Assembly (NCBI GenBank): GCA_003141555.1
Contig: PLMN01000019.1
Coordinates: 124,001 to 188,000, forward strand
Length of the DNA: 64,000 bases
Source of the DNA: Candidatus Aminicenantota bacterium
GTDB lineage: Bacteria; Acidobacteriota; Aminicenantia; Aminicenantales; UBA4085
Direction: 5' to 3'
Shown: positions 1 through 64,000 of the stretch, piece after piece
How the letters are laid out: every line of letters begins with the position of its first letter
How positions within the stretch are numbered: position 1 is the stretch's first letter
Position numbers and translations under genes: made by a program
Notes under the pieces: generated by a model
Told to the model about the DNA's origin: nothing
What the model saw: the letters and a program-made list of their open reading frames with translations, nothing else
Database searches by the model: none

Positions 1-1007
1 AGGCCACTTCCGAACTCGGCCGCGAGCCAGGCTTTGAGGCCGGCGAACGGCTTGAGGAGCGCGCTTTCGACGGGCCCGCCGATCTTGAAGATCGCGAAGA
101 AAAAGCCCAGCAGGACCGCGATCAGGACGGGATAGCCCCAGATCGGGTGCATGAGCACGTCGTCCAGGCGCTCGCCCCAGCTGCGCCTCGTCCGTCCCCG
201 GACCAAGCTTGCCTGCTCGGAAAGCTTGAGAGAGAGATGATGGCGCTCGGCGGCGACGGCTTCGTAGGCGGGCATGCCCCGCCGCAAGGCGAGCTCATCC
301 CGTATCCCGTCGAGCGTCGCTTTCAGGCCGGGGTCGATCTCCTCCAGGAATTCGCTGCAGAAGAGATGGCCGGATTCGATCATCTGGATCGCCGTGAATC
401 GCGGATTGGCGATGCACGGGAAATCGGCGGGCAGGCTCGCGACGAGCTTGTCCACGACCGATTCGACTTCGGCCGACCAGCGCGGCAGCGGCCCGCGGCA
501 GGGCGACTCGAGGCAGCGGAACGCGGCTTCGAGCAGCTCCTTGACGCCCCGGCCATGGGCGGCCACGGTCGGGATCACCGGCACGCCCAGCAGCTCCGCC
601 AGGCGGCCGGCGTCGATCGTGATCCCCTTCTTCTCGGCGAGGTCGGTCATGTTCAGGGCCACGACCATCGGCCGCTCCATCTCCAGCAACTCGAGCGTCA
701 GCTCGAGGCTCCGGCTGAGGATCGAGGCGTCGACCACGTTGACCATGACATCGGGCTTCTCCTGGAACAGATGCCGGAGGGCGACCTTTTCTGCCGGATC
801 GGCGGGATGAAGCGAATACGTCCCCGGGAGGTCGACCACGTTGAGCAGCCGGCCGTCGATGTTGACCAGGCTGTGGGTATGCTTGACCGAGGTCCCGGGG
901 AAATTCGAAGTCTGGGCCTTGTACCCTGCGACGGCGTTGAAGAGCGTGCTCTTGCCGCAGTTCGGCTGGCCTATGAAGATCAGGAGCGGCGCCTCAGGGG
1001 CGCTCAT
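1..1007 (-). CDS. feoB: Ferrous iron transport protein B (N-terminal part; cut by window edge)
   Basis: This is the cytoplasmic GTPase domain and the start of the membrane domain of the Fe(II) transporter FeoB. About 335 residues are inside the window. The N-terminus carries a G1 loop GQPNCGKST within the first 21 residues, a G3-type VVDLPGTYSL and a G4-type NMTD. A helical GTPase-associated region follows, and then the first hydrophobic segment (PVLIAVLLGFFFAIF) close to the left edge. The start ATG overlaps the end of feoA by 14 bp, so the two genes form one leftward operon. The upstream Fur-like palindrome suggests iron-dependent repression. The remaining membrane core and the C-terminus lie outside the window. 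Confidence 0.95.
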   Translation of the reverse strand, partial: MSAPEAPLLIFIGQPNCGKSTLFNAVAGYKAQTSNFPGTSVKHTHSLVNIDGRLLNVVDLPGTYSLHPADPAEKVALRHLFQEKPDVMVNVVDASILSRSLELTLELLEMERPMVVALNMTDLAEKKGITIDAGRLAELLGVPVIPTVAAHGRGVKELLEAAFRCLESPCRGPLPRWSAEVESVVDKLVASLPADFPCIANPRFTAIQMIESGHLFCSEFLEEIDPGLKATLDGIRDELALRRGMPAYEAVAAERHHLSLKLSEQASLVRGRTRRSWGERLDDVLMHPIWGYPVLIAVLLGFFFAIFKIGGPVESALLKPFAGLKAWLAAEFGSG

Positions 1008-1239
1008 CCGCGGCCTCGACCACGATTTTCTGGGCGATCCCCCGGCCCACGGCGGCGGTCACGCCCGTCCGGAGGTTTCGGATCAGGACCGGCCCCCGGA
1101 GGATCCCCAGGGCCTGGAGCTCGATGTCGTCGCCGACGTTGAAGCCGAGGGCGAACAGGCGGCGCCGGACGCCTTCGCCGCCGGCGATGTCCACGATCCG
1201 AAGCGTCGCGCCTTTCGGGGATTGAACCAGGTTCGTCAT
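994..1239 (-). CDS. feoA: Ferrous iron transport protein A
   Basis: An 81-residue SH3-like protein that partners FeoB in Fe(II) uptake. It shows the family pattern of an early G-x-x-x-R-R-R-L-F-A-LGF helix turn followed by short beta strands (ILRGPVLIRNL) and a terminal hydrophobic strand. I chose the start MTNLVQ rather than two upstream in-frame starts because those would place the Fur-like palindrome inside the coding region, and because an 81-residue product is normal for FeoA. The stop overlaps the feoB start, so the pair is probably translationally coupled. Confidence 0.9.
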   Translation of the reverse strand: MTNLVQSPKGATLRIVDIAGGEGVRRRLFALGFNVGDDIELQALGILRGPVLIRNLRTGVTAAVGRGIAQKIVVEAADERP

Positions 1240-1303
1240 CTCGTCATCTTTCGGCCGGCGGGTCGCGCGGGCGCTCCTATCCACTTGTTGATCCGGAATC
1301 GGT

Positions 1304-1324
1304 AATTGAGAATCATTCTCAATT
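1304..1324. promoter_or_regulatory. Fur-type operator upstream of feoAB
   Basis: A perfect inverted repeat with two 10-base arms (AATTGAGAAT and its complement) around a single central C. It contains the 7-1-7 form TGAGAAT-n-ATTCTCA typical of Fur-family boxes. It ends 65 bp upstream of the chosen feoA start, where an operator is expected. Fur control is inferred from the motif and the gene it precedes; no regulator gene lies in the window. Confidence 0.8.
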
Positions 1325-1470
1325 GCCATGATACGACATCGCGAAAGGAAAATCAAGCGTCAAATGTCATGACGAGACCCATGGGAGAACCCGTCGCGTT
1401 GTCACAACGTTATGAATCGATAAGTCCAGCGGGTGGCGCCGACCGGGGCGACGGACGCGCTTCGCCCCTT

Positions 1471-1500
1471 TTGCCGCTTCCCGCCGATTTATGGTAGGAT
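1471..1500 (+). promoter_or_regulatory. Possible sigma70-type promoter of the S46 peptidase
   Basis: TTGCCG and TAGGAT are separated by 18 bp. The -10 box lies 21 bp before the ATG, leaving room for the AAGGAGG ribosome-binding site. The match to consensus is only moderate. Confidence 0.4.
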
Positions 1501-1521
1501 GTCGCCATCCAAGGAGGCCCC

Positions 1522-3597
1522 ATGAAACATCTCAAACTCAAGCTTCTCATAGTCCTCATCTCCCTGACGTTCATCGTCCCGGCCTGGGCCGACGAGGGCT
1601 TGTGGCTCTTCAACATGCCGCCCGCGTCCGCTCTCAAGGCCAGGTACGGCTTCGCGATCACGCCCGAATGGATACAGCACCTTCGGCTCGCCTCCGTCCG
1701 GTTCGGCGGCGCCTCGGGCTCGTTCGTCTCCCCCGACGGCCTGGTCCTGACGAACCATCACGTCGGCCAGGGCGCTCTCCAAAACCTGAGCACCAAGGAC
1801 CGCGACCTGATGAAGACCGGTTTCTATGCCCGGACCCGAGCCGAGGAGCTCAAGGCCCCGGGCATGGAGCTCATGGTCCTGCAGGACATCGAGGACGTGA
1901 CGGCCAGAGTTTCCGGGGCCGAGACGGCCGACATGACGCCCGCCCAGGCCGCCGCCGCCCGCGACAAGGCGATCGCCGCCCTCGAAAAGGAGAGCACGGA
2001 CAAGACCGGCCTCCGCTCGACGGTCGTCAACCTTTATTCCGGGAGCATGTATCATCTCTACCGCTACAAGGTCTACAACGACGTCCGCCTGGTCTTCGCC
2101 CCCGAGTACGCCGTCGCCTTCTTCGGCGGCGATCCGGACAACTTCACCTACCCCCGCTACGATTTCGACATCACCCTCTTCCGCATTTACGAAAACGACA
2201 AGCCGATCGCCTCCAAGAGCTACCTCAAGTGGAATACGGCCGGGCTCAAAGAGGGCGACCTCATTTTCGCCTCCGGCCACCCCGGCTCCACGGGCCGCCT
2301 CTTGACCATGGCCCAGATGGAGTTTCTCCGCGACGTGAGCTATCCGTTCACGATCGTCAATTACCAGCGCCGCCGCGCCCTGCTCCAGGACTACGGCAAG
2401 CGCGGGCCGGAATACGCCCGGCAGGCCCAGGGCACGCTCTTCGGCATCGAGAACAGCCTGAAGGCCACGATCGGCTACCAATCCGGCCTCCTGGACAAGG
2501 CCCTGATGGACAAGAAGGCCAAGGACGAACAGGCCTTCCGCGACGCCATCCGCAAGGACCCGGCCCTCGACAAGGAATTCGGCCGGGCCTGGGACGAGCT
2601 CGCCCAGGCCGAGAAGAAATACGCCGAGTTCTTCAAGGCCTACCGCTTCTTCGAAGGCGGAGCGGGATTCACCTCCGGCTACTTCACCATGGCCCGCTCG
2701 CTCGTCCGCCTCGCGACCGAGCGGACCAAACCCAACGACGAGCGGCTCCGGGAATACCGCGACACCGCCCTGCCCGCGCTCACCCGGCGGATGCTGACCG
2801 TAACCCCGATCTATGACGAGCTCGAAGTCGCCAACTTCACCGACGCGCTCATCCAGCTCCAGAAGGAGTTCGGCCAACAGCTCGAGGTGAAATGGCTCTT
2901 CGCCGGACGCCTGGCCGAGGACATCGCCAAGGACTACATCGCCGGCACGAAGCTGAAAGACCCCGAGGTCCGGAAAAAATACGTCGACGGCGGCCTGGAC
3001 GCGATCTACGCCTCCGACGACCCGATGATCAAGCTGGCCCTGATGGTGGACCCGATCTCGCGCGGGCTGCGCAAGCGCTACGAAGCCGAGGTCGAGCCCA
3101 TCGAAGCCCGCAACGGCGCCCTGATCGCCCGGGCGATCTTCAAGGTCAAAGGCGCCTCCGTCCCGCCCGACGCCACGTCCACCCTGCGCCTCAGCTTCGG
3201 GACGGTGAAGTCCTACCTGGAGAACGGCAAAAAGATCCCGATCAATACGTCGTTCAAGGGAATGTACGACCTGGCGGCCAAGGCCGGCAACAAGCCGCCC
3301 TATGAGCTGCCCGCGAGCTTCCTGGCAGGCAAGGCCAAGATGAACCTGGAGACCCCGATCGACTTCATCGCGACCTGCGACTCGATCGGCGGCAACTCCG
3401 GCTCCCCGGTCGTCAACCGCAAGGGCGAGTTCTCGGGCGTCCTTTTCGACGGCAACATCCAGTCCCTCCCCGCCCGGTTCGTTTACTCCGACACCCAGAA
3501 CCGCTCGGTCATGGTCCACAGCCAGGGCATCATCGAAGCCCTGACCAGGATCTACGGCGCCCAGCCGCTGGTGAACGAGCTGCTCGGCAAGAAGTAA
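1522..3597 (+). CDS. S46 family dipeptidyl-peptidase, DPP7-type
   Basis: A 691-residue secreted serine peptidase that removes dipeptides from peptide N-termini. A signal peptide covers about residues 1-23 (hydrophobic core, then PAWA-D). The chymotrypsin-like halves carry the family motifs TNHHVG (His79/80), DNFTYPRYDFD (acid region) and GGNSGSPVV (nucleophile Ser626). The position 18 residues after the nucleophile, which sets P1 preference in this family, is Gly (FDGN, residue 644). That is the DPP7 state (hydrophobic P1) rather than the DPP11 Arg state (acidic P1). Length is normal for S46. An AAGGAGG ribosome-binding site precedes the ATG. The enzyme fits a peptide-fermenting lifestyle. 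The next gene converges on it. Confidence 0.93.
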   Translation: MKHLKLKLLIVLISLTFIVPAWADEGLWLFNMPPASALKARYGFAITPEWIQHLRLASVRFGGASGSFVSPDGLVLTNHHVGQGALQNLSTKDRDLMKTGFYARTRAEELKAPGMELMVLQDIEDVTARVSGAETADMTPAQAAAARDKAIAALEKESTDKTGLRSTVVNLYSGSMYHLYRYKVYNDVRLVFAPEYAVAFFGGDPDNFTYPRYDFDITLFRIYENDKPIASKSYLKWNTAGLKEGDLIFASGHPGSTGRLLTMAQMEFLRDVSYPFTIVNYQRRRALLQDYGKRGPEYARQAQGTLFGIENSLKATIGYQSGLLDKALMDKKAKDEQAFRDAIRKDPALDKEFGRAWDELAQAEKKYAEFFKAYRFFEGGAGFTSGYFTMARSLVRLATERTKPNDERLREYRDTALPALTRRMLTVTPIYDELEVANFTDALIQLQKEFGQQLEVKWLFAGRLAEDIAKDYIAGTKLKDPEVRKKYVDGGLDAIYASDDPMIKLALMVDPISRGLRKRYEAEVEPIEARNGALIARAIFKVKGASVPPDATSTLRLSFGTVKSYLENGKKIPINTSFKGMYDLAAKAGNKPPYELPASFLAGKAKMNLETPIDFIATCDSIGGNSGSPVVNRKGEFSGVLFDGNIQSLPARFVYSDTQNRSVMVHSQGIIEALTRIYGAQPLVNELLGKK

Positions 3598-3674
3598 GCG
3601 AGGCTCATTCCCGATTCCTCCCTCGCGGCGGCAGGGAACCCCGGGCTTTGCCCGGGGATCCGCTTTCGCCGTAC

Positions 3675-3730
3675 TCGCCCGTGCCTAAAACCACGGGCGA
3701 ATGCCCCGCGGCCGGGGAGGATTTTTTTTT
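3675..3730 (+). terminator. Rho-independent terminator after the S46 peptidase
   Basis: A 9-bp perfect stem (TCGCCCGTG, 3675-3683, with 3692-3700) is followed by a short GC hairpin (CCCCG/CGGGG, 3704-3717) and a run of nine T from 3722. A further 8-bp hairpin with a TTT loop lies at 3639-3657. The T run is on the plus strand, so it should end the S46 transcript. Confidence 0.75.
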
Positions 3731-3749
3731 AGCGGGAGGCGGGCGGGAC

Positions 3750-4919
3750 TCAGGCGATCTTCCGAGCGCGCAGGGCGATCAGGCCCCCCAGGAGGACGAG
3801 AAAATTCACCGCGATCAGCGAGTGATGCGTATAGAAGCGGAAGAGCGCGGTTCCGAGCACTTCGCGCAGCGTCCCACCGATGATCAGAAAATCGAGGACG
3901 AGGAGCCATTTCCAGGCCCCGGGGATATCCGGCCATTTCCCGAGGATGAGCAGGACCGCCGGGAGGGCATAGAAGTAGTTATAGTACCAGCCGAGCGGCG
4001 AGAAGAACGGGACGAGGACCATTAGGAACGAGAGCTCCAAGACCTCGGCGCCCGGGACCGCCTTCTTCCGGCCGTCCGCCATCATCCACGGAAAACCCGC
4101 GGCGGCGGCCAGGCCGAACGCCAACCAGATGGCTTTCGCCGCTCCCGGCTGGTCGCCCGGCAACAACTTCCAGACGAACGCGTAGAGCGACGCGTTATCG
4201 CCCACGGCCATCAGCCCGGGCGTCGAATGGGAGAGGGTGACGGCCCATTCCTTCAGGACGGCGAAATTGCCCCGCACCCCGAATTCAACGATGGGCAGGG
4301 CCAGGCCGGCCAGGAGCGCACCCCCGCCCCAAATCAAGGTTTTCCAGCGCTTCTTCAGGACGAAATATGGCAGGAAGATCAGGGCGTAGGGCTTGAAGAG
4401 TAGAGAGACAGCCCACAAGGCGCCGGCCGGGGCGTCCTTCCGCTTGAGGAACGCAGCCATCATCAACATGAGGAGGAAGATGATCAGCAGGTTGACTTGC
4501 CCGAGCTCGATCTCTCGACCGATGAGCTTCGCCAGGACCGCGAACCCCAGCCCCGCGACGAACCAGAGGCCCTTCCTCCGTCCGGGGATCATCCGCCAGC
4601 CGATCAGGAAGCCGCCAAAAAGAAAAATAAGCTCGAGGTAGTACCAGACGACCTTGGCAATCGAATACGGCATCAGGGCGAGCCAGGAATAAAACAGGGC
4701 CGCGGCCGGAGCATATTTGAACTGGAGGTGGCCGTCCGAGATCCGGTAGAGCGTCTCGCCGGCCAGGATCCGCTGGCCGTTGCGGTAGCAGACCCCGAAA
4801 TCGCTCATGTCCCGCCCGACGAAGCCGAGATAGACGACGTAGAACGCCGCCACGAGAACGAGCACGACACCGATCCGCACCGCGGGCTGACGCCAAAAAG
4901 CCTTTTTCTCTTCGGACAT
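3750..4919 (-). CDS. GT87/DUF2029-like polytopic membrane glycosyltransferase
   Basis: A 389-residue integral membrane protein with roughly ten hydrophobic helices. The N-terminus has a membrane segment followed by a loop reading GRDMSDFGVCYRNGQRILAG and later YAPAAALFYSWLAL. An aspartate-bearing first loop followed by a Y-x-Y/KYAP segment is typical of polyprenyl-phosphate-mannose-dependent GT-C enzymes of family GT87. The acceptor cannot be told from sequence. The ATG is preferred over a TTG 18 bp upstream because a GGCGGA-like ribosome-binding site precedes the ATG. The gene has its own promoter and no operon partner. Confidence 0.75.
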   Translation of the reverse strand: MSEEKKAFWRQPAVRIGVVLVLVAAFYVVYLGFVGRDMSDFGVCYRNGQRILAGETLYRISDGHLQFKYAPAAALFYSWLALMPYSIAKVVWYYLELIFLFGGFLIGWRMIPGRRKGLWFVAGLGFAVLAKLIGREIELGQVNLLIIFLLMLMMAAFLKRKDAPAGALWAVSLLFKPYALIFLPYFVLKKRWKTLIWGGGALLAGLALPIVEFGVRGNFAVLKEWAVTLSHSTPGLMAVGDNASLYAFVWKLLPGDQPGAAKAIWLAFGLAAAAGFPWMMADGRKKAVPGAEVLELSFLMVLVPFFSPLGWYYNYFYALPAVLLILGKWPDIPGAWKWLLVLDFLIIGGTLREVLGTALFRFYTHHSLIAVNFLVLLGGLIALRARKIA

Positions 4920-4936
4920 GTCGATTTTCCGCCCCA

Positions 4937-4965
4937 AAACTAGTCGATTTTCCGTGACAAGTCAA
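4937..4965 (-). promoter_or_regulatory. Promoter of the GT87-like gene
   Basis: Read on the minus strand, TTGACT (4960-4965) and TAGTTT (4937-4942) are 17 bp apart. The -10 box lies 17 bp before the chosen start codon. Confidence 0.6.
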
Positions 4966-4980
4966 CAATGGCCTCCCACG

Positions 4981-5053
4981 CCGAAAATGGGGACACGGAA
5001 CGCGAGCCTCCCGTCAACGAATAACCAGCGGGGTTCCGTGTCCCCTTTTTCGG
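4981..5053. repeat. GGGGACAC-type palindromic element, copy 1
   Basis: Arms 4981-5001 and 5033-5053 pair over 21 bp with one mismatch. The core is GGGGACACGGAAC, with its exact complement ending in CCCC and five T. The 31-base loop is not conserved. The same core recurs at 51341-51411. The hairpin followed by T also resembles a terminator, but it lies between two divergent genes and upstream of the secA promoter. Confidence 0.85.
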
Positions 5054-5075
5054 CCCCCCTTCCCAGCTCCCGAAA

Positions 5076-5105
5076 TTGACAAAACAGGCCTTTTTCTGGT
5101 AAAAA
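5076..5105 (+). promoter_or_regulatory. secA promoter, -10 box almost touching the start codon
   Basis: A consensus TTGACA (5076-5081) is followed after 18 bp by TAAAAA (5100-5105). The ATG of secA begins only 6 bp after the -10 box, so transcription should start at or next to the ATG. Confidence 0.6.
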
Positions 5106-5111
5106 TAGGTA

Positions 5112-7730
<2,619 letters not shown>

Positions 7731-7742
7731 CGAGGAGGCAGC

Positions 7743-9209
7743 ATGCTCGATGACGCCATCCGGAACGGCCTCACCTTCGACGACGTCCTGATCCTCCCGG
7801 CGAAGTCCGCCGTCACCCCGGCCGAGGCCGTCGTCGCGACGCGCCTCAGCCGCCACATCGCCTTGAACATCCCCCTGGTCAGCGCCTCGATGGACACGGT
7901 GACCAAGTCCCTGATGGCCATCGCCCTCGCCCAGCAGGGCGGCCTGGGGATCGTCCACCGCAACATGTCCGTCGCCGCCCAGGCCGACGAGGTGGACAAA
8001 GTCAAGCGCCACGAGAGCGGGATGATCCACGACCCGATCAGCATGAAGCCCCAGGACAAGATCTTCCAGGCCAAGGACGTCATGCAGAAATACCGGATCT
8101 CGGGCCTGCCCATCGCCGACGAAACGAATAAGCTCGTGGGGATCCTGACCAACCGCGACATCCGCTTCGAAACGCGGTTGGATCTGCCCATCGAGGAGGT
8201 CATGACCAGGGACCTGGTCACCGTCCCCGTCGGGACGTCGCTGGCCGAGGCCGAGAAGCTCTTCCACACCCACAAGATCGAGAAGATCCTGATCGTCGAC
8301 GAGACGTTCCACCTCAAGGGGATGATCACCTACAAGGACATCCTGAAGCGCATCCAGTATCCCAACGCCTCCAAGGACGGGCAGGGGCGCCTGCGCGTCG
8401 GGGCCGGGGTCGGCGTGGGCAAGGCCGCGCTCGAGCGGGCGAAAGCCTTGGTCGCCGCCGGCGCGGACGTCCTCATCGTGGACACCGCCCACGGCCACCA
8501 GCAAAATGTCCTCGACACCGTCACCCTGCTCCGCCGCGAGTTCCCCTCCCTGGAGCTCGTCGCGGGCAACATCGGCACCGCGGAAGCCGCCGCCGAGCTG
8601 ATCGAGCTGGGCGTCGACGCCCTCAAAGTCGGCGTCGGGCCGGGCTCGATCTGCACCACCCGGATGGTCAGCGGGGCGGGCGTGCCCCAGATCACGGCCA
8701 TCGCCGACGTCTTCAAGGTCGCCGGGCCGAAGGGCATCCCGATCATCGCCGACGGCGGGATCAAGTATTCGGGCGACGTGACCAAGGCCATCGCCGCCGG
8801 CGCGAGCTCGGTCATGCTGGGCAACATGCTGGCCGGCACGGACGAGGCCCCGGGCGAGGTCGTCCTCTACCAGGGACGCTCGTACAAGGTCTACCGGGGC
8901 ATGGGCTCGCTCGAGGTCATGAAGGACGGCAAGAGCCGCGACCGGTATTTCCAGGACGCGGCCGCCCCCGAATCGAAGCTCGTCCCGGAAGGGATCGAGG
9001 GCATGGTCCCCTACAAGGGCGGCGTCGCGCCCATCCTCCAGATGCTCGTCGGCGGCCTGAAGTCGGGCATGGGCTACGCCGGCTGCCAGAGGATCGAGGA
9101 CTTGCAGAAGGATGCCCGCTTCATCAGGATCAGCGCCTCCGGCCTCAAAGAGAGCCACGTCCACGACCTGACCATCACCAAGGAAGCTCCAAACTATCAT
9201 TTGGAATAA
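7743..9209 (+). CDS. guaB: IMP dehydrogenase
   Basis: A 488-residue NAD-dependent enzyme oxidising IMP to XMP, the committed step of GMP synthesis. The TIM-barrel N-terminus ([15 protein letters not shown]) is interrupted by a two-CBS Bateman module at about residues 95-205. The catalytic loop [13 protein letters not shown] contains Cys304. The flap and C-terminal signature ([17 protein letters not shown]) are intact. An AGGAGG ribosome-binding site precedes the ATG. Length is normal. Confidence 0.98.
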
Positions 9210-9255
9210 GGCGGGCAGAGGGCGAGCCCCGGGCGCATCTTCCCGCCGGAGTCGA

Positions 9256-9687
9256 ATGATGAAAAAGAAATTTTGGCGCTGTTTCGTCTGCAACGATGTC
9301 CATTGGGGCTTCAAGCCGCCCGAAATCTGCCCCACCTGCAAGGTCGCCCACGCCTATGTCGAGATTTCGGCCAAGGAAGCCAAGGCCTGCCTCGGCCCTC
9401 TCCCCGAGCCGGGGTTTACGAAAGCCGATTTCCGCCGGGCGATCGAAGTCTTCGCCGCGCCGAACCAGTTCAAAGTCAACCCCGACACGGAGCGGGTCGA
9501 CCTGCTCCTTGAAGGCATGTTCTCCAACGAGCAAAACCACGGCCTCCGCTACTGCCCCTGCCGCCTCCGGAGCAAGGACTTCGAGGAGGACCTGAAAATC
9601 GTCTGCCCCTGCAACTTCCTGATCCACGAAACCTACCAGGGCCTGGAGAAGGGAGAGTGCTGGTGCGGACTGTTCATCAAGAGGTGA
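9256..9687 (+). CDS. Rubredoxin-domain / ferredoxin-thioredoxin-reductase-like protein
   Basis: A 143-residue iron-sulfur protein. Residues 1-35 form a rubredoxin-like metal knuckle pair, C9-x2-C12 and C25-P-T-C28. The C-terminal half carries C100-P-C102, C117-P-C119 and C135-W-C137. This is the same three-pair cysteine order as the [4Fe-4S] catalytic subunit of ferredoxin:thioredoxin reductase (usually CPC-x16-CPC-x8-CHC), but with spacings of 14 and 15. Rubredoxin-bearing FTR relatives are known as ferredoxin:disulfide reductases in anaerobic archaea and bacteria. The glutaredoxin-like gene starts 2 bp after its stop and is the obvious partner. An inferred role is passing electrons from ferredoxin to protein disulfides. 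Confidence 0.85.
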   Translation: MMKKKFWRCFVCNDVHWGFKPPEICPTCKVAHAYVEISAKEAKACLGPLPEPGFTKADFRRAIEVFAAPNQFKVNPDTERVDLLLEGMFSNEQNHGLRYCPCRLRSKDFEEDLKIVCPCNFLIHETYQGLEKGECWCGLFIKR

Positions 9688-9689
9688 TC

Positions 9690-9965
9690 ATGAGCAAGCA
9701 CATCATGTTCCACGGCCGCGAATGCCCCCACTGCCGGGCTATGATGCCCCTCGTGGACCGGCTCATCGCCGAGGGCTTCGCCATCGAGAAGCTTGAGGTC
9801 TGGCACGACGAGAAGAACGCCGACCTCATGCGCTCCTACCGCCCGGTGATCGCCGCGAAGTGCGGCGGCCAGCTCCGCGTCCCGACCTTCCTCAACCCCG
9901 AGACGAGCGACGCCGTCTGCGGCGAGATCCCCTACGAGAAGCTGAAAGAGTGGGCCTCGAGCTGA
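9690..9965 (+). CDS. Glutaredoxin-like protein (CPHC)
   Basis: A 91-residue thioredoxin-fold protein. The active-site motif C12-P-H-C15 follows the first strand (HIMFHGRE), and a cis-proline-type RVPTF sits near residue 68. It is shorter than thioredoxin, as in NrdH and glutaredoxin. The ribosome-binding site (AAGAGG) overlaps the stop of the FTR-like gene, so the two are translationally linked. I infer that it is the acceptor of electrons from the upstream disulfide reductase. Its downstream target is unknown. Confidence 0.8.
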   Translation: MSKHIMFHGRECPHCRAMMPLVDRLIAEGFAIEKLEVWHDEKNADLMRSYRPVIAAKCGGQLRVPTFLNPETSDAVCGEIPYEKLKEWASS

Positions 9966-9979
9966 CGACGAAGGCCCCC

Positions 9980-11029
9980 ATGCTCCAGATCCTGGACGAA
10001 GAGGGACAGGTCCGCCCGGGCGCCGAGCCGGCCCTCGCCCCGGCCGAGCTGCGGAGGATCTACGAGATCATGGTCCTTGCCCGGACGGCCGACGCCAAGG
10101 CGCTCAAGCTCCAGCGCCAGGGCCGGATGGGGACCTACGCCTCGAGCCTGGGCCACGAAGCCTGCCAGATCGGGACGGCTTTTCCGCTCCGGCCTGAGGA
10201 CTATTTCTTCCCCTATTTCCGCGACCTGGGCGCGTATCTCACCCTGGGCTACCCGCTGGCCGACTACTACCACTACTGGATGGGAAATGAAGCCGGCCTC
10301 CGAACGCCGGACGGCCTGAACCTCTTCGCCTTGGCCATCCCCGTCGCCTCCCAGATCCCTCACGCGGTCGGGGCGGCCCTGGCCGCCAAGCTCCGGAAGA
10401 AAACCGGCGCCGCGGTCTGCACGTTCGGCGACGGGGCCACGTCCGAGGGAGATTTCCACGAGGGGCTCAATTTCGCGGGCGTCTTCCGCACGGCCAACGT
10501 CTTCGTCTGCTACAACAACCAGTGGGCGATCTCGACGCCGCGCTCCAGGCAGACGGCCTCGGAGACCATCGCCCAGAAGGCCGGGGCGTACGGCTTCCCC
10601 GGTGTCCAGGTCGACGGCAACGATGTCCTGGCCGTCATCGCGTCCGTCCGCGAGGCGCTGGACAGGGCTCGCGCCGGCGGCGGCCCGACGCTCATCGAAG
10701 CCGTGACCTACCGGATGGGCCATCACACCACCTCGGACGACGCGACGCGCTACCGGACCGAGGAGGAGGTCAAGGCCTGGGAGCCCCGCGACCCGCTTCG
10801 CCGGCTCCGAATCTACCTCCGATCCAGAGGGCTGTCCGACGAAGCCTCCGAAAAAGGCGTGCTGGACGCGGCGACGAACGCCGTCGAGAAAGCCGTGGCG
10901 GAGGCCGAAAGCCGGCCGCCCGCGACGGTCGACGACCTCTTTGCCTACACTTACAAGAATATGCCGCCCGCCCTGGCCGAACAGCGGACGGGGCTCAAGG
11001 AAGCTTTAAAGGCGGAGGCGGGCCGATGA
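9980..11029 (+). CDS. pdhA: Pyruvate (or branched-chain 2-oxoacid) dehydrogenase E1 alpha
   Basis: A 349-residue thiamine-diphosphate-binding subunit of the E1 decarboxylase. It shows the TPP motif GDGATSEGDFHEGLNFAG and a following YNNQWAIS. The phosphorylation-loop-like segment YRMGHHTTSDDATRYR near residues 235-250 is typical of two-subunit E1 alpha chains. The ATG is chosen because further upstream starts lie inside the glutaredoxin-like gene; the ribosome-binding site (GAAGG) is weak. The stop overlaps the E1 beta start (ATGA). Sequence alone cannot separate pyruvate from branched-chain substrates with certainty. Confidence 0.88.
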   Translation: MLQILDEEGQVRPGAEPALAPAELRRIYEIMVLARTADAKALKLQRQGRMGTYASSLGHEACQIGTAFPLRPEDYFFPYFRDLGAYLTLGYPLADYYHYWMGNEAGLRTPDGLNLFALAIPVASQIPHAVGAALAAKLRKKTGAAVCTFGDGATSEGDFHEGLNFAGVFRTANVFVCYNNQWAISTPRSRQTASETIAQKAGAYGFPGVQVDGNDVLAVIASVREALDRARAGGGPTLIEAVTYRMGHHTTSDDATRYRTEEEVKAWEPRDPLRRLRIYLRSRGLSDEASEKGVLDAATNAVEKAVAEAESRPPATVDDLFAYTYKNMPPALAEQRTGLKEALKAEAGR

Positions 11030-12000
11030 AAATCACCATGGCCCAGGCCCTGAACCAGGCTCTCGCCCAGGAAATGGCCCGCGACGAGCGCTATGTCCTC
11101 CTCGGCGAGGACGTCGGGCCCGACGGCGGCGTCTTCCGCGTCACGGACGGGCTCATTCAGAAATTCGGCCCGGAGCGGGTGATCGACACCCCCCTGGCCG
11201 AATCGGGTCTTATCGGCGTCTCGATCGGCATGGCCGCCTTCGGCCTTCGCCCGATCGCCGAGATCCAGTTCCTGGGGTTCATCTACCCCGCCTTCAACCA
11301 GATCCTGTCCCACGTCGCCCGCCTCAGGAACCGGACCCGCGGCCGGTATCCCGTCCCGATGGTCATCCGGACCCCTTACGGCGCAGGGGTGCGGGCCCTC
11401 GAGCACCACAGCGAAAGCACGGAAGCCCTCTTTTGCCAGCTCCCCGGGCTGACCGTCGTCGTGCCCTCGACGCCATACGACGCCAAGGGCCTCCTCATCG
11501 CCTCGCTCCGGAGCGAAGATCCGGTGATCTTCCTCGAGCCGTCGCGCCTCTACCGGGGCGAGAAGCAGGACGTCCCCGAGGAGCCGTACGAGGTGCCGTT
11601 GCGCGCCGCCCGGACCGTGCGCGAAGGGACGGACGTGACCGTCATCGGCTGGGGGGCGATGGTCCCGGTCATGGAGAAGGCCGCCGACGAAGCCGCCGGC
11701 CGGGGCGTCTCGGCCGAAATCCTCGACTTAAGGACGCTCTCTCCCATGGACCGGGAAGCCGTCCTGGCCTCCGTCCGGAAGACGGGCCGGGCCGTCGTCG
11801 TCCATGAGGCGCCGAAGACCTGCGGCCTGGGCGCCGAGATTTCGGCCCTGATCTCCGAAAACGCCCTGTTGAGCCTCCGGGCTCCGGTCGCCCGCGTGAC
11901 CGCGCCCGATATCACCATCCCCCTGCCGAAAGCCGAGGACGACTATTACGTGAACCCCGCTCGCGTGCTGGCGGGCATCCTCAAGACGATGGAGTTCTAA
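11026..12000 (+). CDS. pdhB: Pyruvate (or branched-chain 2-oxoacid) dehydrogenase E1 beta
   Basis: A 324-residue partner of E1 alpha, forming the alpha2beta2 E1. The N-terminus ALNQALAQEMARDERYVLLG and the catalytic DTPLAESGLIGVSIGMA motif are intact, as are the EHHSESTEALFCQLPGL loop and the transketolase C-terminal domain (VTVIGWGAMV onward). Translation starts on an ATGA overlap with the alpha subunit. E2 follows after 2 bp. The order E1 alpha, E1 beta, E2 is that of Gram-positive-type PDH operons. Confidence 0.92.
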   Translation: MKITMAQALNQALAQEMARDERYVLLGEDVGPDGGVFRVTDGLIQKFGPERVIDTPLAESGLIGVSIGMAAFGLRPIAEIQFLGFIYPAFNQILSHVARLRNRTRGRYPVPMVIRTPYGAGVRALEHHSESTEALFCQLPGLTVVVPSTPYDAKGLLIASLRSEDPVIFLEPSRLYRGEKQDVPEEPYEVPLRAARTVREGTDVTVIGWGAMVPVMEKAADEAAGRGVSAEILDLRTLSPMDREAVLASVRKTGRAVVVHEAPKTCGLGAEISALISENALLSLRAPVARVTAPDITIPLPKAEDDYYVNPARVLAGILKTMEF

Positions 12001-12002
12001 CC

Positions 12003-13241
12003 ATGGCCAAGATCTTCCGATTCCCCGACGTAGGCGAAGGCATCACCGAGGGCGAAATCGTCCGCTGGCTGGTGAAAGAAGGCGACGAGGTCAAAGCCGA
12101 TCAGCCTGTGGCCGAGATCGAGACAGACAAGGCCATTGTCGAAATGCCCACCCCCTTCCCCGGGACCGTCCTCAAGCTCCATTTCAAGGAAAAAGACGTG
12201 GTCAAGGTCGGTCAGGGGCTGATCACGATCGGGGCAAAGGGCGAATCGCCCGACGCGGCGGACGCCGCCGTCAGCCCGACTTTCGCGGGCGGACCGAAGG
12301 CCGTTCCCGGCGCGCCCCTTCCGGGGGCGGCCATCCGAACTGCGGGCGGGCCGATCCAGGCGACGCCGATGATCCGAAAGCTGGCCCAGGAGCTGGGGCT
12401 CGATCTCGCGGCAATTCCCGGGACGGGCCCGCAGGGGCGCATCACCGAAGACGACGTGCGCGCGGCCAAGGCGCGGACCGAGACGCTCCGAGCCGTCCCT
12501 AAGGTGAAATCGAAATACGATTTTTATGGAACGCTCGAGCGCATTCCTCTTCGCGGCGTCCGACGGGCCACGGCCAGGAAAATGCATGAGTCGGTTTCCA
12601 CGGCGGCCCACGTCACCCATTTCGACGAGGCCGACGCCGCGACTCTTGCCGCCCTCAAGGACCGGCTGGCGCCCGAGGCGGCGCGCCTCGGCGTCAAGCT
12701 CACCTTTCTTCCGTTCATCGTCAAGGCCCTGGTCGCCGCCCTCAAGCTCCACCCGATCTTGAACTCAACGCTCGACGACGAGGACCAGGAGATCGTCGTC
12801 AAGAAGTACTACAACATCGGCATCGCGGTCGACATCCCCGACGGGCTGATCGTGCCCGTGGTCAAGATGGCCGAGCAGAAGACCGTCTTCGACATCGCCG
12901 GCGAGATCAAAACCCTGGCCGAAGCGGCCAAGGCCCGCACCCTCGACATGGGCGATCTCAAAGGCGGGACGTTTTCGATCACCAACGTGGGGATGATCGG
13001 GGGGGAAGGAGCGACTCCCATCATCAACTACCCGGAAGCCGCCATCCTGGCCACGATGAAGATCGCGGACCGGGTCCGGGCGGTGGGCGGGATCGCTGTG
13101 GTCAAGAAGACCCTCCCCCTTTGCCTTTCGTTCGACCACCGGGTGATCGACGGCGCCGAGGCCGGCCGCTTCATGAATGATCTTAAAAAAGTCCTGGAAG
13201 ACGAGGCCCTGCTCGAATCCGCCGCGCGCGCGACGGAATAA
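12003..13241 (+). CDS. pdhC: Dihydrolipoamide acyltransferase E2
   Basis: A 412-residue E2 with one lipoyl domain (residues 1-80; lipoylated Lys43 in ETDKAIVEM), an alanine/proline/glycine-rich linker, a peripheral-subunit-binding domain (ATPMIRKLAQELGLDL to GRITEDDVRAAK, about 118-155) and a CAT-type catalytic core ending in SFDHRVIDGAEAGRF with His379. It transfers the acyl group from E1 to CoA. No E3 (lipoamide dehydrogenase) gene follows, so E3 must be supplied from elsewhere. The stop codon abuts a strong hairpin. Confidence 0.93.
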   Translation: MAKIFRFPDVGEGITEGEIVRWLVKEGDEVKADQPVAEIETDKAIVEMPTPFPGTVLKLHFKEKDVVKVGQGLITIGAKGESPDAADAAVSPTFAGGPKAVPGAPLPGAAIRTAGGPIQATPMIRKLAQELGLDLAAIPGTGPQGRITEDDVRAAKARTETLRAVPKVKSKYDFYGTLERIPLRGVRRATARKMHESVSTAAHVTHFDEADAATLAALKDRLAPEAARLGVKLTFLPFIVKALVAALKLHPILNSTLDDEDQEIVVKKYYNIGIAVDIPDGLIVPVVKMAEQKTVFDIAGEIKTLAEAAKARTLDMGDLKGGTFSITNVGMIGGEGATPIINYPEAAILATMKIADRVRAVGGIAVVKKTLPLCLSFDHRVIDGAEAGRFMNDLKKVLEDEALLESAARATE

Positions 13242-13297
13242 AGGGGGACGGTTCTATTTTCCTTGCTGGGAAAATAGAACTGTCCCCTTTTTATTTA
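13242..13297. terminator. Hairpin between convergent E2 and panD, likely bidirectional terminator
   Basis: A stem of about 20 bp (GGGGGACGGTTCTATTTTCC, 13243-13262, with 13269-13288) has a six-base loop TTGCTG and one G-T wobble. It is flanked by A on the left and a T run on the right, so it could stop transcripts from both sides. The panD stop codon lies inside the T run. Its ends (GGGGACa...TGTCCCC) resemble the dispersed palindromes at 4981, 45704 and 51341. Confidence 0.75.
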
Positions 13298-13647
13298 ATC
13301 GTCTTGATCCGGTTTTCCCCGTCGAGGACGATGATTTTCGGCCGGAAGCCCGCGATTTCGCCCTCCTCAAGCTGGGCGTAGGAGACAATGATCAGGCGAT
13401 CGCCGCGGCCGGCCTTGTGGGCGGCGGCTCCGTAGACCGCGATCCGTCCCGAGTCTGCTTTTTCCTTGATGAGATACGTTGAAAACCGGGCGCCGTTCGT
13501 CACATTGAAAACGGACACCTTCTCGTAAGGGGCCATGTCCACGGCCTTCAACAGGGTCTCGTCGACCCCCATGCTCCCCTCGTATTCCAGATTGGATTCG
13601 ATTACGACGGCGTGATGGATCTTGCCTTTTAAAAACATCCTTCTCAC
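13291..13647 (-). CDS. panD: Aspartate 1-decarboxylase
   Basis: A 118-residue pyruvoyl enzyme making beta-alanine for pantothenate. With the GTG start at 13647 the self-cleavage site is Gly24-Ser25 and the catalytic residues are Lys9, Arg54 and Tyr58, identical in number to the E. coli enzyme. This supports GTG over the ATG 9 bp downstream. A GGAGGAG site lies 7 bp before the GTG. The GTGA overlap with the panC stop indicates translational coupling. It is the last gene of the operon. Confidence 0.95.
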   Translation of the reverse strand: MRRMFLKGKIHHAVVIESNLEYEGSMGVDETLLKAVDMAPYEKVSVFNVTNGARFSTYLIKEKADSGRIAVYGAAAHKAGRGDRLIIVSYAQLEEGEIAGFRPKIIVLDGENRIKTIK

Positions 13648-14504
13648 GTGATCTCTCCTCCCGGCCCGACGACGAAGTTGTCGATCAGGCGGGTTTTTCC
13701 GATGAAGACGGCCAAGGCGACGAGCGTCCCCTCGCCGGTTCGGTCGACGGGGGCAAGGGTGACGGGGTCGACCGCCTCGATATAGTCGATCCGGGCCAAG
13801 GGCTCGCGCCCGATCGCGTCACGGATCGCGGCGACGACCGCCTCCGCGCGCGTCTCCCCCGCCTTGATCATCGCCCCCGCCGTCGCCAGGCTCCGGGATA
13901 GGACGAGCGCCGCCCGGCGCTCATCCGGGTTCAGATAGATGTTCCGCGAGCTCAGGGCCAGGCCATCAGGCTCCCGGACGATGGGCCGGACCTCGATCCG
14001 GACATCAAGGTTCAGATCGCCCGCCATCCGGGCGAGGATGATCGCTTGCTGGGCGTCCTTGCGGCCGAAGAAAGCGGCGTCCGGGCGGACGATCTCGAAG
14101 AGCTTCAAGACGATGGTGCAAACGCCGCGGAAGTGGCCGGGGCGCGACGCGCCGCACAGCCGGTCCTGGAGCTTTTGGACCTCCACATAGGTCGCGTAGC
14201 CCCGCGGATAGATGTCCGGCGCGGCCGGCAGGAACAGGATGTCCGCGCCTTCCCTCTCCAGGAGGGCCGCATCGCGCCCGGGGTCGCGGGGATAAGAGGC
14301 GAAGTCCTCGTTCGGCCCGAATTGGGCGGGGTTGACGAAAATGCTGACGACGGTCAGGTCCGTCCGCGCCCGCGATTCCCGGACGAGGCTCAGATGGCCT
14401 TCATGGAGGAAGCCCATGGTCGGGACGAGCCCGACCGTCTTCTCTTCCGCCCGGGCAGACCGGACGGCGGCTTTCATCTCGGCGATCGAGGCGATGGTCT
14501 TCAT
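13644..14504 (-). CDS. panC: Pantothenate synthetase
   Basis: A 286-residue ATP-dependent ligase joining pantoate and beta-alanine. It contains the nucleotidylyl-transferase motif PTMGFLHEGHLSLVR at about residues 29-43, the pantoate-binding FVNPAQFGPNED, FGRKDAQQ, and the KMSKS-like ALSSRN. Length is normal. It sits between panB and panD in the leftward operon and overlaps panD at the stop. Confidence 0.97.
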   Translation of the reverse strand: MKTIASIAEMKAAVRSARAEEKTVGLVPTMGFLHEGHLSLVRESRARTDLTVVSIFVNPAQFGPNEDFASYPRDPGRDAALLEREGADILFLPAAPDIYPRGYATYVEVQKLQDRLCGASRPGHFRGVCTIVLKLFEIVRPDAAFFGRKDAQQAIILARMAGDLNLDVRIEVRPIVREPDGLALSSRNIYLNPDERRAALVLSRSLATAGAMIKAGETRAEAVVAAIRDAIGREPLARIDYIEAVDPVTLAPVDRTGEGTLVALAVFIGKTRLIDNFVVGPGGEIT

Positions 14505-14541
14505 GGCCCGGCTCCCGACGCGGCGCCTCGGGAAGCGCGGC

Positions 14542-15408
14542 TCATCGTCCCCGCCTCGAGGCCCGGAGCTTCCGGGCCTCGGCCGGTTTCATATGGTAGG
14601 AGTGCTCAACGTCAGGGAACGCGCCCGCCCGGACTTCGTCCCGGTAGGCGCCCGTCGCGGTGCTGATGAGCGTCTTCAGGTCGGCGTATTTTTTCACGAA
14701 CTTGGGCAGGTAACCGCCGTCGAAGCCGACCATGTCGTGGAAGACCAGGATCTGGCCGTCGCACCAGGGCCCGGCCCCGATTCCGATCGTCGGGACGGAC
14801 AGCCGCTCCGTGATCTCCCGGGCGACCTCCTGGGGGATGCTCTCGAGGATCACGGCGAAGACGCCGGCTTTCTCCAGGGCCGCAGCCTCACGGATGATCG
14901 CCTTCGCCTCCGAAAAGGCCGTTCCCCTGACCTTGAACCGGCCGAGATGGTGAATGGACTGGGGCGTCAGCCCGACGTGGCCCATGACCGGGATCTCGGC
15001 TTCGATCAGGCGCTCGATCATCGCCAGGCGGCGGGGCGACGCCCCCTCGACCTTGACGCCCTGAGCCCCGGCCTCCTTGATGAACCGGGCGGCGTTGGCC
15101 AGGGTCGCCTCTTCCGAGAGGTGGAAGGAGAAATAAGGCATGTCTCCGATAACGAGCGCCCGCCGGGCGGCTCGGACGACGGGCTTGGTATGATGGATCA
15201 TCTCGTCCATCGTCACGGGAATCGTGGTCTCGTACCCGAGGACGACCATGCCCAGGGAATCTCCGACCAGGAGGAGATCGATCCCCGCCTCGTCCAGGAT
15301 CCGGGCGACGGGAAAATCGTAGGCCGTCAGGGCCGTGATCTTCTCGCCCGCCTCCTTCTTGGCGCGGAGCGAGGGGATGGTGACGCGGGGGTTCTTGTCT
15401 TCGGCCAT
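14542..15408 (-). CDS. panB: 3-methyl-2-oxobutanoate hydroxymethyltransferase
   Basis: A 288-residue TIM-barrel enzyme that converts 2-oxoisovalerate to ketopantoate using methylene-tetrahydrofolate. Signatures include ITALTAYDFPVARILDEAG, the metal-binding LLVGDSLGMVVLGY, and HVGLTPQSIHHLG. I chose the ATG at MAEDKN, which has an AAGGA ribosome-binding site about 8 bp upstream, over an ATG 21 bp further upstream. It is the second gene of the dNK-panB-panC-panD operon. Confidence 0.96.
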   Translation of the reverse strand: MAEDKNPRVTIPSLRAKKEAGEKITALTAYDFPVARILDEAGIDLLLVGDSLGMVVLGYETTIPVTMDEMIHHTKPVVRAARRALVIGDMPYFSFHLSEEATLANAARFIKEAGAQGVKVEGASPRRLAMIERLIEAEIPVMGHVGLTPQSIHHLGRFKVRGTAFSEAKAIIREAAALEKAGVFAVILESIPQEVAREITERLSVPTIGIGAGPWCDGQILVFHDMVGFDGGYLPKFVKKYADLKTLISTATGAYRDEVRAGAFPDVEHSYHMKPAEARKLRASRRGR

Positions 15409-15486
15409 TTGCCATTCCTTTCTCCCCATCCCGCCTAGCCCGCGGGATTGGGGTAAAGTCCAATGGAGGGGAAGCCCCCTCGGAGC

Positions 15487-16167
15487 CTATTTCCGGCGGC
15501 CGTCCCGGGCGGCGAAGCTCGGGGGGACGTAGAACAGCGAGGCTTTCTTCATGTTCCGGATCTGGTCGAGCACATCTTCGAGGTCGGCCTCGCTCGCCAG
15601 GTCCAGGTCGTCGGACTTGATCACGAGCAACGGCGAGGCCTGATAGTTGAAGAAGAAGTAGTCGAAGGCCTCGATCAGGTCCTGGAGGTACTTTTCCGAA
15701 ACGTTCTTCTCGAGCGGGGTGCCGTCCCGGCCGATCCGCTTCACCAGGGTCGGGAGGGAGATCTGGAGGTAAATGACGAGGTCCGGCTTGGGGACCCGCT
15801 CGGAGAAGACGCCGTAGATCTTCTCGTAGACCACGAGCTCGTCGTCGGTGAGGGTCTGGAAGGCGAAGATCTTGTCCTTCTCGAAGAGGTAATCGCACAG
15901 GATCCGCTCCTCGAACAGGTCCCGCTGGACGAGCCGGGCCTGCTGGTGGTAGCGGTTCACGAGGAAGACGAGCTGGGCCAGGAAGGCGGCCCCGTCCCTC
16001 TCCTCGTAGAAATCCTTCAGATAGGGATTCTCGGGCTTGTCCAGAACGACCTTTCCCCCCATCCTCTGGGCGAGGAGCCCGGCGAGCCTGGTCTTGCCGC
16101 ACTTGAGCACCCCCTCGAGGGCGATATGCTTCGCCTCGATGTCGGGCCGGGCTTTGGGGTCGATCAT
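15487..16167 (-). CDS. Deoxynucleoside kinase family protein
   Basis: A 226-residue P-loop kinase of the deoxyadenosine/deoxycytidine-kinase family. It has GVLKCGKT near residues 19-26 (a variant P-loop in which a Lys-Cys pair precedes the GKT), a DKPENPYLKDFYE substrate region, the ILCDYLFEKDKIFA segment in the place of the family DR(S/T) region, and an arginine-bearing lid (KRIGRDGTPLEKN). It would salvage deoxynucleosides. It is the first gene of the leftward operon with panB, panC and panD and is preceded by a near-consensus promoter. Which nucleoside it prefers is not readable from sequence. Confidence 0.85.
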   Translation of the reverse strand: MIDPKARPDIEAKHIALEGVLKCGKTRLAGLLAQRMGGKVVLDKPENPYLKDFYEERDGAAFLAQLVFLVNRYHQQARLVQRDLFEERILCDYLFEKDKIFAFQTLTDDELVVYEKIYGVFSERVPKPDLVIYLQISLPTLVKRIGRDGTPLEKNVSEKYLQDLIEAFDYFFFNYQASPLLVIKSDDLDLASEADLEDVLDQIRNMKKASLFYVPPSFAARDGRRK

Positions 16168-16190
16168 GGCATCCTGTCGGAATCGCTTCC

Positions 16191-16219
16191 TTTATAGCGG
16201 ATATTTCTTCGGAAGTCAA
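16191..16219 (-). promoter_or_regulatory. Promoter of the dNK-panBCD operon
   Basis: On the minus strand TTGACT (16214-16219) and TATAAA (16191-16196) are separated by exactly 17 bp. The kinase start codon lies 23 bp downstream of the -10 box, with an AGGA ribosome-binding site between them. Confidence 0.75.
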
Positions 16220-16252
16220 AGAATCCGGACGGTTTCCCGGCGCCGGAGGGCC

Positions 16253-18220
16253 TCAGATGTTGATCCGGATGGGCAGGATCACGGTCGTGATCCCCTTCCA
16301 GCGCAGCTCCTGCTGGACGGCGAAAGCCGTCTCGTTGTGCAGGAGACGGTGGATGATACTCGGCTGCCGGAAGACGGACTGGCCGGCGAACACCGTGGAA
16401 TTCGGGTACTTGACCACGATGCCCTCGATCAGCCGGCTCGCGGTCTGGACGACGTCCGTCCCGAGGTCGTACTGGAAGTCGGCCGGATAGCCGAGCTTGC
16501 GGGCAAGCTCCACGTATTTCCGGAGGGCATCGCCGGCCGCGCCTTCCAGGGAGGACATGGCATCCGAGCCCTTGAATGAGCCGACGTCGACCTCAGCCAC
16601 GGAGACGAAGATGAAATTCTTGTAGAAGCCACGGAAGTTCCGGACGATCGACAGGAACGTGTGGATGCCGAAGCCGTTGTAGCCGTTGACCAGCTGGATG
16701 GCCGTCATTTCCTTGGGATTCAAGGGATTGGTGTTGATCGGGCCCTTGGTCGGGATGGCCAAGAGTAGCTCGTCGAGCTCGCGAACCCCGCCCCGGACCT
16801 TGTTGTAGTGGGACCGGGTCATATAGCAGAGGATGATAACGATCAGGGTGATGACCAGGGTCAGCCACCCGCCGACCGGGAATTTCTCGATCGTGGTGAT
16901 GATCAGGACGGTGAGGCAGACGGTCAACCCCGTGAGGTGAACCGGGAGGTGCTTCTTCCAGTGGGTCTCGGTCTTGCGGTGGGTAATGAAGAACTTCGAC
17001 ATGCCGAATTCGGACAGGGAGAACGTCAGGAAGACGTTGATCGAATACATGACCACGAGCGTGGCGATGGCCCCCCGGGAGTAGATGATGAGGAGGATCG
17101 CCGCGCCGCCCATCATGATGACCCCGTTCTGGATTGTGAAGCGGTCGGACAGGGAGGCGAATCGGTGTGGAAACCAGTAATCGACGGCCATGTTGGCCAT
17201 GACCCGGGGCCCGTCCACGAAGCCCGTCTGGGCCGCGACGAGGAGCAGCGCCCCCTCGGCGAAAATCGTGATCGCAGCCAGGAGGGGACCGAAGCTCCAT
17301 TTCCCGAACAGGTCTCCGGCCAGGACGGCGTTCAGCGTCCGGCCCTCGACGGGGCGGACATTGAAGAGGAGGTAGCAGATCATGATGCCGCCGGCCGTGA
17401 CGGCCAGGGAGGTGGACAGATAGATCATCGTCCTCTTGCCGTTGTGGACCCGGGGCTCCCTCATGACCTGCAGGCCGTTCGAAACGGCCTCGATGCCCGT
17501 GAACGTCCCGCCGCCCATGGAAAACGCCCGGAGGAACAACAGGAGCATCCCCCACGCCCCCAGGGTGACCAGCCCCCCCTTGAACCCGGATTGGACGTTT
17601 CGGACCACGGGCCCGATCTGGGAGACGTGGGAGAAGACGCCATAGCCGATCAGAAGGGCGTGGGTCAGGACGAAGATGATGAAGATCGGGGCCAGGAAGG
17701 TGACCGATTCCCGGATGCCCCGGAGGTTGAGGATGACCAGGAAGATGAGGGCGCAAATTTCAAACGGGATCTTGAATTCCTGGAAATTCAGGGGGAGGAA
17801 GCTGAAAACGGCATCACCGCAGGACACGATCGAGACCGTGATCGTCAGAATGTAGTCCACCAGCAGGGCCGAGCCCGAAACGACGCCCGCCCGCTCCCCC
17901 AGCGTCTTGGTGGCGACGATATATCCGCCGCCGCCGCTCGGGAAATACTCGATAATCCGCGAGTAGGCGTATGAGATGATGAAGACGGTCAGGGCCGTGG
18001 CAAGGGCCAGGAAAACGGCCAGATAGGTGTGCCGCCCCAGCGTGGTGAACGCCTGTTCGGGGCCGTACGAGGCCGAGGACAACCCGTCGGCACCGAGCCC
18101 GATCCAGGCGAGGATCGGGATCAGGGCCAGCTTATGGAATAAAGTCGGGTCTTTGAGGTTCCGGGGCTTCCCGATCAAGGTATGCTTGATCTTGCCGCCC
18201 AGGCTTTCGTCGTCGCTCAT
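16253..18220 (-). CDS. APC-superfamily permease, KimA/KUP-like
   Basis: A 655-residue protein with about 12 membrane helices in residues 25-470 and a soluble C-terminal domain of about 180 residues. The first helix reads GADGLSSASYGPEQAF, very close to the helix-1 signature of KimA-type potassium importers. The FPSGGGGYIVA loop is common to APC permeases. The C-terminal domain has alternating strands and helices compatible with a nucleotide-binding USP-like fold, as in KimA. A proton-coupled K+ importer is my preferred reading; an amino acid permease is the alternative. No obvious operon partner. Confidence 0.75.
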   Translation of the reverse strand: MSDDESLGGKIKHTLIGKPRNLKDPTLFHKLALIPILAWIGLGADGLSSASYGPEQAFTTLGRHTYLAVFLALATALTVFIISYAYSRIIEYFPSGGGGYIVATKTLGERAGVVSGSALLVDYILTITVSIVSCGDAVFSFLPLNFQEFKIPFEICALIFLVILNLRGIRESVTFLAPIFIIFVLTHALLIGYGVFSHVSQIGPVVRNVQSGFKGGLVTLGAWGMLLLFLRAFSMGGGTFTGIEAVSNGLQVMREPRVHNGKRTMIYLSTSLAVTAGGIMICYLLFNVRPVEGRTLNAVLAGDLFGKWSFGPLLAAITIFAEGALLLVAAQTGFVDGPRVMANMAVDYWFPHRFASLSDRFTIQNGVIMMGGAAILLIIYSRGAIATLVVMYSINVFLTFSLSEFGMSKFFITHRKTETHWKKHLPVHLTGLTVCLTVLIITTIEKFPVGGWLTLVITLIVIILCYMTRSHYNKVRGGVRELDELLLAIPTKGPINTNPLNPKEMTAIQLVNGYNGFGIHTFLSIVRNFRGFYKNFIFVSVAEVDVGSFKGSDAMSSLEGAAGDALRKYVELARKLGYPADFQYDLGTDVVQTASRLIEGIVVKYPNSTVFAGQSVFRQPSIIHRLLHNETAFAVQQELRWKGITTVILPIRINI

Positions 18221-18396
18221 GGCCTGTCTTTTCTATCCTTCGGTTCGCGCCGCCCGCCCGGTAAAATTCATCCTCGGGCTGTCTTTCAGGGAGGAGGAAC
18301 GCGCCTTCCTCGGACTATCTTAACCCTTTTTAAAAACAATATGTTACCAGAAAACATCCGCAAAAAACAAGTCCGCGGGCTCCCGCATTTTCCCTC

Positions 18397-19482
18397 CTAG
18401 AAAATGAACAGGATGACGTAATAAATCGCCATGACGGCCAGGCCGATGGGGATCCCGACCCGGGCCCAGTCCTTCATCCGGATCTTCATCCGGCCCGCGG
18501 CCACGATATTGGGGATGTTGCCGGGGATGAGCATCCCCCCCGCGATCGAAAGCCCCATGACGATGCCCACGATCTGGGGAAGCGCGAGAGACGGACCGAT
18601 CTCGATCGCGGTCAGAGTGGCGTTGTCCAGGAAGGCGGAGGCCGAATTGAGCCAAAAAAGGGCTCCGGCCGGAATCCCGGCGAAATACCAGACGATCAGG
18701 GGCTTGAAACCCTCCCCGAGCAGGACCAGGGCCGCTATGAAGATGAAGACTTTGACGGCTCTCAGGATGACGGTCCCCAAGGTTTCGGCGTATTCCACCG
18801 GATGCTCGTGCCCCGAAACAGAAATCGTCGGGCCGAGCTTCACGGCGATCAGGAAGGCCAGGCCGAGCACGCCCGGAACGAGATAGCCCCCGAGGTGGCG
18901 GAGGGGAAAGAAAAACCCCGCCTGGTAGGGGGACCCGGACAGCTTGGATACCAGGATCGTCGACAACGGCTCCCCGAGCGGCGTCAGGCAGGCGCCGAGT
19001 CCCGCGGCGAAGCAGGCGGCCACGATGAGGCGGACCTTGTCCGCCTTGGCCATGGGCAGGCCGGCGATGATCTCGGACAGGAGGCAGGCGGTCAGGATGA
19101 CGGAGATGACGCTCGACAGCAGGCCGAAGAGGGCGATCAGGGCGAAGATGAACACTCTCGGGCCCAAAACGCCGACGAGCCGCAGCACGGCCTTGCAAAA
19201 CGGCCCGTTGAAATAGAAGATCAGGATCCCGACCCCGAGCACGACCTGGAAGATCCCCAACGGGAGCGCTCCGATCATGACCGGAGCCTTCAGGGCCTCG
19301 AGGACGAGGGGCCAGCTCCACAGGCCGGAGACAGTCACGGCAGCCGCTCCCAGGATCAGAAAGAAAAGTTCCAGGTTTTCCTCGACCTTGCGGGACAGGA
19401 GGGGCAAGGTGAGGGCCAAAGCCCCGATCGCGGCCAGGCCCGCGACGATGGGCGCGACCGGAAGAGCGGGAATGGACGTCAC
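18397..19482 (-). CDS. DUF1646-family membrane protein (predicted cation transporter)
   Basis: A 361-residue polytopic protein with about ten hydrophobic helices. Two polar re-entrant-type motifs are visible: AAGLGACLTPLGEPLST near the middle and SASAFLDNATLTAIEIGP near the end. This internal arrangement is that of the ion-transporter superfamily containing NhaD and ArsB, and the sequence resembles the DUF1646 family. The substrate is unknown; a Na+ or other cation is the usual guess. The 176 bp upstream of the permease, between the two genes, hold only A/T-rich sequence with weak promoter-like matches. Confidence 0.75.
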   Translation of the reverse strand: MTSIPALPVAPIVAGLAAIGALALTLPLLSRKVEENLELFFLILGAAAVTVSGLWSWPLVLEALKAPVMIGALPLGIFQVVLGVGILIFYFNGPFCKAVLRLVGVLGPRVFIFALIALFGLLSSVISVILTACLLSEIIAGLPMAKADKVRLIVAACFAAGLGACLTPLGEPLSTILVSKLSGSPYQAGFFFPLRHLGGYLVPGVLGLAFLIAVKLGPTISVSGHEHPVEYAETLGTVILRAVKVFIFIAALVLLGEGFKPLIVWYFAGIPAGALFWLNSASAFLDNATLTAIEIGPSLALPQIVGIVMGLSIAGGMLIPGNIPNIVAAGRMKIRMKDWARVGIPIGLAVMAIYYVILFIF

Positions 19483-19593
19483 GGCTATGGCTTTCGTCTC
19501 CGGCGACCGGCATCCCCGGCCGCCCCCCCGGATATATCATGATCCGGGAGGCCGTTCAACCGTCGCCATCCCTAGAGAATCTATAGACTATAT

Positions 19594-19622
19594 TTGAAAT
19601 TCCCGCACGGCTGGGGTAAGAT
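19594..19622 (+). promoter_or_regulatory. Promoter of the Rrf2 regulator gene
   Basis: TTGAAA (19594-19599) and TAAGAT (19617-19622) are 17 bp apart. An A/T-rich tract just upstream holds the palindrome TCTATAGA (19580-19587), a conceivable operator half-site. Confidence 0.6.
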
Positions 19623-19667
19623 ACGGCCGGACCCGGAGACGTCCCGGAACACGAAAAGGACAAACGC

Positions 19668-20123
19668 ATGAAAAGGATCACGACAAAGGGTCATTACGGC
19701 CTGCGCCTGATGGTCCAACTGGCCCGCCAATACCAGGAAGGAAAGACTTCGGTTCCGATCAAGGCGATCGCCCGGGACGAAGGCCTGTCGATGCAATACC
19801 TCCAGCAGATGACGATCCCCCTCCAGATCCATAACCTCATCAAGAGCACGCGCGGCCCCCGGGGCGGACACACCCTGACCCGGAAGCCGTCCGAGATCCG
19901 GCTGTGCGAGATCTTGAACGCCCTCGAGGGGACGTGCGGCCTGGTGGAATGCGTGGACGATGCCGCGTTCTGCGATCAGATCGATGATTGCGGCCTCTTC
20001 GAAATCTGGAAAGGCGCCTCGGACATCCTCGAGAACTATTTCAACCGGCACACCCTCCAGGACGTCCTGGACATCGGCGACCGAAAGATCGCCTCCGCCG
20101 GGAAAAAAGCCAAGGCCGGCTGA
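19668..20123 (+). CDS. Rrf2-family transcriptional regulator with three-cysteine cluster
   Basis: A 151-residue winged-helix regulator. The N-terminal helix-turn-helix reads HYGLRLMVQLAR to IKAIARDEGLSMQYLQQ, and the wing is RGPRGGHTLTRKPSEI. Cys95, Cys102 and Cys108 (spacing x6 and x5) match the Fe-S ligand pattern of IscR and its relatives (x5, x5), so it probably senses Fe-S status, redox or NO. It is transcribed toward the AOR gene 129 bp downstream, which makes AOR a candidate target. It does not look like an isc operon regulator because no isc genes are nearby. Confidence 0.85.
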   Translation: MKRITTKGHYGLRLMVQLARQYQEGKTSVPIKAIARDEGLSMQYLQQMTIPLQIHNLIKSTRGPRGGHTLTRKPSEIRLCEILNALEGTCGLVECVDDAAFCDQIDDCGLFEIWKGASDILENYFNRHTLQDVLDIGDRKIASAGKKAKAG

Positions 20124-20174
20124 CCGTTCGGCCTTTCCGCCGTCCCGTCTCTCCCTCGCCCCGGCCGCCGTCGA

Positions 20175-20203
20175 TTGACTGACAATGGCCCCTATGGTAT
20201 CAG
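20175..20203 (+). promoter_or_regulatory. Possible promoter of the AOR operon
   Basis: TTGACT (20175-20180) and TATCAG (20198-20203) are separated by 17 bp. The AOR start lies 48 bp downstream and has a GAGGAGG ribosome-binding site. Confidence 0.55.
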
Positions 20204-20251
20204 TATAGAGTTATCGTACCGTTCGCCCAAGCAATCCGAGGAGGACGTCTT

Positions 20252-22087
20252 ATGTACGGCTGGACCGGCAATATTCTCCGCATCAACCTGACCACGGGAG
20301 CGGTCAAGAAGGAGACGTATACCGAGGAATTCGCCCGGACCTGGGTGGGCGGCCGCGGCTTCGCGGTCAAGATCCTCTACGACGAGCTCAAGCCCGGCAT
20401 CGACCCCCTCGGGCCGGACAATAAGTTCATCGTGGCCGTCGGCCCGATCGCCGGCATTCCCGCGCCTAACACGGGCAAGACCGTCGTGGCCGCCAAATCG
20501 CCCCTGACCGGGGGCTACGCCGACGGCAACCTGGGGACGCGGATCACGGAGCATCTCCGCCGGTGCGGCTACGACGTCCTGATCGTCGAGGGCCGGGCGG
20601 CGGTCCCCTCCTATATCGCTCTCGAAAACGACGCCGTCAGCATCCTCCCGGCCGGCGAGATCTGGGGACAGGGAACCTACGCCACCCACGATTGGATCTA
20701 CAAGAAATACGGCCGGGCCGCCGGCGTCCTGTCGATCGGCCAGGCCGGCGAAACACTGTCGCTTTTCGCCGTGGTCCGCAGCCTGGAGGGCCGGGCGGGC
20801 GGACGGCCGGGCATGGGCGCGGTCATGGGCTCGAAGAACCTGAAGGCCATTGTCGCCAAGGGAAACAAGCCCATCCCCCAGGCCGACCCCCAGGGCATGA
20901 AGGCCCTGGGCGCCAGCGACCTGAAGAAGGTCGGCGAAATGGACAAGAAATCGGGCTGGTCGAAGCAGAGCACGAACGGCGTCCTCGCCTGGTGCAACGA
21001 AGTGGCCGCCCTTCCCGTCCGGAACATGCGCCGGACGCACCATCCCGATGCCTGGAAGGTCGACGGCGAGCGCCTGAACAACGCCCGCGTCGCGACCTAC
21101 GGCTGTCCGAACTGCACGATGCGCTGCGGCATCACCATCCACGACCACGAAGGCCACGAATCCGAGCTCGACTATGAGAACATCGGCATGCTGGGCCCCA
21201 ACCTGGAGATCTTCGACCTGGACCAGGTCGCCTCCCTCAACTACATGTGCGACGATTACGGCTTCGACACCATCTCGGCCGGCGGGACGCTGGCCTTCTA
21301 CGCCGACGCCATCGACCGGGGCCACACGACGGGCACCTTCGCCTTCGGCGACGCCGAGCGGGCCAAGGAGCTGCTCCGGATGGCCTCGCGGCGGGAGGGC
21401 GTCGGCAATCTGATCGCCCAGGGCTCGCTCCGGATGGCCCGGGCCTTCGGCCATGATTCCGAGAAATACGCCATGCAGGCCAAGGGCCTGGAGTTGGCCG
21501 CCTACAACTGCAAATTCTGCCCGGGCATGGCCCTGGCCTTCGGCACGGCCCCGATCGGCGGCACGCACAAGGAGTCGTGGGTCATCACGTATGAGCTGAA
21601 CCAGACGGCCCGCGACTCCTACGGCCCCGAAAAATCGGCCAAGGTCATCGAGCTCCAGCGCATCCGGGGCGGCCTGTTCGAGATGCTCACGGCCTGCCGC
21701 TTCCCCTGGGTCGAGATCGGCTGGGGCCTCGAGAATTATCCGATTTATTTCAACAAGATCACGGGCCTGAATTGGACGCTGGACGATTTCTGGAAGACGA
21801 GCGACCGGGTCTATGCCCTGATCAAGCTCTTCTGGCTGCGGGAGATGCCGGATATCGACCGACGGTTCGACTATCCGCCCGGCATCTGGTTCGAGCCGTC
21901 AAACGCCGATACCGAGGGCCCGATCGCGGGCAAGTTCCTGGAGCGGGACAAGTACGACGGCCTCCTTCAGCATTTCTACGACCAACGGCAATGGGACCGG
22001 CGGGGCATCCCGACCCGGCGGCTCATCCAAACGCTCGGCTTGGAAGCCGAGGCGGCCGACGCGGAGAAGTACGGCCGGCTGGAGTAA
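20252..22087 (+). CDS. aor: Aldehyde:ferredoxin oxidoreductase (tungsten-pterin)
   Basis: A 611-residue member of the AOR family, which interconverts aldehydes and acids with ferredoxin. The N-terminal domain begins GNILRINLTTG and has the pterin-contacting VGGRGFAVKIL and AKSPLTGGYADGNLG. The [4Fe-4S] ligands are Cys285, Cys288 and Cys292 (CPNCTMRC) plus probably Cys482, close to the 288/291/295/494 pattern of the Pyrococcus enzyme. The DYGFDTISAGG motif lies near residue 335. An ubiquitin-like gene follows after 3 bp, and mobB and thiF homologues are nearby, which supports dedicated cofactor assembly. The aldehyde substrate is not readable. Confidence 0.93.
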   Translation: MYGWTGNILRINLTTGAVKKETYTEEFARTWVGGRGFAVKILYDELKPGIDPLGPDNKFIVAVGPIAGIPAPNTGKTVVAAKSPLTGGYADGNLGTRITEHLRRCGYDVLIVEGRAAVPSYIALENDAVSILPAGEIWGQGTYATHDWIYKKYGRAAGVLSIGQAGETLSLFAVVRSLEGRAGGRPGMGAVMGSKNLKAIVAKGNKPIPQADPQGMKALGASDLKKVGEMDKKSGWSKQSTNGVLAWCNEVAALPVRNMRRTHHPDAWKVDGERLNNARVATYGCPNCTMRCGITIHDHEGHESELDYENIGMLGPNLEIFDLDQVASLNYMCDDYGFDTISAGGTLAFYADAIDRGHTTGTFAFGDAERAKELLRMASRREGVGNLIAQGSLRMARAFGHDSEKYAMQAKGLELAAYNCKFCPGMALAFGTAPIGGTHKESWVITYELNQTARDSYGPEKSAKVIELQRIRGGLFEMLTACRFPWVEIGWGLENYPIYFNKITGLNWTLDDFWKTSDRVYALIKLFWLREMPDIDRRFDYPPGIWFEPSNADTEGPIAGKFLERDKYDGLLQHFYDQRQWDRRGIPTRRLIQTLGLEAEAADAEKYGRLE

Positions 22088-22090
22088 AAC

Positions 22091-22318
22091 ATGACCGTCC
22101 GGGTAAAGCTCATCGGCCCGCTGATGTACGAAACCGGATTCAGCGAGAAGGACCTCGACGTGCCTGCGGCCACGACGGTCGAAGCGCTCCTCGATCTGAT
22201 CGCCGTCCCGCGCCAGCGGCCGAAGATCGTGACGCGCAACGGCCGGGCCGTCGCGCCCGAGGAACATCTCTCCGACGGCGACAAGATCGCGGTCTCCCCC
22301 ATCTACTCGGGGGGATAA
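22091..22318 (+). CDS. MoaD/ThiS-family sulfur carrier
   Basis: A 75-residue beta-grasp protein ending in the required Gly-Gly (IYSGG). The family segment SDGDKIAVSPIYSGG is intact. It is likely to carry sulfur as a C-terminal thiocarboxylate for the dithiolene of the pterin cofactor. It starts 3 bp after the AOR stop, so it is probably a cofactor-assembly partner of AOR rather than a thiamine protein. The ThiF-like E1 enzyme needed to activate it lies 2.7 kb downstream on the opposite strand. Confidence 0.85.
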   Translation: MTVRVKLIGPLMYETGFSEKDLDVPAATTVEALLDLIAVPRQRPKIVTRNGRAVAPEEHLSDGDKIAVSPIYSGG

Positions 22319-22343
22319 AGACTCCGTCGGGAAAAGCCCCGCC

Positions 22344-23963
22344 ATGACCGACGACGCCGTTTGCCCGGTCCTCATCGGCGGCCGATGGCGTCCCGCCCGG
22401 AATCCCCGTCGATTCTTCCGGGCTGTCGACCCCTCGACCGGGATGGAAACCGCGGGGCTCTATCCCGTCTCGGATGCCTCCGACGTCGAAGAGGCCCTGG
22501 CCGCGGGAAGCGCCGCTGCGCCCGGCATGGCCGAGGCGGGCCCCGAAGCCCCGGCCGATTTCCTGGACGCATATGCGGACGGAATTGCCGCGCGAGCCGG
22601 CGAGATCGTCGCGGCGGCCCATCGCGAGACCGGTCTCCCCGAAGCGCCGAGGCTGCGGGATGTGGAGCTCCCCCGGACGATCGATCAGCTCCACCAAGCC
22701 GCGCACGCGGCGCGCGACCGCTCCTGGTGCCGGGCGACGATCGATACCAAAGCCGGCCTGCGGTCCCGGTACGAGCCCTTGGGCGGACCGGTCGCGGTCT
22801 TTGGCCCGAACAATTTCCCCCTGGCCTACAACTCCGTCGCCGGGACGGATTTCGTCTCTGCGATCGCCGCGGGAAACCCGGTTATCGCCAAGGCCCACCC
22901 TTGCCATCCGGCCGTGACCCGAATCCTGGCCGAAACTGCGTTCGCCTGCCTGGAAAGAAGCAGGCTCCCTCGGGCGGCCGTTCAGCTTCTATACCACCTT
23001 CCGCCGGACGTCGGGCTCGCTCTCGTGGCTGATCGCCGGCTCGGCGCTTCGGCCTTCACCGGAAGCCGCCCCGGGGGATTGAGGCTGAAGGAAGCCGCGG
23101 ACAAGGCCGGCCGGCCGATCTATCTCGAGATGTCGAGCGTCAATCCCGTGTTCCTGCTCCCCGGGGCGCTGCGCGAGCGGGGCGAGAAGATCGCGGCCGA
23201 GATGTTCGGCTCGTGCACGGCCGGGGCGGGGCAGTTCTGCACCAAGCCCGGCCTGATCGTCCTTGTGGAAGACGAGGCCGGCCGCCGCTTTTTCGACCTC
23301 ATCCAGGCCGCCTTCGCCGGTGCGCCGGCCCAGGTGCTTCTGGGCGAATCCGTGCTCTCCGGCATCCGCGCCGCGCTCGAGGCCATGACGGCGGCCGGGG
23401 CGGACATCGTCGCGGGCGGGCGCGCGCCGTCGGGGAGCGGCTTCCGTTTCGAAAACACGCTCCTCCGGGCATCGGGCGACGCCTTCCTCCGTTGCCCCAG
23501 GCCGCTCCAACAGGAAGCGTTCGGCCCCGTCTCCCTCGCCGTCCTCGTCCGGGACGGCGGGCAGATGGCCGCCGTCGCGGCGGCGCTCGACGGGAACCTG
23601 ACGACGGCCATCTTCAGCCATTCGGGCGCGGACGACGAGAGCCTCTATGGCGAGCTCGCGCCCATCCTCCTGACCCGGTGCGGCCGCTTCCTCAACGACA
23701 ACGTGCCGACCGGCGTCCTCGTCTCGCCGGCGATGGTCCACGGCGGCCCCTATCCGGCGGCGGGCCACCCGGGATTCACGGCCGTGGGCTTCCCCGCGGC
23801 GATGGTCCGTTTCGCCGCCCTCCGCTCCTACGACCGCGTCCGGGCCCATCGGCTCCCGCCCGAGCTCCGGGACGAGAATCCGACGGGGACGATGTGGCGC
23901 TGGATCGACGGCGAGATGACGCGCGGGGACGCGGCCGGGGCAGCCCAAAAGTCTATGCGCTGA
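22344..23963 (+). CDS. NAD(P)-dependent aldehyde dehydrogenase (2-oxoglutarate-semialdehyde type)
   Basis: A 539-residue ALDH. The nucleotide-binding segment is VFGPNNFPLAYNSVAGTD, the general base lies in YLEMSS, and the nucleophile is Cys299 in GAGQFCTKPG. The longer N-terminus, the GPNNFPLA motif and the FNDNVPTGV-type C-terminal stretch (LNDNVPTGV) match the subgroup that oxidises 2,5-dioxovalerate in sugar-acid pathways. It begins 25 bp after the MoaD-like gene, so it is probably cotranscribed with AOR. It and AOR would give two electron-acceptor routes for aldehyde oxidation. The end overlaps the convergent aminotransferase by 11 bp. Confidence 0.85.
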   Translation: MTDDAVCPVLIGGRWRPARNPRRFFRAVDPSTGMETAGLYPVSDASDVEEALAAGSAAAPGMAEAGPEAPADFLDAYADGIAARAGEIVAAAHRETGLPEAPRLRDVELPRTIDQLHQAAHAARDRSWCRATIDTKAGLRSRYEPLGGPVAVFGPNNFPLAYNSVAGTDFVSAIAAGNPVIAKAHPCHPAVTRILAETAFACLERSRLPRAAVQLLYHLPPDVGLALVADRRLGASAFTGSRPGGLRLKEAADKAGRPIYLEMSSVNPVFLLPGALRERGEKIAAEMFGSCTAGAGQFCTKPGLIVLVEDEAGRRFFDLIQAAFAGAPAQVLLGESVLSGIRAALEAMTAAGADIVAGGRAPSGSGFRFENTLLRASGDAFLRCPRPLQQEAFGPVSLAVLVRDGGQMAAVAAALDGNLTTAIFSHSGADDESLYGELAPILLTRCGRFLNDNVPTGVLVSPAMVHGGPYPAAGHPGFTAVGFPAAMVRFAALRSYDRVRAHRLPPELRDENPTGTMWRWIDGEMTRGDAAGAAQKSMR

Positions 23964-25059
23964 GATATTCCCCGAACCGGGCCATAGCTTTCCCGAAATT
24001 CTTCCGTCCGAGCCCGATCCGGAAATGGCCGTCCCGGACGTCGAACATGCGGCCGGGAATGAGCATGACGCCCTTCCGGTCGAGGACGCCGCGGCAGAGC
24101 CGGTCGACGGATCCGGATCCCCGCCATCGGGGGAACGCCACCGAGCCCGCGCGAGGGGCGATCCAGTCGAACAGCCGGCGGCGCGCGCCGAAAAATCGCT
24201 CGGCGAGAGTCAGGTTCCTTCGGAGGATCCCCCGGTTGCGCCGCAGGATCCTCTCCAGATTCTGAAGGGCGATGATCGCCAGGATTTCGGAGGGCGCGCT
24301 GCTGCAGATGGTCGTGTAGTCCTTCATGGCCAGCCAGCGGCCGGCCAAGGCGGTATCTTGGGCCGCGAGCCATCCGATCCTGAGCCCGGGCAAAGCGAAG
24401 GCCTTGGACAGGCCCGAAAGCGAAATCCCCTTTTCGTAGAGGTCGCAGACGGCGGGGCGGCGCGCGGCAGGATCCCATTCTAGGAGCCGGTACATCTCGT
24501 CCGAGAAGAGGATCAGGCCGCGCTCCCGGGCGAAATCGACAACGGCCTCGAGCTCGGCGGGCGAAAGGACGGCTCCGGTCGGATTGTTGGGGAAATTGAT
24601 CACGACCATCCGCGTCCGCCGATTCGCGAGGCGCTTCAGCCGATCGAAATCGAGCCGCCAGCCGCGGGGTCCGGGCTCGAGCCGCCAGGCCGACACGCGG
24701 CAGCCCTTCGAGCGGGCGATCTCGGTCAGGGATTGATAAGTGGGGGTCAGGGCGATCACGTGGTCCCCGGGCTCGAGCAGCGAATGCATGGCCACGAAGA
24801 TCGCCTCTTCGGGGGCGGCCACGACGATACCCTCGGGGGAAACGCGCTCGTAGAGCCCCGCGATTTCGGACCGGAGCCCGGCATGTCCCGGCGACTCGGT
24901 GTAGCCCAGCTTCAGTCCCCGCCAGAGGGAGCGGCTTCCGGACGAGGCCATGTCTAAAAGCTCAGCCATGGTCAGACCTTCACAGTCCGAGGCGCAGAGG
25001 ACATATTCGGCCTTGAACTCAATGGCCGCGAAATAGCGTTCCAGCTTGAACGGTCTCAT
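23953..25059 (-). CDS. Class I/II aminotransferase (PLP)
   Basis: A 368-residue fold-type I enzyme. It has NFPNNPTGAVLS around residues 155-166, the PLP-contacting FSDEMYRLLEW, and the Schiff-base lysine in SLSGLSKAFALPGLRIGW. The N-terminus begins MRPFKLERYFA. The substrate is unknown. The start overlaps the stop of the ThiF-like gene (ATGA), so it is the last gene of a coupled mobB-thiF-aminotransferase set. This linkage to cofactor genes is unusual. Confidence 0.85.
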   Translation of the reverse strand: MRPFKLERYFAAIEFKAEYVLCASDCEGLTMAELLDMASSGSRSLWRGLKLGYTESPGHAGLRSEIAGLYERVSPEGIVVAAPEEAIFVAMHSLLEPGDHVIALTPTYQSLTEIARSKGCRVSAWRLEPGPRGWRLDFDRLKRLANRRTRMVVINFPNNPTGAVLSPAELEAVVDFARERGLILFSDEMYRLLEWDPAARRPAVCDLYEKGISLSGLSKAFALPGLRIGWLAAQDTALAGRWLAMKDYTTICSSAPSEILAIIALQNLERILRRNRGILRRNLTLAERFFGARRRLFDWIAPRAGSVAFPRWRGSGSVDRLCRGVLDRKGVMLIPGRMFDVRDGHFRIGLGRKNFGKAMARFGEYLSA

Positions 25060-25691
25060 CCGGACCCGGCGTCGACGGCGTGCCGCTTGACGAGCAGCTC
25101 GACGGCCAGATTGGCCTGCATGGCCGCCACGACCGCCACGCGCGGGGCCATGGGCGCGGTGCAGGCATCGCATTCGCTCATCTCGTCACCGCAAATGTAG
25201 AGGCTGCCGAGTTTGCGCTGCCGGAGCCTGGCGTTGCCGCCGAAGCCCGCCAGCCCCGAGGCGGCGATGATCGGCCTTCCCGGCCGGAGCGCCAGCCAGG
25301 CGTCGATCAGCATCTGCTTCTGATCGGCCAGGTCGAACGCCTCGATGAGGAGGTCCGCGGCGCCGAAGATCCGCTCCACGTTGCCCGCATCGACCTTGAC
25401 ATTGTGCATCTCATAGTCGGAAAAGGGATTCATCCGGCGGAGGTTCTCGCGGAGCGCTTCGACCTTGGACCGGCCGACCTGATCGACGAAGTAATACTGA
25501 CGGTTGAGATCGGGGACTTCGAGGACGTCGAAATCGGCGACGATCAGCTTTCCGACGCCGGCCCGAGCGAGCGCGGCGGCGACGTTCGATCCCAGGCCGC
25601 CTGCCCCGGCGATGCCGACCGTGCTCCGATGGAGCGCGGCCAACACGGCGAGGTCGCGCTTCAGGAAGAATTCCTTCTCGAAATCGGTCAT
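25056..25691 (-). CDS. ThiF/MoeB-family sulfur-carrier adenylyltransferase
   Basis: A 211-residue E1-like protein. The nucleotide-binding start is GIAGAGGLGSNVAAALARAG. DFDVLEVPDLNRQYYF supplies the family DxD/N-R motif that contacts ATP and magnesium. A conserved-type C-terminal segment SECDACTAPM carries cysteines. The length matches the short ThiF family 2 rather than MoeB with its rhodanese tail. It should adenylate the Gly-Gly end of a MoaD/ThiS carrier; the only carrier gene in the window is next to AOR. ATGA overlaps occur at both ends, with mobB upstream and the aminotransferase downstream. Confidence 0.87.
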   Translation of the reverse strand: MTDFEKEFFLKRDLAVLAALHRSTVGIAGAGGLGSNVAAALARAGVGKLIVADFDVLEVPDLNRQYYFVDQVGRSKVEALRENLRRMNPFSDYEMHNVKVDAGNVERIFGAADLLIEAFDLADQKQMLIDAWLALRPGRPIIAASGLAGFGGNARLRQRKLGSLYICGDEMSECDACTAPMAPRVAVVAAMQANLAVELLVKRHAVDAGSG

Positions 25692-26212
25692 GATCTCCCG
25701 CCGCTTCCCGGTCGGGCTTTCGGGCCCGTGACGATCGCGCCGGCCAGCCAGTCGGCCAGCTCCTTCACCTGGTCAGGCGAGAAGACCGGGACGCCGGCAT
25801 CCAGGGGGCGGTCGGAGACGATCGCCTCCAGCTCCCCGGGTGCGGTCTCGATGTCGCCCGAAATCCCGGCTCTCAAGACTTCGACCTTCCTCAGGGCGAG
25901 CTCGCTTTTCCCCCCCTCGACCAGGACGATGTCGGCCGTTCCGAACTCCCGGCGGATGAGGTCCTCGAGGCCGGCTCCCTCCGCGGCGCGGCGGAGGACG
26001 GCCGTCCGTCCCGGCCCGGCGAGGGCGACGCCGTCCGCTCCGGCGGCCAGGAATTTCGAGGAATCCTTGTCCCCGCCTCCGAAGTCGAACCCATGCCCGC
26101 AGTGCTTGACGACGGACACGCCCAGCCCCCGCCCCTTCAGCTCGGGGACCAGGCGGGCGATCAGGCGCGTCTTGCCGCTTTCGGAGGATCCGACGAAGGC
26201 GATGATTTTCAT
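25688..26212 (-). CDS. mobB: Molybdopterin-guanine dinucleotide biosynthesis protein MobB-like
   Basis: A 174-residue P-loop GTPase beginning MKIIAFVGSSESGKTRL, followed by the MobB-type VVKHCGHGFDF and a VLVEGGKS motif in place of the usual VEG(Y/F)K. MobB binds GTP and helps form dinucleotide forms of Moco or W-co. The short C-terminus has the DQVKELADWL helix. It is the first gene of a coupled leftward trio. A 7-bp hairpin (CTCCCCT/AGGGGAG) lies in its leader at 26219-26235. Confidence 0.88.
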   Translation of the reverse strand: MKIIAFVGSSESGKTRLIARLVPELKGRGLGVSVVKHCGHGFDFGGGDKDSSKFLAAGADGVALAGPGRTAVLRRAAEGAGLEDLIRREFGTADIVLVEGGKSELALRKVEVLRAGISGDIETAPGELEAIVSDRPLDAGVPVFSPDQVKELADWLAGAIVTGPKARPGSGGRS

Positions 26213-26218
26213 GGGAGG

Positions 26219-26235
26219 CTCCCCTCGAAGGGGAG
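26219..26235. other. Leader hairpin upstream of mobB
   Basis: Seven base pairs (CTCCCCT with AGGGGAG) close on a three-base CGA loop immediately upstream of the mobB ribosome-binding region. On the minus strand the stem could mask initiation. It is far too small to be a Moco/Tuco riboswitch, and nothing larger is visible in the 60-bp gap. Confidence 0.4.
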
Positions 26236-26267
26236 TGAAATGTCTATAGCACAGGGCCCGGGGCTTG

Positions 26268-27470
26268 TCAAAAATGCAGGCCGCGGCCGAAAAACACGAT
26301 CCGTCTGTCCCGGATGAGGGGCCAGCCGTTCTTCCAGTCGAACTCCTCGAAGCCGGCCGGCATCGGGTTGACCCGGATGACGCACGCTCCCCGGACGCAA
26401 GCCCCCGCGTTGTGTTCGATCGCCGGATTGAAGTCCCACCCGTCGGCGTACGTCTTAGCCCGCTGCGACCGGTCCGGACGCCCGGGCTTGGACGGATCGC
26501 CGTCGAGGCTCTTCTGGGGCTTGATGAGCCGGAACGGACCTTCGCCCGCAAGCCGACCCGTCCCCTTCTCATAATAAGATCCGTCGAGGGGCTGCCCGTC
26601 CCTCTCGGTGGCCAGGAGCAGCCAGGGGGCGCCGGGAATCTTCCCGCCGTCCCGGACGCCGGGCGGCAGCGTCGACGGATACTTGACGAACGTCCGGGCG
26701 GGATCCTTGATCGCGCGCGGCCCGTCGTAGAAATAGCCTTCGGGAAACGGGCGGGTGACATCGTCCATCGAGTAATCGATGCTGTAGCCGTCGGGGGCAA
26801 AGACGGTGATGCCCTCGGCGCCTTGAAGGTCCACTCCGGCGGCCTGGAGCAGGGCGGCCACTTTCACCCCCGTATACGTCACATAGTCGTCCGTCGGCTC
26901 CTTGGTCGCGTTCATCAGCATGAACTGCCGCTGGACGGGGAGCCGCTTCACGTCGTCCCAGGACAGGGCGATGGACGGCGCGAGGCGCTGCCCCGGGCGG
27001 CTGGACGGGTCGCCCGGATAGCGAAGGGCGGCGATCTCGGCGGCGTTGGAGGCCCCGTCGCCGTCGGAATCCTTTCCGGCGATCGAGGCCAGCGCTTCGA
27101 CGGTCCGCCCCGCGGCCTTGAAGTCCAGCCCGTAGGCGTTCAGGGTGTCGGCGAAGGATTTGGGAACGCCCGTCTTGTAGCGGGCGTTCGGGTATTCGAG
27201 GAGGTGGCAGTAGCTGCAGGGCGAATACTCCCGCTCGGCATCCGTCCCGCGCGGGCCGCCCTTGTGGCAGGCCTGGCAATCGTCGAGCCTCGTGCCGGCC
27301 GCGTTCGGGTAGGCGGCGATGAAGGCTTTCATGTCCGCGTTCTTCTCGTGGCCGACGTAGGCCCGCGACGCCGGAGCGTCCTGGCCGACGGAAGCGAACA
27401 CCGCGACGGTCAGCAGAATGGCAAAGCTCCCCAAAATTCCAAAACAACCGCGCCCGATTTTTTTCTCCAA
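26268..27470 (-). CDS. GEGP-motif diheme protein with molybdopterin-type C-terminal domain
   Basis: A 400-residue exported protein if started at TTG 27470, giving a clear signal peptide (KK n-region, FGILGSFAILLTVAVFA core). No ATG or GTG sits near that point, and the next upstream start lies inside the neighbouring gene. Two heme-c sites, CQACH and CSYCH, lie near residues 70 and 88. An EF-hand-like calcium loop DSDGDGASNAAEI follows. The middle and C-terminal part (VTYTGVKVAALLQAAGV to FAPDGYSIDYS) resembles the molybdopterin-binding fold of sulfite-oxidase relatives. The GEGPFRLI motif names the family. It is the immediate neighbour of mobB. Its catalytic role is not known. Confidence 0.75.
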   Translation of the reverse strand: MEKKIGRGCFGILGSFAILLTVAVFASVGQDAPASRAYVGHEKNADMKAFIAAYPNAAGTRLDDCQACHKGGPRGTDAEREYSPCSYCHLLEYPNARYKTGVPKSFADTLNAYGLDFKAAGRTVEALASIAGKDSDGDGASNAAEIAALRYPGDPSSRPGQRLAPSIALSWDDVKRLPVQRQFMLMNATKEPTDDYVTYTGVKVAALLQAAGVDLQGAEGITVFAPDGYSIDYSMDDVTRPFPEGYFYDGPRAIKDPARTFVKYPSTLPPGVRDGGKIPGAPWLLLATERDGQPLDGSYYEKGTGRLAGEGPFRLIKPQKSLDGDPSKPGRPDRSQRAKTYADGWDFNPAIEHNAGACVRGACVIRVNPMPAGFEEFDWKNGWPLIRDRRIVFFGRGLHF

Positions 27471-27484
27471 AGGTCTTCCGATCC

Positions 27485-28030
27485 TCAGAGCTCGAGCTCG
27501 GGAGCGATCCCTTGCATGGCCGCGAGGGGGATCGAGATGAACTCGTCCAGGCTCAGCCCGAGATGGGCGCACTGCTCGATCTCCTCGCGGCGGGCCCCGC
27601 GGGCGAAGCTCTTTTCCTTATAGCGGCGCTTGACGAAGTCCAGGTCGATCCGGGCCAGCTTTTTCTCCGGGTGCATGAGGGCCGCGGCGATGATCAGCCC
27701 GGTCAGGGGATCGACCGCGAAAATCGCCCAGTCCATGGGGCTTTCGCAGGGGACCTTTCCGGCGTGCGCCCGGACGGCATGGATCACGGCCGGGTCGAAG
27801 CCCTTCTCCCCCAGGATCCGGGCCGTTTCCACGGTGTGCGTTTCCGGGCTCTTCTCCGTCAGCTCGTAGTCCATATCGTGGACGAGGCCGGCCAGGCCCC
27901 AGGGCTCGGGATCGTGGCCGAGCCGCACGGCCAAGGCCTTCATGCAGGCTTCGACGGACAAGCAGTGCTTGACCAGGTTCTTGTTCTTCAGATGCGCCTG
28001 CAGCATCTCCAGCGCTTCTATTCGGGTCAT
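27485..28030 (-). CDS. HD-domain hydrolase-like protein
   Basis: A 181-residue HD-superfamily protein. Metal-ligand motifs are H22 (VKHCLSVE) and HD in GLAGLVHDMDYE, followed by HTVETARILGEKG and the downstream HA (VRAHAG) and D (AVDPLTG). This is the compact form often annotated as an HDIG-type phosphohydrolase. The substrate is unknown. It is separated from the PQQ-type protein upstream by 19 bp and may share its transcript. Confidence 0.8.
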   Translation of the reverse strand: MTRIEALEMLQAHLKNKNLVKHCLSVEACMKALAVRLGHDPEPWGLAGLVHDMDYELTEKSPETHTVETARILGEKGFDPAVIHAVRAHAGKVPCESPMDWAIFAVDPLTGLIIAAALMHPEKKLARIDLDFVKRRYKEKSFARGARREEIEQCAHLGLSLDEFISIPLAAMQGIAPELEL

Positions 28031-28049
28031 GAAAACATCTCCTTTCGTC

Positions 28050-29177
28050 CTATTTTTTTGCGGGGACCGGCGTCTTCGCCGGCGCTCCTATGAAAAAGAC
28101 CATCGTCCCCAGGGCATGGTCGGGATCGTAGAGGTTGATCACGAGCCGGTCTCCCAAGCGGGCGGGACCGGCCCGGAGCTCGCTTCCGGCGTCCTGGGTC
28201 CCGGTCTTGTCTCCATTGTCCGCCTTGAACGCGGCCAGGATCGGCGAGCGCGACGCGGCGACGGCCAGGCCTTCGCCTACCCAGGGGGGAAACGGGCTTT
28301 TCGCGGGAAGCGAATGCCACCAAATCAGGTCTCCGCGACCCCCGTTCAGGCAGAACAGGACACCGTTCGAAACCGTGAAGTACAGCCGGTCGGCGTCCGC
28401 CACGGGGGACGCGGCCAGCGTGCCGCCGAGCCGGAACGTCCAGAGGATCTTCCCGGAAACCGAATCGAGGCAGATCAGGGTCCCATCGGCCCGGCTGGCA
28501 TAGACCCGGCCCCGATCCGCGAAAAGGGGCGCGGCGATCGCCCCCCCGGCATCCCAGGTCCGGAGCCGGCGTCCACTCGCCTCGAGGGTCGAGATCTCCC
28601 CCTCCGCCGTCCCGATCAGGATGTCTCCGGCGACGAGCGCCGGCCCGCCGCGGAGCGTCGTCCCCGGCGTGAACCGCCATTTGTCGAATCCCTGCGAATC
28701 GAAGGCGACGAGATCCACATCGTCGACCGTGACCAAGACGGAGTCTTCCGGACCCCAGGACGCGCCGGCCGTGATCCGGCTCGTGAGGGCGAGCGCCCAG
28801 CGCAACCGGCCGGAGGCGGGATCGAGGAGATAGATCCGGTTCGAAGCGTCGGAGATGAGAAGCCCCTTTCCCCCGAGGGCCGGAGAGCCGAGCAAGGCCG
28901 CCTTGGCGGCGAAGCGCCAGGCGACGGGCGAGGGCCCGGCCGTGAGGGCATAGACGAACCCTTTGTCGGTCCCGAAGAAGATCGAGGCCCCCGAGGTCAC
29001 GGGAACGCCGCGGATTTCCCCGTCGTACGTCAGCCGGAACGCCTCCGTCAGGGGGAACTGGAACACGGGAGTCTTGACTGCCGCCGCGGCCAGGACGCCG
29101 CAGGCCAGAGCGAGACTCCCTTCGACGACCCCGATCCTCCGGACGTTCCTCCGCATGGCTTTCGCACCGCCCATCAT
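28050..29177 (-). CDS. PQQ-like beta-propeller repeat protein, exported
   Basis: A 375-residue protein with a hydrophobic N-terminal signal or anchor (VEGSLALACGVLAAAAV) and about seven propeller blades. Each blade has the Y/F-x-L-D-x-x-S/T-G-x-x-x-W pattern: YLLDPASGRLRWAL, CLDSVSGKILWTF, CLNGGRGDLIWWH. It lacks the C-terminal residues that bind quinone in dehydrogenases, so a structural or scaffolding role, as in BamB-like proteins, is as likely as enzymatic activity. The end is proline/lysine-rich (APAKTPVPAKK). Confidence 0.8.
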   Translation of the reverse strand: MMGGAKAMRRNVRRIGVVEGSLALACGVLAAAAVKTPVFQFPLTEAFRLTYDGEIRGVPVTSGASIFFGTDKGFVYALTAGPSPVAWRFAAKAALLGSPALGGKGLLISDASNRIYLLDPASGRLRWALALTSRITAGASWGPEDSVLVTVDDVDLVAFDSQGFDKWRFTPGTTLRGGPALVAGDILIGTAEGEISTLEASGRRLRTWDAGGAIAAPLFADRGRVYASRADGTLICLDSVSGKILWTFRLGGTLAASPVADADRLYFTVSNGVLFCLNGGRGDLIWWHSLPAKSPFPPWVGEGLAVAASRSPILAAFKADNGDKTGTQDAGSELRAGPARLGDRLVINLYDPDHALGTMVFFIGAPAKTPVPAKK

Positions 29178-29204
29178 AGCACGTTTTGAAAACCGGCCTC
29201 AATC

Positions 29205-29233
29205 TTTACAGCTTTCCGCCAAAATGCTATTAT
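29205..29233 (+). promoter_or_regulatory. Promoter of the 56-codon CxxC gene
   Basis: TTTACA (29205-29210) and TATTAT (29228-29233) lie exactly 17 bp apart. The predicted start point is near 29240, less than 10 bp before the first ATG. Confidence 0.7.
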
Positions 29234-29248
29234 TTCTATCGAATTACC

Positions 29249-29419
29249 ATGGTCAATTACATTCTGCTCTACAAGATCAAGAAAAAGGTCAAGACTATGC
29301 TGAAGGACAAGATCGGCATGGGCGAGATCGCAACGACGCCCAGCTCCTGCATAGACTGCCTAGCGACCGACATCAGCTGGGAGATCTACTACCTGATGAA
29401 GGAAAAGGACGAGGCCTGA
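29249..29419 (+). CDS. Small CxxC protein of unknown function
   Basis: A 56-residue reading frame directly behind a strong promoter. I do not recognise it. It begins MVNYILLYKIKKK and has a central SSCIDC motif and an acidic C-terminus. Third codon positions are nearly all G/C from codon 17 on, as in neighbouring genes, and the surrounding noncoding DNA is A/T-richer, so I consider it real. An internal ATG at 29297 has a better ribosome-binding site (AAAGG) and would give 40 residues. Its stop is back-to-back with the rarA stop inside a 14-bp perfect palindrome. Confidence 0.6.
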   Translation: MVNYILLYKIKKKVKTMLKDKIGMGEIATTPSSCIDCLATDISWEIYYLMKEKDEA

Positions 29420-30742
29420 TCAGGCCCCGCCTCCCTTTTTTCCATCCGCCCGGATCCTGGCCTTGACCGAAACCCACCACTCCATCCGCTTGCGGATATC
29501 TTTTTCGAAGCCCGCGGCACCTGGCTCGTAATACGTCCGGCCCTTGAGCCGATCGGGCAGCGTCTCCATGTCCGTCGTGCCCAGCTCAAAGTCGTGAGCG
29601 TAGGCGTAATCCTGGCCGTAGCCGATCTCCTTCATGAGCTTGGTGACCGCGTTCCGGATCTGGAGCGGCACGGGCTCGTAAGGGCTCGCCTCGACGTCCT
29701 TCATGGCCTTTTGGAAAGCGACATAAGCCCGGTTGCTCTTGGGCGCCGAGCCGAGGTAAATCACGGCCTCGGCCAGGGCCAGCTCGCCCTCCGGCGACCC
29801 GAGGAAGTCATACGCCTCCTTGGCGCGGAGAGTGAGAGCCAGGGCCTGGGGATCCGCCAATCCCACGTCCTCGGAGGCGAACCGGACGAGGCGGCGGGCG
29901 ATGTAGAGCGGGTCCTCGCCCGCGGCGAGCATTCGGGCGAGCCAGTAGAGGCCGGCATCCACGTCGCTGTTGCGCAGGCTCTTATGGAGGGCGGAGATCA
30001 GGTTGAAATGCTCCTCGCCGTTTTTGTCATAGAGGAGGGTGCGGCCCTGGAGCGCCTCCTGGACCTCGTCCGGGCCGATCGTCCCGCCGTGGGTCAGGTC
30101 GGCCGCGATCTCCAGGCTGTTCAAGGCCCGGCGCGCATCGCCGTTGGCGTAATCGACGATGAGCTTCTCGGCCTGGGGATCGAGTCCCAGGCCGCGCCCG
30201 CCCAGCCCCCGCTCCACATTGTCCAGGGCGGCATGCAGAATCCGGCCCAGGGCCTCCTCGGTCAGGGGGTTCAGGACCAGGACGCGCATCCGGGAGAGGA
30301 GCGGGGCGATGACCTCGAACGACGGGTTCTCGGTCGTCGAGCCGAAGAGGAGGATGTCCCCGCGCTCGACATAGGGCAGGAAGGCGCCCTGTTGGGCCTT
30401 GTTGAAGCGGTGGATCTCGTCGATGAAGATGATCATCGGCTTGCCGAACATCTTCCGGTGGTCCTCGGCCCGGGCCATGACCTCCTTGACTTCCTTGATG
30501 CCGGACAGCACTGCGCTGAAGAAGGAATAGGGCATGTCGAAGTGGCGGGCCAGCATCATGGCCAGGGTCGTCTTGCCCGTCCCCGGCGGCCCCCAGAAGA
30601 TGAGTGACATCAGGCGGTCGGCCTCGACGAGCTGGGTGAGGATCTTGCCCTTGCCGAGGAGATGGTCCTGGCCGTAAAGCTCGGCGAAGGTGCGGGGCCG
30701 CATCCGTTCGGCCAAGGGAACTCGCTTTTCGGCCTCGTTCAT
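29420..30742 (-). CDS. rarA: Replication-associated recombination protein RarA (MgsA)
   Basis: A 440-residue AAA+ ATPase acting at stalled replication forks. Walker A is [11 protein letters not shown], Walker B is [10 protein letters not shown], sensor 1 is [12 protein letters not shown] and the arginine-bearing SRMRV follows. The C-terminal MgsA tetramerisation domain has [11 protein letters not shown] and [10 protein letters not shown] use the ATG at MNEAEKR because it sits 6 bp after a consensus -10 box. An earlier in-frame start would lie upstream of the predicted transcription start. Confidence 0.95.
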
Positions 30743-30748
30743 GGCCCG

Positions 30749-30757
30749 ATTATAGCA
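30749..30757 (-). promoter_or_regulatory. Extended -10 promoter of rarA
   Basis: On the minus strand the element reads TGC-TATAAT, a consensus extended -10. Only six bases separate it from the ATG, so the transcript should begin at or very near the start codon. No -35 match is evident. Confidence 0.65.
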
Positions 30758-30831
30758 AAAGCCCCCGGCCAAGTCGTCTTGACGGCGAAAATATTACCTG
30801 TTATTGTAACTCCAGCCGCCGGGGCGTTATC

Positions 30832-31194
30832 ATGAGCGATCCGAAACCCCAGAAGATGTTCTTCAAGATCGAGGAAGTCAGCCGCCTGACCCGGATCGAC
30901 AAGGACACGATCGAAAGCTGGGAAAAGGAGTTCCCATTCCTCCAGCCCGGCCTGACCGGGTCGGGGCAGAAGATCTTCCGGGCCAAGGACGTGGAGATGA
31001 TCCGGCGGATCAAGGAGCTCCTCGACCAAAAGAGCGTTACCCTGGCCGGGACCAGGCGGAAGATCGAGGAGGAGTTCGGGCTCAAGCCGCCGCCCTCGGT
31101 CCACCCGGAGAAGCTCATCAAGACCCTCTGGCAGGTCCGGGACGAGCTCCAGGACCTGGCCCGCCAGCTCGGGGACAAGCCAAAAAAAAGCTGA
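30832..31194 (+). CDS. MerR-family helix-turn-helix protein
   Basis: A 120-residue small MerR-type regulator. It opens with FFKIEEVSRLTRIDKDTIESWEKEFPFLQP, in which W-E-x-x-F replaces the usual Y-x-x-x, and KIFRAKDVEMIRRIKELL forms the second helix pair. A basic coiled segment ends the protein. It lacks the effector-binding domain of full MerR proteins. A short MerR gene directly before a proline tRNA is a recurrent arrangement in several phyla. The target is unknown. Confidence 0.8.
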   Translation: MSDPKPQKMFFKIEEVSRLTRIDKDTIESWEKEFPFLQPGLTGSGQKIFRAKDVEMIRRIKELLDQKSVTLAGTRRKIEEEFGLKPPPSVHPEKLIKTLWQVRDELQDLARQLGDKPKKS

Positions 31195-31212
31195 GATTTT
31201 TCCTCGTCTTTT

Positions 31213-31220
31213 GGTATAAT
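31213..31220 (+). promoter_or_regulatory. Extended -10 promoter of tRNA-Pro(GGG)
   Basis: The element TG-G-TATAAT ends at 31220, 17 bp before the tRNA. No good -35 match is visible. Confidence 0.6.
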
Positions 31221-31237
31221 GCGGAAGCCTTTTGCGT

Positions 31238-31314
31238 CGGGACGTGGCGCAGCCTGGTAGCGCACATGCTTGGGGTGCATGGGGTCGGCGGTTCGAATCC
31301 GCCCGTCCCGACCA
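31238..31314 (+). tRNA. tRNA-Pro (anticodon GGG)
   Basis: A 77-nt cloverleaf including an encoded CCA. The acceptor stem CGGGACG pairs with CGTCCCG. The D arm is GCGC-AGCCTGGTA-GCGC. The anticodon stem CATGC/GCATG encloses the loop TTGGGGT with anticodon GGG. The T arm is GGCGG-TTCGAAT-CCGCC. The discriminator is A. Confidence 0.97.
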
Positions 31315-31351
31315 TCTTCTCCCCTGCTCTTCTCGAACCAGGAGATCGGCC

Positions 31352-31588
31352 GTGAAAATCGGCGTCTGCGGAATCGCCTGCGAGGCGTGTCCCCGGATGA
31401 CGAACGGGACGTGCCCCAGCGGGGCTACGGGATGCGTGCCCAAGGACAGCAAGTTCTGCGTGGTCGCGACCTGCGCCTTCCGCAAGGGCGTCCGCCTGTG
31501 CTTCGAATGCGCGGAGTTCCCCTGCGAGACGACGAAGAGCGGTCCGATCGCCTTCGGCTACTGCCAGTATCTGGCGGGAAAGGCCTGA
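31352..31588 (+). CDS. DUF3795-like cysteine-rich protein
   Basis: A 78-residue protein with eleven cysteines in short spacings (CGIACEACPRM, GTCPSGATGC, CFECAEFPC), suggesting a metal or Fe-S binding role. The pattern matches DUF3795-type proteins. The GTG start is supported by an AGGAG site 7 bp upstream; no ATG is available. It lies 37 bp after tRNA-Pro and one base before the cupin gene. Function is unknown. Confidence 0.75.
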   Translation: MKIGVCGIACEACPRMTNGTCPSGATGCVPKDSKFCVVATCAFRKGVRLCFECAEFPCETTKSGPIAFGYCQYLAGKA

Positions 31589-31589
31589 C

Positions 31590-31937
31590 ATGGACAACGT
31601 CAAAGCGACGAAATCAGCGGAGAACCTCAAAGCCCGGGCCCTGGTCCTGGCCGACCTGGCCCAGTATCAGCCCGGGACCATTGTCAGCCGCGAGATCCTG
31701 CGCAAGGCGACGGGCACGGTCAGCGTCTTCGCCTTCGACGACGGCGAGGAGCTGAGCGAGCACACCGCGCCCTTCGACGCGACGGTCTTCGCCCTGGACG
31801 GATCGGCGGACGTCACGATCGCCGGAAAGCCCCATCGCCTGGCGGCCGGCGAGATGATCATCATGCCGGGCGGCGAGCCCCACGCCCTGAAGGCCGTGGG
31901 CCGATTCAAGATGGCCCTGATCATGATCCGGACCTGA
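31590..31937 (+). CDS. Cupin-domain protein
   Basis: A 115-residue single-cupin protein. Motif 1 is represented by SEHTAPFDATVFALDGSADVTI and motif 2 by MPGGEPHALKAVGRF. The metal-ligand histidines are EH in motif 1 and PH in motif 2; some canonical ligands are replaced, so metal binding is uncertain. It starts one base after the DUF3795-like stop. The substrate is unknown. Confidence 0.8.
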   Translation: MDNVKATKSAENLKARALVLADLAQYQPGTIVSREILRKATGTVSVFAFDDGEELSEHTAPFDATVFALDGSADVTIAGKPHRLAAGEMIIMPGGEPHALKAVGRFKMALIMIRT

Positions 31938-31978
31938 GCCGGCGGGAGGACGCGAACCGGTCGACCCCGCGAGTGCCC

Positions 31979-32782
31979 ATGGCCAAGAAAAGCACGCCTG
32001 CCCGAACGCCCGCCGCGCCCCTGATCCTCCTGACCAACGACGACGGCTTCTTCGCCGAAGGTATCCTAGCCCTCTTCCGCGGCCTGAAGGGGTTGGGCCG
32101 GCTGTTCATCGTCGCCCCCGACCGGGAGAAGAGCGCCAGCTCGCTCGCCCTGTCGCTTCGCCAGCCGCTTCGCGTCCAGCGGATCCGGCCCGGCGTCTTC
32201 GCCGTGGACGGAACACCGGCCGACGGCATCTATCTCGCCCTGAAAAAGCTCCTGCCCCGGTGTCCCGATCTCATCGTGTCCGGGATGAACCCCGGCCCCA
32301 ACCTGGGACAGCAGGATGTCGCCTACTCGGGAACGGTAGCCGCGGCCATCCAGGGGACGTTCTTCGGCGTGCCTTCGGCCGCTTTCTCGCTCATCGCCGA
32401 CGCCGACGGCGATTTTCACTATCGGGAATCGGCGGCCCTCGTCCGTGAAATCGTGAAGCGCCTCCTCCGCCGGGGCCTTCCCGCCGGCGTCACGCTCAAC
32501 GTCAACATCCCGCCCCCTCCCGTGCGGGGGCTCCGGGTAACGAGCGTCGGCCTCAAGAACTACGATCCGGAAATCATCGAAAAGAAGGACCCGCGCGGGA
32601 ATTCCTATTTTTGGCTGGGACGGGGGAACCCCCGGGTCGAGGGCGGGCCGTCGAGCGACGTCCGGGCCGTCCTGCACGGCTATATTTCGGTCTCGCCGCT
32701 TCACAACGATTCGACCGACCGCGCGGCGATCCGGCTCCCTCTCCTCCGGGAGCTCGCCGCGGCCTTCCCGCGCCGGGCGTAA
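31979..32782 (+). CDS. surE: 5'/3'-nucleotidase SurE
   Basis: A 267-residue survival-protein nucleotidase that dephosphorylates nucleoside monophosphates. The metal site LLTNDDGFFAEGI near the N-terminus and APDREKSASS are conserved, as are VDGTPADGIYLAL and SGMNPGPNLGQQDVAYSGTVAAAIQG. I use the ATG; an in-frame GTG lies 6 bp upstream. The N-terminus has a short basic and proline extension before the first strand. Confidence 0.95.
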   Translation: MAKKSTPARTPAAPLILLTNDDGFFAEGILALFRGLKGLGRLFIVAPDREKSASSLALSLRQPLRVQRIRPGVFAVDGTPADGIYLALKKLLPRCPDLIVSGMNPGPNLGQQDVAYSGTVAAAIQGTFFGVPSAAFSLIADADGDFHYRESAALVREIVKRLLRRGLPAGVTLNVNIPPPPVRGLRVTSVGLKNYDPEIIEKKDPRGNSYFWLGRGNPRVEGGPSSDVRAVLHGYISVSPLHNDSTDRAAIRLPLLRELAAAFPRRA

Positions 32783-32801
32783 GCCGTCCGGCTCCCCCCG
32801 C

Positions 32802-33458
32802 CTAGGCGGCGGGGCCCGATTTCTTCCCGCCCCGGTGCTTGAGGTATTCGTACGCCATCGGCAGCAGGGAAATGAAGATGATGGCGAAGATGACGAGGGA
32901 GAAGTTCTTCTTGACGAAGGCGAGATGGCCGAAGAAATAGCCGCCGAAGGTGAAGAGGGCCACCCAGCCGACCCCGCCGATGACATTGTAGCTCAGGAAC
33001 TTGAGGTAGCTCATCCGGCCGATGCCCGCGACGAACGGGGCGAACGTCCGGACGATGGGCACGAACCGGGCGATGATGATGGTCTCCGCGCCGTATTTCT
33101 CATAGAACGTATGCGTCCGCTCGAGATATTGCTTCTTGAAGATGCGCGAGTTCTCCTTCTGGAACACCTTCGGGCCGAGGATCTTGCCGATCCAGTAGTT
33201 GGCCGTGTCGCCCAGGACGGCCGCGGCGGCCAGGAGGAGGAACAGCCACCCGATCTTGAGCGAACCCGCGGCGGCGAAGGTCCCCGCGGCGAAGATCAGC
33301 GAATCGCCGGGCAGGAACGGGGTTACGACGAGCCCGGTCTCGCAGAAGATCACGACGAACAGGATCAGGTGGGTCCAGAAGCCGTACGACTGGATAATCG
33401 CGTTGAGGTGCGTATCGAGGTGCAGGACGAAATCGATCACGCTTTTCAGGAAATCCAT
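32802..33458 (-). CDS. DedA-family membrane protein
   Basis: A 218-residue SNARE-associated/DedA protein with five or six hydrophobic segments. Hallmarks are [22 protein letters not shown], the charged re-entrant motif [10 protein letters not shown] and [20 protein letters not shown]. Members of the family are linked to undecaprenyl-phosphate or phosphatidylethanolamine flipping and to proton-motive-force homeostasis. A GGAG site lies just before the ATG. The basic tail is KHRGGKKSG. Confidence 0.93.
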
Positions 33459-33569
33459 GGCGGCTCCTTTGCCCGGACGAGAGGGGATTATACTGACCGG
33501 TCCTCCCCTGTCAAGGCGCGCCGGCCGCGCCGCGCCCCGGCATTTCTGGTAAGATAGCCCCGCTACGCC

Positions 33570-34571
33570 ATGGACGCAAAGATCCGCCGCATTGAACGGG
33601 CCCTCGAAGCCCTGGAGCCGAAGGAAGCCGACTGCACGATCTGCCCGCGCGACTGCCGCGTGGATCGGAGGAAGGGGCCGGCCGGCGTCTGCGGGAGCGG
33701 CGTCCGGGCGGGGATCTCCACCGGCCTCCTGCATTACGGTGAGGAGCCCGTCCTGAGCGGCCGGGCGGGAGGAGCGCCGGAGGGAAGCGGCGGCGCCCCC
33801 CCCCGCGGCTCGGGCACGATCTTCTTCACGGGCTGCAATCTGAAATGCCTGTTCTGCCAGAACTACCAGATCAGCTGGGAGGGCCGGGGCCGGATCCTGA
33901 CCGAGGACGAGCTCGCGGCGCTCATGCTCGATCTCCAGGCCCGGGGGGCCTACAACATCAACCTCGTCTCGCCGACCCACGTGATCGCGCCCATTCTCCG
34001 GGCGCTTCGCGCCGCCCTGGCCGGCGGCCTGCGGATCCCCATCGTCTATAACTCCAACGGCTACGAGAAGGTCGATGTCATCGAGCGGCTGGCGGGAATC
34101 GTGGACGTCTACCTCCCCGACCTGAAGTATTTTTCGCCCGAAGTTTCGAAGAAATATTCCGGCGCGTCCGACTATTTCGCCCATGCCTCCCAGGCCGTCG
34201 AGGAGATGTTCGTCCAGAGACCCGACCTCGTCCTGGACGACGAGGGCCTCGCCCGGGAGGGACTGATCATCCGCCACCTCGTCCTCCCCGGCCGGGTCGA
34301 GGATTCGATGGCCGTCCTGGATTGGATCGGCCGGACGCTCCCGCCGGACACGGCCCTGAGCCTGATGAGCCAGTATCACCCTTGCTACCGGGCCCCGGAG
34401 GATATCCGCCGGCCGCTCGGCGCCGAAGAGTACCGGGCGGTGGTGGACCGGGCCCGAGCGCTCGGCTTGACTCAGCTCTTCATCCAGCCCGAGGTCTTCG
34501 GGACGGACGACCACCTCGTCCCGGATTTCGAGCGCGGAGACCCCTTCCGCTGGCGGCCCCAGGAAAAATGA
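33570..34571 (+). CDS. PflX-like radical SAM protein (COG1313)
   Basis: A 333-residue radical SAM enzyme related to pyruvate-formate-lyase activating enzymes. The SAM cluster is Cys89-x3-Cys93-x2-Cys96 in [12 protein letters not shown]. An N-terminal cysteine pair region CTICPRDC and CGSG (residues 22-42) may bind a second metal site. It lacks a glycyl-radical partner in the window, so the substrate is unknown. A TAAGAT box lies 14 bp before the ATG and there is no clear ribosome-binding site. The stop is 3 bp from the end of the convergent DUF3014 gene. Confidence 0.85.
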
Positions 34572-34574
34572 CGC

Positions 34575-35396
34575 CTATTTTTTAGCGGCGGGGGCGGCTT
34601 TCGGCCGAGGCAGCTGCGTCTCGTCGAAGCCCAAGGCGAGAGCGATCTCCCGGAGCTTAACCTGGAGGAGCTGCAGGTTTTCCGGCCCCATGCGCAACAC
34701 GTGCTTCTGGGCGGCGCTCAACTCCTCGAGCTTGGAATCGATCATGGCATAGGACGAAATCTTCTTCTCGAGCTCGATGGGCTCGTCCACGACCGGCACC
34801 CTGAGGATCTCGACGATCGCCTTCAGCAGCGTCTGGTGGAAATCTCCCCGGGGGTAGCCCAGCTCCTGGTAGGCCTTCTGGAAGAGCGGCCGGAAGCTGG
34901 CATAGAGGCGGGCGCAGCCGGCCGGGCTCACCGAATCGAGGACGTCGGCGATGAGGTTGTAGCGTTCATAGCTCGCGGGATCGAGGGTGGTCCGGCCGTT
35001 CTTGACGAGCGTCTTGAACGGCCCGCCGAGGGCGAAGGACTCCATCTGGGGGCGCGGGCTCTGGCCGTTGGCGATCGCGTCCACCGCGGCGACGAACTTG
35101 CGGACGAGGTCTTTGCTTCGGAGCCATTGGCCGAAGATCGGGTTGGCCGAGAGCTCGCCCAACAGGCCGCGGACCGCGTCGTCGCTCTTGTCGAGCTCGA
35201 CCGCCAGGCCGGCCAGATCCTTGGCCTCCTTGGCCGCGATCTCGTCCGCGGCGGCCTTCTTCGCCGCCGGGGCCGGCTCCACGGACTCGACGCCTTTCCC
35301 TTTCCCCGAAAAGAAAAAGTACCAAGCCCCCGCGGCGACGATGAGGATGAAGAGGATAATGATGCCCGTTCTGATGACCTTTTTGTCGTCGTCCAT
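34575..35396 (-). CDS. DUF3014-domain membrane-anchored protein
   Basis: A 273-residue protein with one membrane helix (IIILFILIVAAGAWYFFF, about residues 11-28), an Ala/Lys-rich linker and a helical periplasmic domain that matches DUF3014 (LLGELSANPIFGQWLRSKDLVRKFVAAVDAIANG). The ATG has a GGGGGA site 4 bp upstream. An in-frame GTG at 35420 overlaps the previous stop and would add eight residues. Function is unknown. Confidence 0.8.
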   Translation of the reverse strand: MDDDKKVIRTGIIILFILIVAAGAWYFFFSGKGKGVESVEPAPAAKKAAADEIAAKEAKDLAGLAVELDKSDDAVRGLLGELSANPIFGQWLRSKDLVRKFVAAVDAIANGQSPRPQMESFALGGPFKTLVKNGRTTLDPASYERYNLIADVLDSVSPAGCARLYASFRPLFQKAYQELGYPRGDFHQTLLKAIVEILRVPVVDEPIELEKKISSYAMIDSKLEELSAAQKHVLRMGPENLQLLQVKLREIALALGFDETQLPRPKAAPAAKK

Positions 35397-35416
35397 GATG
35401 TCCCCCGCGGATGTCT

Positions 35417-36214
35417 TCACTTGGATTTGAGCAGCCGGATGCTGCCCCGAGGGGCGGAGAGGGTGATGGAAGCCGCCGGCTCCCCCCCGATCCGGGCCTC
35501 GATGTTCTTCGTCGCGGCGCTCGGGCCGAGGTCGAACTCGGACGTCACGGCTCCTCCGGCCGCGGCCTTGAGCCGGGCGGCAGCCTCCTCGGCCAGGAGA
35601 AGGGTGATATCGCCCTCGGCCACCGAGATCGTCACCGCGTCATCAGGACGCACGTCGAGGACCTCGGCTTCGACCGATCCCCGGCCCACGACGAGATCGA
35701 GGGAGCCCGAGAAGTTGTCGACCCGGACGCGGCCCCGCTCGATTTGGACCTGGGCCCGGCCGAAGAGGTCGGCGATCGTGACGTCGCCTTCCTTTCCCCG
35801 GATCCCGTCCAGATTCACGGAGCGCGGGACGTTGACGATGAAATGAAACGACCGGATCTCGCGCTCGCGCTCGGGAAGGTTGGTCCGGATCTTCACCACG
35901 TTACCGGCGCTTTCGACGTCGATCCGGGGCGCGGTCGAGCGGCCGCCGGGCAGCCAGATGCGCCCCCGGAACGGAGCGCCCTCGTCCTCCTCGACCGAGA
36001 CTTCGACCTCGGACCTGTCCCAACCCCGGATTTCGATGTCGCCCATCCCGTTCTCAAGCTGGACCGTCCCTCCCGGTTCCAGGGCCACGACCCGGTAGAA
36101 CACTTCGCCGCGGGACCCGGGATCATCACTCTCGGGCCAGTTCAGGGGGAAGATGCAGGCCGAGGCCAGGGCGACCAAGCCCGCAACAAGCGACAGGGCC
36201 AACGCTCTTTTCAT
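35417..36214 (-). CDS. Lipoprotein with DUF4097-like beta repeats
   Basis: A 265-residue protein with a lipoprotein signal (LVALASAC, predicted lipid-modified Cys20). The rest is a regular succession of short beta strands typical of DUF4097/adhesin-like beta-helix domains: VQLENGMGDIEIRGW, VDLFGR, RVRVDNFSGSLDLVVGRGSV. The domain probably forms a right-handed beta helix on the outer face of a membrane. The start is set by a GAGGTGA site that overlaps the stop of the upstream NHL gene, so the two are coupled. Function is unknown. Confidence 0.75.
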   Translation of the reverse strand: MKRALALSLVAGLVALASACIFPLNWPESDDPGSRGEVFYRVVALEPGGTVQLENGMGDIEIRGWDRSEVEVSVEEDEGAPFRGRIWLPGGRSTAPRIDVESAGNVVKIRTNLPEREREIRSFHFIVNVPRSVNLDGIRGKEGDVTIADLFGRAQVQIERGRVRVDNFSGSLDLVVGRGSVEAEVLDVRPDDAVTISVAEGDITLLLAEEAAARLKAAAGGAVTSEFDLGPSAATKNIEARIGGEPAASITLSAPRGSIRLLKSK

Positions 36215-36218
36215 GGTA

Positions 36219-38252
36219 TCACCTCGTCGGACGGGATAGCGGGCGGTCCGGCCTTCCGCGCGTCCCGCCGTCCAGCGGCTCAGCGCCGCCCAGGGCGCCC
36301 GGGCCCGCCGTGAAGAGCTGAATCCGCTGGTTGTTCCGGTCGACGACATAGACGATCCCGCCCGCGTCCACGACGACTCCGGACGGCAGATCGAAAAGGC
36401 CGCTGTCCTTCCCGTTCGACCCCCAGGAACAAATCGACCGCCCCGAGGGCTCGAATTTCTGGATCCGGTGATTCCCCGTGTCGGCCACATAGACGGATCC
36501 CGCGGCGTCGACGCAGAGGCCCATCGCATTCCGGAATTCGCCGTCGCCCGAGCCCGGCCGGCCCCAGGACGCGAGCCATTCACCCTTGGGGGAAAGCTTC
36601 TGGACCTGGCGCGAATCGAGGATAAAGACCTCGCCTTTGGCGTTCACCGCCACGGCCCTCGGAGAAAGGAACTGGCCGTTTTCGGAACCCGCCGTTCCCC
36701 ACGAAGCCAGGACATCGCCGCCCGGCCCGTATTTCTTCACCCGCCCGTTTCCAGAATCGGCGACGTAGAGGTTTCCCTCCCCGTCCAAGGCGAGCCCCAA
36801 AGGCGTGTTGAGGCCGTCCTGATCGCTTCCGAATTTTCCCCACTTGGCCTGGACGCGGCCGGTCGGGTCGAGCTTGAGAATGACGTGCGATTCGGCATCG
36901 GCCACGTAAATCGTGTCGGGCCCGGCCGCCACGCCCGCGGGCTTCACCAGCTCGGTCAGGCCGAGGGCCATCTGGGCCCCTCCGCCCGTCACCTCGCCCA
37001 GGCGGTTGAAGATCTTGAGCTTGACCGGGCTTTCATCGACGACGATGATCCGGTCCTCGCGGTCGGCGGCAATCGCGGCCGGGTTCTTGAAGAACGGGCT
37101 GCCCAGCCCGCCCCAAACTCCGTGAGGGGCATAGCTCGACACGAACAGGACGAGCTCGACGCTGTCCGGCGACCCTTCCGCCAATTCGAGGCGGGCCTGG
37201 GCCTCGGCGTAGAACTCCTTGACCAGACGAACTTGATGGGGCCCCGGGGAGAGGCGGAGCAACTCCCCGTCCGTGACGGACCCCGTGTCTTTTCCGTCGA
37301 GGAAGATCTTCGCCCCGGGCGGCGTCGACCGAACGGCCAGATTGAAGAAGGCGGGGGCCAGGCGGTAGGACTTCCGGGAGGAGGGTTGAGTCAGATCGGC
37401 GTCCTCCCGGACAGGCTTGTAACCATCCTTCTCGAGCTCGATCAGGACCCGGGGCGTCTGCGTCTTGTAGACCACGGGCGAGGGACCAAGGTCCCGGCCG
37501 TCGGCCTTGACCCTTGCTCCCGGGGGATCCGAGACGATTTCGATCGCATATTCCATCGCGAGGCCCATGAACTCGTCCTCAGCCAGCTTGAGAAGGCCCG
37601 TGATCCGGGCATCGAAGACGTTTCTTGTCAGCTTGCGGGCTTCCGCATCGCTGACCTCGAACATGTTCCTGAACTCCTGGCGGGCGGAGACTTCATCGTT
37701 CTTAAAGGCATAGGCCAGGCCTTTGAGGAAGAAGACTTCCGTAGAGATCTGCTCCTGGCGGGCGTGGTCGACGACGCGCAGCGTCCGTGCGGTCAGGGGG
37801 GACAGGAGGTTGAGGGCCTCGTCGGCTCCGCCGCTCTGCCGGATGAGCGTTCGGCAGCGATCGAGCTGGACCTCGATCTCGGCCGTCAGCTCGGCTTGGG
37901 TCCGGACCGCCGCATTCGCGGCCTCTTTCATCGGAACGTCCTTCGCGGTCGGCTCATCGAACGGGGCCGCGAGCTGCTCGTGGAGATAAGCGACGACCCG
38001 GTTTCCAGGCGAGATCTCGAACAAGATTTTGTACCATTCCCCCTGTTTCGCTTCGGCCTCAAGAACGGTGTTGAGGGGCAGACGGATTAGGATGTTCGCC
38101 CCGGCGTCGGGTGACACCTTCAGGCCGGCGGCGTCCGTGGTCACCTTGATCTTGAGGGCGGCGGACGAGGGAAGGGCCAGGGCGAGGAGGAAAACGAGGA
38201 AGACGATCCCGATCCCTCCGGCTTTTATCCTCGATCCATCGTCCTGAAACAT
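36219..38252 (-). CDS. Exported SH3b-PEGA-NHL repeat protein
   Basis: A 677-residue secreted protein. A signal peptide spans about residues 1-31. An SH3b-like domain follows (KVSPDAGANILIRLPLN). A helical TPR-like segment covers roughly residues 105-235. Then come two PEGA-type beta domains (SDPPGARVKADGRDLGPSP and STPPGAKIFLDGKDTGS). Six NHL propeller repeats (VADSGNGRVKKY, VADTGNHRIQKF, VDRNNQRIQLF) finish the protein. The layout suggests a cell-surface or periplasmic binding protein. The downstream lipoprotein starts 4 bp after its stop. Confidence 0.85.
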   Translation of the reverse strand: MFQDDGSRIKAGGIGIVFLVFLLALALPSSAALKIKVTTDAAGLKVSPDAGANILIRLPLNTVLEAEAKQGEWYKILFEISPGNRVVAYLHEQLAAPFDEPTAKDVPMKEAANAAVRTQAELTAEIEVQLDRCRTLIRQSGGADEALNLLSPLTARTLRVVDHARQEQISTEVFFLKGLAYAFKNDEVSARQEFRNMFEVSDAEARKLTRNVFDARITGLLKLAEDEFMGLAMEYAIEIVSDPPGARVKADGRDLGPSPVVYKTQTPRVLIELEKDGYKPVREDADLTQPSSRKSYRLAPAFFNLAVRSTPPGAKIFLDGKDTGSVTDGELLRLSPGPHQVRLVKEFYAEAQARLELAEGSPDSVELVLFVSSYAPHGVWGGLGSPFFKNPAAIAADREDRIIVVDESPVKLKIFNRLGEVTGGGAQMALGLTELVKPAGVAAGPDTIYVADAESHVILKLDPTGRVQAKWGKFGSDQDGLNTPLGLALDGEGNLYVADSGNGRVKKYGPGGDVLASWGTAGSENGQFLSPRAVAVNAKGEVFILDSRQVQKLSPKGEWLASWGRPGSGDGEFRNAMGLCVDAAGSVYVADTGNHRIQKFEPSGRSICSWGSNGKDSGLFDLPSGVVVDAGGIVYVVDRNNQRIQLFTAGPGALGGAEPLDGGTRGRPDRPLSRPTR

Positions 38253-38295
38253 GATGCCTCCTCCGGCGATCCGTCACTCACGGTCGGGGCGCCCC

Positions 38296-40077
38296 TCACT
38301 CCTTGTAGAGAGAATCGATGAGGGATTTGAACTTTTCCTCGACCTTGCCTCTCTTAATCTTGAGCGTGGGCGTCAGCTCCTCGCGCTCGAGCTCGAAATC
38401 GCGGTCCATGAGGATGATCTTCTTGATCTTCTCGTAGGGGGCCAGGTTGGGCGTGTTCCGGTCGATTTCCTGGAGATAGAAGGCCTTGATGTCGTCCCTG
38501 GCAACGAGATCGGCCGTCCCGGTGAAGGGGATCTGCTTCTGTCGGGCATATTCTTTGAGCTTCTCGACGTCCGGCACGATCAGGGCCGAGATGAACTTGC
38601 GGCGGCTGCCGACGACGAGCGCATTGGCGATGGCCGGGATCTGCCTCAGCTGGTTTTCGATCATCTGAGGCGCGACGTTCTTGCCACCGGCCGTCACGAT
38701 CAGGTCCTTCTTGCGGTCGGTGATCACCAGGAACCCGTCGGCGTCCAGGTGGCCGATGTCGCCGGTGTGGAACCAGCCCTCGGCGTCGAACACCTCCCGC
38801 GTCTCGGCCTCGTTCCGGAAATAGCCCGCCGTAACGTTCGGCCCCTTGGCCAGGATTTCGCCGTCCTCCGCAATCCTGACCGAGATCCCGGGAGCGACCT
38901 TGCCGACCGTGCCGAACCGGACGTCTTCGAACGTGTTGACGGCCAGGACGGGCGAGGTCTCGGTCAGCCCATAGCCTTCGAGAACCACGAGGCCTATGGC
39001 ATAGAAGAAATCGGCGATGTCGCGCGACAGGGGAGCTCCCCCCGAGACGAAGAATCTTACCCGGCCGCCCGTCTTGTCCAGGATCTTCGAGAACACGAGC
39101 TTGTGGGCCAGGCGCCTCTTGAAGCGGAGGCCGGCCGGGATCGGGCGCTTTTCGATCGTCCGGTGCCCATGCTCGAGGCCGACCTTCACCGCCCAGTTGA
39201 AGACCTTCCTCTTGATCGGCGAGCCGCTGAGGATGTTGTCCAGGACCTTGGCATAGATCTTCTCGAACAGGCGCGGCACGCTGACCATGATATTCGGCCG
39301 GACTTCAAGGAGATTGTCGGCCACGGTCTCGACGCTCTCGGCGAACGCAATCTCACAGCCCTTGTAGAGGAAGGCCCAGGTCGTCATCCGGGCCAGGACA
39401 TGGGACAGCGGCAGGAACAGAAGCACGATTTCGGGATGGCCGAAGGCCACGATGTCGGTCATGGTCTTGATGTTGGAGATGAAGTTGGAATGGGAGAGCA
39501 TGACCCCCTTGGGGACGCCGGTCGTCCCCGAGGTGTAGATGATCGACGCCAGATCGCCGGGCTTGATGGCCAGGGCGCCTTTTTCGAAGAGGGCCGGGTC
39601 CTTCGCCTCGGCCTCGGCGCCCCGGGCCAGGACATCCTTCAGGGCGAGCGCGCCGGGCGGCGCCGGTTCGTAGAACACGATATACTGCCGGACATCCGTC
39701 AGCTCCCCCCGGATCGCCGCGATCTTCGCCCAGAGCTCGGCGCTCGAACACAGCACGACCGACGCCTCCGAGTTTTGGATGATGAACTTGATCTGCTCGG
39801 CAACGAGCGTCGGATAGATGGGGACGGTCACGGCGCCCAGGCATTGGACGGCGAGGTCGGACAGGACCCACCATGGGCCGTTGTCGGCGAGCAGGATGAC
39901 CTTGTCCCCGGGCCGGCAACCCAGGCCGGCCAAGCCGAGGGCCAGATGGCGGACGCGGGCAAACGCGTCATCCGAGGATATGGGCTCGTAGCGTCCCTTC
40001 TCCTTGACGAGAAAGAGATCGGGCTTGGGAAAGGCGCGGATCGTGTTCAGGAAAAGCTGGCTGATGGTTTCGACCAT
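38296..40077 (-). CDS. Long-chain acyl-CoA synthetase (AMP-forming)
   Basis: A 593-residue adenylate-forming enzyme of the FadD15 type that activates fatty acids with ATP and CoA. P-loop-like A3 motif: IIYTSGTTGVPKG. A5: GYGLTETSPV. A7: WFHTGDIGHLDADGF. A8: RKKDLIVTAGGKNVAPQ. The C-terminal catalytic lysine region LTPTLKIKRGKVEEKF is intact. A GGGAGG site precedes the ATG and a long leader of about 70 bp runs from its predicted promoter. Confidence 0.93.
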   Translation of the reverse strand: MVETISQLFLNTIRAFPKPDLFLVKEKGRYEPISSDDAFARVRHLALGLAGLGCRPGDKVILLADNGPWWVLSDLAVQCLGAVTVPIYPTLVAEQIKFIIQNSEASVVLCSSAELWAKIAAIRGELTDVRQYIVFYEPAPPGALALKDVLARGAEAEAKDPALFEKGALAIKPGDLASIIYTSGTTGVPKGVMLSHSNFISNIKTMTDIVAFGHPEIVLLFLPLSHVLARMTTWAFLYKGCEIAFAESVETVADNLLEVRPNIMVSVPRLFEKIYAKVLDNILSGSPIKRKVFNWAVKVGLEHGHRTIEKRPIPAGLRFKRRLAHKLVFSKILDKTGGRVRFFVSGGAPLSRDIADFFYAIGLVVLEGYGLTETSPVLAVNTFEDVRFGTVGKVAPGISVRIAEDGEILAKGPNVTAGYFRNEAETREVFDAEGWFHTGDIGHLDADGFLVITDRKKDLIVTAGGKNVAPQMIENQLRQIPAIANALVVGSRRKFISALIVPDVEKLKEYARQKQIPFTGTADLVARDDIKAFYLQEIDRNTPNLAPYEKIKKIILMDRDFELEREELTPTLKIKRGKVEEKFKSLIDSLYKE

Positions 40078-40159
40078 GCGACCTCCCTCTCGTCCCCCTG
40101 GGAACGAGCGGAAATAATCTTTACAGCTTTACGGCCGGACGGCCTCGTCCGATGAAGAA

Positions 40160-40188
40160 TGTATAGCATAACCTCCGGGACAAGGCAA
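40160..40188 (-). promoter_or_regulatory. Promoter of the acyl-CoA synthetase gene
   Basis: On the minus strand TTGCCT (40183-40188) and TATACA (40160-40165) are 17 bp apart, with a TGC extension before the -10 box. Confidence 0.55.
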
Positions 40189-40276
40189 CCCGCGCCTGGG
40201 CGGCGGTCGCCGGGAACGCAGCCCGCAGCTGGCATGGAAGTTGCATGAAAATGGAGTGGGAGAACAGGAGGTCACC

Positions 40277-40714
40277 ATGAGTGAAACCCTCTTCCGCGAT
40301 TCCTTCATCGTCTACCGCCAAGGCCTGCGCACGAAAGCCTGGGTGCTCCCGCTGTCGATCGCCGCCCACGCCGCGATCATCGCCCTCCTCGTGGTCATTC
40401 CCCTGATGCAGGCGAGCAATCTCCCGACGATCGAGATCACGAGCGCGTTCCTGGCGCCGCCTCCCCCGCCGCCGCCTCCGCCGCCGCCGCCGGCGAAGAA
40501 AGCCGGCAAGTCCGAAGCCAAGCGGATCAAGCCCGTCCAGGCCCAGACCGACATGTACGGCCGCGTCCGCGATGTAAAAATCCTGCGCTCCATCCCCCTG
40601 CTCGACCAGGCGGCCATCGACGCCGTCCGGCAGTGGGTCTACGAGCCGATGATCATCAACGGCCAGCCCCGGGGCGTCATCTTCAGCGTGACCGTGACGT
40701 TCCAGCTGAAGTGA
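40277..40714 (+). CDS. Very short TonB-family energy-transducer-like protein
   Basis: A 145-residue TonB-like protein: cytoplasmic N-terminus, one membrane helix (VLPLSIAAHAAIIALLVVIP, about 25-46), a run of twelve prolines, a short basic linker and a C-terminal domain (RVRDVKILRSIPLLDQAAIDAVRQWVYEP, then INGQPRGVIFSVTVTF). The C-terminal domain seems to lack its usual first beta strand and the long linker is missing, so the product is much shorter than typical TonB proteins of over 200 residues. It may be an internal-deletion variant. No ExbB/ExbD or receptor gene is nearby. An AGGAGG site precedes the ATG. Confidence 0.75.
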   Translation: MSETLFRDSFIVYRQGLRTKAWVLPLSIAAHAAIIALLVVIPLMQASNLPTIEITSAFLAPPPPPPPPPPPPAKKAGKSEAKRIKPVQAQTDMYGRVRDVKILRSIPLLDQAAIDAVRQWVYEPMIINGQPRGVIFSVTVTFQLK

Positions 40715-40810
40715 GGGCGGTCGGCCAACCGTCCTTGGAACCTCCCGCTCCTGATGCTACAATGATCTCCCGTCCCCCCGGACGGGGGATCTCATTCGGG
40801 AGAAGAAACC

Positions 40811-41002
40811 ATGCCCCTGATCGAAGTCCACTTGCTCGAAGGCCGGACCGCGGACCAAAAGAAAGCCCTGCTGACGGCCGTCACCAAAGCCGTGCACGAA
40901 TCCATCGGCGCGCCCGTGGACACCATCCGCGTCTGGATCGAGGAGTTCCCGCGGACCGACTACATGGCCGCGGGCGTGTGGTACGCCGAAAAGAAACCGT
41001 AG
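40811..41002 (+). CDS. 4-oxalocrotonate tautomerase family protein
   Basis: A 63-residue tautomerase. After removal of the initiator Met the N-terminal residue is the catalytic Pro1 (PLIEVHLLEGR). The RVWIEEFPRTDYMAAGV segment carries the usual Arg and hydrophobic residues. Substrates in this family range from aromatic-catabolic keto acids to unknown. The stop abuts the end of the convergent ABC-F gene with no spacer. Confidence 0.9.
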   Translation: MPLIEVHLLEGRTADQKKALLTAVTKAVHESIGAPVDTIRVWIEEFPRTDYMAAGVWYAEKKP

Positions 41003-42886
41003 TCAGCTCAAGAGCTCTTTGGCCGCCAGGTCCTCGAGCCGCCGGTCGAATTCGGCTTTGAGCGTCTCGTAGGCTTTGAGGAGCGGTTCGAGCTCATCGA
41101 GGTACCCGTCCACGTCCTTGCGGCGCTGGTGGACGGCTTTGGAGAGCTCGACGATCTTTGCGCTCGCCTTGGCCCGGGCCGCCTCGACGAGCTCCCTGTT
41201 CCAGCGCACGAGCTCGGCCTCGGCCGTTTCGATGGCCGCCTCGAGCTCGGCCATCCGCTTCTCGAGAGGCTTGAGCGTCTTCGACTTTTCGGTGATGACC
41301 TCGGACCGCATCTTCCGGAGCTCCTTCCGGCTGGGCGGCAGCGGGGCGGGGACGGACGGCCCGCCGGCCCCCTCATCCTCCCTCGCCTTGGGCCGGATCT
41401 CTTCCCCCTGCCAGCCCACCTGCTCTAGAAAGCGCTCGTAGCTCCCCTCGAACACCGAGATCCCGTTGTCCTGGAAGACGATCAGCCTCTCGGCCAGGGC
41501 GTGGAGGAACATCTCGTTGTGGGTGACCATGATGACCGCGCCGGGGAAATTGTCCAGCGCGGCGAGCAGGGCGTCGCTCGACTCGAGGTCGAGGTGGTTC
41601 GTCGGCTCGTCGAGGAGAAGGAGGTTGAGAGGGGTGGCGATCAGCTTCCCGAGGAGGACGCGGCTCTTTTCCCCGCCCGATAGGACGCCGATCTTTTTGA
41701 GGCCGTTGTTGCCCTCGAACATCATGAGCCCGCTCAGGTGGCGGGCCCGGGCCGGCTCCATGCCCTGGTCGGCCGAGGCGATCTCCTCCAGGACGGTGGC
41801 GTTCTCGTTCAGGGTCAGGACGTTGGTCTGTTCGAAGTACCCCGGGGCGACGGCCAGGGGGCTCGTGATCGATCCGGTCTGCGGGGCGAGGACCCCGGCC
41901 AGGAGCTTGAGGAGCGTCGTCTTGCCCCGGCCGTTCTTCCCGATGACGAAGACCCGGTCCTGGGCCCCGATGCTCAGCCCGAAGCTCCGGATCAGAGGCC
42001 GGCCGGGCTCGTAGCCGAAGGTCAGGTCGTCGATGCTCTGGACGTATTTCCCCGGGAAGGGCTTGTAGGCGAAGTCGAACTCGAGCGACTTGAGCTTGAC
42101 GAGCTTTTCCTTCTTCTCCATCTTGGCGAGCGTCTTCTTCCGCGACTGGACCAGGCCGGTGAGCTGGGCGCTCGCATGGAAGCGGTCGATGAACTCCTGG
42201 ACCTCCTTGCGCTTTCGCTCATCGTTGACCCGGGTCTTCTCGTAGGTCTCCTCGTCCATCGCGATCTGATCGTAGAGCTTGCTCGTGTCGCCCTCAATCT
42301 TCCGGATCTTCTTTCGATGGATGGCCAGGGTGTGGGTGACGACCTTGTCCATGAAGCCCCGGTCGTGGGTGATCAGCATGAGCTCCCCCGGCCAGGCGAG
42401 GAGATACCGCTCGAGCCAGCGGATGGACATGATGTCCAGGTAGTTGTTCGGCTCGTCGAGAAGGAGCATGTTGTAGTCGGCGAGGAGCACTTTGGTCAGG
42501 TTCAGCCGGACCTGAAAGCCGCCCGAGAGCTCGGCCGGGTTCTTCTCGAGGTCCCCGGGCCCGAATCCAAGGCCGGCCAGGATCTTCTCGACCCGCCAGG
42601 CCTGGTCGCGGGCGTCCACGGGAAGCGCCCGGAGGGCCTCCTGGAAGACGGTTGCGGCGGTGAAATCGATCTCCTGCCGGACGTAGCCGATCCGGTAATG
42701 CCGGGGGATGGTGATCGAGCCCTCGTCCGGCTCCTCGAGCCCGACGATCAGCCGGAAGAGCGTCGTCTTGCCGTGGCCGTTGCGGCCGACGAGCCCGACC
42801 CGCTCCCGGCGGTTGATCTTGAAGCCGACGTTCTCGAAGAGGATCTGCTCCCCGTAGCGCTTGGAGAGGTTTTCGGCGGCGATCAT
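41003..42886 (-). CDS. ABC-F ATPase (Uup/YheS-like)
   Basis: A 627-residue soluble protein with two ABC cassettes: Walker A GRNGHGKT with signature ELSGGFQ, and GKNGRGKT with signature LSGGEK. Each Walker B ends in LLLDEP followed by N-x-L-D. The interdomain linker (GDTSKLYDQIAMDEETYEKTR) is the P-site-tRNA-interaction-type linker. A C-terminal coiled coil of about 90 residues (ELRKMRSEVITEKSKTLK onward) matches Uup/YheS. It probably acts on ribosomes or, as in Uup, on DNA-related processes. It starts 14 bp after the Ca2+-ATPase stop. Confidence 0.9.
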   Translation of the reverse strand: MIAAENLSKRYGEQILFENVGFKINRRERVGLVGRNGHGKTTLFRLIVGLEEPDEGSITIPRHYRIGYVRQEIDFTAATVFQEALRALPVDARDQAWRVEKILAGLGFGPGDLEKNPAELSGGFQVRLNLTKVLLADYNMLLLDEPNNYLDIMSIRWLERYLLAWPGELMLITHDRGFMDKVVTHTLAIHRKKIRKIEGDTSKLYDQIAMDEETYEKTRVNDERKRKEVQEFIDRFHASAQLTGLVQSRKKTLAKMEKKEKLVKLKSLEFDFAYKPFPGKYVQSIDDLTFGYEPGRPLIRSFGLSIGAQDRVFVIGKNGRGKTTLLKLLAGVLAPQTGSITSPLAVAPGYFEQTNVLTLNENATVLEEIASADQGMEPARARHLSGLMMFEGNNGLKKIGVLSGGEKSRVLLGKLIATPLNLLLLDEPTNHLDLESSDALLAALDNFPGAVIMVTHNEMFLHALAERLIVFQDNGISVFEGSYERFLEQVGWQGEEIRPKAREDEGAGGPSVPAPLPPSRKELRKMRSEVITEKSKTLKPLEKRMAELEAAIETAEAELVRWNRELVEAARAKASAKIVELSKAVHQRRKDVDGYLDELEPLLKAYETLKAEFDRRLEDLAAKELLS

Positions 42887-42899
42887 GGTCGAAACCGTC

Positions 42900-45608
42900 T
42901 CATGTCCGGGGCAGGAACCGCAGCTTCCGGTCGGCGAGCTTGGCCAGCTCCATGGCCCAGACCGGGAGCGACGAGATGACCAAGAGCACGGCCATGTCGA
43001 TCAGGCTCAGGGCCTCGACCCGGAAGATGCGCTGAGTGAACGGAACGAAGTTGATGATCACCTGGAGGAGGAGCGACGTCCCACAGGCCGCGATCAGCTT
43101 CATGTTCCCGAAGAAGCCGATCTTGAACAGGGACTCGCGCTGACTCCGGCAGTTGAGGGCGTGGAAGAGCTCGCTCGCGGTCATGGCGAACAGGGCCGCC
43201 GTCCGGGCCCGGACGATCCCCTCCTTCTCGACGAGCAGGACGAACAGGTAGGCGCTCAGGGTGCAAAGGGCGATGAAGACGCCCTGGGCCAGGATCAGTC
43301 GCGCCCGGCCGGGCGTGACCACGGGCTCGTCCTTGGCCCGGGGAGGCCGGCTCATGATGTTCCGGTCGACGGGGTCCATGCCCAGAGCCAGCGCGGGAAG
43401 GCCGTCGGTGACGATGTTCACCCAGAGGATCTGGACGGGCAGGAGTGGAACCGGCAATCCGACGAGGGCCGCGACGAACATGACCAGGATCTCCCCACTG
43501 TTGCAGGAGAGGAGATAGTGGATGAACTTCTTGATGTTGTCGTAGATCCCCCGCCCCTCCTCGACCGCGGCCACGATCGAGGCGAAATTGTCGTCGGTGA
43601 TCACCATGTCCGAGACTTCCTTGGTCACGTCCGTCCCGGTGATCCCCATGGCCACGCCGATGTCGGCCTCCTTGACGGCCGGAGCGTCGTTGACGCCGTC
43701 GCCGGTCATGGCCACGACGTCCCCGCGCCGGCGCCAGGCGCGAACCACCCGCAGCTTGTGTTCCGGCGAGACGCGGGCATAGACCGCGACCTTGTCGACC
43801 TCGGCTTCAAACGCCGCGTCGTCCAGGCGGTCGAGCTCCGCCCCGGTGAGGGCAAGCGCGCCCTCGCCGAAAAAGCCCAGCTCCCGGGCGACGGCCACGG
43901 CCGTATTCTTGTGATCGCCGGTGATCATCACCGTCCTGATCCCCGAGGTCCGGCACTTGGCGATCGCGGTCATCGCCTCCTCGCGGGGCGGATCGATCAT
44001 CGCCATCAACCCGAGGAACGTCAGCTCGGTTTCGATGAGCGCGGCATGGAACCGATCCGGCTCCCGATCGAACCGCCGGACGGCCACGGCCAGGACGCGC
44101 AACGCCCGGTCGGAGAGGCCGCCGTTCATCTCCAGGATCCGGGCGGTATCCTCGCCGGTCAGGGGCCGATCGACGCTCCCCTCCCGGACCCTGGTGCAAC
44201 AAGCCAGGAGGACGTCGGGAGCGCCCTTGACGTAGGCGGCGAAGCGCGTCCGGTCGGGGTCGCTCCGGACGATCGTCATCCGCTTCCTCTCGGAATCGAA
44301 CGGAATCTCCTCGACGAACGGGTTCGCCGCCTCGAGGGCTTCTTTGCCCCGTCCGGCCTTGACCGCGGCCGTCAGGAGGGCGCCTTCGGTCGGATCGCCG
44401 ACGATCCGATAGGCCCCGTCGCTCTGGACGAGCTCCGCCCCGTTGCACAGGACCGCGGCGTCCAGGCAGGCCAGGAGCTCCGGTTGGTCTTCGGGCCGGA
44501 CCGGCGCCCCGTCCCGCCGGAACTCGCCCCGAGGCTCGTAGCCAGCGCCTTCGACTTGATACGCGGCGGACAGCGTCGCGACCGCCCGGACGGTCATCTC
44601 GTTGCGGGTCAGGGTTCCCGTCTTGTCCGAGCAGATCACCGTCGCGCAGCCCAGAGTCTCCACGGAGGGGAGCTTGCGGATGAGCACGTGGCGCCGGATC
44701 ATCCGCTGGACTCCGAGAGCCAGGGCGATCGTGACGACGGCCGGCAGGCCTTCGGGAATCGCCGCCACGGCCAGGCTCACCGAGGTCAGAAACATGTCCA
44801 GGGCCTTGCCCCCGCGGAGGAGCCCGAGGAGGAAGACGAGGGCGACGAGGCCGAAGCAGAGATAGACGATCCATTTGCCAAATGCCTCGAGCCGCTTCTG
44901 GAGAGGCGTCGGCTCGGGCCCGATGGTCTGGATCAAGCCGGCGATCTTGCCGAGCTCGGTCCGCATGCCGGTCTCGGCCGCGACGGCCCGGGCCTTTCCC
45001 GAAACGACCGAGGTCCCGAGATAGACCATGTTCGCCCGCTCCGCCAGGGAAACATCCTCTTCTTCGAGCTCGAGGCAGGTCTTGGCCACCGGCGTCGATT
45101 CGCCGGTCAGGCTCGCCTCTTGGACCGCGAAGTTCGGCGTGGCCCACACGACGCGGCCGTCGGCCGGGACGTGGTCGCCGGCCTCGATCTCGACGAGGTC
45201 GCCGGGCACGAGATCGGCGGCGGGGACGGACTCCCGCCGGCCGCCGCGGATGACCCTGGAGAACGGGGCGGCCAGGCTCTTCAAGGCGTGGAGCGACTTT
45301 TCAGCCCGGTACTCCTGGATGAATCCGAGGATCGCGTTCAGGATGAGGATGGCGATGATGGCCGCGGCATCGATCCATTCTTGAAGGAAGCCTGAAACGA
45401 GGGCCGCCGCGGCCAGAACCCAGATGATGAAATCCAGAAACTGGCTGAAGAAGATCGACCAAGGCCCGCGGCCGGGCGCCTCGCGGAGGCTATTGGCCCC
45501 ATGGAGGGAGAGCCGGGCCGCGGCCTCGGACGGGGCCAGCCCGGAGGCGAGGTCCGTGTCCAGGGCGCGGGCCGCGGCTTCGGTGTCGAGATGCCACCAG
45601 GAATTCAT
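42900..45608 (-). CDS. P-type Ca2+-transporting ATPase (PIIA)
   Basis: A 902-residue cation pump. The cation N-terminus is MNSWWHLDTEAAARAL; TGES, the M4 ion motif AAIPEGLPA, the phosphorylation site CSDKTGTLT, the hinge MTGDGVNDAPAVKEAD and the M5-M6 residues (LSCNSGEILVMF, WVNIVTDGLPALALGMDP) are intact. These M4 and M6 signatures match SERCA-type Ca2+ pumps. The ATG has an AAGGA site 5 bp upstream; an earlier in-frame start would add 42 residues without one. The ABC-F gene follows 14 bp downstream. Confidence 0.93.
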   Translation of the reverse strand: MNSWWHLDTEAAARALDTDLASGLAPSEAAARLSLHGANSLREAPGRGPWSIFFSQFLDFIIWVLAAAALVSGFLQEWIDAAAIIAILILNAILGFIQEYRAEKSLHALKSLAAPFSRVIRGGRRESVPAADLVPGDLVEIEAGDHVPADGRVVWATPNFAVQEASLTGESTPVAKTCLELEEEDVSLAERANMVYLGTSVVSGKARAVAAETGMRTELGKIAGLIQTIGPEPTPLQKRLEAFGKWIVYLCFGLVALVFLLGLLRGGKALDMFLTSVSLAVAAIPEGLPAVVTIALALGVQRMIRRHVLIRKLPSVETLGCATVICSDKTGTLTRNEMTVRAVATLSAAYQVEGAGYEPRGEFRRDGAPVRPEDQPELLACLDAAVLCNGAELVQSDGAYRIVGDPTEGALLTAAVKAGRGKEALEAANPFVEEIPFDSERKRMTIVRSDPDRTRFAAYVKGAPDVLLACCTRVREGSVDRPLTGEDTARILEMNGGLSDRALRVLAVAVRRFDREPDRFHAALIETELTFLGLMAMIDPPREEAMTAIAKCRTSGIRTVMITGDHKNTAVAVARELGFFGEGALALTGAELDRLDDAAFEAEVDKVAVYARVSPEHKLRVVRAWRRRGDVVAMTGDGVNDAPAVKEADIGVAMGITGTDVTKEVSDMVITDDNFASIVAAVEEGRGIYDNIKKFIHYLLSCNSGEILVMFVAALVGLPVPLLPVQILWVNIVTDGLPALALGMDPVDRNIMSRPPRAKDEPVVTPGRARLILAQGVFIALCTLSAYLFVLLVEKEGIVRARTAALFAMTASELFHALNCRSQRESLFKIGFFGNMKLIAACGTSLLLQVIINFVPFTQRIFRVEALSLIDMAVLLVISSLPVWAMELAKLADRKLRFLPRT

Positions 45609-45703
45609 GTGTTTCCTTCGTTCTCCGCGATGCCCCCCGTGGGATTTCGGGGGGGAAGTATTATACAAAAAAAGGGACGCCGTGTATGCGGGTTTCCTGC
45701 TGC

Positions 45704-45764
45704 CGCGGAAATCGGTGACACGATCCCCAATCAAGAGAATGGGGACATGTCACCGATTTCCGCG
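45704..45764. repeat. GGTGACA-type palindromic element
   Basis: Arms 45704-45728 and 45741-45764 share a 17-bp perfect outer stem (CGCGGAAATCGGTGACA) and an inner CCCC/GGGG pairing with one small bulge. The loop AATCAAGAGAAT is twelve bases. The GGTGACA...TGTCACC core is of the kind that accompanies REP-type repeats in many bacteria. It lies between the Ca2+-ATPase and the nitroreductase. Confidence 0.85.
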
Positions 45765-45792
45765 CGCGCCTACGGGAAAGCCGCAGGCGCGT

Positions 45793-45800
45793 GCTATAAT
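45793..45800 (+). promoter_or_regulatory. Extended -10 promoter of the nitroreductase gene
   Basis: TGC-TATAAT at 45793-45800 lies 20 bp before the ATG, which is preceded by a full AAAGGAGG ribosome-binding site. No clear -35 is visible; the upstream palindrome ends only about 30 bp before the -10. Confidence 0.6.
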
Positions 45801-45819
45801 GCGCCGGAAAGGAGGCCCC

Positions 45820-46605
45820 ATGGAGCCGTTGCCCTCATCCTGGTACCAGGCCATCTTCATCCGTAAATCCCGCCGGAGCTTCCATCCGCGCCGGCCCGAA
45901 GAGGACAAGATCGTCCGCCTCGAAAAGCTCTGCCGCGAATTCCGGCCCTTCCCCGTCGCCCGCGCCGAGCTCGTCCGGAAATCTCCGGACGAGGTGTTCC
46001 GGGGAATTGTCGGCGGCTATGGCCGTATCACGGGCGCATCCTATTATATAGCTTTCCTTGGCCCGGAGGGCGTTCCCCACGTCGAGGAGGCCGTCGGATA
46101 TACGGGCGAAGGCCTGATCCTGGAGGCGACCGTGCTCGGCCTCGGCACGTGCTGGGTCAGCGGGTTCTTCCGGCCGGCCGCGGTCCGGGCTCACCTGGAC
46201 CTGCCCGAGGGCGAGCGCGTGTTCGCCGTCACGCCGGTGGGCTACGCCGAGCGGGAGTACACGATCAAGGACCGGATCTACCGCGGGATCGCCGCCTCGG
46301 GCAAACGGAAGCGCCTGGACGAGATCGTCTCGGGCGATCTCGCCGAACCCTGGCAGCGGACGGCCGTCGAGGCCGCGCGCCTCGCCCCTTCGGCGTCCAA
46401 CCGGCAGCCCTGGCGGTTTGCCGCCGCCCCCGGGTCGCTGACCGTCCGCACGGACGGCGGCAAAGACGTCGGCCGCTTCCCGAAGCGGCTGGATTGCGGA
46501 ATCGCCATGATGCACGTCGCCGTCGGCGCCCAGGAAGCCGGCGCCCCGGGACGTTGGACGCTCCTGGATGCGCCCGACGTCGCAAGATTCGATATCTCGG
46601 CCTAG
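45820..46605 (+). CDS. Nitroreductase-family protein
   Basis: A 261-residue protein of the FMN-binding nitroreductase superfamily. The N-terminal AIFIRKSRRSFHPRRP and the C-terminal SASNRQPWRFA are the FMN-phosphate and ring contacts of the family, here at opposite ends of a tandem-like layout. The TGEGLILEATVLGLGTCWVSGFF helix matches the family. The oxidant/reductant substrate is unknown. The stop lies 61 bp before tRNA-Pro(CGG). Confidence 0.82.
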   Translation: MEPLPSSWYQAIFIRKSRRSFHPRRPEEDKIVRLEKLCREFRPFPVARAELVRKSPDEVFRGIVGGYGRITGASYYIAFLGPEGVPHVEEAVGYTGEGLILEATVLGLGTCWVSGFFRPAAVRAHLDLPEGERVFAVTPVGYAEREYTIKDRIYRGIAASGKRKRLDEIVSGDLAEPWQRTAVEAARLAPSASNRQPWRFAAAPGSLTVRTDGGKDVGRFPKRLDCGIAMMHVAVGAQEAGAPGRWTLLDAPDVARFDISA

Positions 46606-46620
46606 TCCGTTTTTTCCGCT

Positions 46621-46648
46621 TTGAAATCCGGACCGTTCCGGGTATAAT
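46621..46648 (+). promoter_or_regulatory. Promoter of tRNA-Pro(CGG)
   Basis: TTGAAA (46621-46626) and TATAAT (46643-46648) are 16 bp apart. The tRNA begins 18 bp downstream of the -10 box. Confidence 0.8.
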
Positions 46649-46665
46649 ACCTTGCTCACACACAT

Positions 46666-46743
46666 CGGGGAGTAGCGCAGCCTGGCTAGCGCACAGCGTT
46701 CGGGACGCTGGGGTCGTGGGTTCAAATCCCACCTCCCCGACCA
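46666..46743 (+). tRNA. tRNA-Pro (anticodon CGG)
   Basis: A 78-nt cloverleaf with encoded CCA. The acceptor stem CGGGGAG pairs with CTCCCCG. The anticodon stem CAGCG/CGCTG encloses TTCGGGA with anticodon CGG. The T arm is GTGGG-TTCAAAT-CCCAC. The discriminator is A. A T run follows the CCA end and may help terminate transcription. Confidence 0.97.
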
Positions 46744-46791
46744 TTTTTCAAACACCATCCGGGGGACATTGGCCGACGGGGATAGATATCG

Positions 46792-48063
46792 ATGATCCGA
46801 GAGCTCAAGATTCTGGCGCGGGACATCCGGGCCCAATTCAAGAACGCCGGCGAGCCGCGGGGCACGTTCACCGCCTTGCGCCACCGGAACTACAAGCTCT
46901 GGTTCCAGGGGCAGATGGTCTCCCTCTTCGGGACCTGGATGCAGAGCACGGCCCTGGCGTTCCTGGTCTACGAGCTGACCAAGTCGCCGGCCTACCTTGG
47001 GCTGGTCGGCTTCGCCGCCGGCATCCCGAGCTGGATCTTCATCCTCTACGCGGGCGTCGCGGCCGACCGGATGTCCCGCCGCAAGCTCCTGATCATTACC
47101 CAAACGGCGATGATGTTCCTGGCCTTCGTGGCGGCCGGCCTGACGTTTCTCCATCTGATCCGGCCCTGGCACATCATTATCCTCGCGTTCTGCCTGGGCG
47201 TGGCGAACGCCTTCGACGCCCCACCCCGGCAGGCCCTCGTCCAGGAGCTCGTCGCTCGCGAAGACATGACCAATGCCATCGCTCTCAATGGGGCCATGTT
47301 CAATACCAGCGTAGCCCTCGGACCGGCCATCGGCGGTGTAACTTACGCCTTGTTCGGCCCCGCCTGGTGCTTCGCCATCAACGGCCTCTCGTTCATCGCC
47401 GTGATCGCCGCCCTCCTGGCCATGAAGCTCGCCCCTTTCCAGCCCCGGGCTCACCAGGGCTCGGTCATGGCCGACCTGAAGGAAGGCGTGTCTTATGTCG
47501 TCCATAATTCCATGATCCGGACCCTGATCAGCCTGATCGGAATGATCAGCCTGTTCGGCCTCTCCTTCCAGACTCTGATGCCCGCCTGGTCGGTCAACAT
47601 TCTCCACGGGCACGCCGCGCTCAACGGGCTCCTTCAGTCGGGCCGCGGCCTTGGGGCACTGGCCGGCGCCCTCATGATCGCAGCCCTCGGCCGGTTCACC
47701 TTCCGGGGCCGGCTTCTGACCGTCGGATCCGTGGCCTTCCCCCTGCTGCTCATGCTCTTCTCCTTCCTCCGCTGGCCGGTCCTGTCGATCACCTGCCTCG
47801 TCGGGCTGGGATTCGCCCAGATTCTAATATTCAACCTGGCCAACGCCTCGGTCCAGTCCTTGACCCCCGACGGCCTTCGGGGTCGGGTGATGAGCGTCTA
47901 CTCCCTGATTTTTTTCGGGGCCATGCCCATCGGAGCCTTGATCGTCGGAGAAATGGCGGCCTGGATGGGTGAGCCGCCCGTGGTCCTGATCAACGGCCTC
48001 CTCGTCCTCGGCTACGCGACGTTCATCTACATCGCCGTGCCGCAGGTCAGGAGGGTGAAGTGA
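46792..48063 (+). CDS. MFS transporter (EntS-like family)
   Basis: A 423-residue major-facilitator exporter. About twelve hydrophobic helices are separated by the family motif RMSRRKLLIITQ between helices 2 and 3. The N-terminal FTALRHRNYKLWFQGQMVSLFGTWMQ is typical of the MFS_3/EntS group, which exports siderophores or multiple drugs. No siderophore genes are nearby. The stop overlaps the convergent PIG-L deacetylase by 17 bp. Confidence 0.85.
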   Translation: MIRELKILARDIRAQFKNAGEPRGTFTALRHRNYKLWFQGQMVSLFGTWMQSTALAFLVYELTKSPAYLGLVGFAAGIPSWIFILYAGVAADRMSRRKLLIITQTAMMFLAFVAAGLTFLHLIRPWHIIILAFCLGVANAFDAPPRQALVQELVAREDMTNAIALNGAMFNTSVALGPAIGGVTYALFGPAWCFAINGLSFIAVIAALLAMKLAPFQPRAHQGSVMADLKEGVSYVVHNSMIRTLISLIGMISLFGLSFQTLMPAWSVNILHGHAALNGLLQSGRGLGALAGALMIAALGRFTFRGRLLTVGSVAFPLLLMLFSFLRWPVLSITCLVGLGFAQILIFNLANASVQSLTPDGLRGRVMSVYSLIFFGAMPIGALIVGEMAAWMGEPPVVLINGLLVLGYATFIYIAVPQVRRVK

Positions 48064-48793
48064 TCTCCAGCTCGAACGTCTCGGCGTAAGGCGCCGCGAT
48101 CCCCAGCCTCGCGGCGCTCTCCCGGTTCACCCTCAGGATGCGCTCATCGAAGCCGTGCCCGCGCGTATTCAGATTCCGCTGATGCTGGGACCGGTGGCAA
48201 CGGAGCAGCTCCCCCTTCCACGCGGCCACCGTCTCGCCGAACGGCAGGATGACGTCGTCCCGCAGGCCGACGGTCTTGGGATCGCGGAAGAGGAGGGCCG
48301 CCAGGGGCCGGGACGCGGACGCGGCCAGCCTCCTCCACCAACGATAGGTCAGCCGGTGATCGGGATTCGTGTCGTTCCCGTGAGGGAGGACGGCGAGATC
48401 GAAGCCCCATTCCCCCACGGCCCGCTTCAGGATCCCGAAATTCTCCTCGTCTTCGGCGATGAACCCTCCGGGCCAGGTCACACGCAGCCGCAGAAACCGG
48501 AGCCTCGCCTCGGGCAGGCCGAACAGCCGGCAGCCCGCCCGCTGCTCCGCCTCGCGTAGGGCGGCCTTGGCCTCGGCCGTCGGCCGGTCGCAGAAGGAAT
48601 CCTCCACGCCGTTCGCGCTCGAGCTGAGCACCAGCGCGCCGATCGGATTCCCCCGGTCCCGGAACCAGCGGTGGGTAGCGGCCGTGGATTCGAAGTCGTC
48701 GGGATGGGGGGCGAGGGCAAGGATCCTCCATGCGCGGGGAAGATCGAGTCCGTCCAGGCGCAGCGGGCGCGGCCCAAGGAAATGGTTGATCAT
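48047..48793 (-). CDS. PIG-L/LmbE-family deacetylase
   Basis: A 248-residue zinc-dependent N-deacetylase-type protein. The metal motif is LAPHPDDFE near residues 27-36 and the distal histidine lies in HGNDTNPDHRLT near 140-150. Members act on GlcNAc-PI, bacillithiol or mycothiol precursors or other N-acetyl sugars; the substrate cannot be read here. The start overlaps the DUF362 gene's stop (ATGA), so the two are coupled. Confidence 0.87.
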   Translation of the reverse strand: MINHFLGPRPLRLDGLDLPRAWRILALAPHPDDFESTAATHRWFRDRGNPIGALVLSSSANGVEDSFCDRPTAEAKAALREAEQRAGCRLFGLPEARLRFLRLRVTWPGGFIAEDEENFGILKRAVGEWGFDLAVLPHGNDTNPDHRLTYRWWRRLAASASRPLAALLFRDPKTVGLRDDVILPFGETVAAWKGELLRCHRSQHQRNLNTRGHGFDERILRVNRESAARLGIAAPYAETFELEITSPS

Positions 48794-49866
48794 CCCGGGA
48801 GCTCGATCAGATCATAGGTCATCGATCCAAGTCCGATCCTTTCGCCGTGGCGGAGCTGGGCCGACCAGTCGATGTCGTAGCCCGCCCGCCAGATGTCCTT
48901 GCCCTTGGCCCGGCCGACCACCAGCGCGGCCGTGGCCGCGTCGACGGCCACGGGATCCCGCGAGGCGAGGAGGCCGATGTCCGGGACGATCCGCGGATCG
49001 TCCTTGGCCATGCAGTCGCAGTCCTTCGTGATCTTGATCAGGAAATTCAGGAAGGCGGTTTTGCCCTTGAAATGGGCCTGGACATAATGCGCGTACTCGG
49101 CCACCTTCTCCTGGATGCGCCGGGCGTCCTCGTCCCAGCGGAGCTTGATCGCCCCGAACTTGCAGACGACCAGGCATTCGCCGCAGCCGAGGCAGGCCGC
49201 GTCGTCGATGCGGACATGCCCTTCGGCTTGAACGATGGCCCCCGCGGGGCAATAGTCGGAGCAAAGGCCGCAGTTACGGCAGGCCTTCGGGGTGACACGC
49301 GGATGGGACACGGAATGCTGGTCGAGCTTGCCGGCCCGGGAGGCGCAGCCCATTCCCATGTTCTTGAGCGCGCCCCCGAGGCCGGTCTGGACATGGCCCG
49401 TCGCGTGGGACAAGCAGATCAGGGCGTCGGAATGGAGGAAGGCGCTCGCGATCTTGGGCGCGGCAATGCGGCCATGTTCGCCTTTCCCCTCGCGGGCATC
49501 CCGCCCGATCAGGCCGTCGGCGATGATCACCGGGACGTCGACCGCGTCGGGCGTGAAGCCGTGGCTCCAGGCCAGGCGGATATGCTCCACGGAGTTCGAG
49601 CGTTGGCCGATGTAGAGCGTGTTCGAGTCGGACAGGAATGCCAGGGGGGTCCTCGTCCGGACCTCGCCGATAAGGCTTTTCAGCCAGGCGGGCTTGATAT
49701 ACCCCGTGTTGTGCTTTTCGCCGAAATGGATCTTCAGGGCGACGAAATCCCGTTTGCCGAGCTCGTCGTTTAATCCGGTTTTCAGATAGATGTCCCGGGT
49801 CTTCCGGGAGAGGACCTCGGGGCCCTCATCCGCCGCGGCGGGGATGAAATACACCGAGCTCGGCAT
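48790..49866 (-). CDS. DUF362 protein with two [4Fe-4S] ferredoxin motifs
   Basis: A 358-residue iron-sulfur protein. Residues 1-190 and 270-358 form DUF362, including DFVALKIHFGEKHNTGYIKP and the GGALKNMGMGC segment. Two inserted ferredoxin clusters are CRNCGLCSDYCPAGAI and CLGCGECLVVC. A late pair of cysteines (DCDC) may bind another metal. The function of DUF362 is unknown, although it recurs in anaerobes. The coupled PIG-L gene lies downstream. Confidence 0.88.
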   Translation of the reverse strand: MPSSVYFIPAAADEGPEVLSRKTRDIYLKTGLNDELGKRDFVALKIHFGEKHNTGYIKPAWLKSLIGEVRTRTPLAFLSDSNTLYIGQRSNSVEHIRLAWSHGFTPDAVDVPVIIADGLIGRDAREGKGEHGRIAAPKIASAFLHSDALICLSHATGHVQTGLGGALKNMGMGCASRAGKLDQHSVSHPRVTPKACRNCGLCSDYCPAGAIVQAEGHVRIDDAACLGCGECLVVCKFGAIKLRWDEDARRIQEKVAEYAHYVQAHFKGKTAFLNFLIKITKDCDCMAKDDPRIVPDIGLLASRDPVAVDAATAALVVGRAKGKDIWRAGYDIDWSAQLRHGERIGLGSMTYDLIELPG

Positions 49867-49919
49867 GGGCTATCGTCCCTTTCCGCACACCCGGGTCATG
49901 GGCCCGAGCCGTCGTCTCC

Positions 49920-51059
49920 TCACGGCGCGAGGGCCTCGCGCGCGGACGCGACCCCCGCTCCCGGAGTGAACGCATAGCCCAAGGCGGCCAGCGTTTTCTC
50001 CATGGCTTCGAAGGCGAAGACGATGTCGACGGCGGTCAGGTTCCCCATGTGGCCCATCCGGAAAACCTTGCCCACCGTTTCGCCCAGACCGCCGGCGACC
50101 ACAACCCCATTTTGGGCGTAGAGCGTCCGGAACGCCTTGTCCTCCACCCCGGCCGGGTATGCGGCGACCGAGAGCGTGTCCGCGAGGAACTCGGGCCGGG
50201 TGAACAGCCCGAAGCCCAGGGCCCGGAGGGCGGCCCGGACGGCCCGGGCGTTCGTCCGGTGCCGTTCAAAGCGGGCGTCCATCCCCTCCTCGAGCATGAT
50301 CCTGGCGCTTTCGCGGAAGGCCCGGATTTCATTGACGCAAGGCGTCGAGAAATATTTCGTCGGATCCTTCATGACCGGCAGCCAGCGGAGAATGTCGGAA
50401 TAGTAGGCCGGGACCGCCGTCAGGCTCCGGCGCCTGTCCATGGCCCGCTCGGAGAAGACGTCGATCGCCAGCCCCGGCGGCGCGCCGAAGCATTTCTGGG
50501 CGGCGGTGAGGACGACATCGATCCCCCAGTCGTCCATCCGCTCCTCGATCCCCCCCGTGGCGCAGACGCCGTCGACGACGTACAGGATGCCGCGGCCCTT
50601 GAGGACCTCGGCATATTCTTTAATAGGAGCGCAGGATCCGGTCCCCGTATCGACGTGGGTCGCGACGACGATGTCGTAAGCGCGCGAGGCGAGCCGCTCG
50701 GATAGCTCCTCGGGCCGGACGCCGCTTCCCCAGGGAGACGCAATCAGGTCATGCCCGATCCCGAAGCTCCGGCAGATCTGGGCCATCCTGTCTCCAAAAT
50801 AGCCCTGCGAAAGGACGAGGACCCGGCTCGCGGGACCGGCGAGGTTGAGGAGGGCGATCTCCATGGCCAGAGTCCCGGCGCCGGCGATGATGAACGACTG
50901 GCCGTCGGCGCAGAAGACGATCTTCTTCAGGTCCTCGATCGCCCCGCTCAGGTCCGCAGCCATCTCCGGCCCGACATGGGAGACCGTAGGCTCGGCCAGG
51001 CTCCGCAGGATCCGCGGATCGACGGGGCTCGGGCCCGGGATCAAGAGCAATTTCGGCAT
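49920..51059 (-). CDS. Class V aminotransferase (alanine-glyoxylate / serine-pyruvate type)
   Basis: A 379-residue PLP enzyme. It begins LLIPGPSPVDPRILRSL, as in AGT-type enzymes. The PLP lysine lies in LTAAQKCFGAPPGLA, and VDTGTGSCAPI and VVDGVCATGG are the other PLP-side motifs. The ATG at MPKLLL is chosen because the longer upstream reading frame has no ribosome-binding site and would run into the repeat-bearing gap. It could take part in glycine/serine metabolism. Confidence 0.9.
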   Translation of the reverse strand: MPKLLLIPGPSPVDPRILRSLAEPTVSHVGPEMAADLSGAIEDLKKIVFCADGQSFIIAGAGTLAMEIALLNLAGPASRVLVLSQGYFGDRMAQICRSFGIGHDLIASPWGSGVRPEELSERLASRAYDIVVATHVDTGTGSCAPIKEYAEVLKGRGILYVVDGVCATGGIEERMDDWGIDVVLTAAQKCFGAPPGLAIDVFSERAMDRRRSLTAVPAYYSDILRWLPVMKDPTKYFSTPCVNEIRAFRESARIMLEEGMDARFERHRTNARAVRAALRALGFGLFTRPEFLADTLSVAAYPAGVEDKAFRTLYAQNGVVVAGGLGETVGKVFRMGHMGNLTAVDIVFAFEAMEKTLAALGYAFTPGAGVASAREALAP

Positions 51060-51135
51060 GGGGCGACTCTCCTCTCGCGATCGGAACACCATTTTCTTCG
51101 ATGCTCCGAGCAAAATCAAGTGGGGCTCGCAGAAG

Positions 51136-51282
51136 GGGCGAGCGGGTAGAGGGTCGGCGGCACGCCGGTTTCCCCAGCGAGGAAACCGGCTCGGGGTTGC
51201 GGCTCGCTCGCTCCGCCCTTCGGGCGTCGCACCATGCTCGCTCGCCTCCACACCGGCCGCCTTGCCCTCTACCCGCTCGCCC
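51136..51282. repeat. Nested foldback element
   Basis: Outer arms GGGCGAGCGGGTAGAGGG (51136-51153) and its exact complement (51265-51282) enclose 111 bp. Pairing continues inward after a one-base bulge (GGCGGC with GCCGCC). A perfect 10-bp hairpin GCCGGTTTCC/GGAAACCGGC (51164-51173 and 51181-51190, seven-base loop) lies inside, followed by a small CGCCC-TTC-GGGCG hairpin. The layout could be a structured RNA or a foldback mobile-element remnant. Confidence 0.75.
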
Positions 51283-51340
51283 TTAGCTTTAGTGCGGGTG
51301 GCGCCGGCCGGGGCGCCCCGGCGGCCGAAGCGAATGGGAC

Positions 51341-51411
51341 GGAAAAAGGGGACACAGAACGCCAGCCGACTCTTAGCAGGTCATCATCGGGGTTCTGTGT
51401 CCCCTTTTTCC
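51341..51411. repeat. GGGGACAC-type palindromic element, copy 2
   Basis: Arms 51341-51360 and 51392-51411 pair perfectly over 20 bp with a 31-base loop. The core GGGGACACAGAAC differs by one base (A for G) from the copy at 4981-5053, with a compensating change in the other arm. Arm order, loop length and the flanking A/T runs are the same in both copies. Confidence 0.88.
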
Positions 51412-51537
51412 GGAGGCCGCGGGGGCTGGCCAGCGACAGGACCCGCGACAGCGTTAAAAACCTCCAGGGAGCCGACCCCATCCCCCGAGCCATACGGACT
51501 CCTTGATCTTCTGCCCACTCGCCCTAATCACCTGTTT

Positions 51538-51567
51538 TTGATTTCCAGGCAGGGAATCCGATAGAAT
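51538..51567 (+). promoter_or_regulatory. Promoter of the amidohydrolase gene
   Basis: TTGATT (51538-51543) and TAGAAT (51562-51567) are 18 bp apart. Only nine bases separate the -10 box from the ATG and there is no ribosome-binding site, so the transcript would have almost no leader. Confidence 0.6.
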
Positions 51568-51576
51568 AAGCACACC

Positions 51577-53241
51577 ATGAGCAAAAGAATCCCCCTCCTG
51601 ATCCTGGCTCTCCTGGCGCTCAGCCTGGGAGCGGCCGCGCAGGCGCCCGCGGTCGCGGACTTGATCCTCGTCAACGGCAAGATTGTCACTCTCGACCCGA
51701 AGAACCCGGCCGCCGAAGCCGTGGCCGTCAAGGACGGCCGCATCCTCGCCGCCGGGACGACAGCCGAAATCCGGCGATACGCCGGTCCGGCGACTCAGGT
51801 GCTGGACGTCAAGGGCAAGCTCGTCATCCCGGGCCTCATCGACGCCCATCTCCACTTCGCCAGCGGGGGCCAGTCGCTCGCGTCCCTGACGTTCCGCGGG
51901 GTGACCTCCGTCGAAAAGGTCCAGGAGATGATCGCGGCCAGGATCCAGGAACTGCCGGCCGGCGAGACCGTCAACGGGAGCGAGTACGATCACACCCTGT
52001 TTCCGGGCCAGAAATGGCCGACCAAGGCCGACCTGGACAAGGTCGCGCCCGCGAACGCGGTCGTCATCCATCGCGTGGACGGCCATTCGGTCTGGGTCAA
52101 CAGCGAGGCCCTGCGCCAATCGGGCATCACCCAAGACACGAAATCGCCGTTCGGCGGCGAGATCGTCAACGACCCGGCGACCGGCGAGCCGACGGGCATC
52201 CTCAAGGAAGCCGCCTCCGGGCTCGTCAAAGTCAAGCCCTCGAGCAAGCCGTCCTCCCTCAAGGACGACATTGAGCGGGGCCTGGTTTACGCGGCCAAGC
52301 TTGGGCTGACAGGCATCCATACTTCGGCCAGCCTCCAGGAGCTCGAAATTTTCAGACAGCTCAGGGCCGAAGGCAAGCTGACCCTCCGGGTATACGCCTG
52401 GCTCCCCATCGACAACCTCGACAGATACATCAAGCTCGGGATCAAGCAGGGCCAGGGCGACGAAATGGTCCGGGTCGGATTCGAGAAGGCGTTCATCGAC
52501 GGGACGCTCGGATCGGGCACGGCCCTCATGTTCGAGCCGTTCACCGACGACCCGACGAAGATCGGGCTGCCCCAATACAAGGAAGAGACGTATTACGCCC
52601 TGATCGAAAAGGCGCACAAGAACGGCTATCAGACCGGCACCCACGCCATCGGCGACAAGGGGGTGAACTGGGTCCTCAACGCCATCGAGCGCGCCGAGAA
52701 GAAATTCGGGGCGAAGGATCTCCGCCACCGGATCGAGCACGCCCAGATCGTCATCCCGGCGGACGTGAAGCGCTTCAAGCAGCTGGGGGTCATCGCCTCG
52801 ATGCAACCCACCCACTGCACGACCGACATGAGGTTCTGCGAGATCCGCATCGGCAAGGAGCGGTCGAAGAACGCATACATCTGGAAGACGCTCCTGGACG
52901 CCGGAGCTCCGATGGCCTTCGGCACGGACTGGCCGGTGGAGCCCCTCGACCCGATGCGCGGGCTGTACTCCGCCGTCACCCGGAAGAACATCGAAGGCGG
53001 CTTTCCCGAGGGCGGATGGTTCCCGGACGAGCGGCTGACGATGGCCGAGGCCCTCCGCCTCTACACGCTCGGGTCCGCCTACGCCTCGTTCGAGGAGAAG
53101 ATCAAGGGCTCGATCGAGGCGGGCAAGCTGGCCGACTTTACCGTCCTGTCCCGCGACATCTTCCGGGTGGACCCGAAGGACATTCTGACGACGGAGCCCC
53201 TGTACACGATCCTCGGCGGGAAGATCGTCTTCCAGAGATAG
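51577..53241 (+). CDS. Exported amidohydrolase (YtcJ-like)
   Basis: A 554-residue metal-dependent hydrolase with a signal peptide (LLILALLALSLGAAAQA). The metal motif is LVIPGLIDAHLHF, and the family-3 segments VIHRVDGHSVWVNSEAL, GFEKAFIDGTLGSGTA, THAIGDKGVNWVLNAIE, RIEHAQIV and MAFGTDWPVEPLDP are conserved. Length and order match the YtcJ/AepA type, which acts on amides or N-acyl compounds. The exact substrate is unknown. Confidence 0.9.
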   Translation: MSKRIPLLILALLALSLGAAAQAPAVADLILVNGKIVTLDPKNPAAEAVAVKDGRILAAGTTAEIRRYAGPATQVLDVKGKLVIPGLIDAHLHFASGGQSLASLTFRGVTSVEKVQEMIAARIQELPAGETVNGSEYDHTLFPGQKWPTKADLDKVAPANAVVIHRVDGHSVWVNSEALRQSGITQDTKSPFGGEIVNDPATGEPTGILKEAASGLVKVKPSSKPSSLKDDIERGLVYAAKLGLTGIHTSASLQELEIFRQLRAEGKLTLRVYAWLPIDNLDRYIKLGIKQGQGDEMVRVGFEKAFIDGTLGSGTALMFEPFTDDPTKIGLPQYKEETYYALIEKAHKNGYQTGTHAIGDKGVNWVLNAIERAEKKFGAKDLRHRIEHAQIVIPADVKRFKQLGVIASMQPTHCTTDMRFCEIRIGKERSKNAYIWKTLLDAGAPMAFGTDWPVEPLDPMRGLYSAVTRKNIEGGFPEGGWFPDERLTMAEALRLYTLGSAYASFEEKIKGSIEAGKLADFTVLSRDIFRVDPKDILTTEPLYTILGGKIVFQR

Positions 53242-53269
53242 GGTCCGGGCGCCTCCCCGGATTCGCGGC

Positions 53270-53297
53270 TTGACACGCCCGCCGCTTTTGCTATAAT
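53270..53297 (+). promoter_or_regulatory. Consensus sigma70 promoter of the small membrane protein gene
   Basis: TTGACA (53270-53275) and TATAAT (53292-53297) are perfect hexamers 16 bp apart. The leader is about 35 bp and has a full GGGAGG ribosome-binding site. It is the best promoter match seen in the window. Confidence 0.88.
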
Positions 53298-53335
53298 CCG
53301 CCTCGCTAAAGATAAAACTCCAAGGGAGGTCATCC

Positions 53336-53560
53336 ATGGGCAAATTCCTCGCAATCTTCGGCGGTCTGATCGCCATGGTGGGCGGCGTGCTTCTGGTCGC
53401 CTTGAAATGGTGGCCCTATTTCAAGGCGCTGGTCCTCGGCGCCATCCCCCCGATCCTTTTCTTCGGCGGGCTCATCGCCCTCATCGCCGGCATCAGCAGC
53501 ATCAAGGATGCGGCCCGCACCAAGAAGCTCGAAGAAGAGGCCAAGGACACCAAGGCCTGA
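53336..53560 (+). CDS. Small two-helix membrane protein
   Basis: A 74-residue protein with two hydrophobic helices (FLAIFGGLIAMVGGVLLVAL and VLGAIPPILFFGGLIALIAG) joined by a KWWPYFK turn, and a charged C-terminal tail rich in Lys and Glu. I do not recognise a family. It is driven by a near-perfect promoter, so it is probably abundant. It lies 16 bp upstream of the secreted protein gene that leads into the NtrY-like kinase and may be cotranscribed with them. Confidence 0.75.
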   Translation: MGKFLAIFGGLIAMVGGVLLVALKWWPYFKALVLGAIPPILFFGGLIALIAGISSIKDAARTKKLEEEAKDTKA

Positions 53561-53576
53561 TCCGCAGCCGGTCTGA

Positions 53577-54008
53577 GTGCTTCAACTCGGCTTCGGCCTG
53601 GTCTCGCTCCTTCTCTCCCTGACGGCGGCGGCTCCGGACCAGATCGAACGAGCTTTTCTCCGGAACGATCCTTATCTTCTTTATTCGCTTCTTCCGCGCG
53701 GGGAGGCGATCGGCATCTCGCTTCCCGCGCCGATTTCCTTTTCCGACGAGCTGTCGGGCGAACAGGCTTTTTTCCTCTTCCAGAAGATTTTCCGAACCCA
53801 CACGACCTTCGAGTTCTACCCGGAGACGAACCCCCTCCGCTCGGCCCGCCTGGGGCGCTATATTTTTAAGGCCCGCTGGTCGTTCCTGGACAAGGCCGGG
53901 AACCAGTCCGTCCTCCAGATCTTCTTCCTGATCCGGCCCAGGAACGGCGCGCTCCGGCCTTCGGACTTCTGGGAGATCGCCGAGATCAAGGCGGAGAGGC
54001 ACTATTGA
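53577..54008 (+). CDS. Secreted hypothetical protein
   Basis: A 143-residue exported protein starting at GTG, with a signal peptide of about 18 residues (LQLGFGLVSLLLSLTAAA). The rest has a helix and several beta strands ending in IQIFFLIRPRNGALRPSDFWEIAEIKA-type pattern, compatible with a small NTF2-like or cystatin-like fold; I cannot name a family with confidence. Its stop overlaps the TTG start of the kinase gene (TTGA), so it is translationally coupled to it and may be its sensory partner. Confidence 0.6.
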   Translation: MLQLGFGLVSLLLSLTAAAPDQIERAFLRNDPYLLYSLLPRGEAIGISLPAPISFSDELSGEQAFFLFQKIFRTHTTFEFYPETNPLRSARLGRYIFKARWSFLDKAGNQSVLQIFFLIRPRNGALRPSDFWEIAEIKAERHY

Positions 54009-57000
54009 GCCTCCCGGCGACTTCGCGGATCAGCCGCCGGCTGGCGGCGGCGGGCGGGTCGCTCGCCCTCCTCGCCGGCCTGTTCCTCCTCCTGGCCGCC
54101 GTCCTGCCCGGATGGCAGGCCCGGGACTACGACCGCCGGAGCCTCGAAAAGATCCGCGGCCGGGCGGGGACGATCAAGTCGGAGTTCGCCAACCTCCTCA
54201 AGGACCAGAACCTGAAGCTTCGCCGCGCGGCCGGCCAGCGATGGCCGGAGACGACCGAGCTCCGGTTCCGCCTCTTCAAGCAGCTGAACCTCGACCCCGA
54301 GATCGAGGGCATCGCCGCGTTCTCCGACGACGGGAAGCTCACCCTCTGGCTGGGCAACGTCCTCAACTTGGAAGAAGCCGTCCCGCGGGGCATCTCGGAC
54401 GCCGTCCTCCAGAAGTTCGGCCAGACGCTGCTGATCAAGGACAAGGCGTCCTCCTACCTCGTCTCGCTGTATTGGGTCGACGGCCAGACGCTTCTCGTCC
54501 TCTACCGGCTGCTGGCCTTCATTCCCAAGTTTCAATCGCCGTATCTCGAGGATTACCACTTCATCCCCGCCCGCCTCCGGACGGACTGCTCGATCGATTA
54601 CTTCGATTTCCGGGAGGACGTTTCGGTCTTCGACAAGCTCTTTTCCCGCCACCAGGACGAGTATGTCGGCCAGCCCAGCCTCAAAGGGGCGATCCAGTCC
54701 CTCACCTTCCCCCTTCGAAACGAGCGCAACCAGGTCATCGCCCGGGTGACGCTCCGTTCGCCCGCCCGGACGGAATTCCTGGCCGCGCACCGGGAATTCC
54801 TGCTGCTCTTCTTCTATGCCTTCCTGGGAGCGGCCCTCGTCCTGTTCCTGGCGGCCTGTCTCCTGCACGCGGCTGTCCGCCCGGGCCGCCGCCCGGGAAC
54901 GAGCCCGGCGATTCTCGGCCTGATCGTCGGCCTGCGGGCCCTGGCGATCCCCTGGAGCCGCCTGCCGCCGATCCAAGGGCTCGACCTGTTCTCCCCGACG
55001 ATCGCCGGGTTCTTTTCCGCCGGCGATCTCACGAAATCGCCGGGCGACCTTCTCCTATCGGCAGCCTGCCTGTTTGCGATTTGCGCCGGGCTGGCCTATT
55101 ATCTTCGCCGGCCGGCCCCCGCCGGAGAGCCGGGCCGCGGCACCTCGCTTCGCCTCGTCCTATGCGTCCCCGTGTTCGGGGCATCCTCGGCCCTCCTCTG
55201 GGGAGTCCAGACGCTTGCCACGAAGGCGGCTCTTCACTCGAGCCTGAACCTCCTGAAATTCAGCCTGACCGGGCCGTTCATCGCCCTCCATCTCAGCCTC
55301 GGCCTCGCCGCGGCCGGCGCGGGCCTCGTCATCGTCTCGGTGTTGAAACGGCTCGCGGGCGGAGCCGTCCGTCCGCTGTTCGCCGGCCTGGCCTTCCTGG
55401 GCGCCGAGACGGCCGTTTTCCTCGCCGCCGGGCGGGCCCATCCCGCGGCGTTCCTGGCCCAGCTCGCCGCGCTGGCGGCCCTTTCCGCCTTCGCCCTGGC
55501 CCGGAAGCCCTCGCTTGTCCGGGCCTCGGCCTGGGCGGCGGTGCTGCTCCAGACCGCGCTCGTCTTCGGCGCCCTCGAGAGCGCGGTCCAGGCGCGGAGC
55601 CACTCGCTCCTCGAGCAGTCCCTGCGGAGCACCATCGAAACGCAGGAGGATTGGGCGCGCTTCGTCCTCGACCAGTCTTTCAAGGAGATCGACGACGAGA
55701 AGGCGGCCCTGTTCGCGTTCCTCAGGAAGCCGGTCGGAGGCGACGAGCCGGCCGCCGGGCTCTGGGCCAAGACGCTGGCGGCCAAGTTCAACTGGTATTC
55801 ATCCCTGGAGATCCAGGATCCCGCCGGCGCGGTCCTGTCGCGCTTCTCGCTGAACGTCCCGGCCATCTTCCGCGACGCGGGCCGAACGCCGCCGAGCGCC
55901 GAGTGGACGATCGCCCGGATCTCGGTCCCGTTCCTCGGCAAGTCCAAGGACTTCCTGATCGGTACGAAAGACTGGATGTCGGGCGGGCGACCCGCGGGCC
56001 GGACCATGTTCTACGTCGCCCTGGACGATGCGATGCTGCCATTCCTCTACTCGGCCAACCCGTACTTCGAGCTCCTCCGGGTCAATTCCCTGCCGTCGCT
56101 CGAGCAGTTCGACCTCCGGCTGGCGGTCTTCGACGGCACGGGAAAGCTCCTCTTCAATCCGGGCAAGCTCTCGACGGGGCTGCCCCCCGCCCTGCTCGAG
56201 GCGGAGGCCCTGAACGGGCCGGGGGTGTGGACGACGCTCGCGGACAAGGGCGTCGTCCATCGGATGTTCGTCTTCCGGGCGAACGGCCGGGTCTACGCCC
56301 TCTTCTCGCCGCGGGAGACCCTTCCCCAGACCGTCATCGCCTTCTTCAAGCTCCTCCTCCTCGACGCGGCCCTCATCCTCCTCCCGGCGCTCCTCCTCTA
56401 CTTCCTCCTTGCCGGGACGCGGGCCCGCCACCCGCTCTGGTCGTTCGCCAACAAGGTCTACATTTCCTTCATCGCCGTGGCCCTCGTGCCTCTGTTCGTC
56501 TTCACCTTCTTCTCCCGGAGCTTCTTCACCCGCATCTTCACCCAGCAGTTCGTCGAGAAGGCGGAGATCCACGCCTCCATGGCCCGGAGCGTGATGGATG
56601 ACTATTTCGTCTACCTCAGCGGCCAGTCGCGGACCGAGGCCCAGACGCCGCCCGAGGACCTCATGCTCTGGATCAGCACCACGATCGCCAACGACGTCAA
56701 CCTCTACCAGGAGGGCCGCCTCGTCTCCTCGAGCCGGCAGGAGTTCTTCGACAACGGGCTGTTCCCGGACCTGATCGACGGCGAGATCTACTACAAGATC
56801 CAGTTCGAGAACAACCCGTTTTACACCCAGACGCGCAGCATCGGCCAGTTCGCGTTCCAGACCCTGACCGTGCCCTACGCGGCTCCGACCGGGCGGCTCA
56901 TGATCTCGCTGCCCTTCCCCTTCGAACAGGAGGAGATCCGGGGCGCCACCCAGGACCTCGTCCAGTTCTTCCTCTTTATCTCGGTCTTCTTCATCGCCAC

Positions 57001-57877
57001 CGTCCTCGTCCTCGCCCGGGGCATCGGAGCGATGATCGTCCGGCCCATCACCCGCCTCCTGGCCGGGACGCGGGAAGCCAGCCTCGGCAACCTGGACTTC
57101 GCCATCGAGTACGGGGCCCACGACGAGATGAAGACGCTGGTCGACGGCTTCAACGCCATGATCCGGAGCCTGCGGGACCACCAGCGGGACCTCGCCGATC
57201 TGGGCAAGAAGGCGGCTTGGGCCGAAATGGCCCGCAAGGTGGCCCACGAGATCAAGAACCCCCTGACGCCCATCCAGCTCTCGGCCGAACACCTCCTCCG
57301 GGTCTACGAAGACAAGCACGGCGACTTCGAGGCGGCCCTCCGGGAGTCCATCTCCTACATCATCAGCGAAGTGGAGAACCTTCGCCGGATCGCCCAGGAG
57401 TTCCTGGAGATCTCCCGCGAGACCGTCCTCCACAAAGAGCGCTTCGGCCTCGACGAGCTGCTTCGCGAGACCGTGGGGCCGTATCGGACGCTGCTCTCCG
57501 GGCGCATTCGCTTCGACGAGACCTTCGAGGGGACGGATTTCGGCCTCGACGGCGACCGGGCCAAGCTCAAGACCGCACTGAGGAACCTGCTGACGAACTC
57601 CATCGAATCGATCCGGGGCAAGGGCGAGATCCGGGTCCGGCTCGCCAGGACGCCCGAAGCGATGACCATCGTCCTCGAGGACACCGGCTCGGGGATCGAA
57701 AAGGAAATTCTCGACCGCATCTTCGAGCCGTATTTCTCCACCAAGGACGCCGGCACCGGACTCGGACTGCCCATCGCCCGGAAGATTATCGAAGACCACG
57801 GCGGGACGATCGAGATCGCGAGCGAGCCCGGCAAAGGGACCCGGATCTCGATCCGATTCCGATTCCCGCGGGCCTAG
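54005..57877 (+). CDS. Large NtrY-like sensor histidine kinase
   Basis: A 1290-residue membrane kinase. It starts at TTG on a TTGA overlap, with a GGAGAGG site 5 bp upstream. A first membrane helix (residues 14-37) is followed by an extracytoplasmic sensor region. A polytopic block of about nine helices (270-550), a second extracytoplasmic region, more helices (near 790, 830 and 990) and a HAMP domain come next. The kinase core follows: H box VAHEIKNPLTPIQ with His1081, N box LRNLLTNSIES, G1 DTGSGI, F box FEPYFSTKD and G2 GTGLGLPIA. No response regulator follows it. The H-box and core resemble NtrY. Confidence 0.9.
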   Translation: MSLPATSRISRRLAAAGGSLALLAGLFLLLAAVLPGWQARDYDRRSLEKIRGRAGTIKSEFANLLKDQNLKLRRAAGQRWPETTELRFRLFKQLNLDPEIEGIAAFSDDGKLTLWLGNVLNLEEAVPRGISDAVLQKFGQTLLIKDKASSYLVSLYWVDGQTLLVLYRLLAFIPKFQSPYLEDYHFIPARLRTDCSIDYFDFREDVSVFDKLFSRHQDEYVGQPSLKGAIQSLTFPLRNERNQVIARVTLRSPARTEFLAAHREFLLLFFYAFLGAALVLFLAACLLHAAVRPGRRPGTSPAILGLIVGLRALAIPWSRLPPIQGLDLFSPTIAGFFSAGDLTKSPGDLLLSAACLFAICAGLAYYLRRPAPAGEPGRGTSLRLVLCVPVFGASSALLWGVQTLATKAALHSSLNLLKFSLTGPFIALHLSLGLAAAGAGLVIVSVLKRLAGGAVRPLFAGLAFLGAETAVFLAAGRAHPAAFLAQLAALAALSAFALARKPSLVRASAWAAVLLQTALVFGALESAVQARSHSLLEQSLRSTIETQEDWARFVLDQSFKEIDDEKAALFAFLRKPVGGDEPAAGLWAKTLAAKFNWYSSLEIQDPAGAVLSRFSLNVPAIFRDAGRTPPSAEWTIARISVPFLGKSKDFLIGTKDWMSGGRPAGRTMFYVALDDAMLPFLYSANPYFELLRVNSLPSLEQFDLRLAVFDGTGKLLFNPGKLSTGLPPALLEAEALNGPGVWTTLADKGVVHRMFVFRANGRVYALFSPRETLPQTVIAFFKLLLLDAALILLPALLLYFLLAGTRARHPLWSFANKVYISFIAVALVPLFVFTFFSRSFFTRIFTQQFVEKAEIHASMARSVMDDYFVYLSGQSRTEAQTPPEDLMLWISTTIANDVNLYQEGRLVSSSRQEFFDNGLFPDLIDGEIYYKIQFENNPFYTQTRSIGQFAFQTLTVPYAAPTGRLMISLPFPFEQEEIRGATQDLVQFFLFISVFFIATVLVLARGIGAMIVRPITRLLAGTREASLGNLDFAIEYGAHDEMKTLVDGFNAMIRSLRDHQRDLADLGKKAAWAEMARKVAHEIKNPLTPIQLSAEHLLRVYEDKHGDFEAALRESISYIISEVENLRRIAQEFLEISRETVLHKERFGLDELLRETVGPYRTLLSGRIRFDETFEGTDFGLDGDRAKLKTALRNLLTNSIESIRGKGEIRVRLARTPEAMTIVLEDTGSGIEKEILDRIFEPYFSTKDAGTGLGLPIARKIIEDHGGTIEIASEPGKGTRISIRFRFPRA

Positions 57878-57910
57878 AATTTTTCGCCGTTCTATGGAAG
57901 AATAGACGCC

Positions 57911-58417
57911 ATGAAAAAGACGTTGGTCGCGTATTTCAGCCAGACCGGCAATACCCGAGCGGTCGCCGAGGCGATCTTCGAAGCCCTCCACGGCGAGAAG
58001 GACATCCGGCCGATCGACGAGACGCTGTCGCTCGAAGACTACGGCCTGGTGTTCTTCGGCTTTCCGGTCCAGAGCCACAGCGTCCCCTACAAAGCCGAGG
58101 TCTTCCTCCGGCGCGTGCCGGCCGGGCAGGCCCTCGCCCTGTTCTGCACTCACGGCTCGCTGCACGGCCACCATCTCTCGCAGGAGGCCCTGGAATACGC
58201 CCTCGTCCTCGCGGGCAAGGCGAAGGTCCTGGGATCGTTCGACTGCCGGGGGAAACTCAGCATGAAGGCCCTGGATTTTCTATCGAAATCGCCCGAGCAC
58301 CAGGAGTGGACCGATATGGCCGCCTCGGCCGCCACGCATCCCGACGACAAAGATCTTCACGAAGCCCGGGAGTTTGCGCTGAAGATCTGGACGACCCATT
58401 TCCACGGCGGCTATTGA
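57911..58417 (+). CDS. Flavodoxin-family protein
   Basis: A 168-residue FMN-binding protein. The phosphate loop is SQTGNTRAVAEAI at residues 10-22, and VFFGFPVQSHSVPYKAEVFLRR is the segment that flanks the flavin ring. Other visible stretches (LALFCTHGSLHGHH) are typical of the flavodoxin family used in anaerobic reductases such as BilS. The electron partner is not evident. It begins 33 bp after the kinase stop. Confidence 0.85.
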   Translation: MKKTLVAYFSQTGNTRAVAEAIFEALHGEKDIRPIDETLSLEDYGLVFFGFPVQSHSVPYKAEVFLRRVPAGQALALFCTHGSLHGHHLSQEALEYALVLAGKAKVLGSFDCRGKLSMKALDFLSKSPEHQEWTDMAASAATHPDDKDLHEAREFALKIWTTHFHGGY

Positions 58418-58459
58418 CCCGGCGCGTCTGCGCCCGCCGACCGTCTCAAGGAGATCCTC

Positions 58460-60064
58460 ATGACGCATCCTCCGACATCCCGACGTGACAAGGGACGGTG
58501 GGCCCTCGCCCTCCTCGCGGCGGCGTTTCTCCTCGTTGCCGCCGGCGCGGCGGAGAAGCCCGGGTGCGCCGCCCTCCCGGAATTTGAAAGCTGCACGAGC
58601 ATCTACGCCGGCCGCCTGGCGACCGCGGACGGGTCGACGATGACCTCTCATTCCTGCGACAGCACGACCGACCGGACCTGGATCACGATCGTCCCCCACG
58701 CGGCCCACGCCCCCGGGACGATGGAAAAGGTCTACTTCGAGCCCAAGCGGATGAAGGGCCCCGACGACACGGACCGGATGGAGACGGGCGAGATCCCCTA
58801 TCCCGCCGAGACCTACGCCTTCGTCAATGCTGCCTACCCGATCATGAACGAGCATCAGCTGGCCATCGGCGAGACGACGATCGGCGGCCGGTTTGAGCTC
58901 AAGACGGACAACGGCATCATCGACGCCCCCGAGCTCTACCGCCTGCTCCTCGAACGGGCCAAGACCTCCCGCGACGCCATCCGGATCGCGGACGAGCTGA
59001 CCCGAGCCTACGGCTACAACGACTACGGCGAGAGCTTCACCTTCGCCGACCCGAAGGAGGTCTGGCTCTTCGAGATCTACGGCCCGGGCAAGGGAAAGAA
59101 GGGCGCGGTCTGGGCCGCCCAGCGCGTCCCGGACGACGAGATCGGCGTCTCGGCCAACGCCAGCCGCCTCCGGAAGCTCGACCTCAAGAACAAGGAGTAT
59201 TATCTGGCCTCGACCAACGTCCTGACCCTCGCGGCGGAAATGGGCTTCTGGAACCCGAAATCGGGCGGAGAGTTCGAATTCTGCTACGCCTATGCTCCCT
59301 CCTCGCGAACGAGCCTGGGCTGCCGGCGGCGCGAATGGCGCGTCCTGAGCCTGCTCGCTCCGTCGCTCAAGCTGAACGGCGAATCGGAGAACTACCCGTT
59401 CTCGGTGAAGCCCGAAAAGAAGGTCACGATCCAGGATCTCCTGTCCATTTTCCGGGACAGCTACGCCGAGACGCCCTACGACATGACCGCGGGCCTGAGC
59501 TCGGTCAACCGCAAGGGCGAGACGGCCAAGAGCCCGGTTGCCGGCCCGTTCCTGGGCGGAGACTGGAAATCCCTCCTCCGGATCAAGAGCGAGCGGACGA
59601 TCTGCTCCCCGTCGGCCACATATCTCCAGATCACGCAATCCCGGGGCTGGCTCCCCGATCCCATCGGCGGCGTCGTCTGGCTGGGCTACGACAATCCGGC
59701 CACGACATCCCACACCCCGTTCTACTGCGGGATCTCCAAGATGCCGGATTCATACATGGTCGACGGCCGGTGGGGATACAAGGCCGATTGCGCCTGGTGG
59801 GCGTTCCGGACGGTCAGCAAGCTGGCGAACCTCCGCTGGCAGGACATGAGCCGGGAGATCGAAAAGGTCTGGAAGGCGATCGAGGGCAAGGCCTTCGGCG
59901 ATCAGGCTAAAATTGAGGAAGAGGCCCTAGCCTTGTTCAAGCAGGACCCCGCCAAGGCACGGCAGTATCTGACCGATTACTGCCTGAAGACCGCCGAATC
60001 GAGCGTCGAGGATTACCGGAAGCTTTACGAATACCTTTGGACCCACTTCAACTATATGATCTGA
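58460..60064 (+). CDS. C69-family dipeptidase
   Basis: A 534-residue N-terminal-nucleophile peptidase of the PepD type. A hydrophobic signal covers residues 14-32. The nucleophile is predicted as Cys45 in FESCTSIYAG, exposed after propeptide removal. RLATADGSTMTSHSCDST and the EHQLAIGETTIGGR segment are hallmarks. It hydrolyses a wide range of dipeptides and together with the S46 enzyme would feed amino acids to the cell. An AAGGAG site precedes the ATG. Confidence 0.9.
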   Translation: MTHPPTSRRDKGRWALALLAAAFLLVAAGAAEKPGCAALPEFESCTSIYAGRLATADGSTMTSHSCDSTTDRTWITIVPHAAHAPGTMEKVYFEPKRMKGPDDTDRMETGEIPYPAETYAFVNAAYPIMNEHQLAIGETTIGGRFELKTDNGIIDAPELYRLLLERAKTSRDAIRIADELTRAYGYNDYGESFTFADPKEVWLFEIYGPGKGKKGAVWAAQRVPDDEIGVSANASRLRKLDLKNKEYYLASTNVLTLAAEMGFWNPKSGGEFEFCYAYAPSSRTSLGCRRREWRVLSLLAPSLKLNGESENYPFSVKPEKKVTIQDLLSIFRDSYAETPYDMTAGLSSVNRKGETAKSPVAGPFLGGDWKSLLRIKSERTICSPSATYLQITQSRGWLPDPIGGVVWLGYDNPATTSHTPFYCGISKMPDSYMVDGRWGYKADCAWWAFRTVSKLANLRWQDMSREIEKVWKAIEGKAFGDQAKIEEEALALFKQDPAKARQYLTDYCLKTAESSVEDYRKLYEYLWTHFNYMI

Positions 60065-60112
60065 CGGAGAAGAGCCCAAACGCCGCTCGCCCGCGGCTGT
60101 AGACGCGAGCAT

Positions 60113-60156
60113 GTGCGGCGGAACCTGATCGGGCCGACGTGCCCGCCCCTACCGCC
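60113..60156. repeat. Diverged direct repeat, left copy (flanks meaB)
   Basis: This 44-bp block aligns with 61165-61207 in the same orientation, with about 36 of 43 aligned positions identical and one gap. Shared pieces are CGGCGGAAC, TGATCGG and GCCCGC. It overlaps the end of meaB by a few bases. Confidence 0.65.
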
Positions 60157-60880
60157 GGACGAGCTTCACGATTTCCGCGCCGAGCGGCTCGATCCCGGTC
60201 CCTTCCGCGGCCGAGGTCCGGAAGATCAGGGGCGCGGGGCGGCGGCTGTCCCCGAGCTCGATCATGCTCCGGACCTGGGCTTCGAGGGCCGATGCCCCGG
60301 CAAGGTCGGCCTTGTTCAGGACGAAGATGCCGGCGATCTCCATGATCCCAGCCTTGAAAGTCTGGATGTCGTCGCCCGAGCCGGGCGTCAGGACGACGAG
60401 CACGAGGTCGGCCACGTGGATGACGTCGACCTCGGCTTGCCCCACCCCGACGGTCTCGAGCAGGATCACGTCCATGCCGGCGGCGGTCAGGATCTCGCAT
60501 ACGTCGGCCGCGGCCTTGGACAAGCCGCCGCGATGGCCCCGGGAGGCCATGCTCCGGATATAGACGCCGGGATCGGAGCTGTGCCGGATCATACGGATCC
60601 GATCGCCGAGGACGGCCCCGCCCGTGAAGGGACTCGTCGGGTCGATGGCCACCACCCCGACTTTGAGTCCGTGTTCGCGGAGATGCGAAATCAGCCGGTC
60701 GGTCAGCGTACTCTTCCCGACACCGGGAGCGCCCGTGATGCCGACGACCGGGGCCTTCCGCCGCAGGCCGCGGATGTCTTTCATGAACCGCCGGGATTCG
60801 GCCCCGCCGTCCTCGACGAGCGAGATGGCCTGGCCGATGGCCCGGGGATTCCCGCGAATGATCTCCCGAAGAAGGATCAT
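60149..60880 (-). CDS. meaB: Short MeaB-family P-loop GTPase
   Basis: A 243-residue G3E-type GTPase that protects or loads B12-dependent methylmalonyl-CoA mutase. P-loop GITGAPGVGKST, base-I VVAIDPTSPFTGGA and Walker-B-type ILLETVGVGQAEVD are intact, with NKAD as G4. Typical MeaB proteins have about 320 residues; this one ends shortly after the GTPase domain and lacks the C-terminal dimerisation arm. The ATG overlaps the stop of the upstream small gene. No mutase gene is in the window. Confidence 0.85.
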   Translation of the reverse strand: MILLREIIRGNPRAIGQAISLVEDGGAESRRFMKDIRGLRRKAPVVGITGAPGVGKSTLTDRLISHLREHGLKVGVVAIDPTSPFTGGAVLGDRIRMIRHSSDPGVYIRSMASRGHRGGLSKAAADVCEILTAAGMDVILLETVGVGQAEVDVIHVADLVLVVLTPGSGDDIQTFKAGIMEIAGIFVLNKADLAGASALEAQVRSMIELGDSRRPAPLIFRTSAAEGTGIEPLGAEIVKLVRR

Positions 60881-61104
60881 AGCCGCCCGCCCTTCCGGCA
60901 AGCCGCCCGGAACTTCAGGAAGCGGGCCGTCTCATCCGCGACGATGCCGTCCGCCCGCCGCAGGACGGCTTCGGGATCGGTTAAAAGCCCACAGGAACCG
61001 CCGTCCGTCTCCCCGGTCGGCGGCGTTCCGGCGCGGAGAGTATCGAGAAAAGCCTCGACCTCCTTGCGGAGCGATGACCGGCTTTCTTTCTTTGGGCCTT
61101 TCAT
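60877..61104 (-). CDS. Small hypothetical protein coupled to meaB
   Basis: A 75-residue basic protein starting MKGPKKESRSSLRKEVEAFL. It has no recognisable motif; a short helix, a Gly/Thr-rich loop with one Cys, and a longer C-terminal helix (ADETARFLKFRAACRK) are visible. A longer reading frame extends upstream but would have to read through the repeat at 61165-61207. The stop overlaps the meaB start (ATGA), which suggests that the two products act together. Confidence 0.55.
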   Translation of the reverse strand: MKGPKKESRSSLRKEVEAFLDTLRAGTPPTGETDGGSCGLLTDPEAVLRRADGIVADETARFLKFRAACRKGGRL

Positions 61105-61164
61105 GGAAATCGGAGGGAAATGCAGCTTCAATGCTATGTTATACTTAAGCGGAGAATGATACAA

Positions 61165-61207
61165 GTACGGCGGAACATGATCGGACCGAAGCGCCCGCTC
61201 CTCCGCC
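61165..61207. repeat. Diverged direct repeat, right copy (flanks meaB)
   Basis: See the left copy at 60113-60156. The two copies bracket the meaB unit, which is 1.05 kb from copy to copy. Confidence 0.65.
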
Positions 61208-61269
61208 TTCGCTCCTCCGCCGTTGACTCCGGGCGCCAAATCGTCTAAAGTTTCCGTTCGGAAAAAACG

Positions 61270-61548
61270 ATGTTAAACGGATTTATGAAACTGATTTTCT
61301 ACGCCGTCTGGGCGTATATCTTCTACGCCGTCTATCGCTTCGTCCGGAACATCTGGCGGAAGATCGCCCCGCCGCCGGCCAAGCCGGAGCCGCGGCGCGT
61401 CTCGGGCGTCATGGTCCAGGACGAGGTCTGCCGGACCTACCTCCCCAAGGAAGACGCCCTCCGGGAAACCATCGGCGGCAAGGAATTTTTTTTCTGCTCG
61501 AAGGAATGCCGGCGGAAATTTCTGGAGGAGTCGAAAAAAAGCCGCTGA
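61270..61548 (+). CDS. Membrane-anchored YHS/TRASH-like metal-binding protein
   Basis: A 92-residue protein. An N-terminal membrane helix (KLIFYAVWAYIFYAVYRFV) is followed by a linker and a TRASH/YHS-type cysteine module: EVCRTYLPKEDA then FFFCSKECRRKFLEE. These CxxxC-type pairs bind metals in related proteins. Function is not known. A close A-rich leader precedes the ATG. Confidence 0.75.
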   Translation: MLNGFMKLIFYAVWAYIFYAVYRFVRNIWRKIAPPPAKPEPRRVSGVMVQDEVCRTYLPKEDALRETIGGKEFFFCSKECRRKFLEESKKSR

Positions 61549-61555
61549 TTCCTCT

Positions 61556-61840
61556 TCAGAAATCGAGCCAGGCGATCAGGAAATCTGCGAATTCCCCGGT
61601 GTAATCTTTCCAGCGGGACTCAAGATTTTCGACCTTGGCCGCGGGCGGGCCGGTTTCGAGCTTTTTAAGGAACGCTTCAAGCCTCGGCCGCTCGCCTTCG
61701 GCCAAGATTTCAACCCGGCCGTCGTAGAGGTTCCGAACCCAGCCCGTGAGCCCGAGCTCGCGTGCGGCCCGGCAGACGAACCCCCGGTAGGCAACCCCCT
61801 GGACCTTGCCCGAAACGAAGACATGGACGCGCACGTTCAC
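61556..61840 (-). CDS. acyP: Acylphosphatase
   Basis: A 94-residue small alpha/beta enzyme hydrolysing acyl phosphates. The phosphate-binding loop VQGVAYRGFV holds the catalytic Arg, and GWVRNLYDGRVEI holds the catalytic Asn. A GTG start is used; TAATAT with a TGC extension lies nine bases before it, so the mRNA may be nearly leaderless. Confidence 0.92.
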   Translation of the reverse strand: MNVRVHVFVSGKVQGVAYRGFVCRAARELGLTGWVRNLYDGRVEILAEGERPRLEAFLKKLETGPPAAKVENLESRWKDYTGEFADFLIAWLDF

Positions 61841-61864
61841 GGTTTAGAAATATTAGCACAGCCC

Positions 61865-61873
61865 TGATATAAT
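61865..61873 (+). promoter_or_regulatory. Extended -10 promoter of thiD
   Basis: TG-A-TATAAT lies 20 bp before the ATG. It shares the 53-bp divergent region with the acylphosphatase promoter (TAATAT on the minus strand at 61850-61855). Confidence 0.6.
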
Positions 61874-61893
61874 CATCAAGGAATTGAGAACCC

Positions 61894-62658
61894 ATGAAAA
61901 AAAGCCTTCTGACGATCGCCGGCTTCGATCCTTCGGCCGGGGCGGGAGCCCTGCTCGACCTCAAGGTCTTCAGCCGCCTCGGCTTTCACGGAGAAGCGGT
62001 CCTTACCGCGGTCACGGTCCAGAACACCGTCCGGGTCCACGACGTGGTCCCGCTCCCCGCGGGTCTGGTGGCGGACCAGTTCGAAGTCCTCGCCGGGGAT
62101 ATCGATTTCGCGGGTTTCAAGGTCGGCATGGCCGGATCGCGGGACAACGTCGCGGCGATCGCGAAGATCCTCCGCGCGGGCCGAGCTCGGCCGCGGGTCA
62201 TCGACCCCGTCTTCCGCGCGAGTTCGGGCGCACCCCTCCTCGAAGGGGATGCGATCCCGGAATTCCTCCCCGCGATACGGGGCCAGGCCACCGTCCTGAC
62301 GCCGAACCTCGAGGAAGCCGGGCGGCTTGTCGGGCGACGCATCACGGACGTGGCGGGCATGCGGGCCGCGGCCGAGGAAATCTACGATCTCGGACGCATT
62401 CCCTGCCTCATCAAGGGCGGCCACCTCGTTGGCGATCCGATCAATCTGTTGTTCGACGGCAAGACCTGGGCCATCTTCGGCAGGCCGCGAATCCGAAAAG
62501 ATGTCCACGGAACGGGCTGCCTGTTCTCGGCGGCTCTTCTCGGCTATCTGGCCAAGGGCAAGGCTCTGATCAAGGCCTGCGAGCTGGCCACGGACTTCAC
62601 GGCGGAAGCGATCCGGGCCGCCGTTCGCGTGGGACGGGGCAGGCCGATCTTCGACTGA
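61894..62658 (+). CDS. thiD: Hydroxymethylpyrimidine (phosphate) kinase ThiD
   Basis: A 254-residue ribokinase-fold enzyme of thiamine synthesis. The N-terminus is LTIAGFDPSAGAGALLDLKVF, AVTVQNTV follows, and the C-terminal GTGC anion-hole motif with the HGTGCLFSAAL catalytic segment is intact. No TPP riboswitch is visible in the 53-bp leader. It may equally be a pyridoxal kinase-type relative, but the order and length match ThiD. Confidence 0.9.
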   Translation: MKKSLLTIAGFDPSAGAGALLDLKVFSRLGFHGEAVLTAVTVQNTVRVHDVVPLPAGLVADQFEVLAGDIDFAGFKVGMAGSRDNVAAIAKILRAGRARPRVIDPVFRASSGAPLLEGDAIPEFLPAIRGQATVLTPNLEEAGRLVGRRITDVAGMRAAAEEIYDLGRIPCLIKGGHLVGDPINLLFDGKTWAIFGRPRIRKDVHGTGCLFSAALLGYLAKGKALIKACELATDFTAEAIRAAVRVGRGRPIFD

Positions 62659-62715
62659 GTCCGAGGAGCCGGCGCCCGAAGCCCGGACCGAGACCCGGGG
62701 TGCAATCGCCGCGCG

Positions 62716-63699
62716 TCAATCCAGAATTTCGCCGGCCTGTTTCAGGACGTCCTCCGGAAACCGCACGCCTTGCTTCCCGGCGACCGTCCGGTTGAGCGAC
62801 AGCTTGACCTCGGACATGCTTTGGAAGGGAATCCTCGCCGGGCTTTCGCCGGCTTTCACCCGGAGGACGAGCGCGCCCGTCCGGGCCCCCATTTCAGAGT
62901 AGTCCCAGCCCATGGCCGCGCAGGCGCCGGCCCGGGTGGAGAGGATGTACCCTCCGAAGAGCGGGATCGCGTTCTCCTCCGCGATCCGGCCGATGGTCTC
63001 GAAGGCGGCGTTGATCGTGTTGCCGGAGAGCTGATAAATAACGTCAATCTTCTCGTTGATCAGAACCTGGGCGGCGAGCAGGACTTCGCTCGCGTTCGCC
63101 ACCGGGACGGCGACGATCTCGAATCCAAGCTCCGCGGCGGCGCTCCGGGCGAGCTCCAGGTAGTATTCGGAGTTGATCTCGGAGGGCGTCCAGAGCGTCC
63201 CCACCCGCCTCGCCCGGGGCAGCGTCTTCCGGATGAGCTCGAGCGTCGGCCGGATCGGCCCGGATGAAGAGATGCCGGTCACGTTGCCCAGGTGTTCGGC
63301 GGGCGAGACGCCCGCCCGCGTCAAATAGGGGTTGGCCACCGCGGTGAAGATGACGGGCACCTTGGGCGACGCGGCGAGCACCGCCTGGAGGGCCGGAGTG
63401 CCGACGGCCACGATCATGTCCACCCCGCCCGCGGCGAAGTCCTGGGCGATCTCCTGGGCGAGGGCGATGTCGTTGTTCGCGCTCCGAACGTCGAGCCGGA
63501 CGTTCGTCCCGTCCTTGAGCCCTCCGGCTTCGAGCGCGCCGCGGAAGCCTTTCCGCAGGTCGGCCGTGGTGGGCAAATAAAGGAGTTCCAAGATGCCGAT
63601 GGTGTAAAGCTGCGGGGCGGGACGGCGGCAGGAGATCGCCGGGGCCAAAGCCGCAAGAGCGGTCAGGGCCGCGGCCATCGGCGCGCGGAATCGCTTCAT
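62716..63699 (-). CDS. ABC-transporter substrate-binding lipoprotein (TrpX-like)
   Basis: A 327-residue protein with a lipobox LAPAISC (lipid-modified Cys24) and a periplasmic-binding-protein fold of the ABC_sub_bind type: IGILELLYLP, VDMIVAVGTPALQAVL, VPVIFTAVANPYL, GTLWTPSEINSEYYLELA. Related proteins bind amino acids or similar small ligands. No permease or ATPase gene is in the window; the neighbouring gene is a dehydratase-like enzyme. A GGAGGAGG site precedes the ATG. Confidence 0.87.
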   Translation of the reverse strand: MKRFRAPMAAALTALAALAPAISCRRPAPQLYTIGILELLYLPTTADLRKGFRGALEAGGLKDGTNVRLDVRSANNDIALAQEIAQDFAAGGVDMIVAVGTPALQAVLAASPKVPVIFTAVANPYLTRAGVSPAEHLGNVTGISSSGPIRPTLELIRKTLPRARRVGTLWTPSEINSEYYLELARSAAAELGFEIVAVPVANASEVLLAAQVLINEKIDVIYQLSGNTINAAFETIGRIAEENAIPLFGGYILSTRAGACAAMGWDYSEMGARTGALVLRVKAGESPARIPFQSMSEVKLSLNRTVAGKQGVRFPEDVLKQAGEILD

Positions 63700-63742
63700 C
63701 CCTCCTCCGGATCCGCCCGGGCCTCGAGCCCGGACAAAGGCA

Positions 63743-64000
63743 TCATATTCGAAACGGCGCCGGGGGGCAAATCGCCTTGAAAAGCCCGGGCGAGATGTTC
63801 CCGCCGCTCGCGATGAGGGCCACCCGTCGCCCGCGGAATTCCCCCGGCCGCGACAGGAGAGCGGCGAGCGGCAAGGCGCCGGCGCCTTCGACCGCCCGGC
63901 CGTGGACGCACCAGAGCGCTCTCATTGCCCGCCGGATGTCGCGTTCGCCGACGGTCAGGATGTCATCGACCAGCATCTTGCATAGGGGAAACGTGATCGC
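63743..64000 (-). CDS. Threonine/serine dehydratase-like protein (C-terminal part; cut by window edge)
   Basis: This is the last 85 residues of a fold-type II PLP enzyme. The end VALIASGGNISPGLFKAI is the terminal strand-helix of the serine/threonine dehydratase family (IlvA, serine racemase), in which the ASGGN-type motif is common. The N-terminal part with the PLP lysine lies outside the window. The substrate is therefore open. Confidence 0.7.
   Translation of the reverse strand, partial: AITFPLCKMLVDDILTVGERDIRRAMRALWCVHGRAVEGAGALPLAALLSRPGEFRGRRVALIASGGNISPGLFKAICPPAPFRI

Follow-up and report, generated by a model that had tools for sequence, protein, structure and literature searches.

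Introduction

Clusters of genes for AOR, MoaD and MoeB were described by Iyer, Burroughs and Aravind in 2006 as tungsten cofactor clusters and were proposed to supply AOR with molybdopterin (PMC1779556). In the Class I WOR systems of Putumbaka et al. (2026), the oxidoreductase is accompanied by worX and thiF, both of which are thought to serve pterin synthesis (PMC13328260). In T. kodakarensis, the E1 protein TK2117 produces pyrophosphate in the presence of the carrier TK2118, and at low sulfur no FOR activity was detected when UblB or UblC was lacking (PMC11323500, where FOR is spelled out as formate:ferredoxin oxidoreductase). Our literature search returned no paper on Aminicenantes that deals with FOR or AOR.

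Here we analyze an AOR locus in a stretch of 64,000 nucleotides of an Aminicenantota genome (the window). We propose, with a probability of about 0.78, that this locus encodes a FOR-type tungsten oxidoreductase and also the sulfur-carrier step in the synthesis of that enzyme's cofactor, a reading that draws on gene content, synteny, co-occurrence, gene fusions and the absence of ThiG.

Results

Gene content of the locus

Reading of the open reading frames and the Pfam and NCBIfam scores confirmed all seven genes of the preliminary description, on the strands assigned there; six of them score far above the Pfam cut-offs, and the 75-aa carrier is clear. The plus strand encodes an Rrf2-family regulator (19668-20123; 151 aa; Pfam Rrf2, 105 bits), the FOR-type AOR (20252-22087; 611 aa; Pfam AFOR_N and AFOR_C), a MoaD/ThiS-family sulfur carrier with the C-terminus IYSGG (22091-22318; 75 aa; ThiS, 35.3 bits against a cut-off of 22.5) and an aldehyde dehydrogenase, ALDH (22344-23963; 539 aa; Aldedh, 138 bits). 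The minus strand encodes the GTP-binding cofactor adaptor MobB (25688-26212; 174 aa; MobB, 100 bits; TIGR00176, 103.8 bits over the curated cut-off of 76.2), a ThiF-like E1 of family 2 (25056-25691; 211 aa), which exceeds the curated cut-offs of PRK08644 (229 bits against 159) and TIGR02354 (191.5 against 152.2), and a class I/II PLP aminotransferase-fold enzyme (23953-25059; 368 aa; Aminotran_1_2, 147.5 bits). Both ATGA overlaps reported earlier for this strand were read from the sequence, one joining the mobB stop to the thiF start (25688-25691) and the other the thiF stop to the aminotransferase start (25056-25059). The ALDH and aminotransferase genes, the last of their respective convergent units, share 11 bases at their 3' ends (23953-23963).

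The best solved relative of the AOR is P. furiosus FOR (1b25), with 607 bits over residues 1-610, the next being 1aor with 321 bits; among solved relatives the protein is thus nearer to FOR than to AOR, and the two AFOR domains span its full length. Its CxxCxxxC motif and a distal cysteine align with the Fe-S cysteines of FOR, and we take these residues to be ligands of the Fe-S cluster. By its sequence the enzyme belongs to the formaldehyde oxidoreductase (FOR) type and is predicted to depend on tungsten. In an alignment of seven E1 sequences, the glycine-rich loop, LNRQ, Lys76 and Asp120 are invariant.

Conservation of the AOR-carrier and MobB-ThiF units

The comparison set comprised 142 genomes of the same class (apparently Aminicenantia), the window genome included. 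Of the 39 genomes that have the ThiF clade, 36 also have AOR, against 13 of the 103 that lack it (Fisher p 2.6e-19, without correction for kinship; the window's own genome is among the 36). The clade was delimited by a cut-off of 225 bits set after the list had been inspected; two contig-edge fragments (G083 and G007) were included manually, and G046 (198 bits) was excluded. AOR and ThiF genes on the same contig are convergent in all 26 pairs, the window among them, at a gap of 0.5-12.4 kb.

Outside the own genome, 51 distinct relative AOR loci were collected at a threshold of at least 60% identity, near-duplicates above 99.5% being merged. The carrier adjoins AOR on the same strand in 48 of these loci, and in all 48 its C-terminus is SGG. 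ThiF lies opposite AOR in 25 loci (20 when only the 35 loci with 5 kb or more downstream are counted); in the merged locus L004 (with L030 and L089), a ThiF gene lying 12 kb off in L089 was left uncounted. ALDH occurs at 26 of the 51 loci and MobB at 19, one of the latter being doubtful (L022, E 8e-4, an ORF that by eye resembles uridine kinase). An HD-domain protein, encoded in the window at 27485-28030 on the minus strand (Pfam HD), comes after MobB-ThiF in some of the relatives and lies downstream of AOR on the opposite strand in 13 of 51 loci. Since the convergent AOR-carrier and ThiF arrangement recurs in many relatives, the layout is not a matter of chance. The pair is not obligatory, as 13 of the 49 AOR genomes have no member of the ThiF clade; among those more than 90% complete are G020, G021, G028, G043, G046, G054, G098, G099 and G100, although a less similar ThiF is encoded at another site in G046.

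MobB and ThiF form one fused ORF of 374-384 aa in four related genomes (loci L079, L094, L098 and L101). A literature search on such fusions listed a single paper, on archaeal SAMP1. The window MobB lacks a C-terminal domain of about 60 aa that is found on MobB in 15 relative loci; this domain resembles PRK14494-type MobB proteins and has no Pfam match. An independent small gene in the ThiF-MobB interval of the relatives was considered and rejected: the region belongs to the MobB ORF itself in 15 of 16 loci, and therefore is not a new family. It is a separate gene only in L011, and an overlapping ORF in L153 and L157. Conservation of the minus-strand trio near AOR in relatives had been set in advance as a test of the preliminary description; MobB-ThiF proved to be conserved, and the aminotransferase did not.

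Other cofactor genes and the MoaE gap

The locus had been described as a complete-looking private set of cofactor-assembly genes, and neither adjective can be kept. The cofactor pathway is represented here by the carrier, the E1 and MobB only; of the canonical molybdopterin synthase system, MoaA, MoaC, a MogA-type protein and MoeA are encoded on contig 17, in the order MoeA-MoaA-MoaC-MOSC-MogA. The C-terminal domain of this MoaA falls just short of its cut-off (36.8 against 37.4), and MogA is named from PF00994, a model shared with MoaB. MoaE was not found in the own genome with the Pfam model, which detects 11 of 14 controls. Three ThiS-family carriers were found in this genome, all in AOR loci, and both of its E1s are likewise so placed; two carriers (on contigs 5 and 20) and one E1 thus belong to other AOR loci and could act as substitutes for those of the window.

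In Saccharicenans (L005), MoaA-MoaC-MOSC-MogA-MobB-ThiF are encoded on one strand, and MoaA, MoaC, MobB and ThiF also lie opposite AOR in L006, L007, L009, L031 and L130. The MobB-ThiF pair resembles the detached tail of a cofactor operon that Saccharicenans has kept whole.

Across the class, MoaC was found in 80 and MoaE in 4 of the 142 genomes (the MoaC/MoaE profile was built on three and four sequences). A gap of this type, MoaC without MoaE, is already in print for acetogens (PMC5039349), a paper returned by a looser literature search; a stricter one returned none. We tentatively suggest, at somewhat below even odds, that most of those Aminicenantia in which molybdopterin is produced for tungsten enzymes use a MoaD/WorX carrier together with a ThiF-like E1, fused to MobB in some species, and manage without MoaE; either another protein or the carrier, paired with something other than MoaE, would then insert the sulfur. 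MoaC itself has no match in 14 of the 49 AOR genomes, some of them more than 90% complete, which the mechanism proposed below does not explain.

Role of the E1 and the carrier

The best NCBIfam models of the E1 are named for thiamine synthesis, and the cut-offs of both PRK08644 and TIGR02354 are passed. A thiamine ThiF is nevertheless scarcely credible here. ThiG has no match in the own genome (97.4% complete) in a search that detects all 14 control genomes, 13 of them over the cut-off, and a thiamine role was rejected on this ground; moreover, the only three ThiS-family genes found are those of the AOR loci, and in relatives the neighbours or the fusion partner of the E1 are cofactor genes.

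A different possibility is that the E1 serves cofactor synthesis in the cell at large, with interchangeable carriers and without private pairing to AOR. The genome has two E1s for three carriers, the Saccharicenans ThiF sits among general cofactor genes, and several carriers serve one enzyme in T. kodakarensis (PMC11323500). We consider this possible and rather unlikely. The ThiF clade tracks AOR of the window type, and the carrier has diverged further in loci with no ThiF in reach: its median identity to the window carrier is 51% in 13 such loci against 59% in 25 loci with ThiF (p 0.0014, not corrected for kinship), the corresponding values for AOR being 71.5 and 72.6% (p 0.04). In four of the 13 loci (L004, L080, L099 and L104), ThiF is on another contig, and the carriers there show 56-67% identity.

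The carrier and the E1 might also form a protein-conjugation system, instead of or besides sulfur transfer, given that Thermococcus carriers are also conjugated to proteins (PMC11323500). A scan of 15 window proteins turned up neither a JAB peptidase nor an E2-like protein, and the conserved neighbours are cofactor genes, which makes this reading very improbable.

The role of the E1 and carrier as cofactor helpers of AOR, anticipated in the preliminary description, is borne out by co-occurrence, by the convergent synteny of 26 of 26 same-contig pairs, by the missing ThiG, by the Saccharicenans operon, by the MobB-ThiF fusions in four genomes and by the Thermococcus precedent (PMC11323500). This E1-carrier-AOR connection is well supported and of a known kind.

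In the mechanism that we propose, every biochemical step of which is a prediction, the ThiF-like E1 would adenylate the adjacent carrier at its Gly-Gly end, and the carrier would then take sulfur and supply it for the molybdopterin dithiolene. The precursor would be provided by MoaA and MoaC and the metal inserted by MogA and MoeA, all encoded on contig 17. MobB would act with the E1 in late cofactor handling, and the finished cofactor would be inserted into AOR. The enzyme would oxidise a short or C4-C5 semi-aldehyde with ferredoxin, and the adjoining ALDH may add an NAD(P)-linked alternative.

The aminotransferase and the Rrf2 regulator

The aminotransferase scores 276.8 bits with PRK07324, under the curated cut-off of 476, and its nearest solved structures are 3op7 and 8fft. 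It had been linked to AOR as the possible start of a route from an amino acid to an aldehyde that AOR and ALDH would oxidise. Its gene overlaps thiF by ATGA. An amino-acid source of the aldehyde is conceivable, since FOR may act on glutarate semialdehyde (PMC12096430) and the best models of ALDH, aminobutyraldehyde dehydrogenase (95.8 bits against a cut-off of 615) and 2,5-dioxovalerate dehydrogenase (91.1 against 750), are for amino- and oxo-aldehydes, albeit far below threshold. However, close homologues (E 1e-75 or better) occur in 18 of the 142 genomes, and 15 of these 18 belong to one family, f12, which holds none of the 49 AOR hits; 13 loci of 4.7-14 kb in this family have no AOR, carrier, E1 or MobB near the aminotransferase. 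Besides the window genome, only G002 and G006 have both genes, with the aminotransferase on another contig and none of the block genes near it (in G006, 1.2 kb of contig is left on one side). The ALDH-ThiF junction of G002 is covered (L072) and contains PpnP, not the aminotransferase. In relative AOR loci (tblastn over L001-L131), the sole match is a partial one of 30% identity, 4 kb away in L025, and no close homologue was placed beside AOR in relatives. No decarboxylase was identified in the locus, and no paper was found that joins ThiF, MoaD, an aminotransferase and AOR. The aminotransferase was rejected as a component of the system on synteny and co-occurrence, and the amino acid route is accordingly improbable.

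The Rrf2 protein scores 100.9 with TIGR00738 (cut-off 73.3) and lies below the cut-offs of IscR, CymR, NsrR and RirA. As a conserved part of the system it fared no better: tblastn at E 1e-3 over loci L001-L131 gave its own copy only. The aminotransferase and the Rrf2 regulator are local neighbours outside the conserved system and are perhaps co-transcribed. Sigma-70-like sites were found at 19594-19622, before the Rrf2 gene, and at 24979-25007 (two against 0.7 expected), and were given no weight in the argument. Riboswitch control was considered and rejected: both Rfam hits at 18000-28500 are below the gathering scores and of unrelated kinds, and therefore no molybdenum-cofactor RNA motif was found in this interval.

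Discussion

The aminotransferase story rests on one genome. The E1, which matches models with thiamine names, is in this case part of a tungsten/molybdenum cofactor locus, and some relatives carry it fused to MobB. Most of the class has MoaC without MoaE, which extends the gap seen in acetogens, and replacement of MoaE can be tested through a short list of co-located genes. If our tentative suggestion is true, the block of MoaA-MoaC-MOSC-MogA-MobB-ThiF and AOR-carrier would hold most of a MoaE-free pathway, and its members without an assigned role (the MobB C-terminal domain, MOSC, PpnP and the HD protein) would be the candidate replacements.

Similar AOR operons with MoaD- and E1-like genes are indeed known, as stated in the preliminary description (PMC1779556, PMC13328260, PMC11323500). 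In the clusters of Iyer et al., as here, the carrier is strictly beside AOR, often with an E1. MoaE occurs in some of those clusters and was not found here, and the window E1 differs in being a family 2 ThiF on the opposite strand together with MobB, to which it is fused in relatives (PMC1779556). The single-subunit WOR of Class I likewise has a ThiS-like gene and thiF adjoining it; that example is of clade 87, from Cetobacterium, whereas the window enzyme is of FOR type with a convergent MobB-ThiF unit (PMC13328260). Of the WOR-worX-thiF arrangement, the window has a GG-ended ThiS-like carrier beside the oxidoreductase and a ThiF-type E1 nearby, on the opposite strand.

With P. furiosus FOR (1b25, 1b4n), the window protein shares the whole-length match and the aligned Fe-S cysteines; it differs in its bacterial host and its operon with a carrier and ALDH. 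The UblB/TK2117 and UblC system of T. kodakarensis also consists of an E1 and GG-ending carriers, needed there for FOR activity at low sulfur. In that organism the genes for UblB and the E1 are arranged as a tandem operon, with UblC beside AOR, whereas in the window the carrier and the E1 belong to convergent units (PMC11323500). The locus adds a bacterial case of FOR type to the known AOR-carrier-E1 clusters.

Gene content of the AOR locus

The seven-gene locus reported in the preliminary description was confirmed by Pfam and NCBIfam models and by reading of the DNA. The plus strand carries genes for an Rrf2 regulator (19668-20123), a tungsten aldehyde:ferredoxin oxidoreductase with both AOR domains (AOR, 20252-22087), a ThiS-family carrier (22091-22318) and an aldehyde dehydrogenase (ALDH, 22344-23963). 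On the minus strand, MobB (25688-26212), the ThiF-like adenylating enzyme E1 (25056-25691) and an aminotransferase of the class I/II fold (23953-25059) are joined by ATGA overlaps (25056-25059 and 25688-25691). The last genes of the two strands, those for ALDH and the aminotransferase, share 11 bases tail to tail. The window is part of contig 7 in a 3.79-Mb genome (33 contigs, 97.4% complete). A DUF1646 membrane protein gene (18400-19482, 378 bits) is divergent from the Rrf2 gene, and a GEGP-motif diheme protein (26268-27572; NF041762, 447 bits) is encoded between MobB and an HD protein; in the relative locus L081, unlike the window, the HD gene adjoins MobB with no diheme gene between them.

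Conservation and co-occurrence of AOR, carrier and E1

The proposal that the E1 and the carrier act together on the AOR cofactor is well supported by comparative evidence. A set of 51 distinct AOR loci from relatives was compared (identity of 60% or more, the window's genome excluded). In 48 of them the carrier is encoded on the same strand as AOR, always ending in SGG, and ALDH is present in 26. The opposite strand encodes ThiF in 25 of the 51 loci, PpnP in 23, MobB in 19 (one doubtful), the HD protein in 13 and MoaC in six; many contigs of this set stop early, and ThiF is found in 20 of the 35 loci having at least 5 kb downstream. Three loci in records titled Elusimicrobia (L022, L026 and L027) contain AOR, the carrier and opposite-strand ThiF, with MoaC upstream of AOR; thus the block extends to records bearing the name of another phylum. 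The PpnP nucleoside phosphorylase gene lies near ThiF (L005 13813-14094 and others), a place taken in the window by the aminotransferase. L153 of family f12 (2065-7368) represents a different type of AOR locus that also contains both helpers: two AOR-family ORFs, ThiF and a 66-residue ThiS-family carrier ending in HGG stand in a row.

Across 142 genomes of the class, the window's type of AOR (E 1e-150 or better) is found in 49, the ThiF clade (cut at 225 bits, two contig-edge fragments added, G046 left out) in 39, and both in 36, the window's genome included (Fisher p 2.6e-19, kinship not corrected). Wherever the two share a contig they are convergent, with ThiF downstream (26/26). Of the AOR genomes, 13 are without the ThiF clade, and three genomes have the ThiF clade without this AOR: in G078 the contig stops beside ThiF, in G079 it stops within the ALDH gene, and in G063 ThiF adjoins an AOR paralogue with 27% identity.

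The window's genome encodes four AORs, three ThiS-family carriers and two E1s in total. The carrier on contig 20 immediately follows an AOR, and that on contig 5 comes after an E1 (ThiF model, 246 bits) that has an AOR about 7 kb upstream. Therefore every carrier and E1 found in this genome sits within an AOR locus, which supports a function in cofactor assembly and at the same time permits cross-talk. On contig 5 (L066 195-10041) a second AOR is followed by large ORFs and then by the E1 and a carrier ending in VAGG.

Cofactor genes

MobB and ThiF are fused in a single ORF of 374-384 residues in four class genomes (L079 4073-5197, L094 1-1124, L098 1669-2823 and L101 3095-4249), the window equivalent being the two genes with the ATGA overlap. 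These fusions are good evidence for a common pathway; a literature search, judged by title, found no paper on one. MobB in 15 relative loci has a C-terminal domain, some 60 residues long (e.g., L018 6625-7296), that resembles PRK14494-type MobB proteins and is absent from the window's MobB. By NCBIfam name the window's ThiF is a thiamine ThiF (PRK08644), but no ThiG is found in the window's genome.

The locus was initially described as a complete private set of cofactor-assembly genes, which is not supported: MoeA, MoaA, MoaC, MOSC and MogA-type genes lie in a row on contig 17 of the same genome (L144 4893-8478), MobB and ThiF standing instead at AOR. The gene order on the minus strand of the Saccharicenans locus L005 is MoaA, MoaC, MOSC, MogA-type, MobB, ThiF, PpnP. 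The contig 17 MoaA looks short, its C-terminal domain scoring 36.8, just below the Pfam cut-off of 37.4.

No MoaE was detected in the window's genome by the Pfam model. In the class-wide search, made with a small joined MoaC-MoaE profile on draft genomes, 80 of the 142 genomes matched, the MoaC part in all 80 and the MoaE part in four (G094, G095, G096 and G098). Among the AOR genomes, 35 of 49 have MoaC, one of them with MoaE, and 14 have no MoaC match. The occurrence of MoaC without MoaE is itself not new, being in print for acetogens (PMC5039349); its value here lies in its presence together with a compact group of co-located genes.

Aminotransferase and regulator

Of the two features initially considered novel, the aminotransferase link and the Rrf2 regulator, the link is not supported. 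Aminotransferase homologues (E 1e-75 or better) occur in 18 of the 142 genomes, three of which have AOR: the window's, G002 and G006. In the latter two the gene is on a contig other than that of AOR, with no block genes nearby. The other 15 belong to family f12, a family without any of the 49 AOR hits, and no AOR, carrier, E1 or MobB was found near the aminotransferase gene in thirteen f12 loci. The sole match in AOR loci is partial (30%) and about 4 kb off, in L025. The link is therefore known from the window alone. Among solved structures, the aminotransferase is nearest to 3op7 and to 8fft, a PLP enzyme. The novelty of the Rrf2 regulator finds no support, with no match in relative loci up to L131.

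AOR type and comparison with known systems

The closest named records to the window's AOR are from Candidatus Aminicenantes and Candidatus Saccharicenans. Among solved structures, formaldehyde oxidoreductase (FOR) of Pyrococcus furiosus (1b25) is best, matching residues 1-610 with 607 bits where AOR proper scores 321 bits, and the Fe-S cluster cysteines align with the solved relative. According to a 2025 review (PMC12096430), the lowest Km of FOR is for glutaric dialdehyde, its crystal binds glutarate, and glutaric semialdehyde is a possible substrate. The top NCBIfam models for ALDH are aminobutyraldehyde and 2,5-dioxovalerate dehydrogenases, both far below cut-off. From these data a C4-C5 semialdehyde is a reasonable guess, but no more, for the AOR substrate.

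In Thermococcus kodakarensis lacking UblB or UblC, the activity of FOR (expanded in that paper as formate:ferredoxin oxidoreductase) was undetectable in pyruvate medium and was restored by medium sulfur, and the E1 TK2117 with UblB yielded pyrophosphate (PMC11323500). Disruption of moaA, moaC, moaE, moeA, moeB or mogA was beneficial to Desulfovibrio vulgaris on chlorate, as was that of aor (PMC10102598); this bacterium possesses moaE. The adjacent aorD and aorE of the Aromatoleum AOR genes are termed putative maturation factors (PMC6365974). The tungsten cofactor cluster described in 2006 has MoaD beside AOR, often with MoeB (PMC1779556), and a 2026 classification names the carrier WorX and, for one enzyme, notes a thiF gene next door (PMC13328260). 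The window system belongs to these already known AOR-carrier-E1 cofactor clusters.
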